From the NCBI GenBank assembly GCA_021234155.1, contig JAJEKV010000005.1, positions 23,199,584-23,263,583 of the forward strand: a stretch of DNA of 64,000 bases, in the 5' to 3' direction. Below, piece after piece: positions 1-64,000 of this stretch. This DNA is from Isoetes taiwanensis. Lineage: Eukaryota; Streptophyta; Lycopodiopsida; Isoetales; Isoetaceae. The notes beneath the pieces were generated by a model that was given only the letters and a program-made list of their open reading frames with translations, was not told the origin of the DNA and made no database searches. Numbering within the stretch: position 1 is the stretch's first letter; each line of letters starts with the position of its first letter. A program made the position numbers and the translations under genes.

Positions 1-556
1 GAACCTTCTAGGATTGTATATAAATCAAATACTCTTGCACTACAATAACTGATGCTAAATCTGGAAGGGCTTGGATCTACAATGCATGTTTGATAGGAAA
101 GAATATCTATATTCTATTATCGTGTTTTGGACAGACCATCAGGCCACCTCTGTTTAGAGCATTGTTTAGCATAGAAAAGTGTATAATTGCGTAGCTTTTT
201 CTTTAATACACTCAAGTATTTTATGTTTCCATACCACAATGAGATCTTAGGTATTATGTTCCTTCTCTCTTAAAACACATCAATTGGATGCTTGGGCACC
301 GAAAAGTAAAAATAAAAAATGGTAACTTACAACTCAGTGAACGGTCTATAAATACCTAGGTATAAGAGAAAATTAACTTCCAACCATAATATCTTCTATT
401 CTAAATTAGCATTTGAATTAATGGCACCTTCATCAATTCCACTACAATGCTTGCAATAAAAAGTCAAGTAAATTACCTATGAATCCTTACATCTTAGCAA
501 TAGTCTCTACACGTAACGACTTTTATTTTTCTATTTCCTGACAGATAGTTGCTAAA
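1..556. other. AT-rich non-coding stretch, nothing recognised
   Basis: No ORF of note, no RNA gene and no clear repeat pair was seen. The right edge is the Helitron-type terminus at 557-585, so part of this stretch may be the body of a non-autonomous Helitron whose 5' end I could not identify. Confidence 0.4.
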
Positions 557-585
557 GCCCGGCAACGCCGGGCACCATAACTAGT
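557..585 (+). mobile_element. Helitron 3' terminus
   Basis: A GC-rich hairpin (GCCCGG-CAACG-CCGGGC, 557-573) is followed after six bases by ACTAGT, with CTAGT ending at 585 and T next. This is the classic plant Helitron 3' end: a subterminal hairpin, a short spacer, CTRRT, and insertion between A and T. A near-identical ~40-bp end occurs in reverse at 35229-35268, which supports a dispersed family. Rep/helicase coding sequence is absent, so this is a non-autonomous copy. The 5' TC end was not located. Confidence 0.7.
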
Positions 586-589
586 TTTA

Positions 590-765
590 GTAGTAAACGT
601 TACCTAGCATCTCCACTTAAGTCTAATCAATAATATTTTTGTAGTAAACCGTTACCTGGCATCTCCACTTAAGTCGAATCAATAATATTTTTGTAGTAAA
701 CCGTTACCTGGCATCTCCACTTATAAATTAAATTAATAATATTTTTGTAGTAAAGACTGCACGTC
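590..765 (+). repeat. Tandem repeat, ~58-60 bp unit, about three copies
   Basis: The unit starts GTAGTAAACGTTACCTGGCA, continues TCTCCACTTAA, and ends in an AT-rich segment with AATATTTTTGTA. Three successive units start near 592, 645 and 702. Related units recur at 2010-2090 and 14157-14345, so this is a dispersed satellite-like block, adjoining the Helitron end here. Confidence 0.75.
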
Positions 766-1907
766 ATTCTGGTCCCATATCGAATAAGGAGCTGACACGT
801 GGCACACTTTCTTTTCCTGAAACTTGCCTAAAGTTGTCATTATCAACAAGTGTTTATTCAACTGTCCATTTATTTTTACAGTGCACAGTAAAAAATTTCC
901 AGAATATTAACAATTCAGGAATGTTGGGTAAGAAATATAGAAAGTCGAGTAAAAATATTAGAATGCACAGTAAAAGCTTTTGTATCCAACTTCACATAAA
1001 AAAAGCTTTACATCCAAAACAATTTACAGCAACAGGTCAAGAAAACTCCCATTTGTGGCTGGATCATCATCATCAACAATCAGCTTCCTCTGCTTTAAGA
1101 ACATTTGGAGCTAAGAATGAAACAAACCTTGCTAGAACCGCAGAACAAACCCATGCAAGGCAGAGAACAAGAAAAGCATGCCAAGAACACCATAAAACTT
1201 TCAAAGCTTCTTGAAATAAAAACTCTTTTGAAAATAATCTGGTCTTTAATGGCTCCAGGAAATGATCTGACTGCATAAGAAATTTTGAGTGCTCATAAAA
1301 ACTTTAGACAAAATGCAAAAGTCGGGGTAAATCTTTGCAGAGACGTCATATCTATTGAATCATTCTGTGAGTCTTCCGCAAGTCTGCACAATGAACCCAT
1401 AGAAACTGCAGTAGATTCAACAGCTGCAGCTAGACGCCTTTGCTCCAAAAAATATGAGAGCAGAGGATGCAAAATGAAAGGGCAAACTGTGGATTAATAG
1501 CCAAAAGAGTTTACAGCCAAAAAGAAACCTGAAAACCATAAAAACCTCGAATCTTTGGCCTTTTCGAGCTCCAAAACTAACACTACAAGATCAACACCAC
1601 CTTCAAAACAGTAAAAGTCGTTACAAGATATTCAAAGCAGCAGATCTACAAAACAATGCCAAATCTAGAAACCTTTCAATCTCCCTCTTCCAAAACTCAA
1701 GAAGCCGTCAAAAAATGCAAGGACCTACCGAAACACAAGGCGTTGGCTCACCAAGCTTGGGACATGGCCAGACAACAAACAAGAAGATTTAGTGGGACAT
1801 GGCCGGAGCACCATAGCCACAGCTGCGAAAAGGAGGAGAATATCTGAAACATGGATCTTTTATTGATGACGTGGTAGAATGACATGTGAGCAGCCTTCAC
1901 ATTGAGT
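766..1907. other. Non-coding stretch, no supported gene
   Basis: Short ORFs exist on both strands, but none has a recognisable domain, and composition is the same inside and outside them. I see no gene or mobile-element terminus in it. Confidence 0.4.
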
Positions 1908-2006
1908 GAAAGACCTTCTAGTTGCAATTCTGGGCTGTCAAGTGTGTCTCCACGCTCCGCGAGTGGGCACGCTTTCCAGCCCAGAATTGCAACTAACAGG
2001 TCTTTC
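1908..2006. repeat. Palindromic mini-element (~27-30 bp arms)
   Basis: The left arm (1908-1937) reads GAAAGACCT..TAGTTGCAATT, continuing CTGGGCTG. The right arm (1977-2006) is its reverse complement with two mismatches. The spacer is ~39 bp. The size and symmetry suit a small foldback or MITE-like insertion; no coding capacity. Confidence 0.65.
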
Positions 2007-2009
2007 CCT

Positions 2010-2108
2010 TATACGTAAACGTTACCTGGCATCTTTACTTAAATTAAATTAATAGTATTTGTGTAGTAAACGTTGGGTCAAAATCATGCGACATTTCACT
2101 TAAAATAA
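2010..2108 (+). repeat. Copies of the 58-bp repeat unit
   Basis: Holds the GTAAACGTTACCTGGCATC unit and the related GTAGTAAACGTTGGGTCAAA variant with CATGCGACATTTCACTTAA. The same two variants occur in the same order at 14210-14300, so the two stretches come from the same dispersed family. Confidence 0.6.
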
Positions 2109-2340
2109 ATTTTGGTGAGAGACTCGTCTGGAGGGGGAAAACTGGTCGAATGATAGATAGGCATATCTTTCATCACAACAGTGTATGAACATTTTGAAAA
2201 ATATCTAAAGGGCTAGTCAACCACACCAATTTGGTCTGACTACCAACTAATAATAATAAAGGGGACCTGCCATAGGAGCAACCCAAGCCCCTTTAAGATG
2301 GCGTAAAATAAGAAAGGCAAATAGGAGGCAACGTGCGAAA

Positions 2341-2403
2341 GTTTATCACCGGGATGAAAAACCCCGTCCTTTCGGGTTTTCGAGGAAAATCCTAATGATA
2401 AAC
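2341..2403 (-). other. Conserved stem-loop (LINE-type 3' structure)
   Basis: The outer stem GTTTATCA/TGATAAAC is perfect. The inner stem is AAAACCC/GGGGTTTT. On the minus strand the motif TCGAAAACCC ... GGGGTTTTT ... CCCGG matches the element at 26531-26601, where the outer stem has a different sequence yet still pairs perfectly. Confidence 0.6.
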
Positions 2404-2963
2404 CTTCGCCCGATGGCTCCAAAGGAAAAGCCTGGGCCATCAAAGTGGAGATCATTGATGAAAAAGTCGAGGAAGCACAAGATGGAGGTCGCAAATAAGA
2501 CGATTCCTCTCGAACCCAACACGAGAGCCATAACGAACAAAATGCATTAGACATTAGAATAGAATAGGAGGGAAGTAACTCAAAAAAGTTCGAGTTCCCC
2601 ACAGTTGGATGAGATGGCCTGAAAAGAAACAACGTAAAAAGAAGCACGTAACTCAAAAATATAAGCCATCACGCCGGCTCGGCGAAACCCCCCACGGAGG
2701 CTGGTCCATAACAAATCACAATCCTTCAATAATAGAAGGGGCTGGTCACGCGAGCCACGCGATATAACATCATACAGCAAAACCACATAACCTCTCAAAC
2801 ACAGAGGGGTTATACACGCGTGCCACACGAGAAATGACAAATACTTCAAGAATAAAAAAGGGGCTGGTCACGCAAGCCACGCGACATAACATCATATCTT
2901 AAAACAACATAACCTCTCAAATACAGAGGGGCTGGTCACGCGAGCCACGCGAGTCACGCGAGC

Positions 2964-3028
2964 CCAACAACGTATATATAGCCTCGTCTCTCCCCAAAAT
3001 GGCGATCCGACGGTGTCGTATCGCATGC
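2964..3028 (-). promoter_or_regulatory. TATA-type promoter-like module, copy 1 of 4
   Basis: Minus strand: a GACACCGTCGGATCGCCATT block, then GGGGAGAGACGAGG and CTATATATA. The same order is found at 14085-14145, and a diverged version with CTATATTAGG occurs at 19547-19623 and 25905-25978. Conservation of the upstream block, TATA element and spacing suggests the 5' promoter of a non-LTR retroelement family. This is inferred from sequence only. Confidence 0.45.
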
Positions 3029-3062
3029 ATTTTGGTGAGAGACTCGTCTGGAGGGGGAAAAC

Positions 3063-3760
3063 CAGCCGATCAAAAGAGAACTTCCATTTCAAAGCCTAGG
3101 GTGATGAGACAGGGATATCAAGTCAGTATTGGCACAAAAGGAAGATGGTGTAGAACAATAGGTAAGGGTGGATCTAAAAAGGAAGAAAAGAAGAGTTAAA
3201 TACATTAAGGAAAGGGAATAAAGACAACAATTCATCAAGATTAAAAATGCTAAAAAAGTCAACACTAGGCTTAGGTGCTACCAATATAAGTTCCGAGCAA
3301 AACCAAGTTTGAGGTGTTATAAACATAATAGACTATAACAATCTAAGTAGACTATTTAAGGCGGCTTCGATAGTAAAAACCAACTAGTATCAACTAGTAT
3401 AAACCAACAATAGTAAGAAACAATATCTAAATGGGATGGTGTCAAGCATATGTGGGTGAAAAATATCACGTTACTATAGAAAAAACGTATAAACCAATAA
3501 AACACAATATCCTAAGTTGGTAACAAACGTCCATGGCGCAAAAAAGACAAGGTAAATTAGAAAAATATATTCAAAAGAACAGAAACAAACGTATTAAAAA
3601 AGAAAAGGAAAATAGAAACAAATATACTCGAAAAGAAAATATATTTGAAAGGAAATAGAAACGAATGTACTTAAAAGAAAACAAACTATGTCAACACATG
3701 AATTTGAACCCGTCAGCACAAGTTAAAGAGCATTGCATGCTAACCATTATTACCCATAAG
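3063..3760. other. A-rich non-coding flank with a tRNA-like SINE head
   Basis: A-rich sequence with poorly conserved repeats of an ATATTCAAAAGAA type. On the minus strand at about 3690-3757 there is a tRNA-like pair of Pol III boxes, an A-box-like TGGTTAGCATGC and a B-box-like GGGTTCAAATTC ~25 bp apart, reminiscent of a tRNA-derived SINE head. The 9.46 kb DNA transposon inserted immediately beside it. No protein gene is supported. Confidence 0.3.
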
Positions 3761-3782
3761 GGGTAAAAGCACGCTGTGGTGT
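3761..3782 (+). repeat. Left terminal inverted repeat of the 9.46 kb transposon
   Basis: GGGTAAAAGCACGCTGTGGT plus GT; pairs with 13199-13220 with one mismatch (G/A at position 16). It is preceded by AAG. Confidence 0.75.
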
Positions 3783-3993
3783 ATCAAAAACGCGCATTTT
3801 GACGCCACATTTTTGGCACCACCTTTGTGGTAGAATCGGGTGGTGCATGCATACCGAAGCGGAGATTGCGGGAGTGCGAATTAATGAGCGTCGATTATTT
3901 TGAATTTTGCCACGTCATTGTCCCTCATTTTGAATTAAGAAATAATCACCTCTTCTTCTGTTTTTTTTACCACTTCTTGCCGATTGAACCCTA

Positions 3994-4620
3994 ATGGAGT
4001 CAGAATTGAATGCCACTGGTTACACGATGAATCCTCTCCTCAAACAAGAGATTGTGCCCCATGAAGATCTAGAGAAGCTTTGGGGTGACAGAGTTCCAAA
4101 TCAATCTGGCTACAGGTATTTCCCCCCAAATGTTTTTGTTCAAACTGAAAAATTAAGGCATATGTTTTCTTGTACAGGTTGAAGAATCTGAGCAATGAAC
4201 AATACAAAGAGTTCATGCAAATTTACAAAAGAATTACAGGGAAGCCACATACATGGGGTGGAATGGCTCCCCGAACCCCGGCAAAGGGCTTATTATCTGC
4301 ATATAAAAAGGGAGGTCATTAATTGGAAGAGCTTCTGGATTATTATAAAACTCCCCGATGAGAAAGCAGAGGCCAATTCTTCTAGACCCAAGAGAAAGCA
4401 TAGGCAAATCCAACCCCACGGGAGGAAAATAGTAAAAGTGACAGGGATGATGAAGATGATAGGGAAAAAAACCGAATCAGTTCCTCTAGACCACACATTC
4501 AATCTGAACTCACAATCAAAAACAGTAAAAGCAGAGCAATGTTCTCGAGACCAAAACATGCCATTGCGGGTATGTTCAATTATTAGTTGTGTTACAAATG
4601 AAAAAATCTCAAGCTTGACC
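3994..4620 (+). pseudogene. First exons of a transposon-borne gene, disrupted
   Basis: ATG at 3994 opens a reading frame that splices plausibly: donor CAG|GTATTT near 4116, pyrimidine-rich tract, acceptor TTGTACAG near 4178. This gives a continuous protein with EQYKEFMQIYKRITG and TWGGMAPRTPAKGLLSAYKK. The frame then meets TAA and TGA on either side of LEELLDYYKTP, after which a shifted frame continues with a basic, charged segment to about 4620. I do not recognise the domain. The splice-site quality and amphipathic composition argue for a genuine former exon set; the stops argue for decay. It probably belongs to the same transcription unit as the coiled-coil exon at 5370-5860. Confidence 0.4.
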
Positions 4621-4795
4621 TAGATTGTTTCTATCAACACAGAAAAGGTAACCTCAAATCCACTTCAAGAATCAGGTATGTCTACTACCATTTTGCATCA
4701 TGTTGGCCGTATTGTCATGTTGTATCTCTATGATGCCATCTGTGGGGCATTTCATGCAATGGATGCCAGAATGATAGATGAGGTATGTGTGGTCT

Positions 4796-5205
4796 GGTGA
4801 GTGGTGAGTTGTTGGCATCCACCATGTCCCACACCACACCCCACCATCTCCCACCACTACACTCTACCATCTCCCACCACCACACTCCACCATGTCCCAC
4901 ACTCCACCACCACCACCACCACACCACACCACCGGACTCCACCATGTCCCACACCACACCCCACCACCACACTCCACTACCACCACACCACACCACCACA
5001 CTCCCACCATGTCCCACACCCCTCCACCACACTCCACCACCACCACCACCACACCCCCACCACCACACACCACCATGTCCCACACCACACTCCACCACCA
5101 CCACACCACACCACATACTCCACCACCACCACCACACCCCACCACACACCACCACCACACTTCACCACCCTGCACAATGTCCCACCACTCCTTGCTACCA
5201 CCACA
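4796..5205 (+). repeat. CCA/CACA-rich degenerate array
   Basis: About 400 bp of CCACCACAC, CTCCACCATG and TCCCACACCACA permutations on the plus strand. It is directly followed (5206-5310) by a GTGTGGTGTG stretch, so the unit can fold back on itself. Large open frames here in every phase (His/Pro/Thr-rich on plus, Gly/Val/Trp-rich on minus) are composition artefacts, not genes. Confidence 0.85.
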
Positions 5206-5369
5206 GCGTGTTGTGTGGTGTGTACTGTGCAGCGTATATTGTGTGGTGTGTGGTATGTGGTGGTGTGTAGAGAGTACCTTGTGTTGTGTGGTGTGTGATT
5301 GTGGTCTTCCATCGCGACGCGGGCTTACTATGTTAGGAGGTCGACATATACGTAGTGATTTGTTTTGCA

Positions 5370-5860
5370 GACTATGGCAGACTTGTGAAGGAATGGTTGG
5401 CTGCAACATCAGCTAGGTTTGATAGATGCAAGCAACGATTACAAGCAAACGAGGATAGGAAAAATGACATCAAAAGAAAGATTGAGTTGATGGAGCGTAA
5501 AGCATCAGAAATTAGAGCTGATTTGCACATATGACAATCAATCATGACAAAGAAATCTGAAAGCGATAGAGGGTGTTCTAAGTTGTAACCTAAAGGATGA
5601 AGAGCTAAATGGTACAGTGTTGCCCGGGCTGAATCAATTAAATAAGGAACTAGCGAAACTCGAAATTGAGCTAAAGGCATGTGAAGACTTACATCGCTAC
5701 AAACCGCAACCTCGAATGCAAAGATTTGAGATTTTTTCCGAGCGTAGTGGTCATGACACTCCTTTAGATCCCCGCACTTCCAATGCTTCCCGAGGCGCAT
5801 CGAAGAGGGTGATGAAGGTTGTCCATTTTGTGGACGTTATGTCCGAAATGGGAGGGTAAA
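5370..5860 (+). pseudogene. Coiled-coil exon of the transposon gene, frameshifted
   Basis: After an acceptor-like TTTTGCAG near 5370, one frame reads YGRLVKEWLAATSARFD and a charged heptad-like helix (RCKQRLQANEDRKND..IELMERKASEIRADL). It then meets TGA at about 5533. A second frame continues the helical character (LNQLNKELAKLEIELKACED) and a tail to 5857. A one-base shift near 5540-5570 would rejoin them. The predicted product is an alpha-helical, coiled-coil protein of unknown role; no catalytic domain is visible. It lies between the first exons and the FCP1-like ORF on the same strand. Confidence 0.4.
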
Positions 5861-6149
5861 ATGTTGCCGCCAGATAGCGAGAATGCGCTTACCAATATCA
5901 TATTCCATGTCTATCACACCATTTGAGGTAAATATTATCATCTCTAACCCTCGTCTAAAGACTCTATTGATTTTGAATTTGTTTTGCAGATACTTTAGAA
6001 CCTGCGGCAGCCCTAGTTGTGCCCACATTATGACTGAGACATGGCTTTTGGCTTTTGGTGTTCGAGTGGTACCACAAGAACCAATAGACACAAGTAAGTG
6101 CCTTAACTAATGTTTACTGATGTTGTCACAGTCCTACTCGACTTAGTGT

Positions 6150-7298
6150 TTGCGTAATGCGAAATTTGAGACCAAGGATATCCAACAGTTATCCACGCCT
6201 CGATCAGTTATGAGACTGCAAGATACCTTCCGGGTGTACCTAGAATTCACCCCATTTGATACTTCTAAGTCAATCCCAGTTGCTGACAGCGTAGAGACTC
6301 CAAAACGACATTTGGATAGTGAACTGAATGCAGTCGTATCGAGTAAGTACCGATGCCACATACATGATTTATTTTTTTTTGTATTTTTCTGTGGTCTTTC
6401 CCATTTCAATTATGTTACAGAGATAGACGCTACTGCAACTGGAAGCCATCACGAAGAGATTCCTAGTGCATCTGTTTTAGGGGGGAAAATTAATTCCCTT
6501 GAGATTCATTCTGCACGGGATCCTTCACCAAAAAAAAGTTTTGGTGCTGAACATGAGGCAAATGCGGATGCAGGTGATGAAGTTGACAAAGAAACCCCTC
6601 CTAGACAAGATGCAGACTGCTCAACGAGTCCAATACAACCTCAACCAAGAAAAACCAAGCGATTAACTGAAATTCTCCTTGTTCTGGATTTTAATGGGAT
6701 TTTAGGCAAGTTTTATGACTTGAAAGAGAGGATCCCTGCATCGGCCGAGCCAGAAGTGACCCTCCAGAAATTGAACCTTGAAAAGGCAGCAGTTTCTAGG
6801 CCTGGATTACAGGAGTTCTTAGAATGGTGTACATCAAAATTTGAGATTACATTGTGGCCCAGCATGGCTAAGAGTAATGTTGACTTGTTGATGAGAAAGT
6901 TGCTGCAGGAATATAAGGGCAGATTTCTTTTTATTTGGAATTATGATGATTGCACCAACACAAAATTAAAAGTGGTTAATAAGCCAATTTTCCTTAAGGA
7001 TCTGTCCAAAGTGTACCAGAAATACTGGAAATACCAAGTGAAAAACACATTTTTGATAGATGATAGCAGATATAAGGGTTCTGCCAACCAGTCGAACACA
7101 ATGATATGTCCAAATAGTTTTGCTCCCGACAGGTTGGATTCCAATTTCCTTTTGGAGCAACTCAAACCATGGCTTGAAGGACTTCTGGCTGCAGAAAGTG
7201 TGCCAGCTTATGTGAAGGAACATCAAATGTGGAACATGTGGGATTCTGAAGAGTCGCACAACTGCATGAAAATGCTCGACAAGTATTTTCATAAATGA
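6150..7298 (+). CDS. FCP1/SCP-like (NLI-interacting) phosphatase-fold protein, transposon-borne
   Basis: 382 codons are open from the ATG at 6150, but a canonical intron is likely inside (GTAAGTACC donor near 6342, TTATGTTACAG acceptor near 6420), so the true product is shorter. From about residue 175 the HAD-type FCP1 homology domain is recognisable: LLVLDFNGILG (nucleophile loop), SRPGLQEFLEWC, FEITLWPSMAKSNVD, then KPIFLKDLSKVY and FLIDDSRYK. In active FCP1/SCP enzymes the loop is DxDx(T/V); here the second Asp is Asn (DFNG), so hydrolysis of phospho-Ser/Thr is doubtful. Plants have other HAD proteins with a similar D-x-N-G loop. The N-terminal ~170 residues are low-complexity. It lies 84 bp upstream of the Ulp1-like gene and may share its transcript. 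Cargo captured by a DNA transposon is my interpretation. Confidence 0.65.
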   Translation: MRNAKFETKDIQQLSTPRSVMRLQDTFRVYLEFTPFDTSKSIPVADSVETPKRHLDSELNAVVSSKYRCHIHDLFFFVFFCGLSHFNYVTEIDATATGSHHEEIPSASVLGGKINSLEIHSARDPSPKKSFGAEHEANADAGDEVDKETPPRQDADCSTSPIQPQPRKTKRLTEILLVLDFNGILGKFYDLKERIPASAEPEVTLQKLNLEKAAVSRPGLQEFLEWCTSKFEITLWPSMAKSNVDLLMRKLLQEYKGRFLFIWNYDDCTNTKLKVVNKPIFLKDLSKVYQKYWKYQVKNTFLIDDSRYKGSANQSNTMICPNSFAPDRLDSNFLLEQLKPWLEGLLAAESVPAYVKEHQMWNMWDSEESHNCMKMLDKYFHK

Positions 7299-7381
7299 AT
7301 CTTGTAAAACTCTTTGAAAGTCAATATAAGTAAAAAAAATTCTATGATATGTGTTGTACTTTTTCAATTTAAAATATTTGA

Positions 7382-8160
7382 ATGGATTGTGAGCAAATGT
7401 TTTCGTGTGTATTTAGAACTAGAGATGATAGAGCTTCGGCAGTCCCTGTCTATCTAAAGCCACATACACATTTGGAAGTAGTGCTGAGTGGAACTGAAAC
7501 TCTCGTGATTAGCTCCACCGACATCAAAATTTTGGAAGCTGATACGCAGTGGTTCAATGATCAATTGATCCTCCTCTTCTCAAGGTGATACTTTCATCTG
7601 ACTTGTGATCATCAGGATTGTGGCATCATATGCATATGTTTGCAGATACATGGAATACTACTTGATGCTCCAAGGAATGAGCCATCCCTTTCATTTCTTT
7701 GACCCTCTTTTTCACTCGACATTGTCCAAGGACACAAATAGTTACAAAACAATAAGAAAACATGTGAATCTGGATAAGTGCCAGTACATGTTTTTGCCTG
7801 CTTGTGATGGACATCACTGGACCTGTTTTCTGATTGTACGCCACGCGTGTCTCGCACAGAGATATAAACCAGGGATATATCACTTTGATAGCTCGGGCTT
7901 GCATGGAAGAAGCAGGCATATTGAGATGTTAGTGCTTGCTCATTGCATTTTGCTGTTGTGGCACAATGACAACAAACTTTGAATGCAGGTTCCTAGAATT
8001 GCTTTGACACAATAATTTCAGCTTTACAACCTCAGATGTGAAAATTTCCAGAATGCCTCTTCAAACCGATGGTTATTCATGTGGCCCTGCCATATGTTCG
8101 TTTATGCACAAATTTGTGAGGGGAAAGGAGTGAATATATTGTTGTCTGATCTAGTAAGTC
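7382..8160 (+). pseudogene. Ulp1/SENP-type (C48) cysteine protease, spliced and disrupted
   Basis: Three exon-like blocks carry the Ulp1 signature in order. Block one has TQWFNDQLI, the usual substrate-groove W-x-[ND]-D; donor AAG|GTGATA near 7587, acceptor TTTGCAG near 7645. Block two has HHWTCFLIV (catalytic His) and IYHFDSSG (catalytic Asp). Block three has MPLQTDGYSCGPAICSFM (oxyanion Gln and catalytic Cys, near 8056-8110). A TGA interrupts the third block shortly after its acceptor, and the frame closes just after RGK, although a one-base shift would continue GVNILLSDL. SUMO-type protease domains are recurrent passengers of plant DNA transposons (Mutator- and CACTA-type). All catalytic residues are still present, but the nonsense change suggests this copy is dead. 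Confidence 0.65.
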
Positions 8161-9025
8161 AACTCAAATGCAGCAGACAAACTAAACTCTGTTATTGACA
8201 AAGTGTGGTTAACTGCAGGTTGTGGACATTTCAGACTAAGATCTAGTTGATGTTAGAGTGTTCATGCTTGAAATTTTAAGATTAGAAGCAACAAAAGCTG
8301 GAACTGAAAGGAACATATGTATTGGGAAGTATGTAAGTGCATGAGTCACCTCGTACTTTAAATCACTGTATATCTTTCTTATGTACATAATTGTTATTGT
8401 ATCTCGATTCATTTGAATGAAAATTCATATTCAATTCATCTCACAAACAAAGGAATCAAGTGTTCAGAAGAATTCAAATCTTCAAAAGAAATCAACACAA
8501 ACTCATTTTCACAGCTGAAGCACAAAACTTCAGATGAGTAGAGGTTTTACATTTCATCATCATCAGAAAGAACTTCGTGTAAATTCTGTAAAATTTTCTC
8601 CTCATCTAAAGGATCCAGCCTATATACAGTCCTGTTTTGACGTTTAGTTGGTGGCATGTGAAGTCTGATTGCACAGATCTATGTTGTGAATACTATGCCT
8701 AAGGCGTCTTTACTGCAAAGATCATAGCTGACGGTTGATCTTGCGCCCTTCTTGTAATACATACCTTCTATGACACTATCACCGGCGAGCTACCATGTCC
8801 ATTGAGTTGGAAGTCTTTCTCCACTATCCATTTTGGTTTTGTTCACATCAGAATCCAAAATTCAGAACCCTCATCATTCCCTTTCGGAGCAACGACGGCA
8901 AAATTATCACCAACTCTAAGTGCCTCTGCTAACATCGTGGGATTGGAGGAGAACAAGGACCTACTGGATTTACGGTCCTCAATGTCAGCATGCACATTGG
9001 AGGATGGTACAATAACTTGAAGTTT
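8161..9025. other. Intergenic region of the transposon, no supported gene
   Basis: Lies between the convergent protease gene (plus) and transposase-like gene (minus). AT-rich with short ORFs lacking domains. Presumably 3' untranslated sequence of both genes. Confidence 0.4.
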
Positions 9026-10240
9026 TCAATCATCAACATAGTGCTTGTTCACACAACTGTCCCACATGCCATCCAAGCAATAGTTGCAGAAGCATGAAAG
9101 TTCCCTCGTGTGCAACTGCAATGGAGATTCAAGATTGAATGCATGTACACAATGGATCTGCCTAGTGTCCAAAATCCTTTCTGCACCCCATGCTTTCTTT
9201 TTATCTATATCCTCCACCTTGACTTCCCAAAAGAACCTTTTTATATTCTTCCTCTTACTGGTTTCAGAGGTGTTCATCCACTCGGATGTTCCACAAGTAA
9301 ACATCTCTTCGGCAACTTCTACCACTTCATGAGCATTACCCAAATTTATGCTGCTGTATTTTAATTGCAGTTGTCTTAACCATCTCTTCAACTCAGCAGC
9401 TTTGCCATCGTGTTCACCTTTCCCGTGGTTAGAACAAAAAAAATTCCGCATCATATAGACATTAGTGTCGTTTGTATACCTAGCCACAAAGTAAAGTGGT
9501 CTAGAAGCCTTGAATTGAGATGCTGCACCATCTAAAAACACATAATGTCTCTTTGGCACCCTTCCTTTCTGCTCCAGATATTTGTGGTACTTCATGAAGC
9601 AGTGTTGCACGAACAAAGTATCGTGTTCCCTATCATCTAATACATAGTAATGTGTTTCCTTGATAATCTCATCCGCCAATCGAAGTCGCATCGATATGTT
9701 ATTTGAACCAAAATGGTAATCTGGTTATTGACCCAGTGCATCGACTGCACCTCCTCTTGTTCCTTGAATGTATAGTTCTCTGCAAAATCCACTACCAAAA
9801 GACATGCATCTGCTAGGAGATTCTCCAGAAGCTCCTTAAATTGTTTTGCCTGCCATTGGTACCTGAAATTATGCAGTGGAAAGATTTCTAGATGCTCTTT
9901 TCGGTTTATCCGTAAGCTCCTTGGGTATGTCTCATTGTAATCGATGAGTCGGGCCTCCTACCGTAACTCGAGACGTTGTCTTTTTTCATAGTCAATGTAC
10001 TCCCATTTCACTTTCCCTCAGCATCGCCACTTTCTTCCATGGGACAGGTCTGAAACTTCTTGATTCCACACAGCTCACAATCTCCAACAAGCTTCCTGTA
10101 CTTGCAATTTTATGCTGGTGTGCCCTGCATTGACCAAGTTCATGTGATCTACAAACATCGCAGGTGCAAGTGCAATTCTTCGGATGTTTGGTTCTCATCC
10201 CATTGAGTCCACCCACTAGCATTTGCATCCTCACGTCTTT
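9026..10240 (-). pseudogene. Transposase-like protein, catalytic C-terminal part, frameshifted
   Basis: Read on the minus strand. The first part (about 10234-10090) is Cys/His-rich (TCTCDVCRSHELGQC), likely zinc binding. After a frame change comes EYIDYEKRQRLEL and LVVDFAENYTFKEQEEVQSM with HWVNNQIT. After another one-base shift near 9690 the frame carries HYYVLDDREHDTLFVQH, HYVFLDGAASQFKASRPL, FCSNHGKGEHDGKAAELK and a C-terminal tail with a Cys cluster. The order DF-x-ENY / DG-x-x-SQFK / HGKG-x-x-DG recurs in uncharacterised eukaryotic transposon proteins as I remember them, and its acidic residues make it a candidate DDE/RNase H-like nuclease core. It lies inside TIRs, so transposase is the natural reading. 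At least two frameshifts and one stop break it. Confidence 0.5.
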
Positions 10241-10384
10241 AATGCAACAAAGAACTATTGAAGTCCTTCAATTTCAACAACAAACCAGGGTTTTAGCTTC
10301 TCAAAAGCTCGAAGATGAATCTTAATTTCTGGATGTTGGTCCAGAAACCTCTTGAACAATAGCATCTGCATGAAATGAACACTA

Positions 10385-11200
10385 AACTGTTAGGATGTGT
10401 ATACTACACCAAACCATGCACCATACCATGCCCTCCACTCATCATATTCATCAGAACGAGCACCTTAGTGCTGTGTACATTACCACACACCCCACCACAC
10501 ACCATACCATTCACCACACACCATACACCATACATGTTCTAATGTTGCAAGGACATATTTAATTGATACTGGAAAGACTCCATTGAAGGCATACAATTGA
10601 GTGGTGGTGGTGGAGTGTGGTGGTGGTGGTGGAGTGGTGGTGGTGGAGGTGGTGGTGGGGGTGGTGGAGGGTGTGTGTGGTGGTGGGGGGGGTGGTGGTA
10701 TGATGTGGTGTGGTGGTGGTGATGTGTGGTGTGGTGTGGTGGAGTGTGGTGGTGGGGGGTGGTGGTGGTGGTGGTGGTGGTGGTGGTGGTGTGTGGATTG
10801 TGGTGTGGTGGAGTGTGGTGGAGGGGTGTGGTGTGGTACATGGTTGAGTGTGGTGGTGGTGGAGTGTGGTGGTGGTGGTGGAGTGTGGTGGAGGGGTGTG
10901 TTGTGGGATATGGTGGAGTGTGGTGGAGTGTGGTGGTAATAGACAATGTGGTGCATGTGGTGGTAATGTGGTGGTCGCAAAGATGTGGTGGTAGTCTATG
11001 GTGGTGGGATAGATGATGGGGTGTGGTGGGGTGAGGGGGGAGAATAAATAAAATTGAATCCACACATATCATACATTAACATGCACACACCCACATGACA
11101 CCATAGATATAACGCATCCCACACCACCCCACCCCACACCACACCACACCACACCATCACGACGCCACACCACACATCACATCACATCACTTTTATCCTA
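10385..11200 (+). repeat. TGG/GTGG-rich array with flanking CCA-rich segments
   Basis: Core (10597-11040) of GTGGTGGTGG, GTGTGGTGGAG and GGGGGGTGG permutations on the plus strand. CACACCA-rich segments lie on both sides (10410-10530 and 11080-11190). It is the strand-inverted counterpart of the array at 4796-5310, with the same GGAGTGTGGTGG sub-motif. Long ORFs here are compositional artefacts. G-runs make quadruplex or foldback structure plausible. Confidence 0.85.
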
Positions 11201-11338
11201 TTTCATCTGACATAAAAAATCTACCTAGCCTGCTCTCATAAACATTTCTGAAATTCGTACACCCTGATAATAATTACATTCCTCTTCTAATCATTAGAAA
11301 AGGATCTGGGTCCTAAATCCTGTTCCTGCGTCTGATTT

Positions 11339-11806
11339 TTGGTGTTTCATTCTCAAACGAACAAATTCATTCCGGCAATGGTAGGGATGTTCAGAGATCA
11401 CTACGGCCTACCCCGAGTGAGCGAGGAGGGCCTTCGGCATATGTTAAATAGGGCTCGTGACCAATCTCTGAAGGTGGATATGCCTAAATCCACTTTCTTT
11501 GCTGATTTCGAATACACCCTAAAGCCATACAACAGACTGGATGCTGGGCCTTCAATGGCCATGTTTGGGGTCGGATTGACAGAAAGTGAGCTCTTAGACA
11601 AGGTCCATCATGACCTTATGTTACATGCTGCTACAAAGGCAGCCAGTTTATTTGTTATCTGTCACTTGCCCGCTCTGAGTCAGCAACAGCGGGAATTACT
11701 GGCAAGGTTGCGTTCTTACCACCAGGGGATGCAGGAAGCACTGGCAAACCTGAACCTGTTAAATTCTGGGATGACTGCAGAAAGCTTAGATAGGAAATGC
11801 ATGTAA
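11339..11806 (+). CDS. Hypothetical protein inside the DNA transposon (155 aa)
   Basis: An uninterrupted 155-codon frame with ordinary amino-acid composition, in contrast to the repeat array next to it. It has a mixed globular/helical look: FRDHYGLPRVSEEGLRHML, FADFEYTLKPYNRL, then a helical C-terminal half (LPALSQQQRELLARLRSYHQ). I recognise no family. It lies on the strand opposite the transposase-like gene, within the gap between that gene's N- and C-terminal blocks. It could be a single exon of a larger plus-strand gene or an accessory protein of the transposon. Confidence reflects the reading frame, not a function. Confidence 0.4.
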   Translation: MVFHSQTNKFIPAMVGMFRDHYGLPRVSEEGLRHMLNRARDQSLKVDMPKSTFFADFEYTLKPYNRLDAGPSMAMFGVGLTESELLDKVHHDLMLHAATKAASLFVICHLPALSQQQRELLARLRSYHQGMQEALANLNLLNSGMTAESLDRKCM

Positions 11807-12177
11807 ATTTAGTTCTCGGGTACAGAGCTTTCAATGGAAAGCCAAATTTTGTAAAGCCAAATTTTGTAAGATATGCTCCTTAATATATTATACTTTCTAA
11901 CAGAGCTGTGCTTGAATCTGACAAAAATTTGTCTTTATTCAACAAAAATTTGTACTTCTTAGGATCAGTTAGTTATCTGTCATTCTCAAATATTTTTAGA
12001 CTGTACAGACAACCAGTAAAGGAATACTCAATTCTGTCATGTTCTAATATTCCAAACATTAAATATTGTATTTCAGACTAGAGTCAACTACAAACAATTC
12101 ACATGCTGCATACAGTACACCACAATCACTGTACAACACAATAATCACCACATGCACCACCACACTAAGCACCATAA

Positions 12178-12990
12178 CTAAGAAAACATGATCAGAAATA
12201 AACTAACCTGTGATTCCTCCAGATAGTGGGCAACATGTTCTTCTCTTACATTTCTCTCCAATCTTCTAGTTCTAACATCCTTTGTGTTAGGAGACACTCT
12301 GGTGTTCTCAATCCAAAATTTTTGAATCTTTTCTATATGTTCATCTGTAATTGCATCGAATCTTAATTTTAGCCCTCTTGTAAGAAACCCATTTCCCATC
12401 ATTGTAATCGATCTCTTCCCTCTTTTTTTTTGCCTTTTGCAGGTTTCTTGGGTGAACACCTAATACCTTTCCAAGATCTCGCTGGCTGATTTTGTTACTT
12501 ATTTCAGAATCTGCACGGCGTGGTACAGACATTGCAAGGCAGCTATTCTTGGCTCTAGGCAGTCATTGCTGGTAGAGAGTTTGACAGTCTGCATGGAGTC
12601 TCAGAGGCTCCTTATAACGATGCTCTTGGCTTCCAAATCTTTTAATTCTTCACCTATGAATTTTTCCAATGTTTTATCCCTCAAAAACTCAAGTAAAATT
12701 TCTTTCTTCATGCTATCCTCAATTCTTTTGGTCTGTTTATGGAAAGACATTAGCAAATTAAGGACAATACGGCGTTTACTACTTGCACTTCTTGATGAAC
12801 CGGATCCTTCTGCCAATTCTGCAAGCTCCAATTTTTCTTCTCTTCTTCTTTTCCTCTGGCGTCTTTTCTTCAACATTTCTTCTTCCTTGGTTCTTCTTCG
12901 TTTTCTCCTGTCTGAAATGCCGGTTTGTGGACAGATTACCTCATTGACATCCATATCCACAATGGATTGGAGCTTGCAGCAGAGAGGGGG
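12178..12990 (-). pseudogene. Transposase-like protein, N-terminal part (basic region, HTH), frameshifted
   Basis: Minus strand. A basic leader starts at MDVNEVICPQTGISDRRKRR (about 12950) and contains KKRRQRKRRREEKLE (NLS-like), followed by a helical segment to about 12601. Next (12532-12341) comes SQRDLGKVLGVHPRNLQKA, a helix-turn-helix-like motif that suggests DNA binding, then a shifted frame (12459-12178) with DAITDEHIEKIQKFW and NTRVSPNTKDVRTRRL..HVAHYLEES. The region between is a homopolymer-rich stretch (A9 on the minus strand) where an indel would shift frame. These motifs precede the DF-x-ENY/SQFK core in related transposon proteins, so I join this block with 9026-10240 as one former gene; the gap between them would be an intron holding the TGG array. 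Confidence 0.45.
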
Positions 12991-13198
12991 CCAAAGAACA
13001 GGACGTAGGCAAAGAACAGGAAGGGGCCAAAGAATAGGAATTTGAATTTTAGTTTTTGAAATTAGAATTTCCCCCACAAATTGGGACTTCATTCTTAAAT
13101 AACGGCAGTTGAGCGGTGCCATAATTATACTTTCATACCACAAAAGTGGCGGATGCAATGCCACATTTTGGGGGGACAGGGGGGACAGCCGAATTGGA

Positions 13199-13220
13199 AC
13201 ACCATAGCGTGCTTTTACCC
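13199..13220 (-). repeat. Right terminal inverted repeat of the 9.46 kb transposon
   Basis: Complement of 3761-3782 with one mismatch; followed by AAG, the 3-bp target duplication. Confidence 0.75.
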
Positions 13221-13278
13221 AAGCATTAATAATAAACAGTTTACATTCTATATATGTTATTTGAGTAGCGGAGGCTGT

Positions 13279-13378
13279 CGACAAAGAAGCGGAGCATGCA
13301 AAGAAGCATGCAAAGAAGCATGCATGCAAAGAAGCGGAGCATGCAAAGAAGCGGAGCATGCAAAGAAGCATGCGAAAG
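13279..13378 (+). repeat. Minisatellite of AAGAAGC-GGAGCATGC units
   Basis: Seven or so short units of GCAAAGAAGC followed by GGA or AT and GCATGC. Overlapping ORFs with Cys/Ala/Phe-rich repeats are artefacts of this array. Confidence 0.75.
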
Positions 13379-13379
13379 G

Positions 13380-14147
13380 GAAAACAAGGAAAAGACGAAT
13401 TCGAGAAAATATAACGGCGGAACAAGCAGGGATTGACGGCAACGGATGTGTTTAAGAGGAAGAAGTTTAATGCCAGGAAGCACGTACCAGTACAAACGTG
13501 GGATACAATGGGGAAAAACATGAAAAAATAGGCCTATAAGCAGTCCAGACATAGCTATATTACAATTACAGAGAAAGAAGGAGATGATGATCTGATCAAA
13601 GCATATGAGATAACGAAATTTTGATTTGGGTTTAGATTCACAGTGATAAACCTGGTGTCAAATCCAGAGAAAAACGTACAACCCTAATTGAACAACAGGA
13701 TAAAGAATGAAAAGCCCTACAATAACGAATATGAAGATGCTATGGGGATGCAATCAAAATAGCTATAGAACAAGAAGCAGCAAGTGATGCTTGACACAAC
13801 CGATGGAAGCAGCAGCCCACAATTGCCAACCAAAGATTTCTCATGCGAGATAAAAAACATGTTAGAGATAGAAAAAATTAAGAAGCATTGCTGAACACCC
13901 AGAGAAAAGAATGAACTCAAAAGATTAAGTGCTACCACCACACCAAGAGAAGCATCGAGCGCCATAACGAGAAAAGCACACAAGGTAACTAACATGGCAA
14001 ATCTCCAACGAACAAGAGGAATGAAAGTGGAACTGAGACCAAAAAACTGCTGTGAGAAGACGCCGATAACGGAGAAAGAGCCCAACAACATATATATAGC
14101 CTCGTCTCTCCCCAAAATGGCGATCCGACGGTGTCGCATGGCATGCA
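13380..14147 (-). other. Non-coding body downstream of promoter-like module 2
   Basis: On the minus strand, promoter-like module 2 (14085-14145) leads into a TTATCGGCGTCTTCTCACAG block near 14050-14070, also found after modules 3 and 4, and then into T-rich, non-coding sequence. No protein domain found. It reads as the 5' untranslated part of a retroposon, interrupted at 13220 by the DNA transposon. Confidence 0.4.
14085..14145 (-). promoter_or_regulatory. TATA-type promoter-like module, copy 2 of 4
   Basis: GACACCGTCGGATCGCCATT, GGGGAGAGACGAGG and CTATATATATG in the same order and spacing as copy 1 at 2964-3028. The conserved TTATCGGCGTCTTC block starts about 30 bp downstream of the TATA element, about where a transcription start would fall. 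Confidence 0.45.
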
Positions 14148-14345
14148 TTAATAACTTTTTTGTAGTAAATGTTATCTGGCATCTCCACTTAAATTGAATT
14201 AATTGTATTTTTGTAGTAAACGTTACCTGGCATCTTTACTTAAATTGAATTAATAGTAGTAAACGTTTGGTCAAAATCATGCGACATTTCACTTAAAATA
14301 AGTTAATACTTTGTAATAAACATTCGGTCAAAATCGTGCGACATT
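14148..14345 (+). repeat. 58-bp repeat units, four degenerate copies
   Basis: GTAGTAAACGTTACCTGGCA units followed by CATGCGACATTTCACTTAA and CGTGCGACATTTTGC variants; same family as 590-765 and 2010-2108. Confidence 0.7.
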
Positions 14346-17300
14346 TTGCTACTTTTATACCACACAAAACTCCATTTATGGAGCGGCGTCGCTTAGCTAC
14401 TTCAACGCTCTTGTTTTTGGGTTGCCCAAAAGGGCAAGCCTTTGCTTACGTGGGAATGTAGGACATTTTGGGTATATGCTAGAATATACTCAGGATATTC
14501 TACATAATTGGCCTAAACTTATTGTAACCGTCATTCTCCCCCCATCACGCCTATTGCTAGTCGAGCCCTCAAGCGACTGTTCAAACTAGCAAACCAACTT
14601 CTATTCTTCAGCATTCCTGCTGCCAAAATGAGCCAGGTCTGGAATAGCTCTAGGGCATAGGGGTGTTGTTTGAATTGCAAGCAACAAATCTAGGTCGGAC
14701 AGAGAAGGATCTTCAAGCGTGTAAATACATAGTGTCAGGACTCAGGATTAAAGGCCCAGAGTTTTAGGTGTTTGTTATGGCAAAAGAATTCCAAAACTTG
14801 GTCGCACATCATAGTACTGTTAGATGCTTGAAACTGCTTCACACTGTGCGATTATATTACTACAAAAACTATGGGGCTTTCCTCCATCTTCTTACTGATA
14901 GACAAGGACTACTTCACTTCCAATTGGGATGGCTTCTATTGCAGGGTATGGAGTTTGTGCCCATACGAAGTTCCACTACTACCAGACCTGAACTGAGCTT
15001 CCGCCACATCTTATTGTAGTTCAACCGTTTCCAAATCACATTTATCTGATGTTATGTTGGTATCTTCTAATTTTTGCATGTAGGCAGCAAGGACCTAGTC
15101 TTATTAGAACATTGAGCTATTTTGGTAGAGGTTCGAGCAGTATTGACCAAAAAACCAAAGTACTGCATTGCCGGAAAAAAAGAAACAAAAGACAATAATA
15201 AAGCTATGGTGTTAGAGTAAATGACATTATGAGAATACAATTACTATCTATGAAAAGCACAAGCTACAATGAAACTTATGAAGGCAAAATTAAAGGCGTC
15301 CAAAACAAAAACCTTATGAGCTCAACTCTAGAAACAAATGTTTAGAAATATGAAATTCGATCTTGGATAAGTTTATACTTTGGTCAATTGGAACAAAAAA
15401 TATGATATATGGTCATGGGCAAGTTCAAACTTGGGCCCATGAGACACAACCTAAAGTCCAACCATATACCAAGAAGAAAGATATGAAATATAGGACCGGA
15501 CAAAAAGTCAATTAGAACAAATTATGAATATGGTCATGGGCACGTGCAAATTGAGTTAATGAGACAACAAAGGGAGGGCGGTTCTGATTGGAGGTCATAG
15601 GCTATAATGACTTGCAATCTACAGGATCAGGAAAAATCAATGGAGCTCTTTAAATCTATGGAGCTGTAGCCATGCCGTGGTCTTCATAGCTTGGCAAGAC
15701 CAAAAACAAAATTAAAAAAACTTCCTTCAAAGGTGATCTTGCTAAGAAAGGCCATTGCTTTTAAAGGAAATGAAAGTATGAGCAAATTAAAATCCAAACC
15801 AGAAGACTTGGCAAAACGAAAACGCAAAGAATGAAGATTTAGGGAGAAGCGATTTTCTAGGGTTAAAAGGCCGGTTTCAGACTACATCCTGCAATGATAA
15901 CTAGGCCTAATGCATGATGTCCAAAAGAATCAATAAGTATAATGTACGAATGAAGAGGAGACACCAAGTGAAACGTTAAGCAACTTGAAGCAAATTCGAA
16001 GAAAATTGCTTTAAAGGACTAAAAAAAACGAAATGATGGTATGAGCTAATTTAAACAATCTAAAATCCAATCAATAAGACATGGTGCAGAGAAAAAAGAT
16101 TCAGAGAGAAGTGATTGTTTATAGTTAAAAGGCCGGCTTCAGACTACATCCTGCAAGCAAAGAGTGAATTGAATAGTTTAGACGAAAGGTCAGCCATGGA
16201 ACCATTAAAATAAAATGGAAAACTTAGGTAATGGTTCTAATAACCATTATTGAAAAAAGGTGAGCATCGTGAAATCAGGTGGCTCACCGCCAACTGTTGA
16301 AAAAACACTGAAGTGTGCAACGGGAGCTGCTGCAAACAGATCGACCACTGCCGATTGAAAAATCTGGCCTGCCTGCCATCGCCACGCGGCACTGCCATGT
16401 TGGCAGGTGCCTTCTATAGAGATGCGGCGGGCAGAACCTGTGGCAGACCGGAAGCTTGCAATGGGTAAAGTTTGTGGGGAGCCATGGCTTCACATCAAGG
16501 TTTTGTATGTAACGATACAAGGCAGTCATGAGATCAGCCCTTTTTCTCTAGCAGTCTAAATGGCGAGACAAACTCTCGGAGCTACAAGGCCACAGACTCT
16601 ATTACTATATCAGGTAGTGTAGAGCTCCAAATCTGGCACAGAAGGAAGTGTTGGTGGGCGCCGGACTTAGTTTTGGTGATGCCAGACTAGAGGCTATCTA
16701 TAAATGAGACTAATTTTTAGCATTGGATTAGAACGATAGTGGTAACATGAATGGTTGGTCTGTGATTCTTGAAGCCTCCTCCAGACATTAGAAGCAGAGA
16801 AGGGATACTTGTTTGGAGATCAGATAGATATTCTGGGAGCTTCAAATTTGAACAGATAAAAACTTTGCCTGAGAAAAAGGGGCTACTAAAATTAAGCTTG
16901 AGAAAAATGGGCTACTTAAATTAAGCTGGGCAGGAAGATCATAGCAAAGCTGACACTGGCAGGAGTGAAATAAAGCAGATATATAAGATATTTTAAAAGA
17001 TTGAGCTGAAAAGCAATGAATTGGTTGTTGAAAATATAGCAGCCACCTTTAAATAGGCGAAAGGCAAATTCCTCACAACAAAAATCCAATTATCACAAGT
17101 CGGAAAAAAGAGAATAAAGATGGGGAATAAATGAAAATTCGACTCTAAACGACGCGCATAGTATGAGATATTGAAGTATTGATTTAGATTCTTGGAACTA
17201 TGAAAAACCTGCAGGCAAAGGATGCTAGGAAAGCTCATGAGACATAGGTTTGCCACATGCCCTTTATAATGCATGCATGATGCCTGTAAGGCCTACAAGA

Positions 17301-18890
17301 TATGCTAGCAATCAATCACACCTATATATGTGTGGAAGAAGAATCAAAAGTCAAGAAATACTACAAATAAACTGACTGAAGGAAAACATATCAAATCTCT
17401 CAAACTGATCAAGACTAGAAGAAAAACTCAATAGTGGTAAAAAGCAAGAAATAACAACCTAGTATTCTACTTTCTAAACATAAAAACATTATTATTCTAT
17501 AATTTAGAAACGCCAACATTATCAAACAATCAAATAATGCCAGGAACGCTAAACTGAACCGATACTAAGACTAAACGAAAAATTGACTAGTGTTAAAAAG
17601 CAAGAAAAAGCAACGTACAAACCTGAGACAAAAAGCTTTTCTAACGACCTTAATTTTCTATAGAACAAAACAAGATCTACCTACATAATCAAAGACAATA
17701 TGGAAAGTAGGAAAACAAAACACAAAAAGATGGAACACTCAAGAGGAAGGCCGACGAGGAAAACCTAGAACTTATATATAACCTATAAAAAAGATCTTAT
17801 GAAAAAAATAAACGTTCCAAAAAAGGCCCGTCTTCTTCAAGAATGATGGTTTTATGTTGCCATAGAACCATAGAACCATTGCAATGTTTGAGAATAAGAA
17901 TAGATATTAGAAAATTGTAACACTCCAGTTTTTTTCCTTCGTGACCACCAAAGGTTTTTTTTATCCGATTGCGAGACCAAATTTGCAGATGGAAAAATTA
18001 TCTATGAGTTGCAATATTTAGTCTTCTTTCTTTTACAGACGCGATATTTTCTATATCTTATTTGGTGAAAGACTAAAGTCGCAGGTGAGGTGTTAGGGGA
18101 GCTGCCTTTATTGGAAAGGCAGCGTGCCTTTATGAAAGGGCAAGATGAGCGCCTTTAGCTTTCACCTTTATCTTTTACCTTTATGATATTATATATTGTA
18201 ACATATATCATTCAATATACGTGTCTTCTGTTGTGGTGCATATCTCTCTCTCTCCTATTTTCTTAGTAAAGTAGCAAGTTTAACATTCTATCAATTATGA
18301 ATGATGTAATTGGAGCATGAAAATTGAACACTAGTAAACATGAATAGGAAACCCCTCCAAGTCAAAGCAGTAGCATGGAACCGAAAATCAGGACTGAAAG
18401 AAAGTCATGAAATCCTGTTCTGAGGCTGTTGATGCTAGTTCATGATGCCAATCCAATTCCGCCCATCATGCTTGATTCTGACTGTTGTACTTGGTGCCAG
18501 AAGCACTGTTGGTGCTACTTTGCTGCTTGCATTAATAAGCATATATGTGCATGACCGGAAATCACCTTAGTCTATGGCCATTACAAGGAATAAGCAAGGG
18601 GGGTTTACCTTGAAGTCCCATACAAAGGGTTCTCAGCATGTATACAAAGGGTTTTTTGCCTACCCGGTTAATGCAAATGGCATATCCGTATTTTATATGG
18701 GTGAACCCTAGGGGAATAAGCCGTTCTTTATGCCAAGAGTGACGAAAGTTGTCGACATTTTAGATATGCAAGCATCAAAGGCATTGTAGGACGCATATGG
18801 AACGACCATGATGGGAGAAGTATCCTCTTTTGATGCTGGGAGAAAATGTTTGCATCCATCCCTAGTTAGTATCATCGTAATTAGTGGAGT
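14346..18890. other. 4.5 kb AT-rich stretch without a supported gene
   Basis: No ORF with a domain, no LTR or TIR pair. One weak internal duplication is visible: a ~50-bp segment ending TTCAGACTACATCCTGCA at 15843-15893 and 16109-16158. The rest looks like old, unclassified repeat or intergenic DNA. Confidence 0.4.
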
Positions 18891-19625
18891 GGACCCCTTA
18901 AATCCATTGTAATCTTAACAATTGTATACGCAGGCCAATAGAAACATAAGAAAGGGAAGATGGGTCAGGTCGCGTAGATCTTGTAGCATATAAGAACTTT
19001 AATTGTGCATTCTGGGAAGGAACTCGCGAGAGACACAAAACCAGCAAACGGCAGAAAACGGCGGAATCCTGCAAGCAATACCAACAAAACTCCCAAAAAG
19101 AACACCCGTAAATGGTTAGAGAAAATAAATAGCACAAGCTGCACCAAGAAGGTCCGAAAATGAAAACAGAGGAAAAAAGAACATAACAGAAAAAGATAGC
19201 ATCACCCAGCGGGTGGAGAACCATTATGTAAAAATATGCATCACCCTCGAGGTGGAAATAAACAGCATAAAGCATCACCCAGCGGGTGGAGAACCATTAT
19301 GTAACAATATGCCACACCCTCGAGGTGGAAATAAAACAATATCACCAAAGTGGTGGAGAACAACAAAGCAAGAGGGCGATGGAACAGAAATATAAGAATA
19401 GCAACACTCACAGGTGGAGAACAACAAAGAGGCATGAACAACAAAAAATACAAATGAAAAAGACGATGCGCCCACCGTGGAGCGTGGCGGGAAGGGAGGA
19501 AGCTACGAGAGGATAAGAAGAGCTGCTGTGAGAAGACGCCGATAATCGAGCCAGAACAGAAATGGCCTAATATAGCGCTGCGTCCCTTCCTTAATGTCGA
19601 TCCGATGGCTCTGGATCGATGGGAT
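18891..19625 (-). repeat. Repeat block with tandem 73-bp units and promoter-like module 3
   Basis: Contains two ~73-bp tandem units at about 19200-19345, each with CATCACCCAGCGGGTGGAGA and CACCCTCGAGGTGGAAATAA. At 19496-19625 there is a ~125-bp segment repeated at 25850-25980. The motif GGGAAGGAACTCGC with GAGAGACACAAAACC occurs at its start (19012) and again immediately after it (19626), so adjacent units of one family appear joined head to tail. Non-coding. Confidence 0.55.
19547..19623 (-). promoter_or_regulatory. TATA-type promoter-like module, copy 3 of 4
   Basis: Minus strand: GCCATCGGATCGACATT, then GCTATATTAGGCCATTTCTG, then TTATCGGCGTCTTCTCACAG about 30 bp after the TATA element. 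Diverged relative of copies 1 and 2. Confidence 0.45.
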
Positions 19626-21212
19626 TCGGGAAGGAACTCGCATGAGAGACACAAAACCGCCGACTACCAAAGGACTTCCTCAACTATAAGCCTAGTCGCC
19701 GTGCAAACCTCCAAATTTTAAGCGATAGCAAAGAAGACACTCCGCCACCACCCCGAAAGCAAATGGACAGACGCAGAGAAAAAAGAGAGGAACGAAAAAG
19801 AGGGCCACCGGACGGAGTAGCGAGGAGATGAAAGGAATCGGTAGAAATTAGGCATTGAAGGATAGTGGCAGGGCAAGCGAATGAAGGCAAGCGGGCAGGG
19901 GAAGAAAGGAAACCAGGATCCGAAGAGTCTGGTTCAAGCGAGAAGAAAACTACACATTGACGACGAAAACCAGCAGCGCGAGCGAGCCGTGGGGGAAAAA
20001 ACGAAGCGGAAGAAGAAGAGCCGGAAGCACCAGCTACGGACGATATCAGCTCAATGACCTGAAAAAGGAAAGGATATTAGAGAAAAAACAATGAAAAGAA
20101 AAGCACGCCGCCCCGATGACGAATCTAAGGAAGTGCCCCGACTGGACGGCAGCAGCGCAATGACCTGAAAAAAGGAAGCACATTAGAGAACAAAAACAAC
20201 GAAAAGGAAGGGACACCGCTATGATGACGAATCGAAGGAAGCGCCCTGGCATGCCAACGAGAACAGCAACAAGGCGAGGACAAAAACAAACCACGTTAAT
20301 ACGTACAATGCATATATGATATGGATGCAAATCACGGACTGATGTCCGTGGATAGTTGTCTTATTTGAATACAGATTACGGACCAAAGCTCGTGAATGTG
20401 GCTACGGACTGAAGTCCGTGAATGTGGCTATGAGTCCTCCCGAACCTGTGGCCAAGAACTAATAACAAGTAACTGAGATAAAAAGGCAAGGAGGAAAAAA
20501 CTTACGTATAGGAGTGTAAAAATGCATAGACATAAAGAAGACAAAGTGCAACCCGACATATGTTGTCAACAAGAAGTCTAAAGCGAAGAAGGTTCAAAAG
20601 GATGTAAAAAGGGGGAACAAGATGAGGAGAATGAAAATGCTAAGGTCTGGTGCAAGGTAGCATAGGAGAAATGTGCTAAGGTCTTTGTCGAGACAAAATA
20701 CCCTATGCATAAATCCATGAAAAAAGGCCCCAATAGGAAAACATACTGCGACAAAACGAGGGACGAGATTGATAAAGAGAATGTAGACATACTAACGTAA
20801 CTGCATAAACTAGAAGCCCAAATTACCGCCCGACCGCCAGTGTCGAAGTCCGCACGGCTAATCGAATAGCGGGGTGAGACGAAGAGGAGCACCAACGACC
20901 GAGCGCGAGAAGAACGGGAACAAAGGCCCTCATGAGCGGTTAAAAAGAACAAAAACGTGCATAATGGTGAAGCGGCAAGCTGCAAGACGACAAGCACTCA
21001 AAATGACATGAGCGATTAGAAATGATAAAAAATCAACAATTCATGAAAAAAGAGAGGATAGCATCACCCAGGGTTTGGAAAAAAGCATCACCCAGCGGGT
21101 GGAAGAAAAAACATGATAAACAAAAATTGGCGTGCAAAAATAGCTAAATAGCAAATATGATGTATAATGGTAGCACAATGTATAATGAATATTTTAAGCC
21201 CAAGCATAAATA

Positions 21213-22480
21213 CGAGAAAAAACAACCATGAAACATCTGGAAACCTGATAGAGGCAAGAACGTGAAAAAGCCAATGCAACCATTGTAATGCTCCGTCTGC
21301 CCAAAAGAGGAGAACAACGTCCACGAATATGAAAAAGAAAATCAACCCTCATAGTGCATAATAAGCATAACGTGGAAACCCAATGGAGACATCGTATATA
21401 GGAAAAAAGGCAAATTCAAATGATGCCGAACATAAAAGGTCAAAATAGATCACGTGAATGCATCATAGGGATAATATCAAGGTAAACAACAAGAATGACG
21501 AAAAAAACATAAGGTGCCAGAGATGAAAAGGACAATACATGTAGAATAATATGCCACACGGACCAGATTCGCCCCCGATGCTAAAAGCAATATACACGTG
21601 CAAAAACACACCGTATGGAAAAAACACTTTAATGATCAAGCTAAACCCAGACAAATGCACCCATAAGTTCAACAGGCCAATGCTCTCCCATCATCCTAAA
21701 GAAATTCCAAACCACGGGGCATCAAAAAACAAGATAAACCACAAGTGCGAAAAATAAAACCCAACAACTATGGGAAACCTAGAATGTGGAAAATAACACC
21801 ACCCGAATAACGTATAGCACCTAATAATAAGCATAACATGGAAACTAGGTTGAGACACCGTATATAGGAAAAAAAGCAAATTCAAATGACGCCGAACATA
21901 AAAAGTCACAACTATGTAAACGCGTATAATGCAAAAACATGCCAACATAAGGCGAAAACATATTGTCAACCATAACGCAAAAAAGATAACAACCATGAAA
22001 CATCTAGAAACATATAGAGGCAATAACGTGAAAAAGCAAATGCAACCATGGTAATGCCCCGTCTGCCCAGGAGAACAACGTCCAAGAATATGAAAAAGAA
22101 AATCAACCCTCATAGTGCATAATAAGCACAACGTGGAAACCAAGTGGAGACATCGTATATCGGAAAAAGGCAAATTCGAATGATGCCGAACATAAAAAGT
22201 CAAGATCACGTGAATGCAACATTGGGATAATATCAAGGTAAACAACAAGAATGACGAAAACATAAAGTGCCAGAGAGGAAAAGGACAATACATGTAGAAT
22301 AATATGCCACACGGACCAGATTAATCCCCTATGCTAAAAAGCAATATACATCGCAAAAAACACACCTTATGGAGAAAACACTTTAATGACCAAGTTAAAC
22401 CCATACAAATGCACCCATAAGGTCAAAAGGCCAATGCTCTCCCATCGTCCCAAAGAAATTCCAAACCAACAGGAATGACA
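21213..22480 (+). repeat. Tandem duplication, ~500-bp copies 765 bp apart
   Basis: Copy one runs about 21213-21720 and copy two about 21985-22480, colinear over landmarks such as AACGTGAAAAAG, CCTCATAGTGCATAATAAGC, ATGCCACACGGACCAGATT and CCAATGCTCTCCCATC. A third, partial copy (CATAACATGGAAACTAGG.. CATAAAAAGTCA) lies between them near 21825-21912. Confidence 0.75.
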
Positions 22481-25400
22481 CATGTCCAGACAAAATTGAA
22501 TATGTAACAAGATGAATCGTAACACATAACCCCAAAATATTATGCTAAGGATTACTTAAATGAAATGGACATGGGAGCAAATGCAAAGAAATAGGAAACA
22601 TGCTAAACCACGGTTGCACAATGAAAATCCGCAAGGTCTATTCAGATATCACTACGGTGAAAACCCGCCAAGAGTAGTTATCGAGTGTTATGTAGTAATG
22701 TGTTCAACCTCAAACGCACAAATGAGAAGGAACCAAGAAAATAAAAAGAGCACCACAAGATTAGAAATTGAACATTGGCAAAATATGAGCACGTATAAGT
22801 TTGTTTTCAGACCCAAATTGTACATAGGACAAGAATTGAAAATTCCCATATGAAAACAAGTCATGTACCATATTCACCTCTTTATGAAATACGCATGCAA
22901 GAATGCCCTCATGAAAAAAACAATCCAATGATTAATCCGTAACCATACTCAAACGAATTAATGCAAAGCAATATGGATAAAACGAATACCCCGCCTGGGA
23001 CTCAACTTATATAAAAAGACGACACATCCAAATGATGTATGCCCCAAGTCCGAATCAAACAAGGCAAAAATTAATCCCTATGGCAATAATATACGTAATA
23101 TATAGCCGATGGAATGATGTCATGGAGGTAAAGGATAAACAACCATAGGAAAACACAAAATTGATAAGATCAGGCTACATATAAATGAAGCACACAGGCA
23201 ACCAAAACGAAAAAGGTAAAAAGAACATACAACCGTGATAAAGGAGGCATAAAGGCAAAGCACTCGGAGTATTCCACAGAGCGAGTCAACGCCATCTCCC
23301 AGGTGCAAAAGGGTCCTCTTCTAATGGACGAGCCAAGGACAAAGACCCGAGGAGCCATCTATGGCAAGGAAAAATGCCTCAAAAATAACACCACATTAGC
23401 ACAAAAAACAACGCCAACCACATCAATGTCAATACCAAAACCAAGGATCAAACCCAAATGACGATAATGACAAGATAAAATACCATTAAATGCCCACCTA
23501 ATGGAAAACCGGGCATAAGTCCGGATGCAAAATTGATATCGAGGACATGCATAGAAGAAATTCGGTCTAAAATCAACTTGACGTATTGATCAAGGCGAAG
23601 AAACCCATAGAAATATGCGAATGAGCATACAAAAACAACGCGTAGAAAAACGAATGTGCGTAGGTATCCAATGAGACGTAAAGTATAAGAGCAACAACCA
23701 ATATCACAATAATTATTCAAAGACTAATATGAGGACCAAAGTAAGCTAATAGGGGCAAACACCAGATAAGAAATCAAGTGTACCATTTCCCAGACTAGGA
23801 TGCCACAAATGACCAAACGCACTGTATAAGTCAAAAACAATTTATACTTGCAAAAAGACATCGTATAGAAAACACACTGCAAATTACTAATTAAAAACCA
23901 GGCCAAAGCACCATACATAAGAGTGAATGTACTCCGAAAATCCCAAATAATGCTAGAAGCACAAATAACGAGGCAAGCACTCTATGGATGCCCAGAAACG
24001 AGAAGAAATTGCCTGGTGTCATGCACAAGACCAATCCTAGGAAAAACGATAGTTGGAAGAAATGCTACAACATGTCTTTGACGTAGAAAATGATCGAACA
24101 AAAAAACTGTCGACATACCCTTAAGCAAAAACCCCGACATATAGAATACTTTGACAAACTCCTGAAACCGGAGACTAACCCCTAGCCCAAGGGCAAGCCA
24201 ACAAATGCACCCAATTGATAGACATCTACCCAAGTCAATCAACAAAAAAGAAAACAATGAAATGATATCCACCAGTCTAGAAGCAATATCATATCTTAAA
24301 CAACAAGATAGCACACCAGATGGTCCTGCATAAGACTATCACAACGTAGGCAAGGCCGAAAGGAGAGACAATACCCAGAAACAACATCAATATGGCATAG
24401 CCCAGAAGGAAGGTTAAGAATAATAACAATATATATCAAGGAGGGATACCAGACGAATGTATCCCCCTTACAAAAAAAACAGAATAAAAGAGGTCGATCC
24501 CCGCGGTGTGAGTTGTGGTATAAGCAGAAGCACGAAAGCAACTCCTAAGATCCAAAGGTGGGTGTAAGCTGGCGCATGGAAGGAAATTGAAAGAAGAAAT
24601 TGGGCATCGATGCCCCCGATGCAAGAAGCACGAAAGCAGGAAGTGGCGGACAAGAGAAGCCATCCGTAAAGCTAGAAAAGGTCAGGCGACAAAGTAGAAG
24701 GCGAGAATAGGGGCTTACAAAAGGAGTCAGGGATGGGTTCCGAAACCGAAAAACCGACCTGGTTGGTGGATGCTGGTAAAATCTCAGCAGAAGATCGAGA
24801 TAAAGGAATCGAGATAAAGCCAAATGGAGGAAAACCGGAAACTACCAAAATAAGGTAGTAAAATCAAAGCAAAGTGAAGAGGTTACCTCAGACGTCGTGG
24901 CAAATAAGGAGGCCGATGCAAGCGGAATAAGCTTACAAAACCAAGCCCGAATGGGGACGGACAACAAGAGGGCCCAAAGCCGACTTCCCAATCCTTCCAT
25001 CGGATGCGAAAAGGAGCCGTCCAAAATGCCCAAATTCTTAGACAAAACCTCCGTCGTTGTAGCCGGATCTTGATCAGGCAGAAGGTGATCCACAATAGCC
25101 TGCATAAATTCACTAGCCCTCTCTGTGCCTGCATCCTAGGTCATCATAACAATCCCGCCAGTAAGATAAACTAGATAGAAATGCGCAAGCTCGATAAAGG
25201 AGCCAGAGATTCGCCATGCTGAGATTAGAGCTAGGGAGAAGAAAAAATTGATCAAAGGAGACGCCCTGGCATGGCAGATGAAGAGGAAAAAGCTGGGAAG
25301 GGCTTCTGCATGGCATGCCGATTGCATAAAGCACCGTTATGTTGAAACCAAACCGCAATGTCACCGCACAAGTCCAAGATCTCGCGAAAACATGGCTGCA

Positions 25401-25904
25401 CGCTGTACCCCCGGATCGTCTATCTGACGGGACTCCAAGCCCCCTCGAACAAGCCCTGGATTAAATGAAACTACAAAGCAAAAGGGATGAAAAACCAAGA
25501 GCATCAACTCACAAATGCATCCGACATTCATTCAATCGATAAAACTCAAACCCAATATGCATGCTTAGCATGTAGAACACCCCTCTCCAAATTCGAGAAT
25601 CAATAAGAAAACAACCGCGAACCAACATGCATGCACACAAAGAGAAGAATAAAGCTTCCCTGGTACCTGCTGCCACAGGACGCCCGCTACCAAGTGCTCT
25701 GGCACCCGCTCCAATGCGCCTGCTAACAACCAAGTATGTACTGCTATGGCGGGAATCCAAGAGTAGAATCGTGTAAGGAAGTGGAAAAATGAGAAGAAAA
25801 ACTAAAGGAGGAGCAGGAAAAAGAAATGGAAAGCCACGAGAGGAGGAGAGGAAGCTACGAGAGGATAAGAAGAGCTGCTGTGAGAAGACGCCGATAACCG
25901 AGCC

Positions 25905-25978
25905 AAAACAGAAATGGCCTAATATAGGCGCTCGTCCCTTCCCAGAATGTCGATCCGATGGCTCGGATCGATGGGATT
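25905..25978 (-). promoter_or_regulatory. TATA-type promoter-like module, copy 4 of 4
   Basis: Minus strand: GAGCCATCGGATCGACATT, CGCCTATATTAGGCCATTTC, TTATCGGCGTCTTCTCACAG. Nearly identical to copy 3; together with flanking sequence it forms the ~125-bp direct repeat with 19496-19625. Confidence 0.45.
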
Positions 25979-25985
25979 ATAAGAG

Positions 25986-26449
25986 AAGATGAGTGATATG
26001 AACATCTGAAGTGTTAAAAATGTTAAACATTTTTTATAATTGAAGTAAAGCATATCAACGACCTTAAGGTCATAAATTTTGGATTAAATAGATGCTATCT
26101 ATTAACATAGATCTTGTAAGGTTGATGGAGATTTCAAGGTGGAGAGACGCGTGATGCTGCAGACAACATCAATTCAAGGTGCGAAAAATGTGATGTTCTA
26201 GTATATTACAGTATATTAACCTAAACTATATTGGCATATCACAAATACTTTTGAAGTATAGTGACGTGTATGCCAGTATATAGGGAGGGGTGCCGCCATG
26301 CTATGGCAGCATAGAAGAGCATGGCACATGTTGATGTACTTATGCCTGCATATTGATTTGAGCACAGAGATACAAGCACTATTGATTTGAAGAATTCACA
26401 TCCCTAGAGATCACAAGTGGATGCTTGAAGGCCAAGGTGAAGACATTTC
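25986..26449. other. Short intergenic stretch, nothing recognised
   Basis: No ORF, repeat terminus or RNA gene supported. Confidence 0.4.
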
Positions 26450-27324
26450 ATGGAAGAATGAGAATGAGAATGATATTTTATCGTCCACTGAGGCCAATCG
26501 GCCTATGGGACCCATAAGGAGCGCAACAAACTTATTACTGTCCGGGTTAAAAAACCCCCGCCCCGAAGGGTTTTCGAGGGAAAAACCGTGGCAGTAATAA
26601 GAATGCTGTCAAACTGTACAAGTATACATCAATGTATATATACATGTCAAGTGTGTGCCCGAGGACATAGCTGATCTCGCATGTCCATAACCTCCTGAAG
26701 GTATGATCCCAGCACCCGTACGGATGCTGTGCTTAATGTCACATGTAACGACTGGCCAGGCCTGACCAACTCAGCATAGCGCGTCCGAATTTGATCATAT
26801 GCTGGGCAACTTTGAAGGGTATGAGATTCATCCTCAATGACTCCCATTTGGCAGCATTGACAGAGCCTGTCCTGGCGTGGCTCACCAATCCATCTGCCCG
26901 TCTCAATTCGAAGATGATGTGCCCCTGTGCGAATGGAGGCAATGAGTCTGCGTCTTTTCATGGGTAAGTGGGTATGCAGGTAGCATTGCGGGCCTCGTTC
27001 CAATGTGGGATTTATGTGGCGCTGGTAATGTGCTGTCTTGACATGTTCAAGGGCATTGGCATCCCAAAGCTTGCTGAGGAAGCAAGCGTCAAGATATTGC
27101 CTCAAGCTATGACGATCTGCCTCTGTTTCCACATGTATACACCTGTGCTCCTGCACATTCCATCTAGCCATCCATTGAGCTCTCTTTTCCCTCCAGCATG
27201 CCTTGAGGCATTGCGGCCCCATTGCCATGATATAAGCTAGTTTAGGGAGACGAGCATCGTCCATATTGACCACCTTCTGAAAATAGACAATGTGGCGATC
27301 AAGGGCCGCCCTCTGAAGAGGCAA
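26450..27324 (-). mobile_element. 5'-truncated LINE: C-terminal ORF2 and structured 3'UTR
   Basis: A 225-codon minus-strand frame (27324-26647) matches the C-terminal region of non-LTR retrotransposon polymerases downstream of RT. It shows SIRTGAHHLRIETGRWIG, then a zinc-knuckle-like CQCCQMGVIEDESHTLQSC (CxxC..H..C) and CPAY..IRTRY. The RT itself is missing, so the copy is 5'-truncated, the usual outcome of target-primed reverse transcription. The 3'UTR (26646-26470) holds the 71-nt stem-loop at 26531-26601 and ends in repeated CATTCT units (26450-26475), as in LINEs with short-repeat tails. Target duplication not clearly identified. Confidence 0.65.
26531..26601 (-). other. LINE 3'UTR stem-loop
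   Basis: The outer stem CTTATTACTG/CAGTAATAAG (10 bp) is perfect. The inner stem is AAAACCC/GGGGTTTT with a TTCG loop (ACCCTTCGGGG on minus). It shares TCGAAAACCC, GGGGTTTTT and CCCGG with 2341-2403, while the outer stem sequence differs and still pairs. Likely a recognition structure for the LINE reverse transcriptase, by analogy with stem-loop 3' tails of known LINEs. Confidence 0.6.
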
Positions 27325-29047
27325 GAATCCTAGTCACACAAGCATGCAAGGAAAGGAGATTCAAGCAAAGCAATTTGAAGTTTGGAAGACCCCTTGAGTT
27401 GACTTGGTATGTGGTTTACTTTGAGTTCTTGGCATGAGCACTATTTCATATGGTTCATATCTAGAGTCCATCACTTCAATCCTACTCAAAACATCCTACT
27501 TGCCTCATATTCCATGTTTCACCTTCATATTTTATAGCAATTTGGAAAATAGCCTTTTCTCTAGTCAAAACATGCCATTCATGCACCATTCACATTTTAC
27601 ACGCTCATCATGTCACCACCATATTGAAAAAGCAAAAAAAAAAATCCCACTCAACTTGGGCACTCCCATGACCTAAGGTCATATTCTCTCTCTAAAAGTC
27701 AAAGTAGAGAGAGAAAGTGCACAAATTCCAAAAGGAAGCATGAAGAAGTCAAGCAATCAAATTATTACACTAAAATTGCAAGTTCATATGCACTAGTGCC
27801 AAGTTGCTCCATCTCATCACCAAAGTTTGCCAAATCACCATCCACTTCATCACCAAAGTTTGCCAAATCACCGTCCACTTCATCATCATTGCCATGTCAT
27901 CACACACACATGTCACCCTTCATGAAAAGTTTATTTCTTCAAATTTCTCGTAAGTAAGTCATTTGGACTATTAAGGGGACATGTCATTCATATCACATCA
28001 TCACTAATGCCTCCACATCACCACACATGTGTCACACACCTCATTTACACCTCATCATTTGCTATACTGGCTTTCAAGCTGCTCTTGCGGTGCTGTTTGG
28101 GACCCAATCGATTGCGTGATAATTTTTTGTCTTAGTGATAATATGCCTTTTTGTTTAGATGAAGGTTCCGCATTAAATTGGTGTTTTGATCTTTTATGAT
28201 ACTCATAAATGCCACGGAAAACTGTCATTATGGCATTACAGATATTGTGTTTCTTGAATTTGGGCATTTAGAGGACCTCGTGTCTTTGAAAGTAAATTCT
28301 CACATGGCTATCCTGACTGCCCAATTTCCCGTTGACATGTCAACAACATATTTTTCCTTTCGGTTTTTGTAATTGGGGTTTTCATATAATCTACCGATAT
28401 GCTTATTTGGGTTGGGTTGCTTTGATTCCAATTTCGATGCATTTCCTTTGGGGTTAGGTTCCTTTGACTCCAGTTCTATGCAATTTTTTTGACTCCAACT
28501 CTGATGTGGCATTTGAATGTTTCAGAGTCCATAAGACAGGTACTTGCAAATCTCAAATAGCCTAAGGCTTAGATTTGGCTTTGGCTAGACTTGGCCAGCT
28601 GCCCCACTGACCTATGCTCCCTACCACCGCCAAGATTCTGCCTTATTTTTTTGTTTTCTTAGTCACTGTGTCGAAGCCTCTTCTTAGATTTTTTTGCTCA
28701 TGCGATGGGCCATGGGTTTGGATGTGTTGCATGAGCTGGAAAGCCCTGCGATTGGGATCTACACGTGTTGTAGTGTGGCGAGCAGATGCCCTTGTCGAGC
28801 AGATTTGTGGCTCCTTGGCTCCTGCAAGATGCCGCCTTCTCCATTCTGAGTGCTATTGATCTGATTTATTTAATTTGGCTGTGTTTTCTTTCATATTGCA
28901 AATGAGTATTGTAGATTGATTGCAAGTAAGTGTTCGAAGTTGATCATTTCAAATAAAGTCTTATGGTTATATATTTCTTGACGTTGTATCTCGTATACTT
29001 TATGCAGGTTCGTCACCGTACCGTAATGCTGAGGACAACATTATGCT
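27325..29047 (+). other. Decayed internal region upstream of a 3' LTR
   Basis: No intact ORF. A 35-bp tandem pair (CACCAAAGTTTGCCAAATCA) lies at about 27818-27888. Because a polypurine tract and LTR follow on the plus strand, the right part (from perhaps 28500) should be the 3' internal end of an LTR retrotransposon; no gag or pol motif survives that I can read. Confidence 0.4.
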
Positions 29048-30538
29048 AAGGGGGGGAGAATGTGACGTTCCCTTAAAATATATGGTATAAATACGTACAT
29101 TTTAAGGTCACGTCACCATACAAGACTACTATAGTAGCCTTGTACACCTCAAGTGGGGTAGGGAAGCATGGCCAAGTTATATTATATAACTTTGCCAACC
29201 TTAGGATGGAACCATTTCCACATGGCCCCATCCTATTAGGCAATCCACCACACGGTCGCACTGTAGTGGAGCCATGTGGCATGACATGGAAATTCTAACA
29301 TACTTATGGCCTAACCTTAATCCTAAGCCACTTTTTGGCTCCTACTGTCTTGGAATCCCGATTCGCCCGAAACTCCATTTGGAGAACCGTTTGTTGCAGC
29401 ATAACACGGATCAATGGCCCCAAGACCGTGTTCACATCGGAAGGAGTGAGAGCTACCCCGAATCCCTTTCAAGCCATGAAAAAAATCTCAAGAGGAAGCC
29501 AAATCGTTTTCAAATTTGTAATCCCATCCAAGGAAAAAAACGAGTAGAACAAAATAAAAACATTACCAGTAATCTTAGTGTTGCAATCTGATTGATGCCC
29601 CCTACGAATAGGCTATCGAATCACTTAGCCCTCTCCGTATCATACCATGTTCGGTTCCCCACCCTCCACGGAGCACCTCTCTCCGTTAGTATACGAAGAA
29701 TTCAAAAAAAAAAAGTACATTGTACCGTAGGTATACATACTAAGAACCCACAAAAGTAACCCCTTCATGTTTACGCACGTGGTTTGGGGGGTTCTTCTAA
29801 GTGACTCCCCCTTGCCCGACGGGAGCTAGGCTTATAGCCGGTCACTTCATCAGGGCTGGGTATGGGTCCGACACTTCCTGGATCGATGGTGTCGCCCTGA
29901 TCCTCATGAGTTGGAGGATGCCAGGGTGTGGCCTGGCTCTTATTCCGAAAAGTTCAGTCGGGGACGAGCGTGTGTCACCATGTTCTCTAGCCGTCTATCG
30001 AACCATTGTGCTCTGCGAAGGGGGTTCCCCTCTTCGTACCTCATCAGACTGAGAGATGCAACCTGGAGCGGACTTGGAAGTTGATACCTCGAGGTTGCAT
30101 TTCTGGCAGGTTACAATCATCTCATAGCTTGGTCTAGCCCATCTGCAAAGTATGCACAAGAGGAAGTCATCTCATAGCTTGGTCTAGCTCATCTGCAAAG
30201 TATGCACAGGAGGGGAGATGCAACCCGGAGCAGCCTCGGAGAGTGATACCTCGAGGTTGCATCTCTAGCAGGTTATAGTCATCTCATAGCTTGGTCTAAC
30301 CCATCTGCAAAGTATGCACAAGAGGGGTGGTAGTTATTATGTTGTACTGTTGCCAGTCTTCCGCTGTTATAGGAGCCCATAGGGGATGGGCGCGCAAGAC
30401 ACCTCCATGTCTCTTTATCCGCGACCTGGCCATCTAGGAACGGGGCAGACGGTGGGCCCATGTAGCAGACAATGCTGGATGGAAGATTTCTCGTAGAGTA
30501 TACAGCAGGGCATCGTATACCTTGCGGGGAGCGTCACA
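29048..30538 (+). mobile_element. Polypurine tract and 3' LTR of a plus-strand LTR retrotransposon
   Basis: TAAGGGGGGGAGAA (29048-29060) is a polypurine tract directly before TGTGACGTTCCC (29061). The LTR closes at GGGGAGCGTCACA (30538), giving 1478 bp with TG..CA ends and short inverted termini. The start and end motifs match those of the chromovirus LTRs at 38-60 kb, so this is a relative in the opposite orientation. Just inside each end lies a hairpin: CCTTAAAAT/ATTTTAAGG at the start and GTATAC/GTATAC near the end. No 5' LTR partner is in the window. Confidence 0.7.
30053..30326 (+). repeat. Tandem repeats inside the LTR
   Basis: Two full ~110-bp units (30053-30163 and 30215-30326), each with GAGATGCAACC.., TGATACCTCGAGGTTGCAT, and TCATCTCATAGCTTGGTCTA ending GCAAAGTATGCACA, separated by a half unit (30164-30214). 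Tandem repeats within LTR U3-like sequence often act as enhancers; that is inference here. Confidence 0.75.
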
Positions 30539-30858
30539 ACAATGATTTGGATAACAACAAATAGTTTCGGAATCAAGCTTCTTCTCTAGCGTCTACTCTC
30601 CTCCTCCTACAAAACAAATGCTTCTTATATTAGACATATCTCTTAGAAAAAGATCTTTCTTTAGCTCAAATTGGCTTAATCTCTCCAATTTGGTTTATTG
30701 CCAAGATGGTCGGCTAGTTTCAGATTCGTTCTGGATTGTTGTCTTTTTTTTGTTCAATGGGTCGCTACTACTGTAGCGGCCAACTATTAACAGCCTTAGT
30801 TTTAATTATTTCAAAGTTCAATAGCTTTCTTAAGGACGTAACTAATTAGTTAATGCTT

Positions 30859-31555
30859 TCATTCAAATGTTAAATGTTGCTTTTGCCAAGCCTTTAAATA
30901 TTTGTTGCATCTATATTCCTTTTGCAAGTCCTCTGAGCCACATCCCCCAGCTTGCGCTATAACAGGCGCAATGACATGACACACGTGATCCTCTAAGGAT
31001 ACAAAAGCATCTTCAAAAGAAATATTATTTATTAAGATGGAAATAATAATCCAGAAGATGGAAAAGTTTCCAATAACTGCATAACCAACGCCAGCAGCAG
31101 ATAATTGTTCCACAATCTCTTTAAAGTGGTCAACGTGTGCTCTAACGGTAATAGACGAGTCAAATTGAAGACTCCTATTCAAGAAGAGCACTTCTTATTT
31201 CGTTCTTTTATTGTAAAATTGCTCCAAATAGTTCTAGACTTCACTGGATGTGACAAATTAATCAACATCCACATGGATTGAATCTTTCAATCCATATAAC
31301 AATAAATGTCGCACTGCACGATCTTTGATTTCTATTATCCCTTGTCTTTAAGCCATGCGTCAAAATATCCATCGATTATTTTGCATTGGCTGCTTCAGAC
31401 ACTCCTTTTTATCAATAACATGATCAAGCAAATCATCACTCTCCGATAAGCATTTTATTTTCCTCTTACAACCAAGATATTAGTACCATTGAAAACATAA
31501 ATTGTTTTCGCCGACGAGTCACCTTTCACAGTTATTACTTGTAGCTCTGATACCA
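30859..31555 (-). mobile_element. Ty1/copia remnant: primer-binding site and decayed gag
   Basis: TGGTATCAGAGC (minus, 31544-31555) is the initiator-Met tRNA primer-binding site typical of plant LTR elements. Downstream on the minus strand are gag-like fragments interrupted by many stops: a VFNGTNI-like start, then LFLNRSLQFDSSITVRAHVD and FKEIVEQLSAAGV (31191-30990), resembling the UBN2/copia gag middle region. No intact ORF, protease or integrase remains. Sequence right of the site (31556 onward) is presumably its 5' LTR, but the outer boundary is unclear. Confidence 0.5.
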
Positions 31556-32067
31556 TATGGAAATTATATGAAAAGCATGCAAAATGAGAGAGACAAAGAA
31601 GGTAATCCCGTATTCAGTGGAATGAGCATATATACATGTACAAAAGGTAAACTAAGTTTAGAATTTAACTTAGATGAAAGGGAGATGTTTTAGATAAGAT
31701 AATCTCAACAGTAGTTACCGTGTCAGCGAGCTATGATATTGTCATTCGAAATCCCACCACTGGAATCCCTGCGACCATGCAACCAAGGTAGGTTTATAGT
31801 AAGCCTTCTTTTATGTTTAGACAGTTATATCGACGATATTTCTTGTCTTTCGTGGAAATGGGTGGTCTAATTTTGTCTATGTGCATATGGTCATGTTATA
31901 GTTGGTGGTCTAGTTTTGTGTCATGTGCATATGGTCATGTTACTCCTTTTAGTAACTTTGTTTGCTAAGTAGTATATCCCAACTATAAGAATCAAGACCA
32001 TACACTAATTTGAAGGTGGTCTCCAATCTCGAAAATTACGAGGGGATGGGATGAAACAATGAATCAT
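31556..32067. other. Probable copia LTR remnant and AT-rich flank
   Basis: Directly upstream (minus sense) of the copia primer-binding site, so at least the first part should be LTR. A local repeat (GTCTA..TTTTGT.. GTGCATATGGTCATGTTA) occurs twice at about 31866-31942. No gene. Confidence 0.35.
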
Positions 32068-33088
32068 TTAACACTAGAGTTGTCTCAGGGACCTGTTTGG
32101 GTTCATCAACCCGTATGGGTCCCTCAACCCCTTCTCCATATTAGGGACTTTTTCTTCATGATACTTATGAGATTTTACATATGAACACCTGAATTGTAAG
32201 ACTAACTCGAAGTTGTACCACCATATTCAATGGCAAAATAAAATTCTTCACAAGTTTGACACAAATCGCACCTTGAAATACACTCAATTCAATGGTTTCG
32301 ATGATATGATATAATCTCATGACACTCAACATGGAATACAAATTTCAAAATAACATTAATTTTCTATGAAAGTAGCCTACAAATGCTACTCATTTTTCAA
32401 ATTTCATGTGATTTCATAAAAATTTGATATATCAATGAGCAAATCATAATTTCAAACCTTGAGAGACCCAGTTGGGTCCCTAAGGAATTTCTGAAAAATA
32501 GACATCCAGGAACCATTTCATATCCATGATATTTGAAATAGAATAAGAATGTGAAGGTACTATTATTTTTCAATGGAAGTAGATACTAAGTAGTACACGT
32601 CTTGCTAAATGGATTTCATTTTTTCAAAAAGTGGAGTAGTATTATGAATTTTCAAAATTTTGACCCTCGGGGGACCTAACTGGGTCCATAAAGAACTTCT
32701 GAACTTCAAAATTTAAGGAATTATTTCTCAAAAATTCTACCATAGATTTTTCTAATTCTTCTTGTGATAGATTTCTCATATCATGAATTACAAGATGGAA
32801 GAATTAGAATTCCTAGGAAAAATCATATTTGCAAAATAATGTGAGAAATGTTAAAGACCTTGAGAATAAACTTGACCCCTTTGCATTTGGCTCACAGTAT
32901 GGCTAGTAATAGAAGCTTTCTATATTTTTCATAAATTTTTTCTTATATATACACTATATATACACTCATAGAGGACAACATATTGTGAGTATGTAGACAA
33001 ATTCTTTATCTTCGAGCGATAATAGATTTTCAAAAAAAATGTACGAATGAACCCATTTGGGTTCATCAAGGGACAACTCTAGTGTTAA
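32068..33088. mobile_element. ~1.0 kb non-autonomous inverted-repeat element flanked by TTAA
   Basis: TTAA (32068-32071), then CACTAGAGTTGTC; at the other end the exact complement GACAACTCTAGTG (33072-33084), then TTAA (33085-33088). Subterminal and internal copies of a GGGTTCAT / GACCCAGTTGGGTCC / GACCTAACTGGGTCC motif recur at about 32096, 32465, 32677 and 33050. There is no coding capacity. CACTA termini suggest En/Spm-type elements, but those make 3-bp duplications; the flanking TTAA is the duplication of piggyBac/Kolobok-type elements. Which is right cannot be settled from one copy. Confidence 0.55.
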
Positions 33089-33248
33089 CTCGTGATAATT
33101 ATTTCAAAGAATGAAAGAATGCAGTGAGAGTTACAAGGTATAGAACAGCTGCAGCTATGACAAATATTAGCTAGCAGTTGCAGCTTTTAAAAAATTAGTA
33201 TTTGCAAGCCCCATATTCAAAGAAGGGGACCATGTATCATATATGTAA

Positions 33249-34325
33249 TTAAGTAGCCTCAAGCAAGTCAACATTGTCTGCTGCAGAAGCCCTGGTTTTG
33301 GACTCCATATAGCTGCCATAAGTATATGACAGAAATCCCCATATTGATATCAGCATGGCAACGATCTTGAGAGCTCCAAAATTGTCATGGAAAAATATGA
33401 GTGCAAAGAGGGATGTAAAAGGTATAATTGCTGATACTACCATTCCAGCTAGAACAGAAGAACACAGGAATGTCATTCCTGTTAGGCCCAGAAAAACCAT
33501 CTGATAACATATTGCAGTCATAACCAAGACGATGCAGTATACTGTTTTACCTTTTGCAAAGGTTCTGGATTCAGGTCCAATCTTAGAAAATTCACCAAAG
33601 GCCATGCCTATCACTGGTATTATAGTTCCTACCAGAGATACATAGATCTGAAATTCTAGCACCAAAATTATGGAGAATTTCTTGTACACCTTAAGGTACA
33701 CCAACTGAGTAAGTGGTAAATATAATCCATACAGAGCCGCAGCTCCAATCGTGCAAGCAAATCCAACTTGATATTGATGGTTTGAGACCCCTGCAAGTCT
33801 ATCAGAACTGGAGCGCAGTGCTAATATTATGGCACTGAATGTTACGAGTACTATGCAATTCCAAGAGTAAATGGTGATCTTCTGTCTCACAATGAGCAAA
33901 GAGAATACACATGTAAATGCAAGCTGAGTGGAAACTAATAAGCCTGATGTTGAGGCTGGAAGATAAGAAAGGCCCCAAGCATACATAAGATTATCTGCTG
34001 CAGAGATTGCCCCTATGACTATGTATATGAAAGCAAGTTTTGGAGTCAAAATGCGCGGTTTTTCCTTCTTAATCCGGCAGAGATATGCCATGAGAGGGAT
34101 ACAAATAGGAAAACCTGCAGAAATTAGGGCGGTTTGGAACCATCTGAGAGAACCCCCTTCTAGGTAGTAGTAACGCGTAAGCATAGTAGAAGAAACAACA
34201 CCAAAGCAGAACATCCCAACGCTTAGGATTACCAGAGCTAGGTGATATTTTGTAGCCTCCTTTTCTTTCTTCAGTAGCTCGACAAAAGAGCTCCATCTCC
34301 GGCGAACAGACTCCATAGCCAGCAT
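33249..34325 (-). CDS. Purine permease (PUP family, drug/metabolite transporter superfamily)
   Basis: An intact 358-codon frame without introns, the usual length for plant purine permeases (about 340-400 aa). It has about ten hydrophobic segments with a cytosolic basic N-terminus (SVRRRWSSFVELLKKEKEATKY). Family hallmarks are visible: YYLEGGSLRWFQTALISAGF after TM1, an NLMYAWGLSYLPASTSGLL stretch, STQLAFTCVFSLLIVRQK, and a C-terminal SSVLAGMVVSAIIPFTSL followed by the usual GALKIVAMLISIWGF segment. PUPs import adenine, cytokinins and related purines by proton symport at the plasma membrane; the substrate here is unknown. Two in-frame starts lie 9 bp apart (34325 and 34316); a TATA-like CTATTTAAAT lies near 34344-34353, so the second Met is the likelier start. 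It is the only clearly intact host gene in the window, with transposable elements on both sides. Confidence 0.92.
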   Translation of the reverse strand: MLAMESVRRRWSSFVELLKKEKEATKYHLALVILSVGMFCFGVVSSTMLTRYYYLEGGSLRWFQTALISAGFPICIPLMAYLCRIKKEKPRILTPKLAFIYIVIGAISAADNLMYAWGLSYLPASTSGLLVSTQLAFTCVFSLLIVRQKITIYSWNCIVLVTFSAIILALRSSSDRLAGVSNHQYQVGFACTIGAAALYGLYLPLTQLVYLKVYKKFSIILVLEFQIYVSLVGTIIPVIGMAFGEFSKIGPESRTFAKGKTVYCIVLVMTAICYQMVFLGLTGMTFLCSSVLAGMVVSAIIPFTSLFALIFFHDNFGALKIVAMLISIWGFLSYTYGSYMESKTRASAADNVDLLEAT

Positions 34326-35228
34326 CGCCTACTCTGCCTCCCCATTTAAATAGTCAAAGTATCGTGTAGCATTTGATTTTATCACGTGGATTATATTATC
34401 TGTCTAAAATTGACGGAAAAAAGACATAGTCTCGCCTTTTTTTTTCCATTGAGTTAGTTTTAAGTCAAATCATTTTTATTTGTCAAAAGTTTAATTCCAG
34501 TTGGAGAAGAGTTGTTGGTTGTCTTACCGCGTAGGCGTTATAAAAGCATCAACTTTTGTGTACTAGTGCGCACGCACATTTAAAACAATTATTTAAAGTG
34601 TCGAAACCAATTTCTTACATTCAATTAGTCAATTATTAAACATCTACACTTGTATGAGAAAAATTTTTGTAATGATGAACATCACACAATTAAGGCAAGG
34701 ATTATCATATATTATGTTGGTACCTTGCTCACATTTCCACGACAATTGCTAGCAAAAGTATGGCATCGAATAAAAAAAATTGCTTAAGAACTTTGGTATG
34801 CTAAATTAAGCTTACAGGTGGAAAAAAGAGGTAACTAGAATTATATAAGTAGCTAGGTGGAAAAAAGAGGTAACTAGAATTATATAAGTAGCTAATCGTA
34901 GTTGGAATTATCTTGAAGGCTTAGAGAATACGTGAAGGTCTATGTTGATTAACTTTTTTCCCTTTATGTTCCCTCTTTTCCAAAGGGAGGGTTAGTGGGA
35001 ATCTTTTTTTCAACTTCCTTTCTTTATTTCCATGATTGAAATTTAGAACATTCAAGATATATATATGGTCGTTATTCCTTAAGTTAGGAGGGTGTCTTGC
35101 TCTTTTCATCTAGGAATAGACGACCATAGATAGTAATTGTAGTAGCACAATGTCATGGATTCTAACGAATTATCTTCCCGAGTATTGCAAAGTAGTTTAT
35201 AGTTGCTCTGTGAATTGATTTAATAAGA
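34326..35228. other. Upstream region of the permease gene
   Basis: Likely promoter and intergenic DNA of the leftward-transcribed permease. It contains a perfect ~39-bp tandem duplication (AGGTGGAAAAAAGAGGTAAC unit) at about 34816-34893. No other gene. Confidence 0.45.
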
Positions 35229-35268
35229 ACTAGTTATGGTGCCCAGCGTTGCCGAGCTTTAGCAACAC
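35229..35268 (-). mobile_element. Helitron 3' terminus, reverse orientation
   Basis: On the minus strand: GCTAAAGCTCGGCAACGCTG, GGC, ACCATA, then CTAGT ending at 35229 with T beyond. Same family as 557-585; the hairpin keeps pairing partly through G-T pairs. Termini only, no Rep/helicase gene. Confidence 0.65.
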
Positions 35269-35284
35269 CGTGGTATATTGGAGT

Positions 35285-35444
35285 TACAAAGGACTATTGA
35301 TTTTTTTTTTTTGGAGGGATAAAAAATAGACTTTATTTACTTTAAGGGAACGATACACAGCCACATGGCATGGGTGCACCCATCTGCAAATGTGAGATGA
35401 GGATAGCTACATGGCTCCTTCTTGCACTACAAAGGACTATTGAT
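35285..35444 (-). mobile_element. Small retroposon with poly(A) and 17-bp target duplication
   Basis: A perfect 17-bp direct repeat TACAAAGGACTATTGAT (35285-35301 and 35428-35444) flanks a 126-bp insert. On the minus strand the insert ends in AAATAAAGTC.. and a run of about a dozen A. This is the signature of target-primed reverse transcription: a SINE or severely truncated LINE 3' end. No coding sequence. Confidence 0.8.
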
Positions 35445-36102
35445 ATTTGAATGGGTGCATTAAACTAGTTAAGATGCAATATTATCTTTTGTAGTTGTGT
35501 GCAACAAACATAGGTGTTGTATTTATGCCCTCTGTGATGATGTACATATGTGCTTGCATGAAAAGTCTCCTAGAGAAATCAACAATGCATCTTGTGCTAA
35601 AAAGTATTTAGCATGCACAAAAAGCTAATAGGATAGACAACCATTGATGTTTTCAAATGCACCCGTTTGGTGGTGTACAAAGTGTCTTCAATTGCCCTTC
35701 TAGTAATGCTCTTGATAAATTTAGCAAGATATAATTTGAATTGTTGTCTCCACCAATAAATGTACAATATGTTTGTCACATTATTGTACAATATAATCTA
35801 CAACAAAAAGAATAATGATAGCAATGTAAAAGGCACAAATAAATTGCAAAAATTGCACATTATTGCTCCAATTGCTAAATTTTTACCTGACAACATTATC
35901 GCAATCACAACATTATTGCAGATGTGTCTGTTGTGCAAGACCTTCCCCTATTAAACGAACTGATCAAATTTTGCCCTGTAGTTTGCAAAGACGAAGCAAA
36001 GTTATAACTTTATAAGAAGGAGACACATGAACTTGTGAACTCCAAAATAAAACAACCCAAAATAATTGATCCTAATCCAACATACAACATATAACAACCA
36101 AC
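35445..36102. other. AT-rich stretch, no supported gene
   Basis: Short ORFs only; nothing recognised. Confidence 0.4.
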
Positions 36103-36259
36103 GTCACCCCTCCTGTGAATATGCACCCAAACCAAAGGGGGTTTCAGGGGGTTTTTAATTTTAGATTGTTAAATGTAATGGTTTGTGTTAATTAATGTTG
36201 ATGGTAGTCATATGTTGGTTGTTATATAAAAAAAAATTTTACGCCCTTCGGGCCCTAAC
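36103..36259 (+). repeat. ~157-bp dispersed repeat, copy A
   Basis: Starts GTCACCCCTCCTGTGAATAT, passes ACCAAAGGGGGTTT, and ends with CGCCCTTCGGGCCCTAAC, a small hairpin. The inverted copy is at 62111-62276. Family unknown; a non-autonomous element terminus is likely. Confidence 0.65.
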
Positions 36260-38119
36260 AAAAGGGAGAAAAAAAGAGGAGAAAATGTTAAAGTCATCGT
36301 AGGATCATACGAACGAATAAAAAACTCAGGATGAATAAACAAATGCCAAATAGGAGTACCAAAGGTAAAAATAAAAGTTTCTAAGAAGCTGCAAGTTTTT
36401 TCTTGAGAGCAAGATATTTATATTTTATTAATAATATAATATGTGTAAACACATTTATTTATGGCTCCAAAGCCAAATAGCCTAAACAGTTTCACACGAT
36501 TTTCCCAAACAATCAGGCTAAAACGTGAACAAGACCACACTGCCACAAACAACCCAAGCTCTCCACAACCACATAGTATCGCTCAAGCTAAAGCATGCCA
36601 TGCTTGAGCTGCCTCCTTTGTACACCCTTAAGTAACCCCGAAACATTTCACACAAAGGTGACTGCTCAAGAACAAGAAGCTAAATATATCTTAAGTCCAT
36701 TAAACCATTAGATAAGCCACTGCAATAATAGCTCCCTTGGATGCTAGATAAATAAATCCAGTGCCCTCTTCTTGCTGTACCCACCCTGTAGCAAATAGAA
36801 CCATGACATACCCCAAGCTAAACTTAGTGCATCAGTGAACATGGGTAATAGGACTGTACAAAACTCGCTCATGCTTGCCCCAACTAGATACCAATGCAAG
36901 AACACTCTACTTTGAAAGAAAGAATCTGTTTCATGTCTAGAATAAAACTCAGCCAACTGATAGTGCCCATACCTTCCCCAAAATGAAAACGAATCAGAAT
37001 ACCCTTGAGTTCCTGGCTGCAATGAGTGCAGCATCCCTGACTGCAATGAGTGCAGCCTTCCTGACTATAGTGGGTGCAGCCATCTACCAGGCTCCAGCAT
37101 AATCCCCTAAACCTGAGAAATCTGACTAGAAATACCACTTTGATCTGTTATTATGCTAGATATAGAAAGGAGAAGGCATACCACTTTGATTGAGGTTTAT
37201 CCATGGCTATCCATTCTAGTTAAGTGGCAGAAGAAGAAACAAGTAGTTGTTCTGATCATAAATCCTGCGCTGAAGATCTTCTTCAGAAGCTAAGGCGAGC
37301 TCCAAAGAAAGAGCCATTTACCACAAGATTAGAAGCGCATAGCAACCAACTCTCAACTCTGCAAGAAAACAACGGAATGTGCAAGCCAGTGGCCTAGCAT
37401 TGACCCCTCTTCCAACAAGCAAGGAAGGATGGATTTGTTGCACGAGATGGGCGGCCGCCTGCCGCCGCCCTAGCCACTACTTAAACCTAACATCCCCACT
37501 AAAGCAATCAGTTTCGGAATCACTCTTGTTTCCCTTGGCAATCTGCCATAGCCACTAGTTTCGGAACGGGGGCTTTCTCTTCTCGCGCTACACAACACAA
37601 AAACGATGGCCAACAAAAACCCTAAATAAAAGGGTTCTATGGTTGAATAGTAGATATCAAAAAAGCATTGTGGTCCAGCCTGTGACATATAGATAAATTT
37701 AATCACGGCCATACAATTCTACCTCTCATCAAAAATCAACGGCCAAAAAATGGAGCACTCTAGAAATACTATTTAGTACACCTAGTTGAATACGGCAACA
37801 AAATCATAGAAAAACCTTAGTAAATATCGTACAAAAACACAAAAGAAACCCCCTGTTATTATGCTAGATATTCCTAACAAAGTCCAATTTAAGACAAAAA
37901 ATAAATTCATGCAAGCAGCATAATATTATTTAACGGGAAAGGTGTTCCGCAAACACCAAAGCCATTACGTAGCACAAAAGAAAAATAAACTATTTTGATA
38001 TCAGAGGTTTAGGGCTTTCCTCAACGCAGTTCTCATATGGAGGGAGCTTTTTCCACGCCATGCAGAAACTGCATGCATCCTCGACTTGCAAACATTCAAC
38101 TTAATTTCAAAAGCCTGCA
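36260..38119. other. Non-coding stretch, possible L1 3' end and a 25-bp tandem repeat
   Basis: On the minus strand at about 36397-36480, TAATAAAATATAAATATCTT after ACACATATTATATTATT and a final A-rich run resembles the 3'UTR of plant L1-type LINEs, but no coding part is seen. At 37011-37083 a ~25-bp unit (CCTGACTGCAATGAGTGCAG) is repeated three times. No gene supported. Confidence 0.35.
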
Positions 38120-39731
38120 TGTGACGTCCCCTACTTCTTATACGATGCACACATCGTATCAGAAGGCGGAGCATTCCCCCTGATAGCCAAACTGGCAGGG
38201 GCCATCCACCTGACACCACTCCTAGTGGAATGAGCCAGCAAGGGAAGAGTGGATGTGTCATTCACCCGTCTCCCTTCGGGTCGACCTAGCTGCGGAATTG
38301 TGAATAAACATGAGCACATAATAACAATATATCAATACAATCACTTCGAAGGGTGAACACGTCATAATCATCACATATACAACAACATCAATATGAACAA
38401 TAACAACAAAGGGGAATCCTACCCAGGGCTCAGACTCAAAGGGGGTACGACTGACGGCTTGGGCCTCCAGAAGTCATTGCAGACAGAATTCATGGCAAAT
38501 GGATTTGGCTGGCATAAGAACATGGCTGAGGGTAGTCCACTCCATCCGCCCCTCCCGTGCACACTTTGCAGAGTAGGTTGAAAAGTATTGGGACCTGACC
38601 GTAGCCTGCCGGGTGCATAGCCAAAGGGGCTACTGCTGGGTTGCATCTCCCCAGTCCCGATGAGGCAGGAGGAGAGTCACCTCCCCTCCAGAGGCATCCA
38701 TGCCCATCACAGGCGGCTAGAGGGCCACTGCCCGTATTCGACTTGAACCTCATTGAAGGTGACGCATCACCCAAGAGGCGTCGAGCTCATGCCTTGCCCA
38801 CACTCAGTGACAAGCCATTAAGCCTAGCCCGCTTAGACCCCCGGTAGGCTTTACACACCAAAGGGGTCAATCCGTGATGGGACAAGTTCCTCCTTGTCAA
38901 CCGGTCTAGCCCCGCCACCCACAACCAGGTGGGCTCCTGTGCACGGGCCGCATGTAATTGGGAACTAGTAGGCTATCTAGGATCATCTGCTACACAGGCT
39001 TTAGGCCTCTACCCCCTTCCCAATACATGGAGGTCACAGAGTGAAATACCAACATCATCACAGAACTGAAATGAAGAATAACATCTAATCTATCTATCTA
39101 AACATCTAGAGTTAGGTTCCTTTGTTAGAGCTTATGATCTCGGGATCTGTAAGGCCTCTAAGGCTGAACTAACATGCTAAACCAGCTTATTGCCTCACCA
39201 AAAGGAGGCTTTTCACAACAGAATGACTATTTACCTGGCACTTGACCTGCTCCAGATCCTCGGAATGCGTCCATGCCCCTGATCTTGCTGAAGACTGCTG
39301 CTACTCGAAGATATGTTATGCAAAGGCGGCTTTTCAGAGCCTGGCAATGCGAATTAGGGTCTTGGCTTGGTCGGAATGGCTCAAGAGAACCCTAAATGCG
39401 AGAGAAGGAAAGGAGCTCAAGGAAAACCCTAAATGTGAAAGAAGAAAAAGGGTTTAGGGTATAAGGGGAGAGCCCTTATATAGAAACCCTTAGGGTTAGG
39501 TTAGACATTGGCCAAATGGGGTTTAGCCATTTGGCAATGGGGTCCATGGGGTTTATAATTGTGTATGTTTATTAAACATGCACAACATTCGAGGTTGCCC
39601 CCCTAGGTGCAACTCTTGCCCCCTAGGTGCAACCCTTTATGGCTTCCAAGTACATGTCATTTGTGACATGTATGTGTGATGTGGCAGTATAATATACGTA
39701 TTCGGATAGTATATTATGCTGGAACGTCACA
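38120..39731 (-). mobile_element. Chromovirus LTR A (1612 bp)
   Basis: TGTGACGTCCCC (38120) to GGAACGTCACA (39731) on the plus strand. Large parts match the LTRs at 47388 and 58331, for example CATTGCAGACAGAATTCATG, GATTTGGCTGGCATAAGA and TGCACACTTTGCAGAGTAGG. It is followed on the plus side by TTCTCCCCACCTTG, which is the polypurine tract AAGGTGGGGAGAA of a minus-strand element, so this is a 3' LTR. Terminal hairpins: CTTCTtATACGATG/CATCGTATcAGAAG at the left end and AGtATAATATAC/GTATATTATgCT at the right end. Confidence 0.75.
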
Positions 39732-41162
39732 TTCTCCCCACCTTGACTTGATGCTGACCTCAGCATCACGCGTCCCCCACCTTGAACTAGAATGGATTGA
39801 AGCATACGAGCAAACCGGGAGTGAGAGGCTCGAAAAGCCGGGCGGCTTTGGGAGGTGGGGGTACTTATATATACCCCATAATTTGGGCGGTAATTTAGGG
39901 TGGGAATAATTTGTAATTATTGCTTCCCGCCCACCGAACCTCCAGGGCAGGTAGGTAAGGAAAATGCTGAACTTATACCTTGATGACACGTCTGTACGCG
40001 CTCGCATTTTGATTGGCCGCGCGATTTCCACTGTGGCATCGAGTCTGGGACAATAGGTGATCCCACCAAACCTCTAATGAGTAGGGTGTGCGCTTGTGGT
40101 GGGTGCAGCAGTGGCATGGGCTGGAGCAGTTGGGGCTTTAGCAGCAGGGCCCTGAGGGTTTGCAGCACTTGCAGCAGTGTTTGGTGGCCGAAAGATTTGC
40201 ATCTTGCCTCGGATCAGTCCTGCAACTCCTCCCTATTTTTGGACGCACTTGAGCTTGTCTAACTTGGGCATGTGGTCTTCTTGTTGTGCAGGAGTCAGAT
40301 CTCGGTCAACGTACAGGGTGGTCCCCTACAGTTGCCTTCCCTGATGCAGAATGGCTGCTTGCTCTTGTGCATTCCCAACCTTGACTATGGCTACCTGGGG
40401 GCGATTAAGATGCTGGGCTCCATGGCGGCTTGCTCTGGCAATATGTGTATAGGTGTATGGAACGATATCCGAGGAAGGATGTGCGTCTGAAGCCAGTAGA
40501 TGAGGTTCTCTCTTGCCTCCTCTACCAGGCCGCGCACCCTTAGATTGTGGCTTCTTCGTCTCCATTATTGGAGCTCTCTGATGGTCCAATTGATGCTGGC
40601 TGCCGTGGCAGGTGTTGCTTGCGGCTGGCGTGGCATTGGCTGTGGTCTGCGCTGGGACGGTGATGGTATTGGGAGGCTTGGTGGTGTAGCCTTATGTGAC
40701 CTTGACTGGCGTTGTGCAGGCTGCCAGGCGTGTGGCACTGTCTTGGCCTGTGCATTAGCCTCTCCTTTTTGGAGCTGGGAGCTGAGCTCCTGTTAGACTC
40801 ATTGTTGTCTTGCCAAGGTCAACCACTATAAGCCAACCTGAGTCTATGCTCAAATTGGGGTTAAAACCTCTATATCACTTGAGGTGATTAGTCTATACAA
40901 ACAAAATTCAAAAAAATAGTTCAAAACTTCAAGATCTCATACCTTTTACATTTCTGAAAAGTGGGAGCTTCACTCAAATCGATATAGCAGTGAGAAATAT
41001 ATTGATTTTTTTGGTCAAATTGTTGAGACTGGTATAGGAAAGTTGTGGGAATCTAATGGTACCATTCTTGATCAAGTCAAAGTCCAAATTTGGGAAATAT
41101 TCGAGCTCAAGATAAAAAATTGGTCAATGAAAGTCAAACTGTAAAACACTTCAGCAATCACT
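39732..41162 (-). mobile_element. Internal remnant with ORF1/gag-like fragment
   Basis: Begins (minus sense) at the polypurine tract of LTR A. The minus strand between about 40800 and 40180 has Pro/Ala/Thr/Gln-rich frames and, around 40322-40240, the motif TTLYVDRDLTPAQQEDHMPK with a following IRGKMQIF. This resembles the short RRM-like or gag-like segment of retroelement ORF1 proteins. Frames are broken by stops. The origin (LTR element gag or LINE ORF1) is unresolved. It joins the truncated LTR E at about 41163. Confidence 0.35.
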
Positions 41163-41515
41163 TGCTATGGACAAAAATAGCAAGTTAGGGTTTCCTTTAC
41201 CTAAATAGACAAGGGTTAGGGCTAGGGTTTCCCATTATCCCTTTAAGCATGTGGGATAATTGGGTATGGCCCACTTGCCTTTATTAACTAGGTGGCATAA
41301 AGTGTCCACATGGGAAAATGTGTACATAGATAAATGTGCACATGGGTAAATGTGCACATTAATAAAATGTACACACCTTGCAAGTTGCCCCCTAGGGTGC
41401 TACCTGCTTGGCTACACGTCGGCGTACACGTCAATCGGGATGGCGTGTACGCGTGACGAGGCAGTACAGTATACATCTTAGGACCATATACTGTGCTGGA
41501 GCGTCACATTCTCCC
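41163..41515 (-). mobile_element. Truncated LTR E (3' LTR of chromovirus copy 1)
   Basis: The last ~350 bp of the family LTR (CTATGGACAAAAATAGCAAG to GGAGCGTCACA), nearly identical to 59560-59899. It is followed by TTCTCCCCACCTTG, the minus-strand polypurine tract (41516-41529). The left ~1.2 kb of this LTR is missing. Confidence 0.7.
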
Positions 41516-42400
41516 CACCTTGAAATGATGTTGTCCGCAGCATCGTGGGTCTCCCACCTTGGAATCTTCCTAACCTGCAATCAACTTGATGCATACAGTA
41601 TTTTACTATTATGCTTACACAATTATTAGGATTACCTTAAGGTAATATTTTTAAAACATTATTACGTCATTACATTATCAAGTAACTTATTAATTCGTAA
41701 CTTCATTAAAACAAGGTACTTATTAGTCTCACTTATTACAATCATTTAGTTTATCAAAATTCAACAGTTCCATATACAATTATGCTTCGAGGTACTCTTC
41801 ATTCCTTGCAACACATTACAACAAAATTTGTGTTGCAAGTCTTCGTAGCTCGACCTCCTTGCCCTCCGGAGCGCTCTATTGGCCTGCAGGTCGACACTAC
41901 ATTAGTACCATTTTAATTATTAATAAAATTATGGTTATAAGGTAACCACCCATATAGTTAACCTAGATGGATGCAAGGCTAATCTCCTGGCGTAGGAAGA
42001 GGATGCTTCTTCCATCGTGGCCGTGGAGACAGCGCCCTATAATGCCTATATGGCGCTCATGCCTACACCTTTAGTTGCCCAGGTGTGGAGGATAGGGTCC
42101 TTCCCGTATTTAGGGCATGAAGGATAGGGTCCTCCCCGTAGGCATTGACTAGAGGTGCTTTCCTATCAATGCATTCCTGAATGACCTCTTATCTCTCGAG
42201 GTCGTCTACTTCCATGGGACAGAAGTAGACTTTTTAATCTACCTTCCAACTCATCCAGCAGAACCGCGGTCATGCCTACATTGACATTACACTACGTCCT
42301 AGAGATCACCGTAGTGGTCTCATCATCGGTAACAACGCATGCAACCCATACCTAGCATAGGCTGCATGCGTAGATTAATCTTAACTACACAAGAATTAAT
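41516..42400 (-). other. 3' internal untranslated region of chromovirus copy 1
   Basis: Between the polypurine tract and the end of pol. No ORF; AT-rich left half, more complex right half (GCATGAAGGATAGGGTCCTC pair near 42080-42130). Confidence 0.6.
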
Positions 42401-43669
42401 CTAAGCACAAATCGACATGCCTGAGCCGATTTCTTCGGAGATGACCTTGCCGTCCCATTGCTCCATAAACTGTGGGTACTGCTTTATTAGATCCTTCTTA
42501 AGTACCCATGTCGCGTCTTCCACCGGCAAGTGTTTCCACTTGACCAAATATTGGAGAAACTCTTATCTCCTTGTTTTCTTGAAAGCTTTATCAAGAATCA
42601 ATTCTGGAACTATTTTCAGCTGCTCTTCTATCATTTCCAACAACTTTGCAGTGTCTAAGACTTCATCTGGATTTGGAGTATGCTTCTTCAACAAACTCAC
42701 GTGGAAGACTTTATGAATCTTTAGGTGTGCTGGTAGGTCCAACTTGTAGGATTGATTACCTACTCTCCTGACTATTCTGAAGGGTCCAGCCCACCTTGGA
42801 GCAAGCTTCTTACAATTTCCGATGCGGAGCTTCGCCTGCTTTACTTTGATCTTGAGCCACACGTCGTCACCAACTTGGAACTCTCTGATTGTCCGATGCT
42901 TGTCGGCGATGCTCTTTTGTCGACTCCTTGCTGCAAGAAGATATCCTCGAACCTCTTCCACCAACTGCTGCATGTCGGCCAACATTTGCTGTGAAACCTC
43001 TACTTTTGACATGAGATTGTGCTAAGTGTCTGGAGTTAGACATTGATAGCCGTAGTTGATCATGAACGGCGACATTTGGGATGATTCCTGCTTGGTGCTA
43101 TTATAAGCGAACTCCACCAAGTGAATAAACTCTTCCCACATACTCTGCTTGTTCCAGACATAGTTTCGTAGCATATCTTCCAAAATTCTATTGGCCCGTT
43201 CTATTTGCCCATCCGTCTGAGGATGATAGGCCGTGCTCATGGATAGTTTCGTCTGAATCGTCGCAAAAAGATCTTGCCAAAAGGCACTCATGAACTTCGG
43301 GTCTCTGTCGGAGATGATCTCTCTCGGCATGCCATGGAGCCTGAAGATTTCTTTGGTGAAAAGCTTCGCTGTATCCATCGCTATGTCGGTGGTCCTGCAA
43401 GGCACAAAATGTGCCATCTTCGACAACTTGTCGACCACAACCATCAAAGCATCCTTCCCTCTTACTGTCCTTGGAAGCCCTGTTATGAAGTCCATGCTGA
43501 TGACCTCCCACTTAGCGTTCGGCACCGCTAAAGGTTCCAAGGCTCCTGGAATTCGAAGCTGCTCTGCCTTCGTTTGCTGACATAGCTGGCACTCTTTGAT
43601 GTGGCGAGCTACCTGCTTCTTCATTCCTGGCCAATAATAGCTGCTGCGCACCTTGAAATATGTCTTCAT
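42401..43669 (-). pseudogene. Chromovirus copy 1: integrase core and C-terminal chromodomain
   Basis: Minus strand. 43669-43022: integrase with HHCC-type zinc region ([10 protein letters not shown]) and DDE core: ISMDFITGLPR, IISDRDPKFMSAFW, and TAYHPQTDGQIERANRILED supplying the final Glu. TAG at 43022-43024 interrupts. 43012-42563: GKSIADKHR-type C-terminal region with VGDDVWLKIK and LAPRWAGPFRIV, then FHVSLLKKH. TAA at 42563-42565 interrupts again, and the same frame continues (42562-42401) as a chromodomain, EFLQYLVKWKHLPVEDATW and a following acidic helix. The chromodomain defines the element as a Ty3/gypsy chromovirus; such domains steer integration to marked chromatin. Confidence 0.85.
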
Positions 43670-46129
43670 AAATCCTGCATGGCCAGCTATTGGACTGTTG
43701 TGGGTGTCGGTGGAGAATCAACTTCCTTACACCTGATGATTCGGGCACACACAACTTGTCTTTATGGTACAACATGTTGCCTTCCTTCTTATAATGTTTG
43801 AAGGCTTCCCGTTCCTTATCTGTTCTAGCCTCCCTAGAGAGGCTTGCCCATACTTCCTTGAAATCACTATCCAATGGCAATGTCTCCTCAATTTTCTTAC
43901 CAAACTCACTCGAAAGAGTTGATATAGCATTACAATGCGTTCTCGTCCCGAATGGTCTCCTAGAAAGGGCATCTGCAACAATATTAAGCTTGCTGGGCTT
44001 ATACACTATGTCAAAATCATACTCCTCAAGGAATTCCATCCACCTCCTTTGCCTTAGGTTGAGGAGTGGTTGGGTAAAAATATATTGAAGGCTCTGGTGA
44101 TCAGTATCTAACTGAAACTTCCTCCCCAGCAAATAATGCCTCCAAATCCTTAGTGCCCTGACAATGGCTAGCAACTCCTGATCATGGGTTGGGTAGCGCG
44201 TCTCAGCGTCGTTCATCTTCCTGGAGTCGTAAGCTACTACCCGCTCTTCCTGCATGAGCACTGCACCTGTGGCTATCTTACTTGCGTCTGTCGCCACAAG
44301 CTTGTCCTTCTCTGGGTCTGGCAAGGTCAAGACGAGGGCGGTTGTCAAAGCTTCCTTCAACAATTCAAGCCCTGCTTGGGCTTTCTTGTGCCAATGATCT
44401 GCCCAATCTTTCACTTTTTCCGCCCTCGTCAAGTCTGTTAGCGGGGCCGCTATCTTTGCAAAGTTCTTCACAAACTTCCTGTAGTACCCTGCTAGGCCAA
44501 GAAAGCTTCTGACCTCATGGACATTCTTTGGTGCCGGCCACTGAATCAGTGCTTCAATCTTGGCAGGATCCGTCGAAATTCCTTCTGCTGAGATCACATG
44601 ACCCATGTATTCCACCCTCTCTGTTGCGAAGTGGCACTTCGACAACTTGGCGTACAACTGGTGCCTCCTCAACTTCTCGAGCACTCTCCTTAGGTGTTGT
44701 ACGTGTTCTTCCTGGGATCTGCTATACACCAGAATATCGTCAAAGAATACTATCACAAAAGTATCCAAGAACTCCCTGAAGATGTCGTTCATGAGCCTCA
44801 TGAACGTTGCTGGGGCATTTGATAAACCAAATGGCATTTTACCGTGAACTCGTAATGCCCATACCTGGTCCTGAAAGCCGTTTTGTGGGCGTCTTCTTCC
44901 TTGATTCTGATTGGATGGTAGCCCGACCTTAGGTCAATTTTGGAGAAGACTTTTGTCCCTTGGAGCTGATCCATCAAGTCATCCGATCTGGGGAGCACAT
45001 ACTTATTCTTGATGGTGTGTTTATTCAACTGCCTGTAATCTATGCACATCCTCAAGCTGCCATCCTTCTTCTTCACAAAAAGAATGGGTGCTTCAAATGG
45101 AGAGACGCTAGGTCTAATGAAGCCTAGGTCGAGCAACTCCTGCAATTGCTTCTTTAGCTCCGTCAGCTCCTGTGTCGTCATTCTGTATGGAGCCTTGCTC
45201 GTTAGCTTCGTTCCTGGTTCGAGTGCTATCTCACACTCGACTCCCCTGTAAGGAGGAAGTTGCTCGATCTCATCTGGGAAGAGATCATGGAACTCCGTGA
45301 TCAACTTAGCTATCTGCTTGGGCAACTTGCTGAGCACCTTGTCTTCCTTGCTTTCTTCTGACTCGGGCTCTTCGGTCTCAAGCTTGAAGATATATGCTAC
45401 CTGCTCGTTCTTTATGCACTTGAGCCGCCGCTTACTAGACATACACTGCATGATGGGCACAACTTCTTTACCTGTGATCTCGATGATCTTGCCGTTGGGC
45501 GCTGTGAGGGTCACCTTCCGCTTTCCACAATCAATGATGGCCCCCGCTGGTCCAAGATACCCCATTCCTATGATCAAGTCATACTTCCCGATACCCATTA
45601 CTTCTGCCCCCATCTGGATGTTAATCCCTGGCAAGTCAATGTCGAAGTTTATCCTCTTGCCTGCCGTTTGTCTTACTGCTCCACTTGCTAACACTACGGG
45701 CCTCGGCTTTGACTTCAATGGTTTCAACTTCAACATCTCTACCATTCTTGGGGACGCAAAGTTGTGGCTACTTCCGGAGTCTATCAAGACTATGAAAGAC
45801 TTGGCCTTGGCCTTTTCTACTGTGGAAATTACCTTATACTGATTCTCTGCTTGTTCTGTATCTATGGCAGCAAAAATGTGACACTCATCCTGAATATAGT
45901 CGCGTGCTGCCTCGCCGTCGTCGTCAGACGGGGTGTCCCATCCACCCAACTCCGCTAGCGCTACGCTCATGACGAAGGGGCAGTTCGCTGTCCTGTGGCC
46001 TGGCTGGAAGCACCTGAAGCAAAGCTGCTTCTCTATACACTTCTGCCTCTTCTCCTTGGGCATTGCTTGCAAAAAGGACCGCACTGCTTTGGAGTAGTTT
46101 GATCCCTCCTGCTTGTCTTTGAAGGACAC
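43512..46129 (-). pseudogene. Chromovirus copy 1: zinc knuckle, protease, RT and RNase H
   Basis: Minus strand, two overlapping frames. Frame one (46129-44798): CCHC knuckle [14 protein letters not shown] (residues 37-50 of the frame), retropepsin [15 protein letters not shown], then RT start [20 protein letters not shown] and [14 protein letters not shown] one-base shift near 44840 moves to frame two (44837-43512): [18 protein letters not shown], the catalytic [28 protein letters not shown], RNase [17 protein letters not shown] and [20 protein letters not shown], ending near the integrase N-terminus where another shift (near 43690) leads into 43669-43022. Catalytic residues are intact; the copy is dead through frameshifts and stops. 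Confidence 0.9.
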
Positions 46130-47051
46130 CTGCTTCTTCTCCTGCTGCTTCCCATAGTTGCCACTATATGGGGCCTTTGCTGGACCCGGGCTAGCTGCTC
46201 TAGAGCTATAGCTTCCTGTTGCATTGCCCTTATCCTGATAATCTGCTGTTTCTGCCCACTGTACTGAGGCCCCGTTCCTTGCAAGCTCACCGCCTTGGAT
46301 TCTACTTCTGACATGATTGCTCTTACCAACTTCCTTATCTCATCATTTAACCCTTCGATGTATCCTTCCACTGCGTGCCTTTCGCTCAACTTGGGCGCAT
46401 ACAATCTGAGCTTCATGAACTCCTCTGTGTACTTTTGCACAGACCTGTTGCCCTGCTGCAATCGGTGAAACTGCTGCATCATGTGACACTTATGTTCTCG
46501 TGGTACATAATGGCGCTTGAAAGCCTTAGCAAACTTCTTGAACCTACAACTGTCCCTGTTCAAGCCATGGGCCTTGGCATAGCCCTTCCACCAAATGCGT
46601 GCTGCTCCCTTAAGGTTGGCTGTTGCCACCCTGCCTTTGTCCTTGTCCTTCATGCTATAAGCGTTACCATACTCACTCATCTCATCTAGCCAAGCTTCTG
46701 TTTCCATGCCTGATCTGCTGTCTCCTGAGAATTGCTCGAGTTTTCTGGCCTTCCACACATTACCCAGTGCCGAATCTACCTTCTTTTGATAGTCTGAGTC
46801 TTTGTGTCTCTGTGTCTGCCATCTCTACGGTCTTGGACCTGTTCCACCTCTTCCTCGGAATCGGAGTCCAAATCCGAGCTTGAGTCGGAGGATTCCGTGC
46901 TGGGGGACCTCCTTCTCTTGCTCTTCCTCTTGTCCTTTCCAGCCTTTCGAGGTGGTGCCTCTGGCAACTGGACGTTGTCGTTTGGGCCAACTCCTGCTTG
47001 TGCTGCCAAGAAAGCCTTTATTTTCTCAAGGTCTGTTCTTATCTGCGACAT
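46033..47051 (-). pseudogene. Chromovirus copy 1: gag
   Basis: Starts MSQIRTDLEKIKAFLAAQAG (47051), with a Ser/Asp/Glu-rich basic-acidic linker (RRSPSTESSDSSSDLDSDSE). A frameshift near 46770 leads to the capsid-like part (46758-46033): KLEQFSGDSRSGMETEAWLD, AARIWWKGYAKA, FKRHYVPREHKCHMMQQFHR, LQQGNRSVQKYTEEFMKLR. This is the Retrotrans_gag region. A further shift joins the CCHC frame at 46129. Unlike copy 2, only ~340 bp separate gag from the primer-binding site here. Confidence 0.85.
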
Positions 47052-47113
47052 TTCCTCCTCAGGAGCATCTTACCTTATTAAAATTCATCAAGTCTTAAGG
47101 TGATTATGGCCAA

Positions 47114-47182
47114 TGTCTCACATTGTGCGCCCAGGGCTCGACCTAAATTTTAGGTTAGTGCTCTGGCGCATAGTGTGAGACA
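47114..47182 (-). repeat. Intergenic hairpin cassette, copy 1 (chromovirus copy 1 leader)
   Basis: TGTCTCACATTGTGCGCC.. GGCGCATAGTGTGAGACA outer arms with an inner ACCTAAATTTTAGGT palindrome. Corresponds in position to the cassette at 58057-58125 of copy 2. Confidence 0.75.
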
Positions 47183-47374
47183 TTTCCACTTTTGGTCAAA
47201 TTTTAGCTGAACTTTTTAGTTTACTTGCTTTTCAATTCTACTAACTGTTACTAGCTTAGCATATACTACAAAAATGAGAAAAACTTTTCCCACTTTTTCG
47301 AGGTTTGAGAATCCTACTAACTTAGTACTAGTGGGAGCATGGCCAGTGCTTTGCTCTTGGTCACCAAGAACATT

Positions 47375-47386
47375 GCTCTGATACCA
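47375..47386 (-). other. Primer-binding site, initiator-Met tRNA type
   Basis: TGGTATCAGAGC on the minus strand, one base inside LTR B. Marks LTR B as the 5' LTR of copy 1. Confidence 0.85.
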
Positions 47387-47387
47387 C

Positions 47388-48882
47388 TGTGACGTCCCCT
47401 ACTCATATACGGTGCACTCACCGTATACAAACAAAAGTTCATCCCCCACACCAGCTCCACACTGATACAGGGCCCTCCATGTATCACTGCAACCTTGGTG
47501 AGTTCCAGTGGGAAGAATGAAGGGGTCATTTGCCATGTCTCCCTCAGGGCCGACCTAGCTGCGGAAGCGTAAACATACATGTCAGTATACAACATCAATA
47601 TCACATAACCATCTCGAAGGATGGCACATCTCATATCTGCATAGACAAAGATCAGCACATCACATGGGGAGCAAGGCTCAGACTCGAGGGGATGACTGAC
47701 GGCTTGGGTCTCCAGAGGTCATTGCAGACAGAATTCATGGCAATGGATTTGGCTGGCATAAGAGCATGACTAAGGGTAGTCCACTCCATCCGCCCCTCCT
47801 GTGCACACTTTGCAGAGTAGGTTGAAAAGTGTTGGGGACCTGACTGTAGCCCGCCGGATGCATAGCCAAAGGGGCTATTCCTGGGTTGCATCTCCCCAGT
47901 TCCGATAGGGCAGGTAGGGTCACTCCCTCCAGAGATCTACATGCTGACTCAAGGTGACTAGAGGGCCACTGCCCTTATTCGACTTGAACCCAATGGAGAG
48001 TGACGCATCACTCCACGGGTGTCGAGCCCATGCCTTGCCCACACGCAGTGGCAAGCCATTAGACCTAGTCCACAGGGATCCCCGATAGGCTTTACACACC
48101 AGAGGGATCGTTCTCGTGAGTTAGACATGAACCTCCTTATGAGCCAGTCTGGCCCCTTAACCCACAACCCGGTGTGGTTCTTGTACACAGGCCGAATTTA
48201 CAGTGTGCTAAAGAGGCTAGCTAGGAACATCAACTACCAGGCCTTAGGGTCTCTACCCCCCTTCCCAATACAGTGAGTTCACAGAGATACATCATCATAC
48301 ACATCACAGAAGAACTAAAGAACAAGATCTAATCTAAATCACAGAGTTAGGTTCTTTAGTTAGGGCTCGATATCTAGGTATCTAGATGGCTGCTATGGGC
48401 AATTTAATAGGCTAAACCTACTTATTCAATGACTGGGAGGCGGTTTTGGCTATTAAACTGAGCTAGATCGCTCAGACAGAGTTTGGAAGGTGGGTTGGGC
48501 TCCTGGAGCAAGCAAAACAGAGACCTAGAATGCTATGGACGAAAATAGCAAGTTAGGGTTTCCTTTACCTAAATAGACAAGGGTTAAAGCTAGGGTTTCC
48601 CATTATCCCTTTAAGCATGTGGGATAATTGGTTATGGCCCACTTGCCTTTATTAATTAGGTGGCATAAAGTGTCCACATGGGAAAATGTGTACATGGATA
48701 AATGTGCACATGGGTAAATGTGCACATTAATAAAATGTACACACCTTGCAAGTTGCCCCCTAGGGTGCTACCTGCTTGGCTACACGTCGGCGTACACGTC
48801 AATCGGGATGGCGTGGTAATGCTGCGATTTAGGGCAAAGATGCGATATCGCCTTAGGACCGTGATATCGTTGAACGCCGACA
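47388..48882 (-). mobile_element. Chromovirus LTR B (5' LTR of copy 1)
   Basis: From TGTGACGTCCCC (47388). Colinear with LTR C until about 48813; then the terminal ~70 bp diverge but keep the CTTAGGACCGT loop, now between CGATATC/GATATCG arms instead of ACAGTATA/TATACTGT, ending in a degenerate GAACGCCGACA near 48882. The left-end hairpin TATACGGTG/CACCGTATA is intact. Confidence 0.7.
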
Positions 48883-49189
48883 TCGGAGGAGCTCTGCCGG
48901 AATAGAACTCGTCAGCAAAAAGGGTTGTACACCAAGAAGTATCATTTATACCCCTGCTGACGTGACAGGGGTAATTTTAAGGTCACGTTGGCCCGCGTGG
49001 GGTTCATGGGTTTCCACTGAAAACGCCGGTGGCGTGCATTACCCCCTACTAAACATCTCCCTGTCAGATATCTTTTTTTATATTGAAGGACGTCATTCTA
49101 TTCATCGTCACATCATGAGTACATTCTACATCACTTTCTACATATCACATGGAAGCCAATCCACTACCTAGCCATATCACATATCATAT
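48883..49189. other. Short unclassified stretch
   Basis: Contains a CCCCTGCTGACGTGACAGGGG inverted motif near 48952-48972 but no ORF or clear element. Confidence 0.35.
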
Positions 49190-49540
49190 AGAAGTTAATC
49201 CACTACCTAGGCATGATATGCTAGAAGCTGCGTTGCATTAGCAGCTTAGAAGTTAATCCACTACCTAGGCATGATATGCTAGAAGCTGCGTTGCATTAGC
49301 AGCTTAGAAGTTAATCCACTACCTAGGCATGATATGCTAGAAGCTACGTTGCATTAGCAGCTTTGCATTATTCTATATATCAATATGGAAGTCAATCCAC
49401 TACCTAGGCATATCACATATCATATAAAAGTCAATCCACTATCTAGGCATGATATGCTAGAAGCTGCGTTGCTTTGCATTACATATCACATGGAAGCCAA
49501 ACCACTACCTAGACGCGATATGCTAGGAGCTGCTTTGCAT
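49190..49540 (+). repeat. 58-bp tandem repeat, about five units
   Basis: Unit AGAAGTTAATCCACTACCTA, GGCATGATATGCTAGAAGCT, GCGTTGCATTAGCAGCT. Three near-perfect copies start near 49191, 49248 and 49306; more diverged copies extend to 49540. Direct repeats without unique spacers, so not CRISPR. Confidence 0.8.
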
Positions 49541-49564
49541 TTGATTATCGAGTATATATATATG

Positions 49565-49735
49565 GCAGATTTAAGATCCCTACCACAGGACCGGTTGGTC
49601 GTACTTGAACCCGTGATTTCGGGGCAATAGATTTTTAAGATCTTCATTACTAGACCGATATTGGCCAGGTTTGAACCCATGATCTCGGATATGATAGTTT
49701 AAGGTCCTGCCACTAGACCATGTCCCGAATATGAC
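49565..49735 (-). mobile_element. Dimeric tRNA-like SINE head
   Basis: Minus strand: A-box-like ACATGGTCTAGTGGC and B-box-like GGGTTCAAACC, ~33 bp apart (49727-49668), directly followed by a second pair, CGGTCTAGTAATGAAG and GGGTTCAAGTAC (49655-49595). Both have tRNA-like spacing. The TGGTCTAGTGG..GGTTCAAACC pattern is typical of tRNA-derived plant SINEs. No proper cloverleaf is formed, so these are not functional tRNA genes. Confidence 0.5.
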
Positions 49736-51745
49736 TGTGGTTATTTTATAGAATCTCTCAACTATTATTTTTCAAACAATATTCCAAGGATTACTGCAAT
49801 AATCTTTTAAATATTCATTTCTTTGTTCTCTGTTCCAACAGAATAATTTGTTTTGCCATAGCCATACCCTTGTTATCCCACTGCCTGGAGCTTGCGAACG
49901 GCTCTAACATCTAAGTCAGCCCGCCAGGCTCTGCTGGCTCATTTCTTCAAAAATCCTGCACTGCTTTTCGAATCTATAATTTCTGTTTTGCCCAATATTT
50001 TAAAAAAGGCATCAGATTTTCGCGCATGTTCTTCAATTCTTTTTTCACAAATAGATTTTTCGCTATGATTCGGTTTTTCTACTATAAAAATAGATTAGGA
50101 TCTTTTTGCAGATATTGATGGACAGCTTGATCAAATTTCAATGTCTAAGTTGCTTTATTTTCTTCAAAATGTAGCCTTATTTTATCAATATGCTTCAGAC
50201 TTCGATTTGATGCTTTCTTTTGTGGCCATAGTTGATAAAACTTGTCAGACCTGGGTTTAAAGGAGGTCAACCCTTCTCACTCAGGGATCATGACAAATAA
50301 TCCTCTTGGCCTGCCATAATTCTCTCGACGATAGGGTTCACCTCTCTAGACACAAATTGATACGATTCATTGTTTATGGAACGCTAACAACTGAACAACA
50401 ACATCTTATTTGAAGATCAAGATCCAAGAACATCATATATATCAGGTAAATACATTGATGAGCACGTTTAACCACCCAACCGGGTCCACAAGGTTATGGC
50501 AAAGGCGCTGGCAATCAATATCTGGCTACTCCACGTAGACTATGAGCAAAGAATATCTGGCTACTCCACGTAGACCACAGATCAGAAAATAATTGCAAAT
50601 CTGCAGAGTCGCTGTAGCAGTAATTTGTGACCCCCTGTCACCTTTTTGGCCATTACTCCCTCATACGGATCATACGGATGAACTAGGATATGTTCCATCT
50701 TAATTCGGAAACTAGACTCTGTGCCGGTTCCAACGAGGTAAAGGTCGTTGCAATCCGACCTCTGGTTGCCGAGATATGTCCAACTGAAGTTTTGGTTCTA
50801 TTTATAGATCTCCCTGCGACTTTAGCCTTTTTTAGTATGCAGTTGCCTTTTTCTCAAAATATCTCCTTGCCTTTAATTAGATTATATGACTTATCATATG
50901 GATATTATCTATGGCCTTTTTGTGCAAAATAGTCCGCCCCTTTTGCTTGATCATTGATTCCCTTTGATATCTCTTCAACCAATGGTTCTCGACCCCATCC
51001 TAGATATCATAACCTTGCCATAGTTCCACAACTTTGCCATATTTTGCCATGCCCCATAACCCTGACGCCGTGGACCACTCCCCCGTGCTATGATACGGAC
51101 TATGACTCCGTATCACAAATCCTTGCAAATTATATCAACCTAATTGTCTTCTACCATTGGATCTGATTGTCGTTATATTATACAATCTCTGAATATTCAT
51201 TTTCAAGGAATTTTCTATGGATTATTGCTTTCAAATATTCCATTCAAGAAAAGATTCAATTAAGCGAAAATAAATATTCTCTATTCCTGCAAAAATAATC
51301 GGCTCTTCCATAGCCATATCCTTATTATACCAATGCCTGGAATTAACACTTAAGTCAGCCATCCAAGCTGTGTTGAAATCTTGAGCTCATTTCTTTGAAA
51401 ATTTGCCGAGCTTTTTTTATCTACAATTTTTGTTTTGTCCAATATTTTAAAAAAGTCATCAGATTTTCATGCATGTTCTTCATTCTAACCTAATGTTTCA
51501 TTTTGCGGGTACATTTTTGGCATAATCTGGTTTTGCTACTACAAAAATAGATATTGATGGGTAGATTTATCAAATTCCTGTGTCTTAGTTGCTATGTCTT
51601 CTTCAAAATGTAGCCCCTTTTATCAATCTACTTCTAACTTCTATTTGATCCTTCCTTTTGTTTCCATAGTTGGCAAGGATCTGGGTTTAAGTGGAGGTGA
51701 CCCCTCCCCTCAAGGATATGATAGCAAATAACCCTCAAGGCCAAT
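49736..51745 (+). repeat. Diverged ~575-bp direct repeat pair with 0.85 kb between
   Basis: Copies at about 49736-50316 and 51170-51745, colinear through CCAATATTTTAAAAAAG, CATCAGATTTTC, TTCTTCAAAATGTAGCC and GGGTTTAA.GGAGGT. The spacing and identity pattern resemble LTRs of an old, short non-autonomous element (TRIM/LARD-like), but no primer-binding site or polypurine tract was found. The intervening DNA (50317-51169) has no recognisable gene. Confidence 0.55.
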
Positions 51746-52019
51746 ATGTAACATCTCAATTATGCATATATCTCCTTATAGTTCCACATCTCAGGCTTAC
51801 AGATCCACAATAGCATTTACCTCGAGAGGATTATAGCAAATAACCCTTGAGGCTGGTGGACCCAGAGGGTTATTTGCCATCATTTCCTCGAGGGGAGGGT
51901 TGACTTTCCTTAAACCCATGTTGTAACATTCCATGTATTGTACGTACAACTTGGGATTATTATATCGTCTTGCCCGTGTTATATGTCCATGCGGATACCC
52001 CTTCCACGTCTCTTATAAT
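51746..52019. repeat. Inverted fragment of the preceding repeat end
   Basis: 51835-51925 contains, on the minus strand, the GGGTTTAAGG..GGTCAACCC.. and GCAAATAACCCTC motifs that occur on the plus strand at 51680-51743, making a local inverted repeat. No gene. Confidence 0.5.
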
Positions 52020-52904
52020 TCATATCACCCATGTTGAGGGGATATTGGGGTCCGGTGTATCCATGAACTCCGTGATCAACTTAGCTATCTGCTTAGGCAA
52101 CTTGCTGAGCACCTTGTGTTCCTTGCTTTCTTCTGACTCGGGCTCTTCGATCTCAAGCTTGAAGATATATGCTACCTGCTCGTTCTTTATGCACTTGAGC
52201 AGCCGCTTACTAGACATACACTGCATGATGGGCACAACTTCTTTACCTGTGATCTCGATGATCTTGCCGTTGGGCGCTGTGAGGGTCACCTTCCGCTTTC
52301 CACAATCAATGATGGCCCCTGCTGGTCCAAGATACTCCATTCCTATGATCAAGTCATACTTCCCGATATCCATTACTTCTGCCCCCATCTGGATGTTAAT
52401 TCCTGGCAAGTCGATGTCGAAATTTTTCCTCTTGCCTGACGTGTGTCTTACTGCTCCACTTGCTAACACTACGGGTCTCGGTTTGGACTTCAACGGTTTC
52501 AACTTCAACATCTCAACCATTCTTGGGGACGCAAAGTTGTGGCTACTTCCCGAGTCTATCAGGACTATGAAAGACTTGGCCTTGGCCTTCCCTACTGTGG
52601 AGATTACCTTATACTGATTTTCTGCTTGTTCTGTATCTATGGCAGCAAAAATATGACACTCGCCCTGAATATAGTCACGTGCTGCCTCGCCGTCGTCGTC
52701 CGACGGGGTGTCCCATCCACCCAACTCCGCTAATGCTGCACTCATGACGAAGGGGCAGTTCGCTGTTCTGTGGCCTGGCTGGAAGCACCTGAAGCAAAGC
52801 TGCTTCTCTATGCACTCCTGCCTCTTCTCCTTGGGCATTGCTTGCAAAAAGGACCGCACTGCTTTGGAGTAGTTTGATCCCTCCTGCGTGTCCTTGAAGG
52901 ACAC
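52020..52904 (-). pseudogene. Chromovirus copy 2: zinc knuckle and protease, truncated before RT
   Basis: Closely matches copy 1: [43 protein letters not shown]. It ends at about 52060 where homology to copy 1 stops; RT, RNase H, integrase, chromodomain and the 3' LTR of this copy are not present in the window. The frame is offset from the gag frame by a shift near 52950, as in copy 1. Confidence 0.85.
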
Positions 52905-53839
52905 CTGCTTCTTCTCCGGCTGCTTCCCATAGTTGCCACTATATGGGCCTTTGCTGGACCCGGGCTAGTTGCTCTAGGGCTATAGCTTCCTGTTGCCTTG
53001 CCCTTATCCTGATAATGCTGCTGTTTCTGCCCACTGTACTGAGGCCCCGTTCCTTGCAAGCTCACCGCCTTGGATTCTGCTTCTGACATTGTCTTGGGGT
53101 TGATTGCTCTTACCAACTTCCTTATCTCATCATTCAACCCTTCGATGTATCCTTCCACTGCGTGCCTTTCGCTCAACTTGGGCACATACAATCTGAGCTT
53201 CATGAACTCCTCTGTGTACTTTTGCATTGACATGTTGCCCTGCTGCAATCGGTGAAACTGCTGCATCATGTGACACTTATGTTCTCGTGGTACATAATGG
53301 CGCTTGAAAGCCTTAGCAAACTTCTTGAACCTACAACTGTCCCTGTTCAAGCCATGGGCCTTGGCATAGCCCTTCCACCAAATGCGTGCTGCTCCCTTAA
53401 GGTTGGCTGTTGCCACCCTGCCTTTGTCCTTGTCCTTCATGTTATAAGCGTTACCATAATCACTCATCTCATCAAGCCAAGCCTCTGCTTCCATGCCTGA
53501 CCTGCTGTCGCCCGAGAATTGCTCAAGCTTCCTGGCCTTCCATACATTTCCCAATGCTGAGTCTACCTTCTTCTGATAGTCCGAGGTCCTCGTGTCCTTG
53601 TGTCTGCCGTCTTTTTGGTCCTGCACCTGCGCTTCCTCTTCTTCGGAGTCGGAGTCGAAATCCGAGCTTGTGTCGGAGGATTCCGTGCTGGGGGACCTCC
53701 TTCTTTTGCTCCTCTTCTTGTCCTTTCTCGTCTTCTGAGGTGGTGCTTCCGGCAACTGGACATTGTTATCTGAGCTACCCCCTGCTTGCGCTGCCAAGAA
53801 GGCCTTTATCTGTTGAAGGCCCGTTCACATCTGAGACAT
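52808..53839 (-). pseudogene. Chromovirus copy 2: gag
   Basis: The start equivalent to copy 1 is MSQM at 53839, but codon 5 is TGA (53825-53827); an open 329-codon frame follows from 53797 (MAAQAGGSSDNNVQLPEAPP). It keeps KLEQFSGDSRSGMEAEAWLD, AARIWWKGYAKA and FKRHYVPREHKCHMMQQFHR. Gag proteins assemble the particle that packages element RNA. Better preserved than copy 1 gag. Confidence 0.85.
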
Positions 53840-54168
53840 TTCCTCCTCGGAGTCATTGGGCCAAATGCTTCATACAGGTTCCTTGCCGGGTGTGGCCTGG
53901 ACGGAGTCTGTTCTTCTCTACGGGCTCGCCGTTCTTGTTCAGCTGTGCCTGGAGCTCTAGCTGCATACACAAGTAGATCATGGCTTTACAGTTAGCTTTA
54001 TTTGTTCTATTGCATTGTATGTGTTTGTTGGTATAGTTGTGGAATAAAATACATCAACAAAACATTTAAAGTGCAAAAGAAAACGTATTCATATATATGA
54101 TATTAAATACAATGCCCCCGGGATCAAGAGTCTAACTAATCTTGAGATCGCCGGTAGGATGGGTTATC
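53840..54168 (-). other. Spacer between accessory ORF2 and gag in chromovirus copy 2
   Basis: No ORF. Absent from copy 1, whose sequence jumps from the gag start to the equivalent of about 58010. Confidence 0.5.
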
Positions 54169-55679
54169 CTAGAGGAACTTCTTAACTTGGGCCGTTCCTA
54201 CGGACCGTCCCAAGTTCCTGAGGATGTTTGTTGATGACCCGCCCTGCAAGGCTTGCACCAAGTCTTCTACCCTGCGGTCAGACGTGTAGGCCGCGGTCAC
54301 TGCTAGTCTTCCCTGTCGTGGGTAGGGTATGGCGAAGTCGAAGATGTCAAGTGCCATCGTTCTCTTGACTAAGATGGCATAGTCGATGTTTGGAGCCAGC
54401 CGAGCATGCCTGCCAAAGCCTGAAAGTGCGATGAGCATGAACACTCCTTCTTCGCCCCTTGGGCTGAATTTGCGGTGAATTACCGCTATTCTCCCGTCCA
54501 TCAGCAGGGGAAGATAGTACCTCAGTGACCTGTCCCTGCCCGCTGCTGTTGACTCGTCGTCTCCTCGGGCACCGGTTCTATGTCTTCCCGCATACTCATC
54601 GACGTCGATCTCTGTGAGGTCTCCATAGTCCCTGACTGTCAATGTAATTCGCCGCAGGTCGATCTCGCCTCTCCTCTGAACACCGGCATCAAAATATTCG
54701 TGGTCTTGCCACGGATCCCCATCCGTTCTTGAATGGCATAAAACTCTTCTTCAGGCGGCAAGTCTCGAGCTTCCATCATTTGGCGGATACTGTTGTACGC
54801 CTGAATATCTGAAGCCGACTCCCCTGTATAAGTTCGGCTTCTTTGACCTGGATCGGGAACTCGGAAGCCTCCCGGTCGATGAAGTCATCCAGATCTGGCT
54901 GTTGCCGCAGAAGATACAGCAACTCGTCGAGTCGGTACTCCCTGCCTCTGCATTCTGGGAGGTTCTGGATGTCACTAAGGAGCAAGTACTCCTGGCCGTC
55001 GATGATGATGGGAGCTAGGCTTATGATACCTAGCCCGAGCGAGGGAGCGATCCTGAAGGTCCGCCGGTCCTGTTCGAAAATTGGCATCACCTGTTCTGCT
55101 AACTGGCGCTCTTCTTCGGGGTCGAGCTCGACGTAGTCTTCGTCGTCTGAGTCGACCGCTTCCTCATCTGCTCTTCCTTCTTGTTCCGCCTGGTAACAGC
55201 TGACCTTCTGCTGAAGAGGCTAAGGGGTCTACATCCATGGGAGGAATAGAGGTTTCCCCCATGGGGTTCTGGGCTCGGTGGAAAAGAAAGATGGCTAGAG
55301 CAGCGGTGTAGGAAAAATACTTGTTTTTGTTAGCTGTCAAGACCATGTAGTCTGGCAACCTAGCAGCTTTATTGGTCAGATATTTCGCAATGTTGGGGAC
55401 ATCACCTAAGGCTGCTTGAAGGGACTGCCTAGGGACAAAGTATCATGTGCAAGGGGGGAGTTGTACTAAGGACGGTCCTACCTTAGCTTGGAATTCGGTC
55501 ATGACTTCCATGTAAGCTAGGGTTGCTTGCAACGTGGCTTGGACATCTATCTGTTTCCGGAAAACTTGAAAATTTGCATTGACATCAGCGTCGGCTGCAT
55601 GGGCACTGGCGCTGTACCATCGCCTAAAATCAGTAGTTGCCATGGATCTAGAGGGGATTAGGCTATCAAACAGATGCAA
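54169..55679 (-). pseudogene. Accessory ORF2 of chromovirus copy 2, unknown function, disrupted
   Basis: Minus-strand coding-like region of about 500 codons between the H3-like ORF and gag. A start at 55641 (MATTDFRRWYSASAHAADAD) or 55679. TGA at 55443-55445 interrupts, and the same frame continues (YFVPRQSLQAALGDVPNIAK, YLTNKAARLPDYMVLTANKN). After frame changes come an acidic segment, IAPSLGLGIISLAPIIIDGQ, LLLSDIQNLPECRGREYRLD, and finally 54642-54169 with LRYYLPLLMDGRIAVIHRKF and LVQALQGGSSTNILRNLGRS. I recognise no family. The balanced composition and long broken frames indicate a former protein. It may work with the H3-like protein. Confidence 0.55.
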
Positions 55680-55956
55680 AAGCGCCTCAGGGAGCTGGAA
55701 GATCGCCTAGAAGGTCGGGAGCAGACTTGTAGGATGCTAAGTGAGAAATGAGGCCTATTTATAGACAAGGGACAAACCCTAATTTTTGGATGACTTGGGA
55801 ACTTGCTGGGGTTGGGCAATCTTGACCTATTTTGAAGTCCAAATGGGGACTGGAAGGCTAATTTGAGGGTTTGAGCATGAATAGGACTGCCTAGAGGACC
55901 TATTGCAACAAACTAAAGGTCAATTGGGTGTGGGATGGAAGAGAAAATGTTGGAAG

Positions 55957-56023
55957 GTCTCACATTGTGCGCCTGGGGCTCGACCTACAATTTAGGTTAG
56001 GCCTCTTGCGCATAGTGTAAAAC
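55957..56023 (-). repeat. Intergenic hairpin cassette, copy 2
   Basis: GTCTCACATTGTGCGCC outer arm, CGACCTACAATTTAGGTTAG inner part, then TTGCGCATAGTGTAAAACA; the right arm is the most diverged of the five. Confidence 0.7.
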
Positions 56024-56163
56024 AATTGGCCCAATTTGGTCAATACTTGTCCAATCTGGGTAAACTAATGGTCAAAACATACTAGTCTCATCGAGTTAGG
56101 CAAGGCAAGATTGACCCCTTACTTGGCCGATTTGGAGGCGTTTTGGACCACTTTTGGTGTGAA

Positions 56164-56232
56164 GGTCTCACGTTGTGCGCCCGGGGCTCGACCTAAAATT
56201 TAGGTTGGTGCTCTGGCACACAGTGTGAGACA
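56164..56232 (-). repeat. Intergenic hairpin cassette, copy 3
   Basis: GGTCTCACGTTGTGCGCCCG, inner CGACCTAAAATTTAGGTTGG, right arm CTGGCACACAGTGTGAGACA. Lies ~140 bp past the H3-like stop codon. Confidence 0.75.
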
Positions 56233-56373
56233 TTCCTCACTAATCGGTCTAATTATGACCAATTTGACTAAAACAAAAGCCATTACTTGCTAACTCAACT
56301 TAATTAAGTACATTTATACACTTATAATTTACTCAAAAGCACTTTGTATTCACAAAATTTATGATTTACAAAA

Positions 56374-57660
56374 TTAGTAAGGCTCTCCTTTAATATGACT
56401 GGCCAAGTGCATATCTTTCTTCATTAGAGTTACCCTTTCTGCGTGTACTGTGCATGCCATGGAGTCTTCAAAATGCTGCACCAGCTTCTGCTCCACTGCT
56501 TCTTGTAAAGCTAACAGCATCTCGCCTGTTACTCTCATTTCGGTGCTGTATTCTTGCACAACTTCCTTTACCAACCTGGCGAAGGGTGCACAAGGAAAAA
56601 GGAAGCCGAAACTCCTCTGGAAGTGCCGGATCTCCCTGATTGCTCGATTCAGGTTCGAGTTGACTTTCCTTTTGGGCGGCTTCTTTGGAGGTTTGGGCTT
56701 CTCTGGTGGCAGCTTTAGAGTCTGCTTCTTCGATGGATGTCCACCTACGATGAATGTGACCTTATTCGCCTGATAATAAGAGTTGTAGGCCTCCAATTTC
56801 TTCATGTACTGCTGGTGCTCCTTCAGCTTCTTCTGATAGACTCTGATAGGGTCTATCACGTATGACTCCTGGGCAGGCCGCGACGGCTTCTTATTGTCCT
56901 TATCCTTCCCCCATGTCGGGTATGGCGGGGGTGCCTGCGCCTGCTCTGGCTGCTCCTGGTCCTGTGCTCCCTGCTCGTCACCTGGGGGCTTGGAAGAACC
57001 CCCGCCTTCAAGATTGGGGTTGAAGTCTTCGTCATCCGAGTCGTCGGAGGAGACGAGCTGGTCGGCTGGCCGTTCCGTAATGACGACCTTCACGTTCGGC
57101 GTCTTCTTTGTCTTTCTCTTAGGCTCCTCCACGTACTTGCCCTTCTTCTTTTTCTTTTCCTCGGCCTCCTTGGCCTCCTTCTCCTCCCTCTTCCTCTTCT
57201 TCTCCGCCTTTTTCTTCTCTCGGCGCCGTTCCTTCGCCTCATGCTTCCGAATCCAGACCGCGAGTTCCTCCTCCAGGGTCGGCTCGGGAGTCGGCTCAGG
57301 AATCGGCTCCCTCTGCTCTTCGTGTGCTTTGATCTCTCGCTCTTGCTCGGCCTTATCTTGCTTCTCCTTCTCTATCTGCTCGAGTACTCTCTGCATTTCG
57401 TCGTCATCGCCCTCTATTTCCTCGAGCACTTCTGTCGAGGCGTTCGAGTGCACGTCCTCTTGGTCTACCTGCTGGTCTACCTCCTGGTTTTGTGCTCCCT
57501 GCTGGGATCCTTCCCCTTGGTGCTCATCTGAGACTCTTCCCTCGCTCGACGAAGGTTGGTCATCTCTCGCAAGAAGGCGCTCCCGAAGCATCTGCTGAAT
57601 CTGGGTGCTGGTGGTTTCGTCTCCTCGAGGAACCCGAGCAGTTTGTTTGGTTCTCGCCAT
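56374..57660 (-). CDS. Retrotransposon-encoded histone H3 (tail and fold split by long linker)
   Basis: Intact 428-codon, intron-free ORF between the primer-binding site and gag of chromovirus copy 2. Residues 1-9 are MARTKQTAR; after Met removal this equals histone H3 residues 1-8, followed by VPRG instead of KSTGG. Residues 10-339 are a low-complexity linker: Gln/Glu-rich (40-130), strongly basic KKAEKKRKREEKEAK-type helix (144-187, NLS-like), acidic SSDDSDDEDF (204-213), Pro/Lys-rich (315-333). Residues 340-428 align gaplessly to the H3 fold and C-terminus (H3 47-135), 42 of 89 identical by hand: AIREIRHFQRS (alphaN), PFARLVKEVVQ (alpha1), ALQEAVEQKLVQHFEDS (alpha2), HAERVTLMKKDMHLASHIKG (L2-alpha3). 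Kept: R49, R69, R83, C110, H113, R116, K122, D123, L126. Changed: K9V, K56R, R63P, K64C, K79S, R128S, R129H. Likely nuclear and able to pair with H4; function unproven. Confidence 0.93.
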   Translation of the reverse strand: MARTKQTARVPRGDETTSTQIQQMLRERLLARDDQPSSSEGRVSDEHQGEGSQQGAQNQEVDQQVDQEDVHSNASTEVLEEIEGDDDEMQRVLEQIEKEKQDKAEQEREIKAHEEQREPIPEPTPEPTLEEELAVWIRKHEAKERRREKKKAEKKRKREEKEAKEAEEKKKKKGKYVEEPKRKTKKTPNVKVVITERPADQLVSSDDSDDEDFNPNLEGGGSSKPPGDEQGAQDQEQPEQAQAPPPYPTWGKDKDNKKPSRPAQESYVIDPIRVYQKKLKEHQQYMKKLEAYNSYYQANKVTFIVGGHPSKKQTLKLPPEKPKPPKKPPKRKVNSNLNRAIREIRHFQRSFGFLFPCAPFARLVKEVVQEYSTEMRVTGEMLLALQEAVEQKLVQHFEDSMACTVHAERVTLMKKDMHLASHIKGEPY

Positions 57661-57844
57661 GTCTTACGGTTCGCCGATCGGAGGTCGGGCGCCCAAAAAT
57701 CGCCACAAAAAGCGGGAGCAATTTTCTAGAGAGGAAGGTCTATTTATAGGTTGGGCAATGTTAGGTCAAATTTTAAGTTGCTCTTTTTAATGTGTCAGGG
57801 CACCACTTAAAACATATACTTATTTCAGACTTTTCTAAGCCACT

Positions 57845-57912
57845 TGTCTCACATTGTGCGCTGGGGCCTCGAGCTAATAATTAGATCGAGCCTCTGGCGC
57901 ATAGTGTGAGAC
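57845..57912 (-). repeat. Intergenic hairpin cassette, copy 4
   Basis: TGTCTCACATTGTGCGC / GCGCATAGTGTGAGACA outer arms. The inner stem is CTCGAgCTAAT/ATTAGaTCGAG, different in sequence from the other copies (CTAAAATTTAG type) yet still paired. About 185 nt upstream of the H3-like start codon. Confidence 0.75.
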
Positions 57913-58056
57913 ATTGTGCATTTTAGACTAAATTATGTGATTTCCAGGCATATTCCTAGGGGTCTAATATAGAAATCTAGCTAATTCCTACCTTAAAATT
58001 CGATTTAGCATCTTACCTTATTAAAATTCATCAAGTTTTAAGGTGATTATGGCCAA

Positions 58057-58125
58057 TGTCCCACATTGTGCCCCCAGGGCTCTACCTAAAATTTAGGCTG
58101 GGCCTCTGGCGCATAGTGTGAGACA
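58057..58125 (-). repeat. Intergenic hairpin cassette, copy 5
   Basis: TGTCCCACATTGTGCCCCC, inner CTACCTAAAATTTAGGCTGG, right arm GGCGCATAGTGTGAGACA. Orthologous to the cassette at 47114-47182. Confidence 0.75.
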
Positions 58126-58317
58126 TTTCTGCTTTTGGTAAAATTTTAGTTGAACTTTTTAGTTTACTTGGTTTTCAGTTCTACTAACTGTTACTAGCTT
58201 AGCATATACTACAAAAATGAGAAAAAAATTTCCCACTTTTTCGAGGTTTGAGGATCCTATCAAGTTAGTACTACTGGGAGCATGGCCAATGCTTTGCTCT
58301 TGGTCACCAAGAACATT

Positions 58318-58329
58318 GCTCTGATACCA
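58318..58329 (-). other. Primer-binding site, initiator-Met tRNA type
   Basis: TGGTATCAGAGC on the minus strand, one base from LTR C; identifies LTR C as the 5' LTR of copy 2, upstream of the H3-like ORF on the same strand. Confidence 0.85.
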
Positions 58330-58330
58330 C

Positions 58331-59899
58331 TGTGACGTCCCCTACTTATATACGGTGCACTCACCATATACAACCAGGAGTTCATCCCCCATACCAGCTC
58401 CACACTGATACAGGGCCTTCCACGTATCACTGCAACCTTGATGAGTTCCAGTGGGAAGAATGAAGGGGTCATTTGCCCTGTCTTCCTCAGGGCCTACCTA
58501 GCTGCAGAAGCGTAAACATACATGTCAGTATACAACATCACATCACATAACCATCTTGAAGGATGGTGCATCATATATCTGCATAGACAAGGATCAGCAC
58601 ATCACATATGGGGATCCTACCCAAGGCTCAGACTCCAAGGGATGACTGACGGCTCGGGTCTCCAGAGTTCATGGCAGACAGAATTCATGGCAATGGATTT
58701 GGCTGGCATGAGAACATGGCTTAGGGTAGTCCACTCCATCCGCCCCTCCTGTGCACACTTTGTAGAGTAGGTTGAAAAGTGTTGGGACCTGACTGTAGCC
58801 CGCCAGATGCATAGCCAAAGGGACTATTCCTGGGTTGCATCTCCCCAGTTCCGATGGGGCAGGTAGGGATCACTCCCTCCAGAGATCTACATGCTGACTC
58901 AAGGTGACTAGAGGGCCACGGCCCTTATTCGACTTGAACCCAATGGAGAGTGACGCATCACTCCATGGGTGTCGAGCCCATGCCTTGCCCAGACGCAGTG
59001 GCAAGCCATTAGACCTAGTCCACAGGGATCCCCGGTAGTATCGTTTTCATGAGTCAGACATGAACCTCCTTATGAGCCAGTCTGGCCCCTTCACCCACAA
59101 CCAGGTGTGGTTCTTGTACACAGGCCGAATTTACAGTGTGCTAAAGAGGCTAGCTAGGAACATCAACTACCAGGCCTTAGGGTCTCTACCCCCCTTCCCA
59201 ATACAATGAGTTCATAGAGATACATCATCATACACATCACAGAAGAACTAAAGAACAAGATTTAATCTAAATCACAAAGTTAGGTTCTTTAGTTAGGGCT
59301 CGATATCTAGAGATCTAGATGGCTGCTATGGGCAATTTAATAGGCTAAGCCTACTTATTCAATGACTGGAAGGCGTTTTAGGCTATTAAATTGATAAAAT
59401 ACCTGATCCTTAGCTCGCTCCTCCTGCCCTGAACTCGACCATCCTGCTGAACTGCTAGAAGATGAAGCTAGGAAGGGAAACTAATGAGCTAGATCGCTCA
59501 GACAGAGTTTGGGAGGTAGGTTTGGCTCCTGGAGCAAGCAAAACAGAGACCTAGAATGCTATGGACGAAAATAGCAAGTTAGGGTTTCCTTTACCTAAAT
59601 AGACAAGGGTTAGGGCTAGGGTTTCCCATTATCCCTTTAAGCATGTGGGATAATTGGGTATGGCCCACTTGCCTTTATTAACTAGGTGGCATAAAGTGTC
59701 CACATGGGAAAATGTGTACATAGATAAATGTGCACATGGGTAAATGTGCACATTAATAAAATGTACACACCTTGCAAGTTGCCCCCTAGGGTGCTACCTG
59801 GTTGGCTACACGTAGGCGTACACGTCAATCGGGATGGCGTGTATGCGTGAGGCAGTACAGTATATGTCTTAGGACCGTATACTGTGCTGGAACGTCACA
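58331..59899 (-). mobile_element. Chromovirus LTR C (1569 bp, 5' LTR of copy 2)
   Basis: TGTGACGTCCCC (58331) to GGAACGTCACA (59899), complete. Left-end hairpin TATACGGTG/CACCATATA (one mismatch); right-end hairpin ACAGTATA/TATACTGT around TCTTAGGACC. It has inserted into the reverse transcriptase of the older Ty3/gypsy element on its right, whose frame runs into the LTR end. Confidence 0.85.
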
Positions 59900-60990
59900 A
59901 TGCTCAAATCTGGTTTTTTCAAAAGTGTGGCTTCACTTATTGATAAAATGAGGAAGTCAAAAGCCTCTTGACATTTTGGAATCCATGTGACAGGTATGTG
60001 CTTGCTCTCAGACTTAGAAAACTTGCCTACTCTTGTCAATTTAGAGATAGGACTTACAATGTGAGCAAAATTTGGGATATACATTTTAAAAAAACTAGTC
60101 ATACCAATAAAACTTTTAACCTGCTTCAAATTCTTGGGAGATGCTTGCTTCTTCAGGGCTTCAACCTTGTCTTGTGCTACTTGAATGCCTTGATTGGATA
60201 CTTCATGGCCTAAGACTGTCCCTTTGATGCAAAAAAAGGTACATTTCTTGGAGTTAAGATTGTCTCCAGAGCTTCTACATAAAGAACAGATCTTTGCAAG
60301 TAATTCCACGTGGTTAGTAGGATAAGAACCTAAACAAAGATCATCTAGATACACTCTGAACTCCTTAGTAGACATTGATTTAAAAATGACATCCATTGCT
60401 CTTTGAAAAACAGCTAATGCATTCATCAAATCAAATGGCATCTTTTTCATGGCATATGTACCTCAGGGGGTGATGAATGAAGTCTTTGGCTGGTCTTCCT
60501 CCTTGATACTAATTTGATTGAACCCTAAGAAACCATCCAGAAAGGAGTATATATCTTTACCTACAACAACATATAGAATTTCCTCCAGAAATGGCAAGGG
60601 GTAGCAATCTTTTATGGTGGCCTTGTTGAGATCTCGATAATCTATAAAAATCCTCAAGACACCATTTTTCTTTTCCGCTGGAACCATTCAGGGTTGATAA
60701 TCTCCCCAATGACATCGGCATCCATCATATTATATAATTCTTCTTTGTTTAGTTCTAGAAGTGAAGCATTTATTCTCTTTAGCTTTTGGAAAATAGGTTT
60801 GCGTTCCTCTTTGATTTTAATCTCAAATTGGCGTACCTCTTTTTTGATGCCAATATCTAGCATAATCACAGGGGGTCTTTTTTGTGTTTTTGTACGATAT
60901 TCACAAAGGTTTTCCTATGATTTCATGGCCGTATTCATCCAGGTGTACTGAACAGTATTTCTAGAGTGCCGCTTATCTTGGCCATTCATT
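59900..60990 (-). pseudogene. Older Ty3/gypsy element: reverse transcriptase
   Basis: Minus strand, broken frames. 60869-60654: VRQFEIKIKEERKPIFQKLK and NKEELYNMMDADVIGEIINP, the region before RT. 60687-60463: VPAEKKNGVLRIFIDYRDLN, KDCYPLPFLEEI, FLDGFLGFNQISI. 60450-59900: MPFDLMNALAVFQRAMDVIF, catalytic FRVYLDDLCLGS, KCTFFCIKGTVLGHEVSNQG, SFIGMTSFFKMYIPNFA. Sequence type differs clearly from the chromovirus RT, closer to Tat/Athila-like elements. LTR C interrupts it at 59899/59900, dating it as older. Confidence 0.8.
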
Positions 60991-61800
60991 TTTTTTGAGA
61001 AGCAGCATCGTATGGTCACGATTAAAGTTATAATGTTTTTTTTATTAGGTTTTTTTAAAAAGAGTCGAATTGGGCATGCACGATCGAACCCTTGTATTTA
61101 GGGTTTTACGTGCTTTTCTTTGCTTTGCTTCAAGAATCGTGATGCGTTTAGTTGTTATGCCTTTGTGCCCTTCAAGAATCGTGATGCAAAAGTTAGTTGT
61201 CCGCCTTTGTGCCCTTCAAGAATCGTGATGCGGGTTAGTTCTCCGCCTTTGTGCTCTTCAAGAATCGTGGATGCGGGTTTAAGTTAGGATCGTGGATGCG
61301 ACCTGAAAGAGTCTGTGCGAAAAGAGTGTGTGAATCAGGCTTGGATACAAATCAAACCAGTTGGACAGATGAATTCGTTGATGTACAGCGGTGTTTATGC
61401 AGGTCCGATTGCATTGTCTTGAAGGCGTGTCGAACGAGTCAGCCAGAATTGATTCCAGATCTTCAATGACGGATTTTGCTGCTGGTTCTAGGGCATACAG
61501 TCCATTTGGGCTTTGTTTTTCCAGAAGTGGAGGTTTCACTGCAAACTGTGTGCAATTCTTTGTAATACCAAATATCGTTGGACCATTCACAACGCTTCCT
61601 TGGGAACCAAAATTACACATGGCCATTTCCGTGCACAGGGTTGTTGGTTTGCCACAAGGTCTTTGCCTCTGTTTTGTAGGTTGACACCATCTTTGCCATA
61701 GGCCAGTGGATTTTGTGCATAATGTGTAATAGTCATAATATAGCCGCTAGAATTTCTATGGATCCAAGAAATAATGCAGGAAAGTGAGAAGGCAGAAATT
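60991..61800. other. Stretch with 45-bp tandem repeats, unclassified
   Basis: At 61125-61275 a unit GCCTTTGTGCCCTTCAAGAA with TCGTGATGC and GTTAGTT is repeated about four times. On the plus strand 61391-61684 is an open frame of 97 codons (FAAGSRAYSPFGLCFSRSGG, QFFVIPNIVGPFTTLPWEPK) of normal composition but no family I recognise. It may be an insertion into the older Ty3/gypsy element, since it separates RNase H from RT. Confidence 0.4.
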
Positions 61801-61882
61801 AAGACATGATTTGGGGAGTGCATGCTCTAAAGATGAGAAGGCGTAAATTAAGACATGATTTGGGAGTGCATGCTCTAAAGAA
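61801..61882 (+). repeat. Two-copy tandem repeat, ~51 bp
   Basis: AAGACATGATTTGGGGAGTG, CATGCTCTAAAGATGAGAAG followed by the same unit with one base missing. Confidence 0.75.
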
Positions 61883-62110
61883 TCACAACTATGGACGCTG
61901 CAACATATGCTTAGGATCAAACTTGTGGTATTTCTTCATGGTTAAATACTTGCCAATGTTTTCCTCCTTAAACATTTTGTTACATTGTAGCTCATATTTC
62001 ATATTGATGTTGCATAAATTGGGTTTCGAGTTCCATGCAATGACTTCATTTCTATAATTTATACATTCATGATTTGTTCAACTCAAATATTAATTATGTT
62101 TTCTTCTCTT

Positions 62111-62276
62111 AGGGCCCGAAGGGCCCAAAAATTTTTTTTCTTATATACATATATAACAACCACCACATAAATCCCATTAACATTAATGAGCACAAACCAT
62201 TACATTTAAGATGTTAAAATTAAAATCCCCCTTAGACCCCCTTTGGTTTGGGTGCATATTCACACGGGGGGTCACG
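62111..62276 (-). repeat. ~160-bp dispersed repeat, copy B (inverted relative to 36103-36259)
   Basis: Starts AGGGCCCGAAGGGCCC, then ATATAACAACCACC, CATTAATGAGCACAAACCAT, and ends CTTTGGTTTGGGTGCATATT with CACACGGGGGGTCAC. Clear reverse-complement match to copy A. Confidence 0.65.
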
Positions 62277-62493
62277 TAGGGCAGCGAGAGCCCTTAAATT
62301 ATATTATACACGTATCAAATTCACACCTTATAGTATATTAACTGAAATCTTATAGTATTTTGCACACCTAAGCATACAATATACAAAAATTCATACAAGG
62401 ATACCCCACAAACGAGGAACGCTATCTACGGTCCACATCAAGGAATATAAGGCATATATGCCCATCCGAAGGCCCAATGAGTTCAGAATAATC

Positions 62494-62990
62494 CTAACCA
62501 AACACAACTCTTTTTTCTTCAAAGAAACTAGTGATCTCTTCTTCGTTTTGAGTATCAAACAAATCTCCCACAAACAAGGTTCTTTGCTTACAATTTGTGT
62601 TGATGGTGACTTCCTTAGTTGACTTCTCTTGCGATGTATTAATAACCAATATAGGACAGAGCTCTTTGACCTTATATTCACCAAATTTCTCTTCTGGAAT
62701 AGCTCCTTCAAATAAGTGTGACATGAGACTGTCTCTACACAACAAGGCATCAGCTTCCCAATTCTGCTCCCTTGGGATGTGAGTAATCTTCCAAGAGGTA
62801 AAGTTAGCAAGCACCCCCATGACCTAATTCCTCAAAGCTTCCATGTCATTATTTTAGCCTGATACTCACCATTCACCTGTCTACAGACCAATTGAGAATC
62901 TACATAAATATGTATAACAGAAATGCCCATTGCCTTGGCTTCTTGGAGAGCTACAGCTAAAGCTTTGTATTCTGCCACATTAAATGTTAC
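62494..62990 (-). pseudogene. Older Ty3/gypsy element: RNase H-like domain
   Basis: Minus strand. Frame from 62990: TFNVAEYKALAVALQEAKAM, IHIYVDSQLVCRQVNGEYQ. After a shift near 62825 comes FTSWKITHIPREQNWEADAL in the frame 62820-62494. The AEYKAL, DSQLV and IPREQN..ADAL triplet is diagnostic of the RNase H type found as a second RNase H in Tat-lineage plant elements. It lies upstream of RT in coding order, not downstream as usual. The following sequence (TQNEEEITSFFEEKRVVFG) leads toward the RT entry region. Confidence 0.7.
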
Positions 62991-62999
62991 TCGAGGATA

Positions 63000-63990
63000 G
63001 ATTCTTCCTAGATGATGCTACATTCAATTTCTTTGAGATACGTACATCAAACCACAAAAATCCTTCCTTAACTTGCTTAAAAGATAGTGGATACTCAATA
63101 ACCAAAGGGATGTAAGATCCCAAAGATTCCTCTATTAACAATTTTTGATGAAATGTACCTCTTCCTTTGAACCATAGGAGCCACCTTGATTGTAAATTGT
63201 GGCCACTTGGGAGCCATTTGAGATAGTGCATCTCCCTTGAGACCAAACTAGCCTGGCATTAGCTATAGCCATCCATCTTCTTCCAAGCAAGAGATCATAG
63301 ATATCTGCATCCTCTCCCAGATCCTCAAAGCAACAATAATGAAGTTAGCAGCTACAACTATACCTTCAATGTTAATAGGAACCTTTGTCAAAATTCCAAT
63401 AGGTGCTATCTTGGCATTATAAGAGGATTCCAACAAAACAGATGACCTTTTATCTATCTCAAGGCCATGCTTCTTCATAACATGGTAAGGCATGATATTC
63501 AAGGGAGATCCACCATCCAACAATACATTGAAGAAAAAATACCATCCCAAAGTGGCTGAACACATGAATGCCCTAGAATCTTCTTTATTCTGAGCCAAAA
63601 TAAGGTTAGTAGCATCTGCAAAGTTCACACAAGCTACTGGTTCATTTGGGACAGTCTGCTGCAACAACCTCTTTCTATAACTAGGTGCAATTTTCAATAA
63701 TATAAAAATTTCTACACTTACTGTAGAACTTTTAAGCAAAGCATCTATCTCATCAAAGTCTTGATCCTTCTTACCATACTTTTGGTGGGGGTTGGGGCTA
63801 TTTCTCGAGGAGAAACTCCCACAACAGGAGCTAATGATAATGTTGGCATCCTAGGAGTTTCTAGAACATGCCTACTCAATTCAGGAGGCCTATTGGCCTC
63901 ATTCATACTTTTGGTCTGCACCACCATCACCTCCTCAACCTTTGGAATCTCTGTAGCCTGTAAACCTTATAGAAGTAATAGGTTCAGTAG
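63000..63990 (-). pseudogene. Older Ty3/gypsy element: protease and gag-pol junction
   Basis: Minus strand 63739-63263: PVACVNFADATNLILAQNKE, then the retropepsin NVLLDGGSPLNIMPYHVMKK (active-site Asp at residue 75 of this frame, DGGS in place of D-T/S-G) and VPINIEGIVVAANFIIVALR. Past a shift it continues as an LLGRRWMAIANARLVWSQGR stretch (about 63280-63200). Upstream frames to 63930 are Pro/Thr-rich and uninformative. The element continues beyond the window edge. Confidence 0.7.
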
Positions 63991-64000
63991 CTGGATATGA

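Follow-up and report, generated by a model that had tools for sequence, protein, structure and literature searches.

A histone H3 gene with a giant tail insertion lies inside a Ty3/gypsy LTR retrotransposon of the quillwort Isoetes taiwanensis, between the primer-binding site (PBS) and gag, and it is almost certainly encoded by the element itself, as a gene of a whole chromovirus family. The presence of such a long-conserved gene in the family suggests that this genomic parasite has a hand in the chromatin that it inhabits. The gene was found in a stretch of 64,000 nucleotides of contig JAJEKV010000005.1 (the window), in which the H3-bearing element (copy 2) and another copy of the family (copy 1) have the following features:

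58331 to 59899, minus strand: 5' LTR of copy 2, TGTGACG...CGTCACA, 1569 bp, identified by its terminal motifs and by alignment to other LTRs
58318 to 58329, minus strand: primer-binding site TGGTATCAGAGC, one base past the LTR, identified by sequence
58055 to 58127, minus strand: palindromic hairpin d in the leader, common to copy 1 at 47112-47184
58012 to 58018, minus strand: splice-donor-like AGGTAAG in the leader
57845 to 57915, minus strand: hairpin c
57740 to 57748, minus strand: TATA box TATAAATAG before the H3 gene
56374 to 57660, minus strand: H3 gene, 428 aa, with ARTKQTAR N-terminus, charged insertion of ~330 residues and C-terminal H3 histone fold
56162 to 56234, minus strand: hairpin b
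55954 to 56026, minus strand: hairpin a
55755 to 55763, minus strand: TATA box TATAAATAG before ORF2
54169 to 55643, minus strand: ORF2, the second accessory gene, start at 55643, broken by a stop and frame changes
53961 to 53967, minus strand: splice-acceptor-like TATGCAG, 111 bp ahead of the gag start region
52808 to 53856, minus strand: gag (Retrotrans_gag), frame disturbed near the start
52065 to 52838, minus strand: protease region, ending abruptly at 52065
42404 to 48815, minus strand: copy 1 of the family, with gag, protease, RT, RNase H, integrase and chromodomain; 5' LTR from 47388

The H3 gene and its element

A preliminary description of this DNA, made from the letters alone, had reported an intact frame of 428 codons with ARTKQTAR after the initial Met, placed between the PBS and gag on the sense strand of the element, and all of this is borne out: the frame runs from a start codon at 57660-57658 to a stop ending at 56374 with no internal stop, ARTKQTAR occupies residues 2-9, and LTR, PBS, H3 and gag all lie on the minus strand. 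The final 89 residues do align without gaps to H3 47-135, and our recount gives 44 identities to the host's own H3 (44/89) in place of the 42 counted by hand; the maximum in 20,000 shuffles of the same residues was 16. The histone profile proposed as a check of the C-terminus (Pfam Histone, PF00125) matches residues 320-423 with E=7.8e-23 and 81.5 bits (curated cut-off 26.4), and the top matches by sequence in a phmmer search of the PDB are H3.3 and H3.1 chains, with E about 4e-21. The protein has the marks of a core histone H3, namely the H3 fold, an alignment that is ungapped through the C-terminus, and the H4/H3' contact residues. The ~330 charged residues between its two ends gave no Pfam match of their own; described earlier as a replacement of the middle of H3, the charged stretch is indeed present and is better read as a tail insertion common to the copies. 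AlphaFold models of the protein (monomer, shallow alignments) were too weak for use, with pLDDT of 52 and 58; a Foldseek search with the first model returned 28 matches, of which 24 are nucleosome or H3-H4 entries and four are at chance level.

The order of parts in the family is LTR - PBS - hairpins - TATA - H3 - hairpins - TATA - ORF2 - gag - pol. The Ty3/gypsy hallmarks are present (LTRs of the TG...CA type, a tRNA PBS and a polypurine tract, which in copy 1 is CAAGGTGGGGAGAA, ahead of the 3' LTR start at 41508), and Pfam profiles place gag, protease, RT, RNase H and integrase in that order in copy 1. A chromodomain (PF00385, E=1.6e-8) follows at the integrase C-terminus of copy 1, after one in-frame stop, and marks the family as a chromovirus; it was seen in copy 1 alone, which is without H3, the stretches read for H3-bearing copies ending earlier. 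The 5' LTR of copy 2 has inserted into an older, fragmentary RT gene (59869-60462). Elsewhere in the window, an older LTR of the same type (39731-38120, minus strand), which shares ~73-75% identity with the LTRs of copies 2 and 1, is preceded by a polypurine tract, and there are two probable host genes, a purine permease (33249-34325, minus strand; PF16913) and an NLI-interacting-factor-like phosphatase (6210-7298, plus strand; PF03031).

The entire H3-ORF2 stretch of 4.1 kb, 53852-58007 in copy 2, is missing from copy 1. The join (47064/47065), at the gag start, carries an ATGCT/ATGACT microhomology, which fits a deletion; copy 1 has thus probably lost H3 and ORF2, and histone-free derivatives of the element exist. 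The converse, an insertion of the stretch into copy 2 alone, was dropped, as the same arrangement occurs at many genomic places.

ORF2, which lies between H3 and gag, is broken in the window and open over 494 aa at another locus (L026:4455-5936); across 17 copies its dN/dS of 0.228 points to selection. The ORF2 products of L026 and L044 have no Pfam or PHROG match, and that of L026 has no match in the PDB; the pieces from the window gave weak matches, a 66-aa piece to two Pfam families under the cut-off and one PDB chain at E=0.12.

Copies across the genome

The H3 protein was searched against the assembly from which the window comes (1,658,258,908 bases in 1110 contigs), and the window-type gene was found at at least 98 places, the window included; these derive from 121 matching stretches, 23 of which are second pieces of a place, and the figure is a lower bound, 98 of 34,835 first-look candidates having been scored. 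For architecture we read 20 further places drawn from the 24 best matches, a non-random sample, over ~9.85 kb each, including ~6 kb past H3. Upstream of H3, the LTR is matched in 16/20 and the exact PBS in 12/20; downstream, within the ~6 kb read, ORF2 is present in 18/20, gag in 12/20 and protease-RT in 10/20. The sole copy without LTR, ORF2 and gag (L013) has the family's hairpins. Two whole LTRs were seen in none of the 20 stretches of ~9.85 kb. Since all copies were found through their H3 gene, these tallies say nothing on the share of family members without H3. The genome search for other copies and for LTRs around them, suggested in the preliminary description, has in this way upheld its central claim, namely that a Ty3/gypsy chromovirus has an H3 of its own: the gene recurs with element parts in 20 copies, which contradicts the possibility raised there of a host gene that has nothing to do with an adjacent retroelement, and it is under purifying selection.

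Selection and residue conservation

Selection was estimated by the pairwise Nei-Gojobori method on 21 copies including that of the window. The H3 core has a median dN/dS of 0.065 (205 pairs, median dS 1.05); the corresponding values are 0.21 in the tail and 0.171 over the full ORF, compared with 0.153 for gag (11 copies, 52 pairs), 0.143 for RT-RNase H (5 copies, 6 pairs) and 0.228 for ORF2 (17 copies), all of them rough ratios because dS is near saturation, pairs share history and post-insertion decay is mixed in. Tail residues 10-59 are weakly constrained (0.475). The uncorrected pooled pN/pS values are 0.128 for the core, 0.250 for gag and 0.339 for RT-RNase H. Judged from these codon alignments, the histone fold is the most constrained part measured, purifying selection on it being stronger than on gag or RT-RNase H. 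A core histone can therefore gain a tail of 330 residues while its fold stays under strong selection. At least one stop occurs in the aligned H3 codons of 13/21 copies; the other 8/21 are free of stops and may still contain frameshifts.

The two lysines of the N-terminus have fared differently. K4 (position 5) is K in 20/20 copies with data, whereas the K9 position is V in 18/21, L in one, S in one (a doubtful alignment) and K in one. Within the fold, C110, H113, A114, D123 and L126, which we take to lie at the H3-H3' and H4 contacts, and R49, R69, R83, R116 and T118, which we place at DNA, each persist in no fewer than 19 of the 20-21 copies with data; H113, R83, R116 and T118 are invariant in 21 copies, D123 and L126 are kept in all 20 copies with data, and C110 is kept in 19/21. 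Other nucleosome contacts have changed, R63 to P in 21/21 copies and R129 to H in 12/20. The stretch 87-90 of the core reads EMLL in the window family, as against SAVL; in H3 this stretch is described, in the accessible part of PMC9145170, as a chaperone recognition site.

Putative promoters and splice sites

Over the 20 stretches, 197 kb in all, TATAAATAG occurs 32 times in the sense orientation, 30 of them at the two promoter places, and twice in the antisense orientation. It stands 106-121 bp before the H3 start in 16/20 other copies (searched over 95-135 bp) and again 106-121 bp before ORF2 in 14/20 (searched over 95-150 bp). The upstream regions of the two genes in the window copy have hairpins in common, together with short collinear matches that are individually weak. 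On the simplest reading, H3 and ORF2 have putative internal promoters. A third TATAAATAG in the window, at 50806 on the minus strand, is followed by no minus-strand frame of at least 100 codons in the next 1.7 kb.

The donor-like AGGTAAG lies 340-380 bp ahead of the H3 start in 9/20 other copies, and the acceptor-like TATGCAG was found in 7/12 other gag-bearing copies, 104-111 bp upstream of the gag ATG region, or 137-144 bp upstream when measured from the aligned gag start. From these sites, gag-pol may come from an RNA with the H3-ORF2 stretch spliced out. The hairpins are near-perfect palindromes of 73 bp, a pair of which precedes each accessory gene in copy 2; among the 20 other copies, 12 have hairpin matches ahead of H3 and 12 have them behind it. 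Compensatory pair changes were not seen among five copies, and the four Rfam matches over 46000-60000 all fall below the gathering score.

A second family of H3 fusions

The genome was also searched with a canonical pepper H3, for which 150 matches were scored out of 9,022 candidates. Fifteen, at 96-98% identity, were taken as host H3 genes (four distinct proteins); the other 135 are 71-86% identical over the matched part, and many lie in open frames of 400-567 codons. One of these loci, L048, encodes a 409-residue protein from a MAITK start, before which the frame is also open; the protein ends in a near-canonical H3 core, and its tail differs from that of the window family. In a search with its residues 24-408, all 107 scored matches (107 of 11,821 first-look candidates) proved to be relatives, the best other one at 95% identity. 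We call these genes family B and those of the window type family A. Over five loci (L044-L048), median dN/dS of the family B core is 0.017 (10 pairs, median dS 0.61) and that of the tail 0.33 (6 pairs); stops are present in the gene in 3/5 loci. A recent capture was considered and dropped, as pS to host H3 is 0.83-0.98, which together with the core dN/dS points to an old capture under very strong constraint.

Relatives of ORF2 also follow the histone genes of family B in L044-L048, homology being detected between L026 and L046 at E=2e-5. In L046 another relative of ORF2 (E=1.5e-59) lies ahead of the core, and the stretch L046:1-1836 (sense of the match) is a mosaic in which a family A-like relative of ORF2 lies directly upstream of the family B core, the long tail being gone. 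We infer from the shared H3-ORF2 pair that family B is also an LTR element, any flanking LTRs or gag lying outside the stretches read.

Possible role of an element-encoded H3

The conserved residues of the fold fit a role as a nucleosome component, and the H3 encoded by the element probably acts as a nucleosome subunit together with H4, as predicted from its sequence. Taken as a whole, the evidence is, in our judgement, quite likely best explained by an element that supplies a nucleosome subunit pairing with host H4 and devoid of the K9 silencing site. The H3 would be transcribed from its own internal promoter, gag-pol possibly being made by splicing out H3-ORF2; the protein would enter the nucleus and pair with host H4, and the tetramer would be placed on DNA, most plausibly the cDNA or fresh provirus of the element, or else target chromatin. 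Its tail would display the K4 end (ARTKQTAR) without K9, and the nucleosome could then not take H3K9 methylation, one of the main marks of heterochromatin on transposons. As for the long tail, it might serve to retain the integration complex or to fend off silencers. Evasion of K9 silencing may be the main benefit, a proposal to which we give somewhat less than even weight. The chromodomain of the element may meanwhile read H3K9 methylation elsewhere, as that of MAGGY does according to the passages available of PMC3350952.

A histone fold can also be imagined outside nucleosomes, as a DNA-binding or dimerising module for the compaction of cDNA or the tethering of the integration complex, H4 pairing being secondary. 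The very long charged tail with its own constraint (dN/dS 0.21), the loss of R63, the alterations at 87-90 and R129 and the position of the gene just before gag would suit such a module, but H113, D123 and L126, presumed H3-H3'/H4 contacts, are kept in all 20-21 copies with data and ARTKQTAR is conserved though without evident use in packing, and we regard this possibility as unlikely. That the gene belongs to a family of host H3 variants, beside or into which a retroelement happened to insert, is hardly credible: copy 1, the same element without the H3 gene, speaks for it, but its join carries the microhomology expected of a deletion, and many loci show the gene surrounded by LTR, PBS, ORF2 and gag. 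Nor does a captured passenger without function, amplified by hitch-hiking as for fungal hAT elements, account well for the data. H3 copies amplified by transposons are known and can be inactive (reported in the available parts of PMC6710886 and PMC3538342), and 13/21 copies of the present gene have stops; yet the core dN/dS of 0.065 in family A and 0.017 in family B at median dS of 1.05 and 0.61, together with a promoter and a gene order that have persisted over that distance, largely refutes this explanation and leaves it very improbable.

A different question is whether family A is a centromeric-type H3 (CENH3), used to reach or reshape centromeric chromatin. In a tree of 21 rows, one branch (support 97/90) has host H3 and family B on one side and, on the other, the window family with two plant CENH3 rows, the latter provisional sequences. 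The motifs REIRHFQ, LIPRAPF and VTLMKKD look CENH3-like, as does a long divergent tail, a feature of CENH3s. The support is, however, that of a single branch among long ones, human CENP-A when added falls on the host H3 side of it, and constraints that group A with B (p-AU 0.068) or with host H3 (p-AU 0.073) are not rejected. Loop 1 is longer in CENH3 than in H3, but the window-type core has no insertion there relative to H3 and is two residues shorter than the CENH3s compared, and it is about equally far from plant CENH3s (43-44% identity) and from H3 (43-48%). A centromeric identity is accordingly improbable. The search for a donor by means of an H3 tree, proposed in the preliminary description, has thus yielded a tentative grouping with these provisional CENH3s, with a derivation from host H3 or a union with family B still compatible with the data.

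The nucleosome subunit supplied by the element, which we prefer, can be extended to both families, tentatively and with rather more doubt than belief. A lineage of plant LTR retrotransposons would long have kept two diverged forms of H3 with new giant tails, deposited on element DNA against H3K9 silencing; one would have a near-canonical core, with synonymous sites saturated relative to host H3, and the other a strongly diverged, perhaps CENH3-like one; and the outcome would be an epigenetic state that the transposon itself encodes, as a counterpart to a chromodomain reading the K9 mark. If the histone does enter nucleosomes, this would be the first retroelement known to us to supply the chromatin of its own copies, and it would offer a natural test of whether the loss of K9 at a transposon suffices to escape silencing. 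The system is also relevant to the contest over chromatin between plant genomes, that of the quillwort among them, and their transposons.

Comparison with known systems

Close relatives of the protein were sought among 5.8 billion protein sequences, and no candidate that was scored proved to be one, although this does not prove that there are none. The full ORF had a sole match, pepper protein P0002, a normal H3 fused to other sequence (scored over 7,997 of the candidates); the C-terminal 103 residues had no match among 24 candidates, and a shorter query found five divergent H3s (10 candidates). A scan of IMG/VR gave 58 pattern matches, none of them confirmed. A retroelement with a histone was likewise absent from a full-text literature search, as far as titles and abstract openings of the top-ranked matches tell, most subscription papers lying outside it. 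The claim that no equivalent had been described stands to that extent for retroelements; it fails for mobile elements and viruses at large, in which histones have been reported (PMC3538342, PMC6710886, PMC9145170, as partly available).

The nearest parallel is with hAT DNA transposons of the fungi Pyrenophora tritici-repentis and Pseudocercospora, which have captured H3-like (H3L) genes (PMC3538342, PMC6710886, in the parts covered here). These too are mobile elements with an H3-like gene, accompanied in Pyrenophora by another ORF of unknown function, and the Pyrenophora H3L, for which ESTs exist, bears insertions in its tail and corresponds to neither H3 nor CENH3. They differ in being DNA transposons with terminal inverted repeats, with 26 very similar H3L genes in one case and hundreds of RIP-inactivated copies in the other, and the parts covered report no gain for the element. 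The Isoetes gene sits between the PBS and gag of an LTR element and not beside a hAT transposase within terminal inverted repeats; its carrier is an old plant retrotransposon, the histone fold is under purifying selection and the promoters are conserved.

Single histones are also borne by viruses, for example an H4 by bracoviruses and an H3 by xenomaviruses (PMC9145170, as partly available). As in Isoetes, a parasite carries a single core histone with a longer, altered tail, which in the viral cases is shown or expected to enter host nucleosomes; the carriers there are DNA viruses or polydnaviruses and not retroelements. Among plant retroelements, Ty3/gypsy elements of orchids carry an ORF for an AlkB-type RNA demethylase (PMC9289625, in the sections available), again a gypsy lineage with a fixed extra gene, proposed to counter host surveillance, the extra gene being in that case an RNA demethylase. 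The same source lists 15 frequent extra domains from 121 angiosperm genomes, lycophytes being outside that screen, and no histone is among the nine named in the text seen. Tcn1, Galadriel, Tekay and Reina are chromoviruses, gypsy elements with a chromodomain, and the chromodomain of MAGGY binds methylated H3K9 (PMC3350952); the passages covered there mention no histone, whereas the Isoetes family adds to its chromodomain an H3 without K9. Mobile elements with captured genes are thus already known, and a histone in an LTR retroelement stands at the far end of that range.
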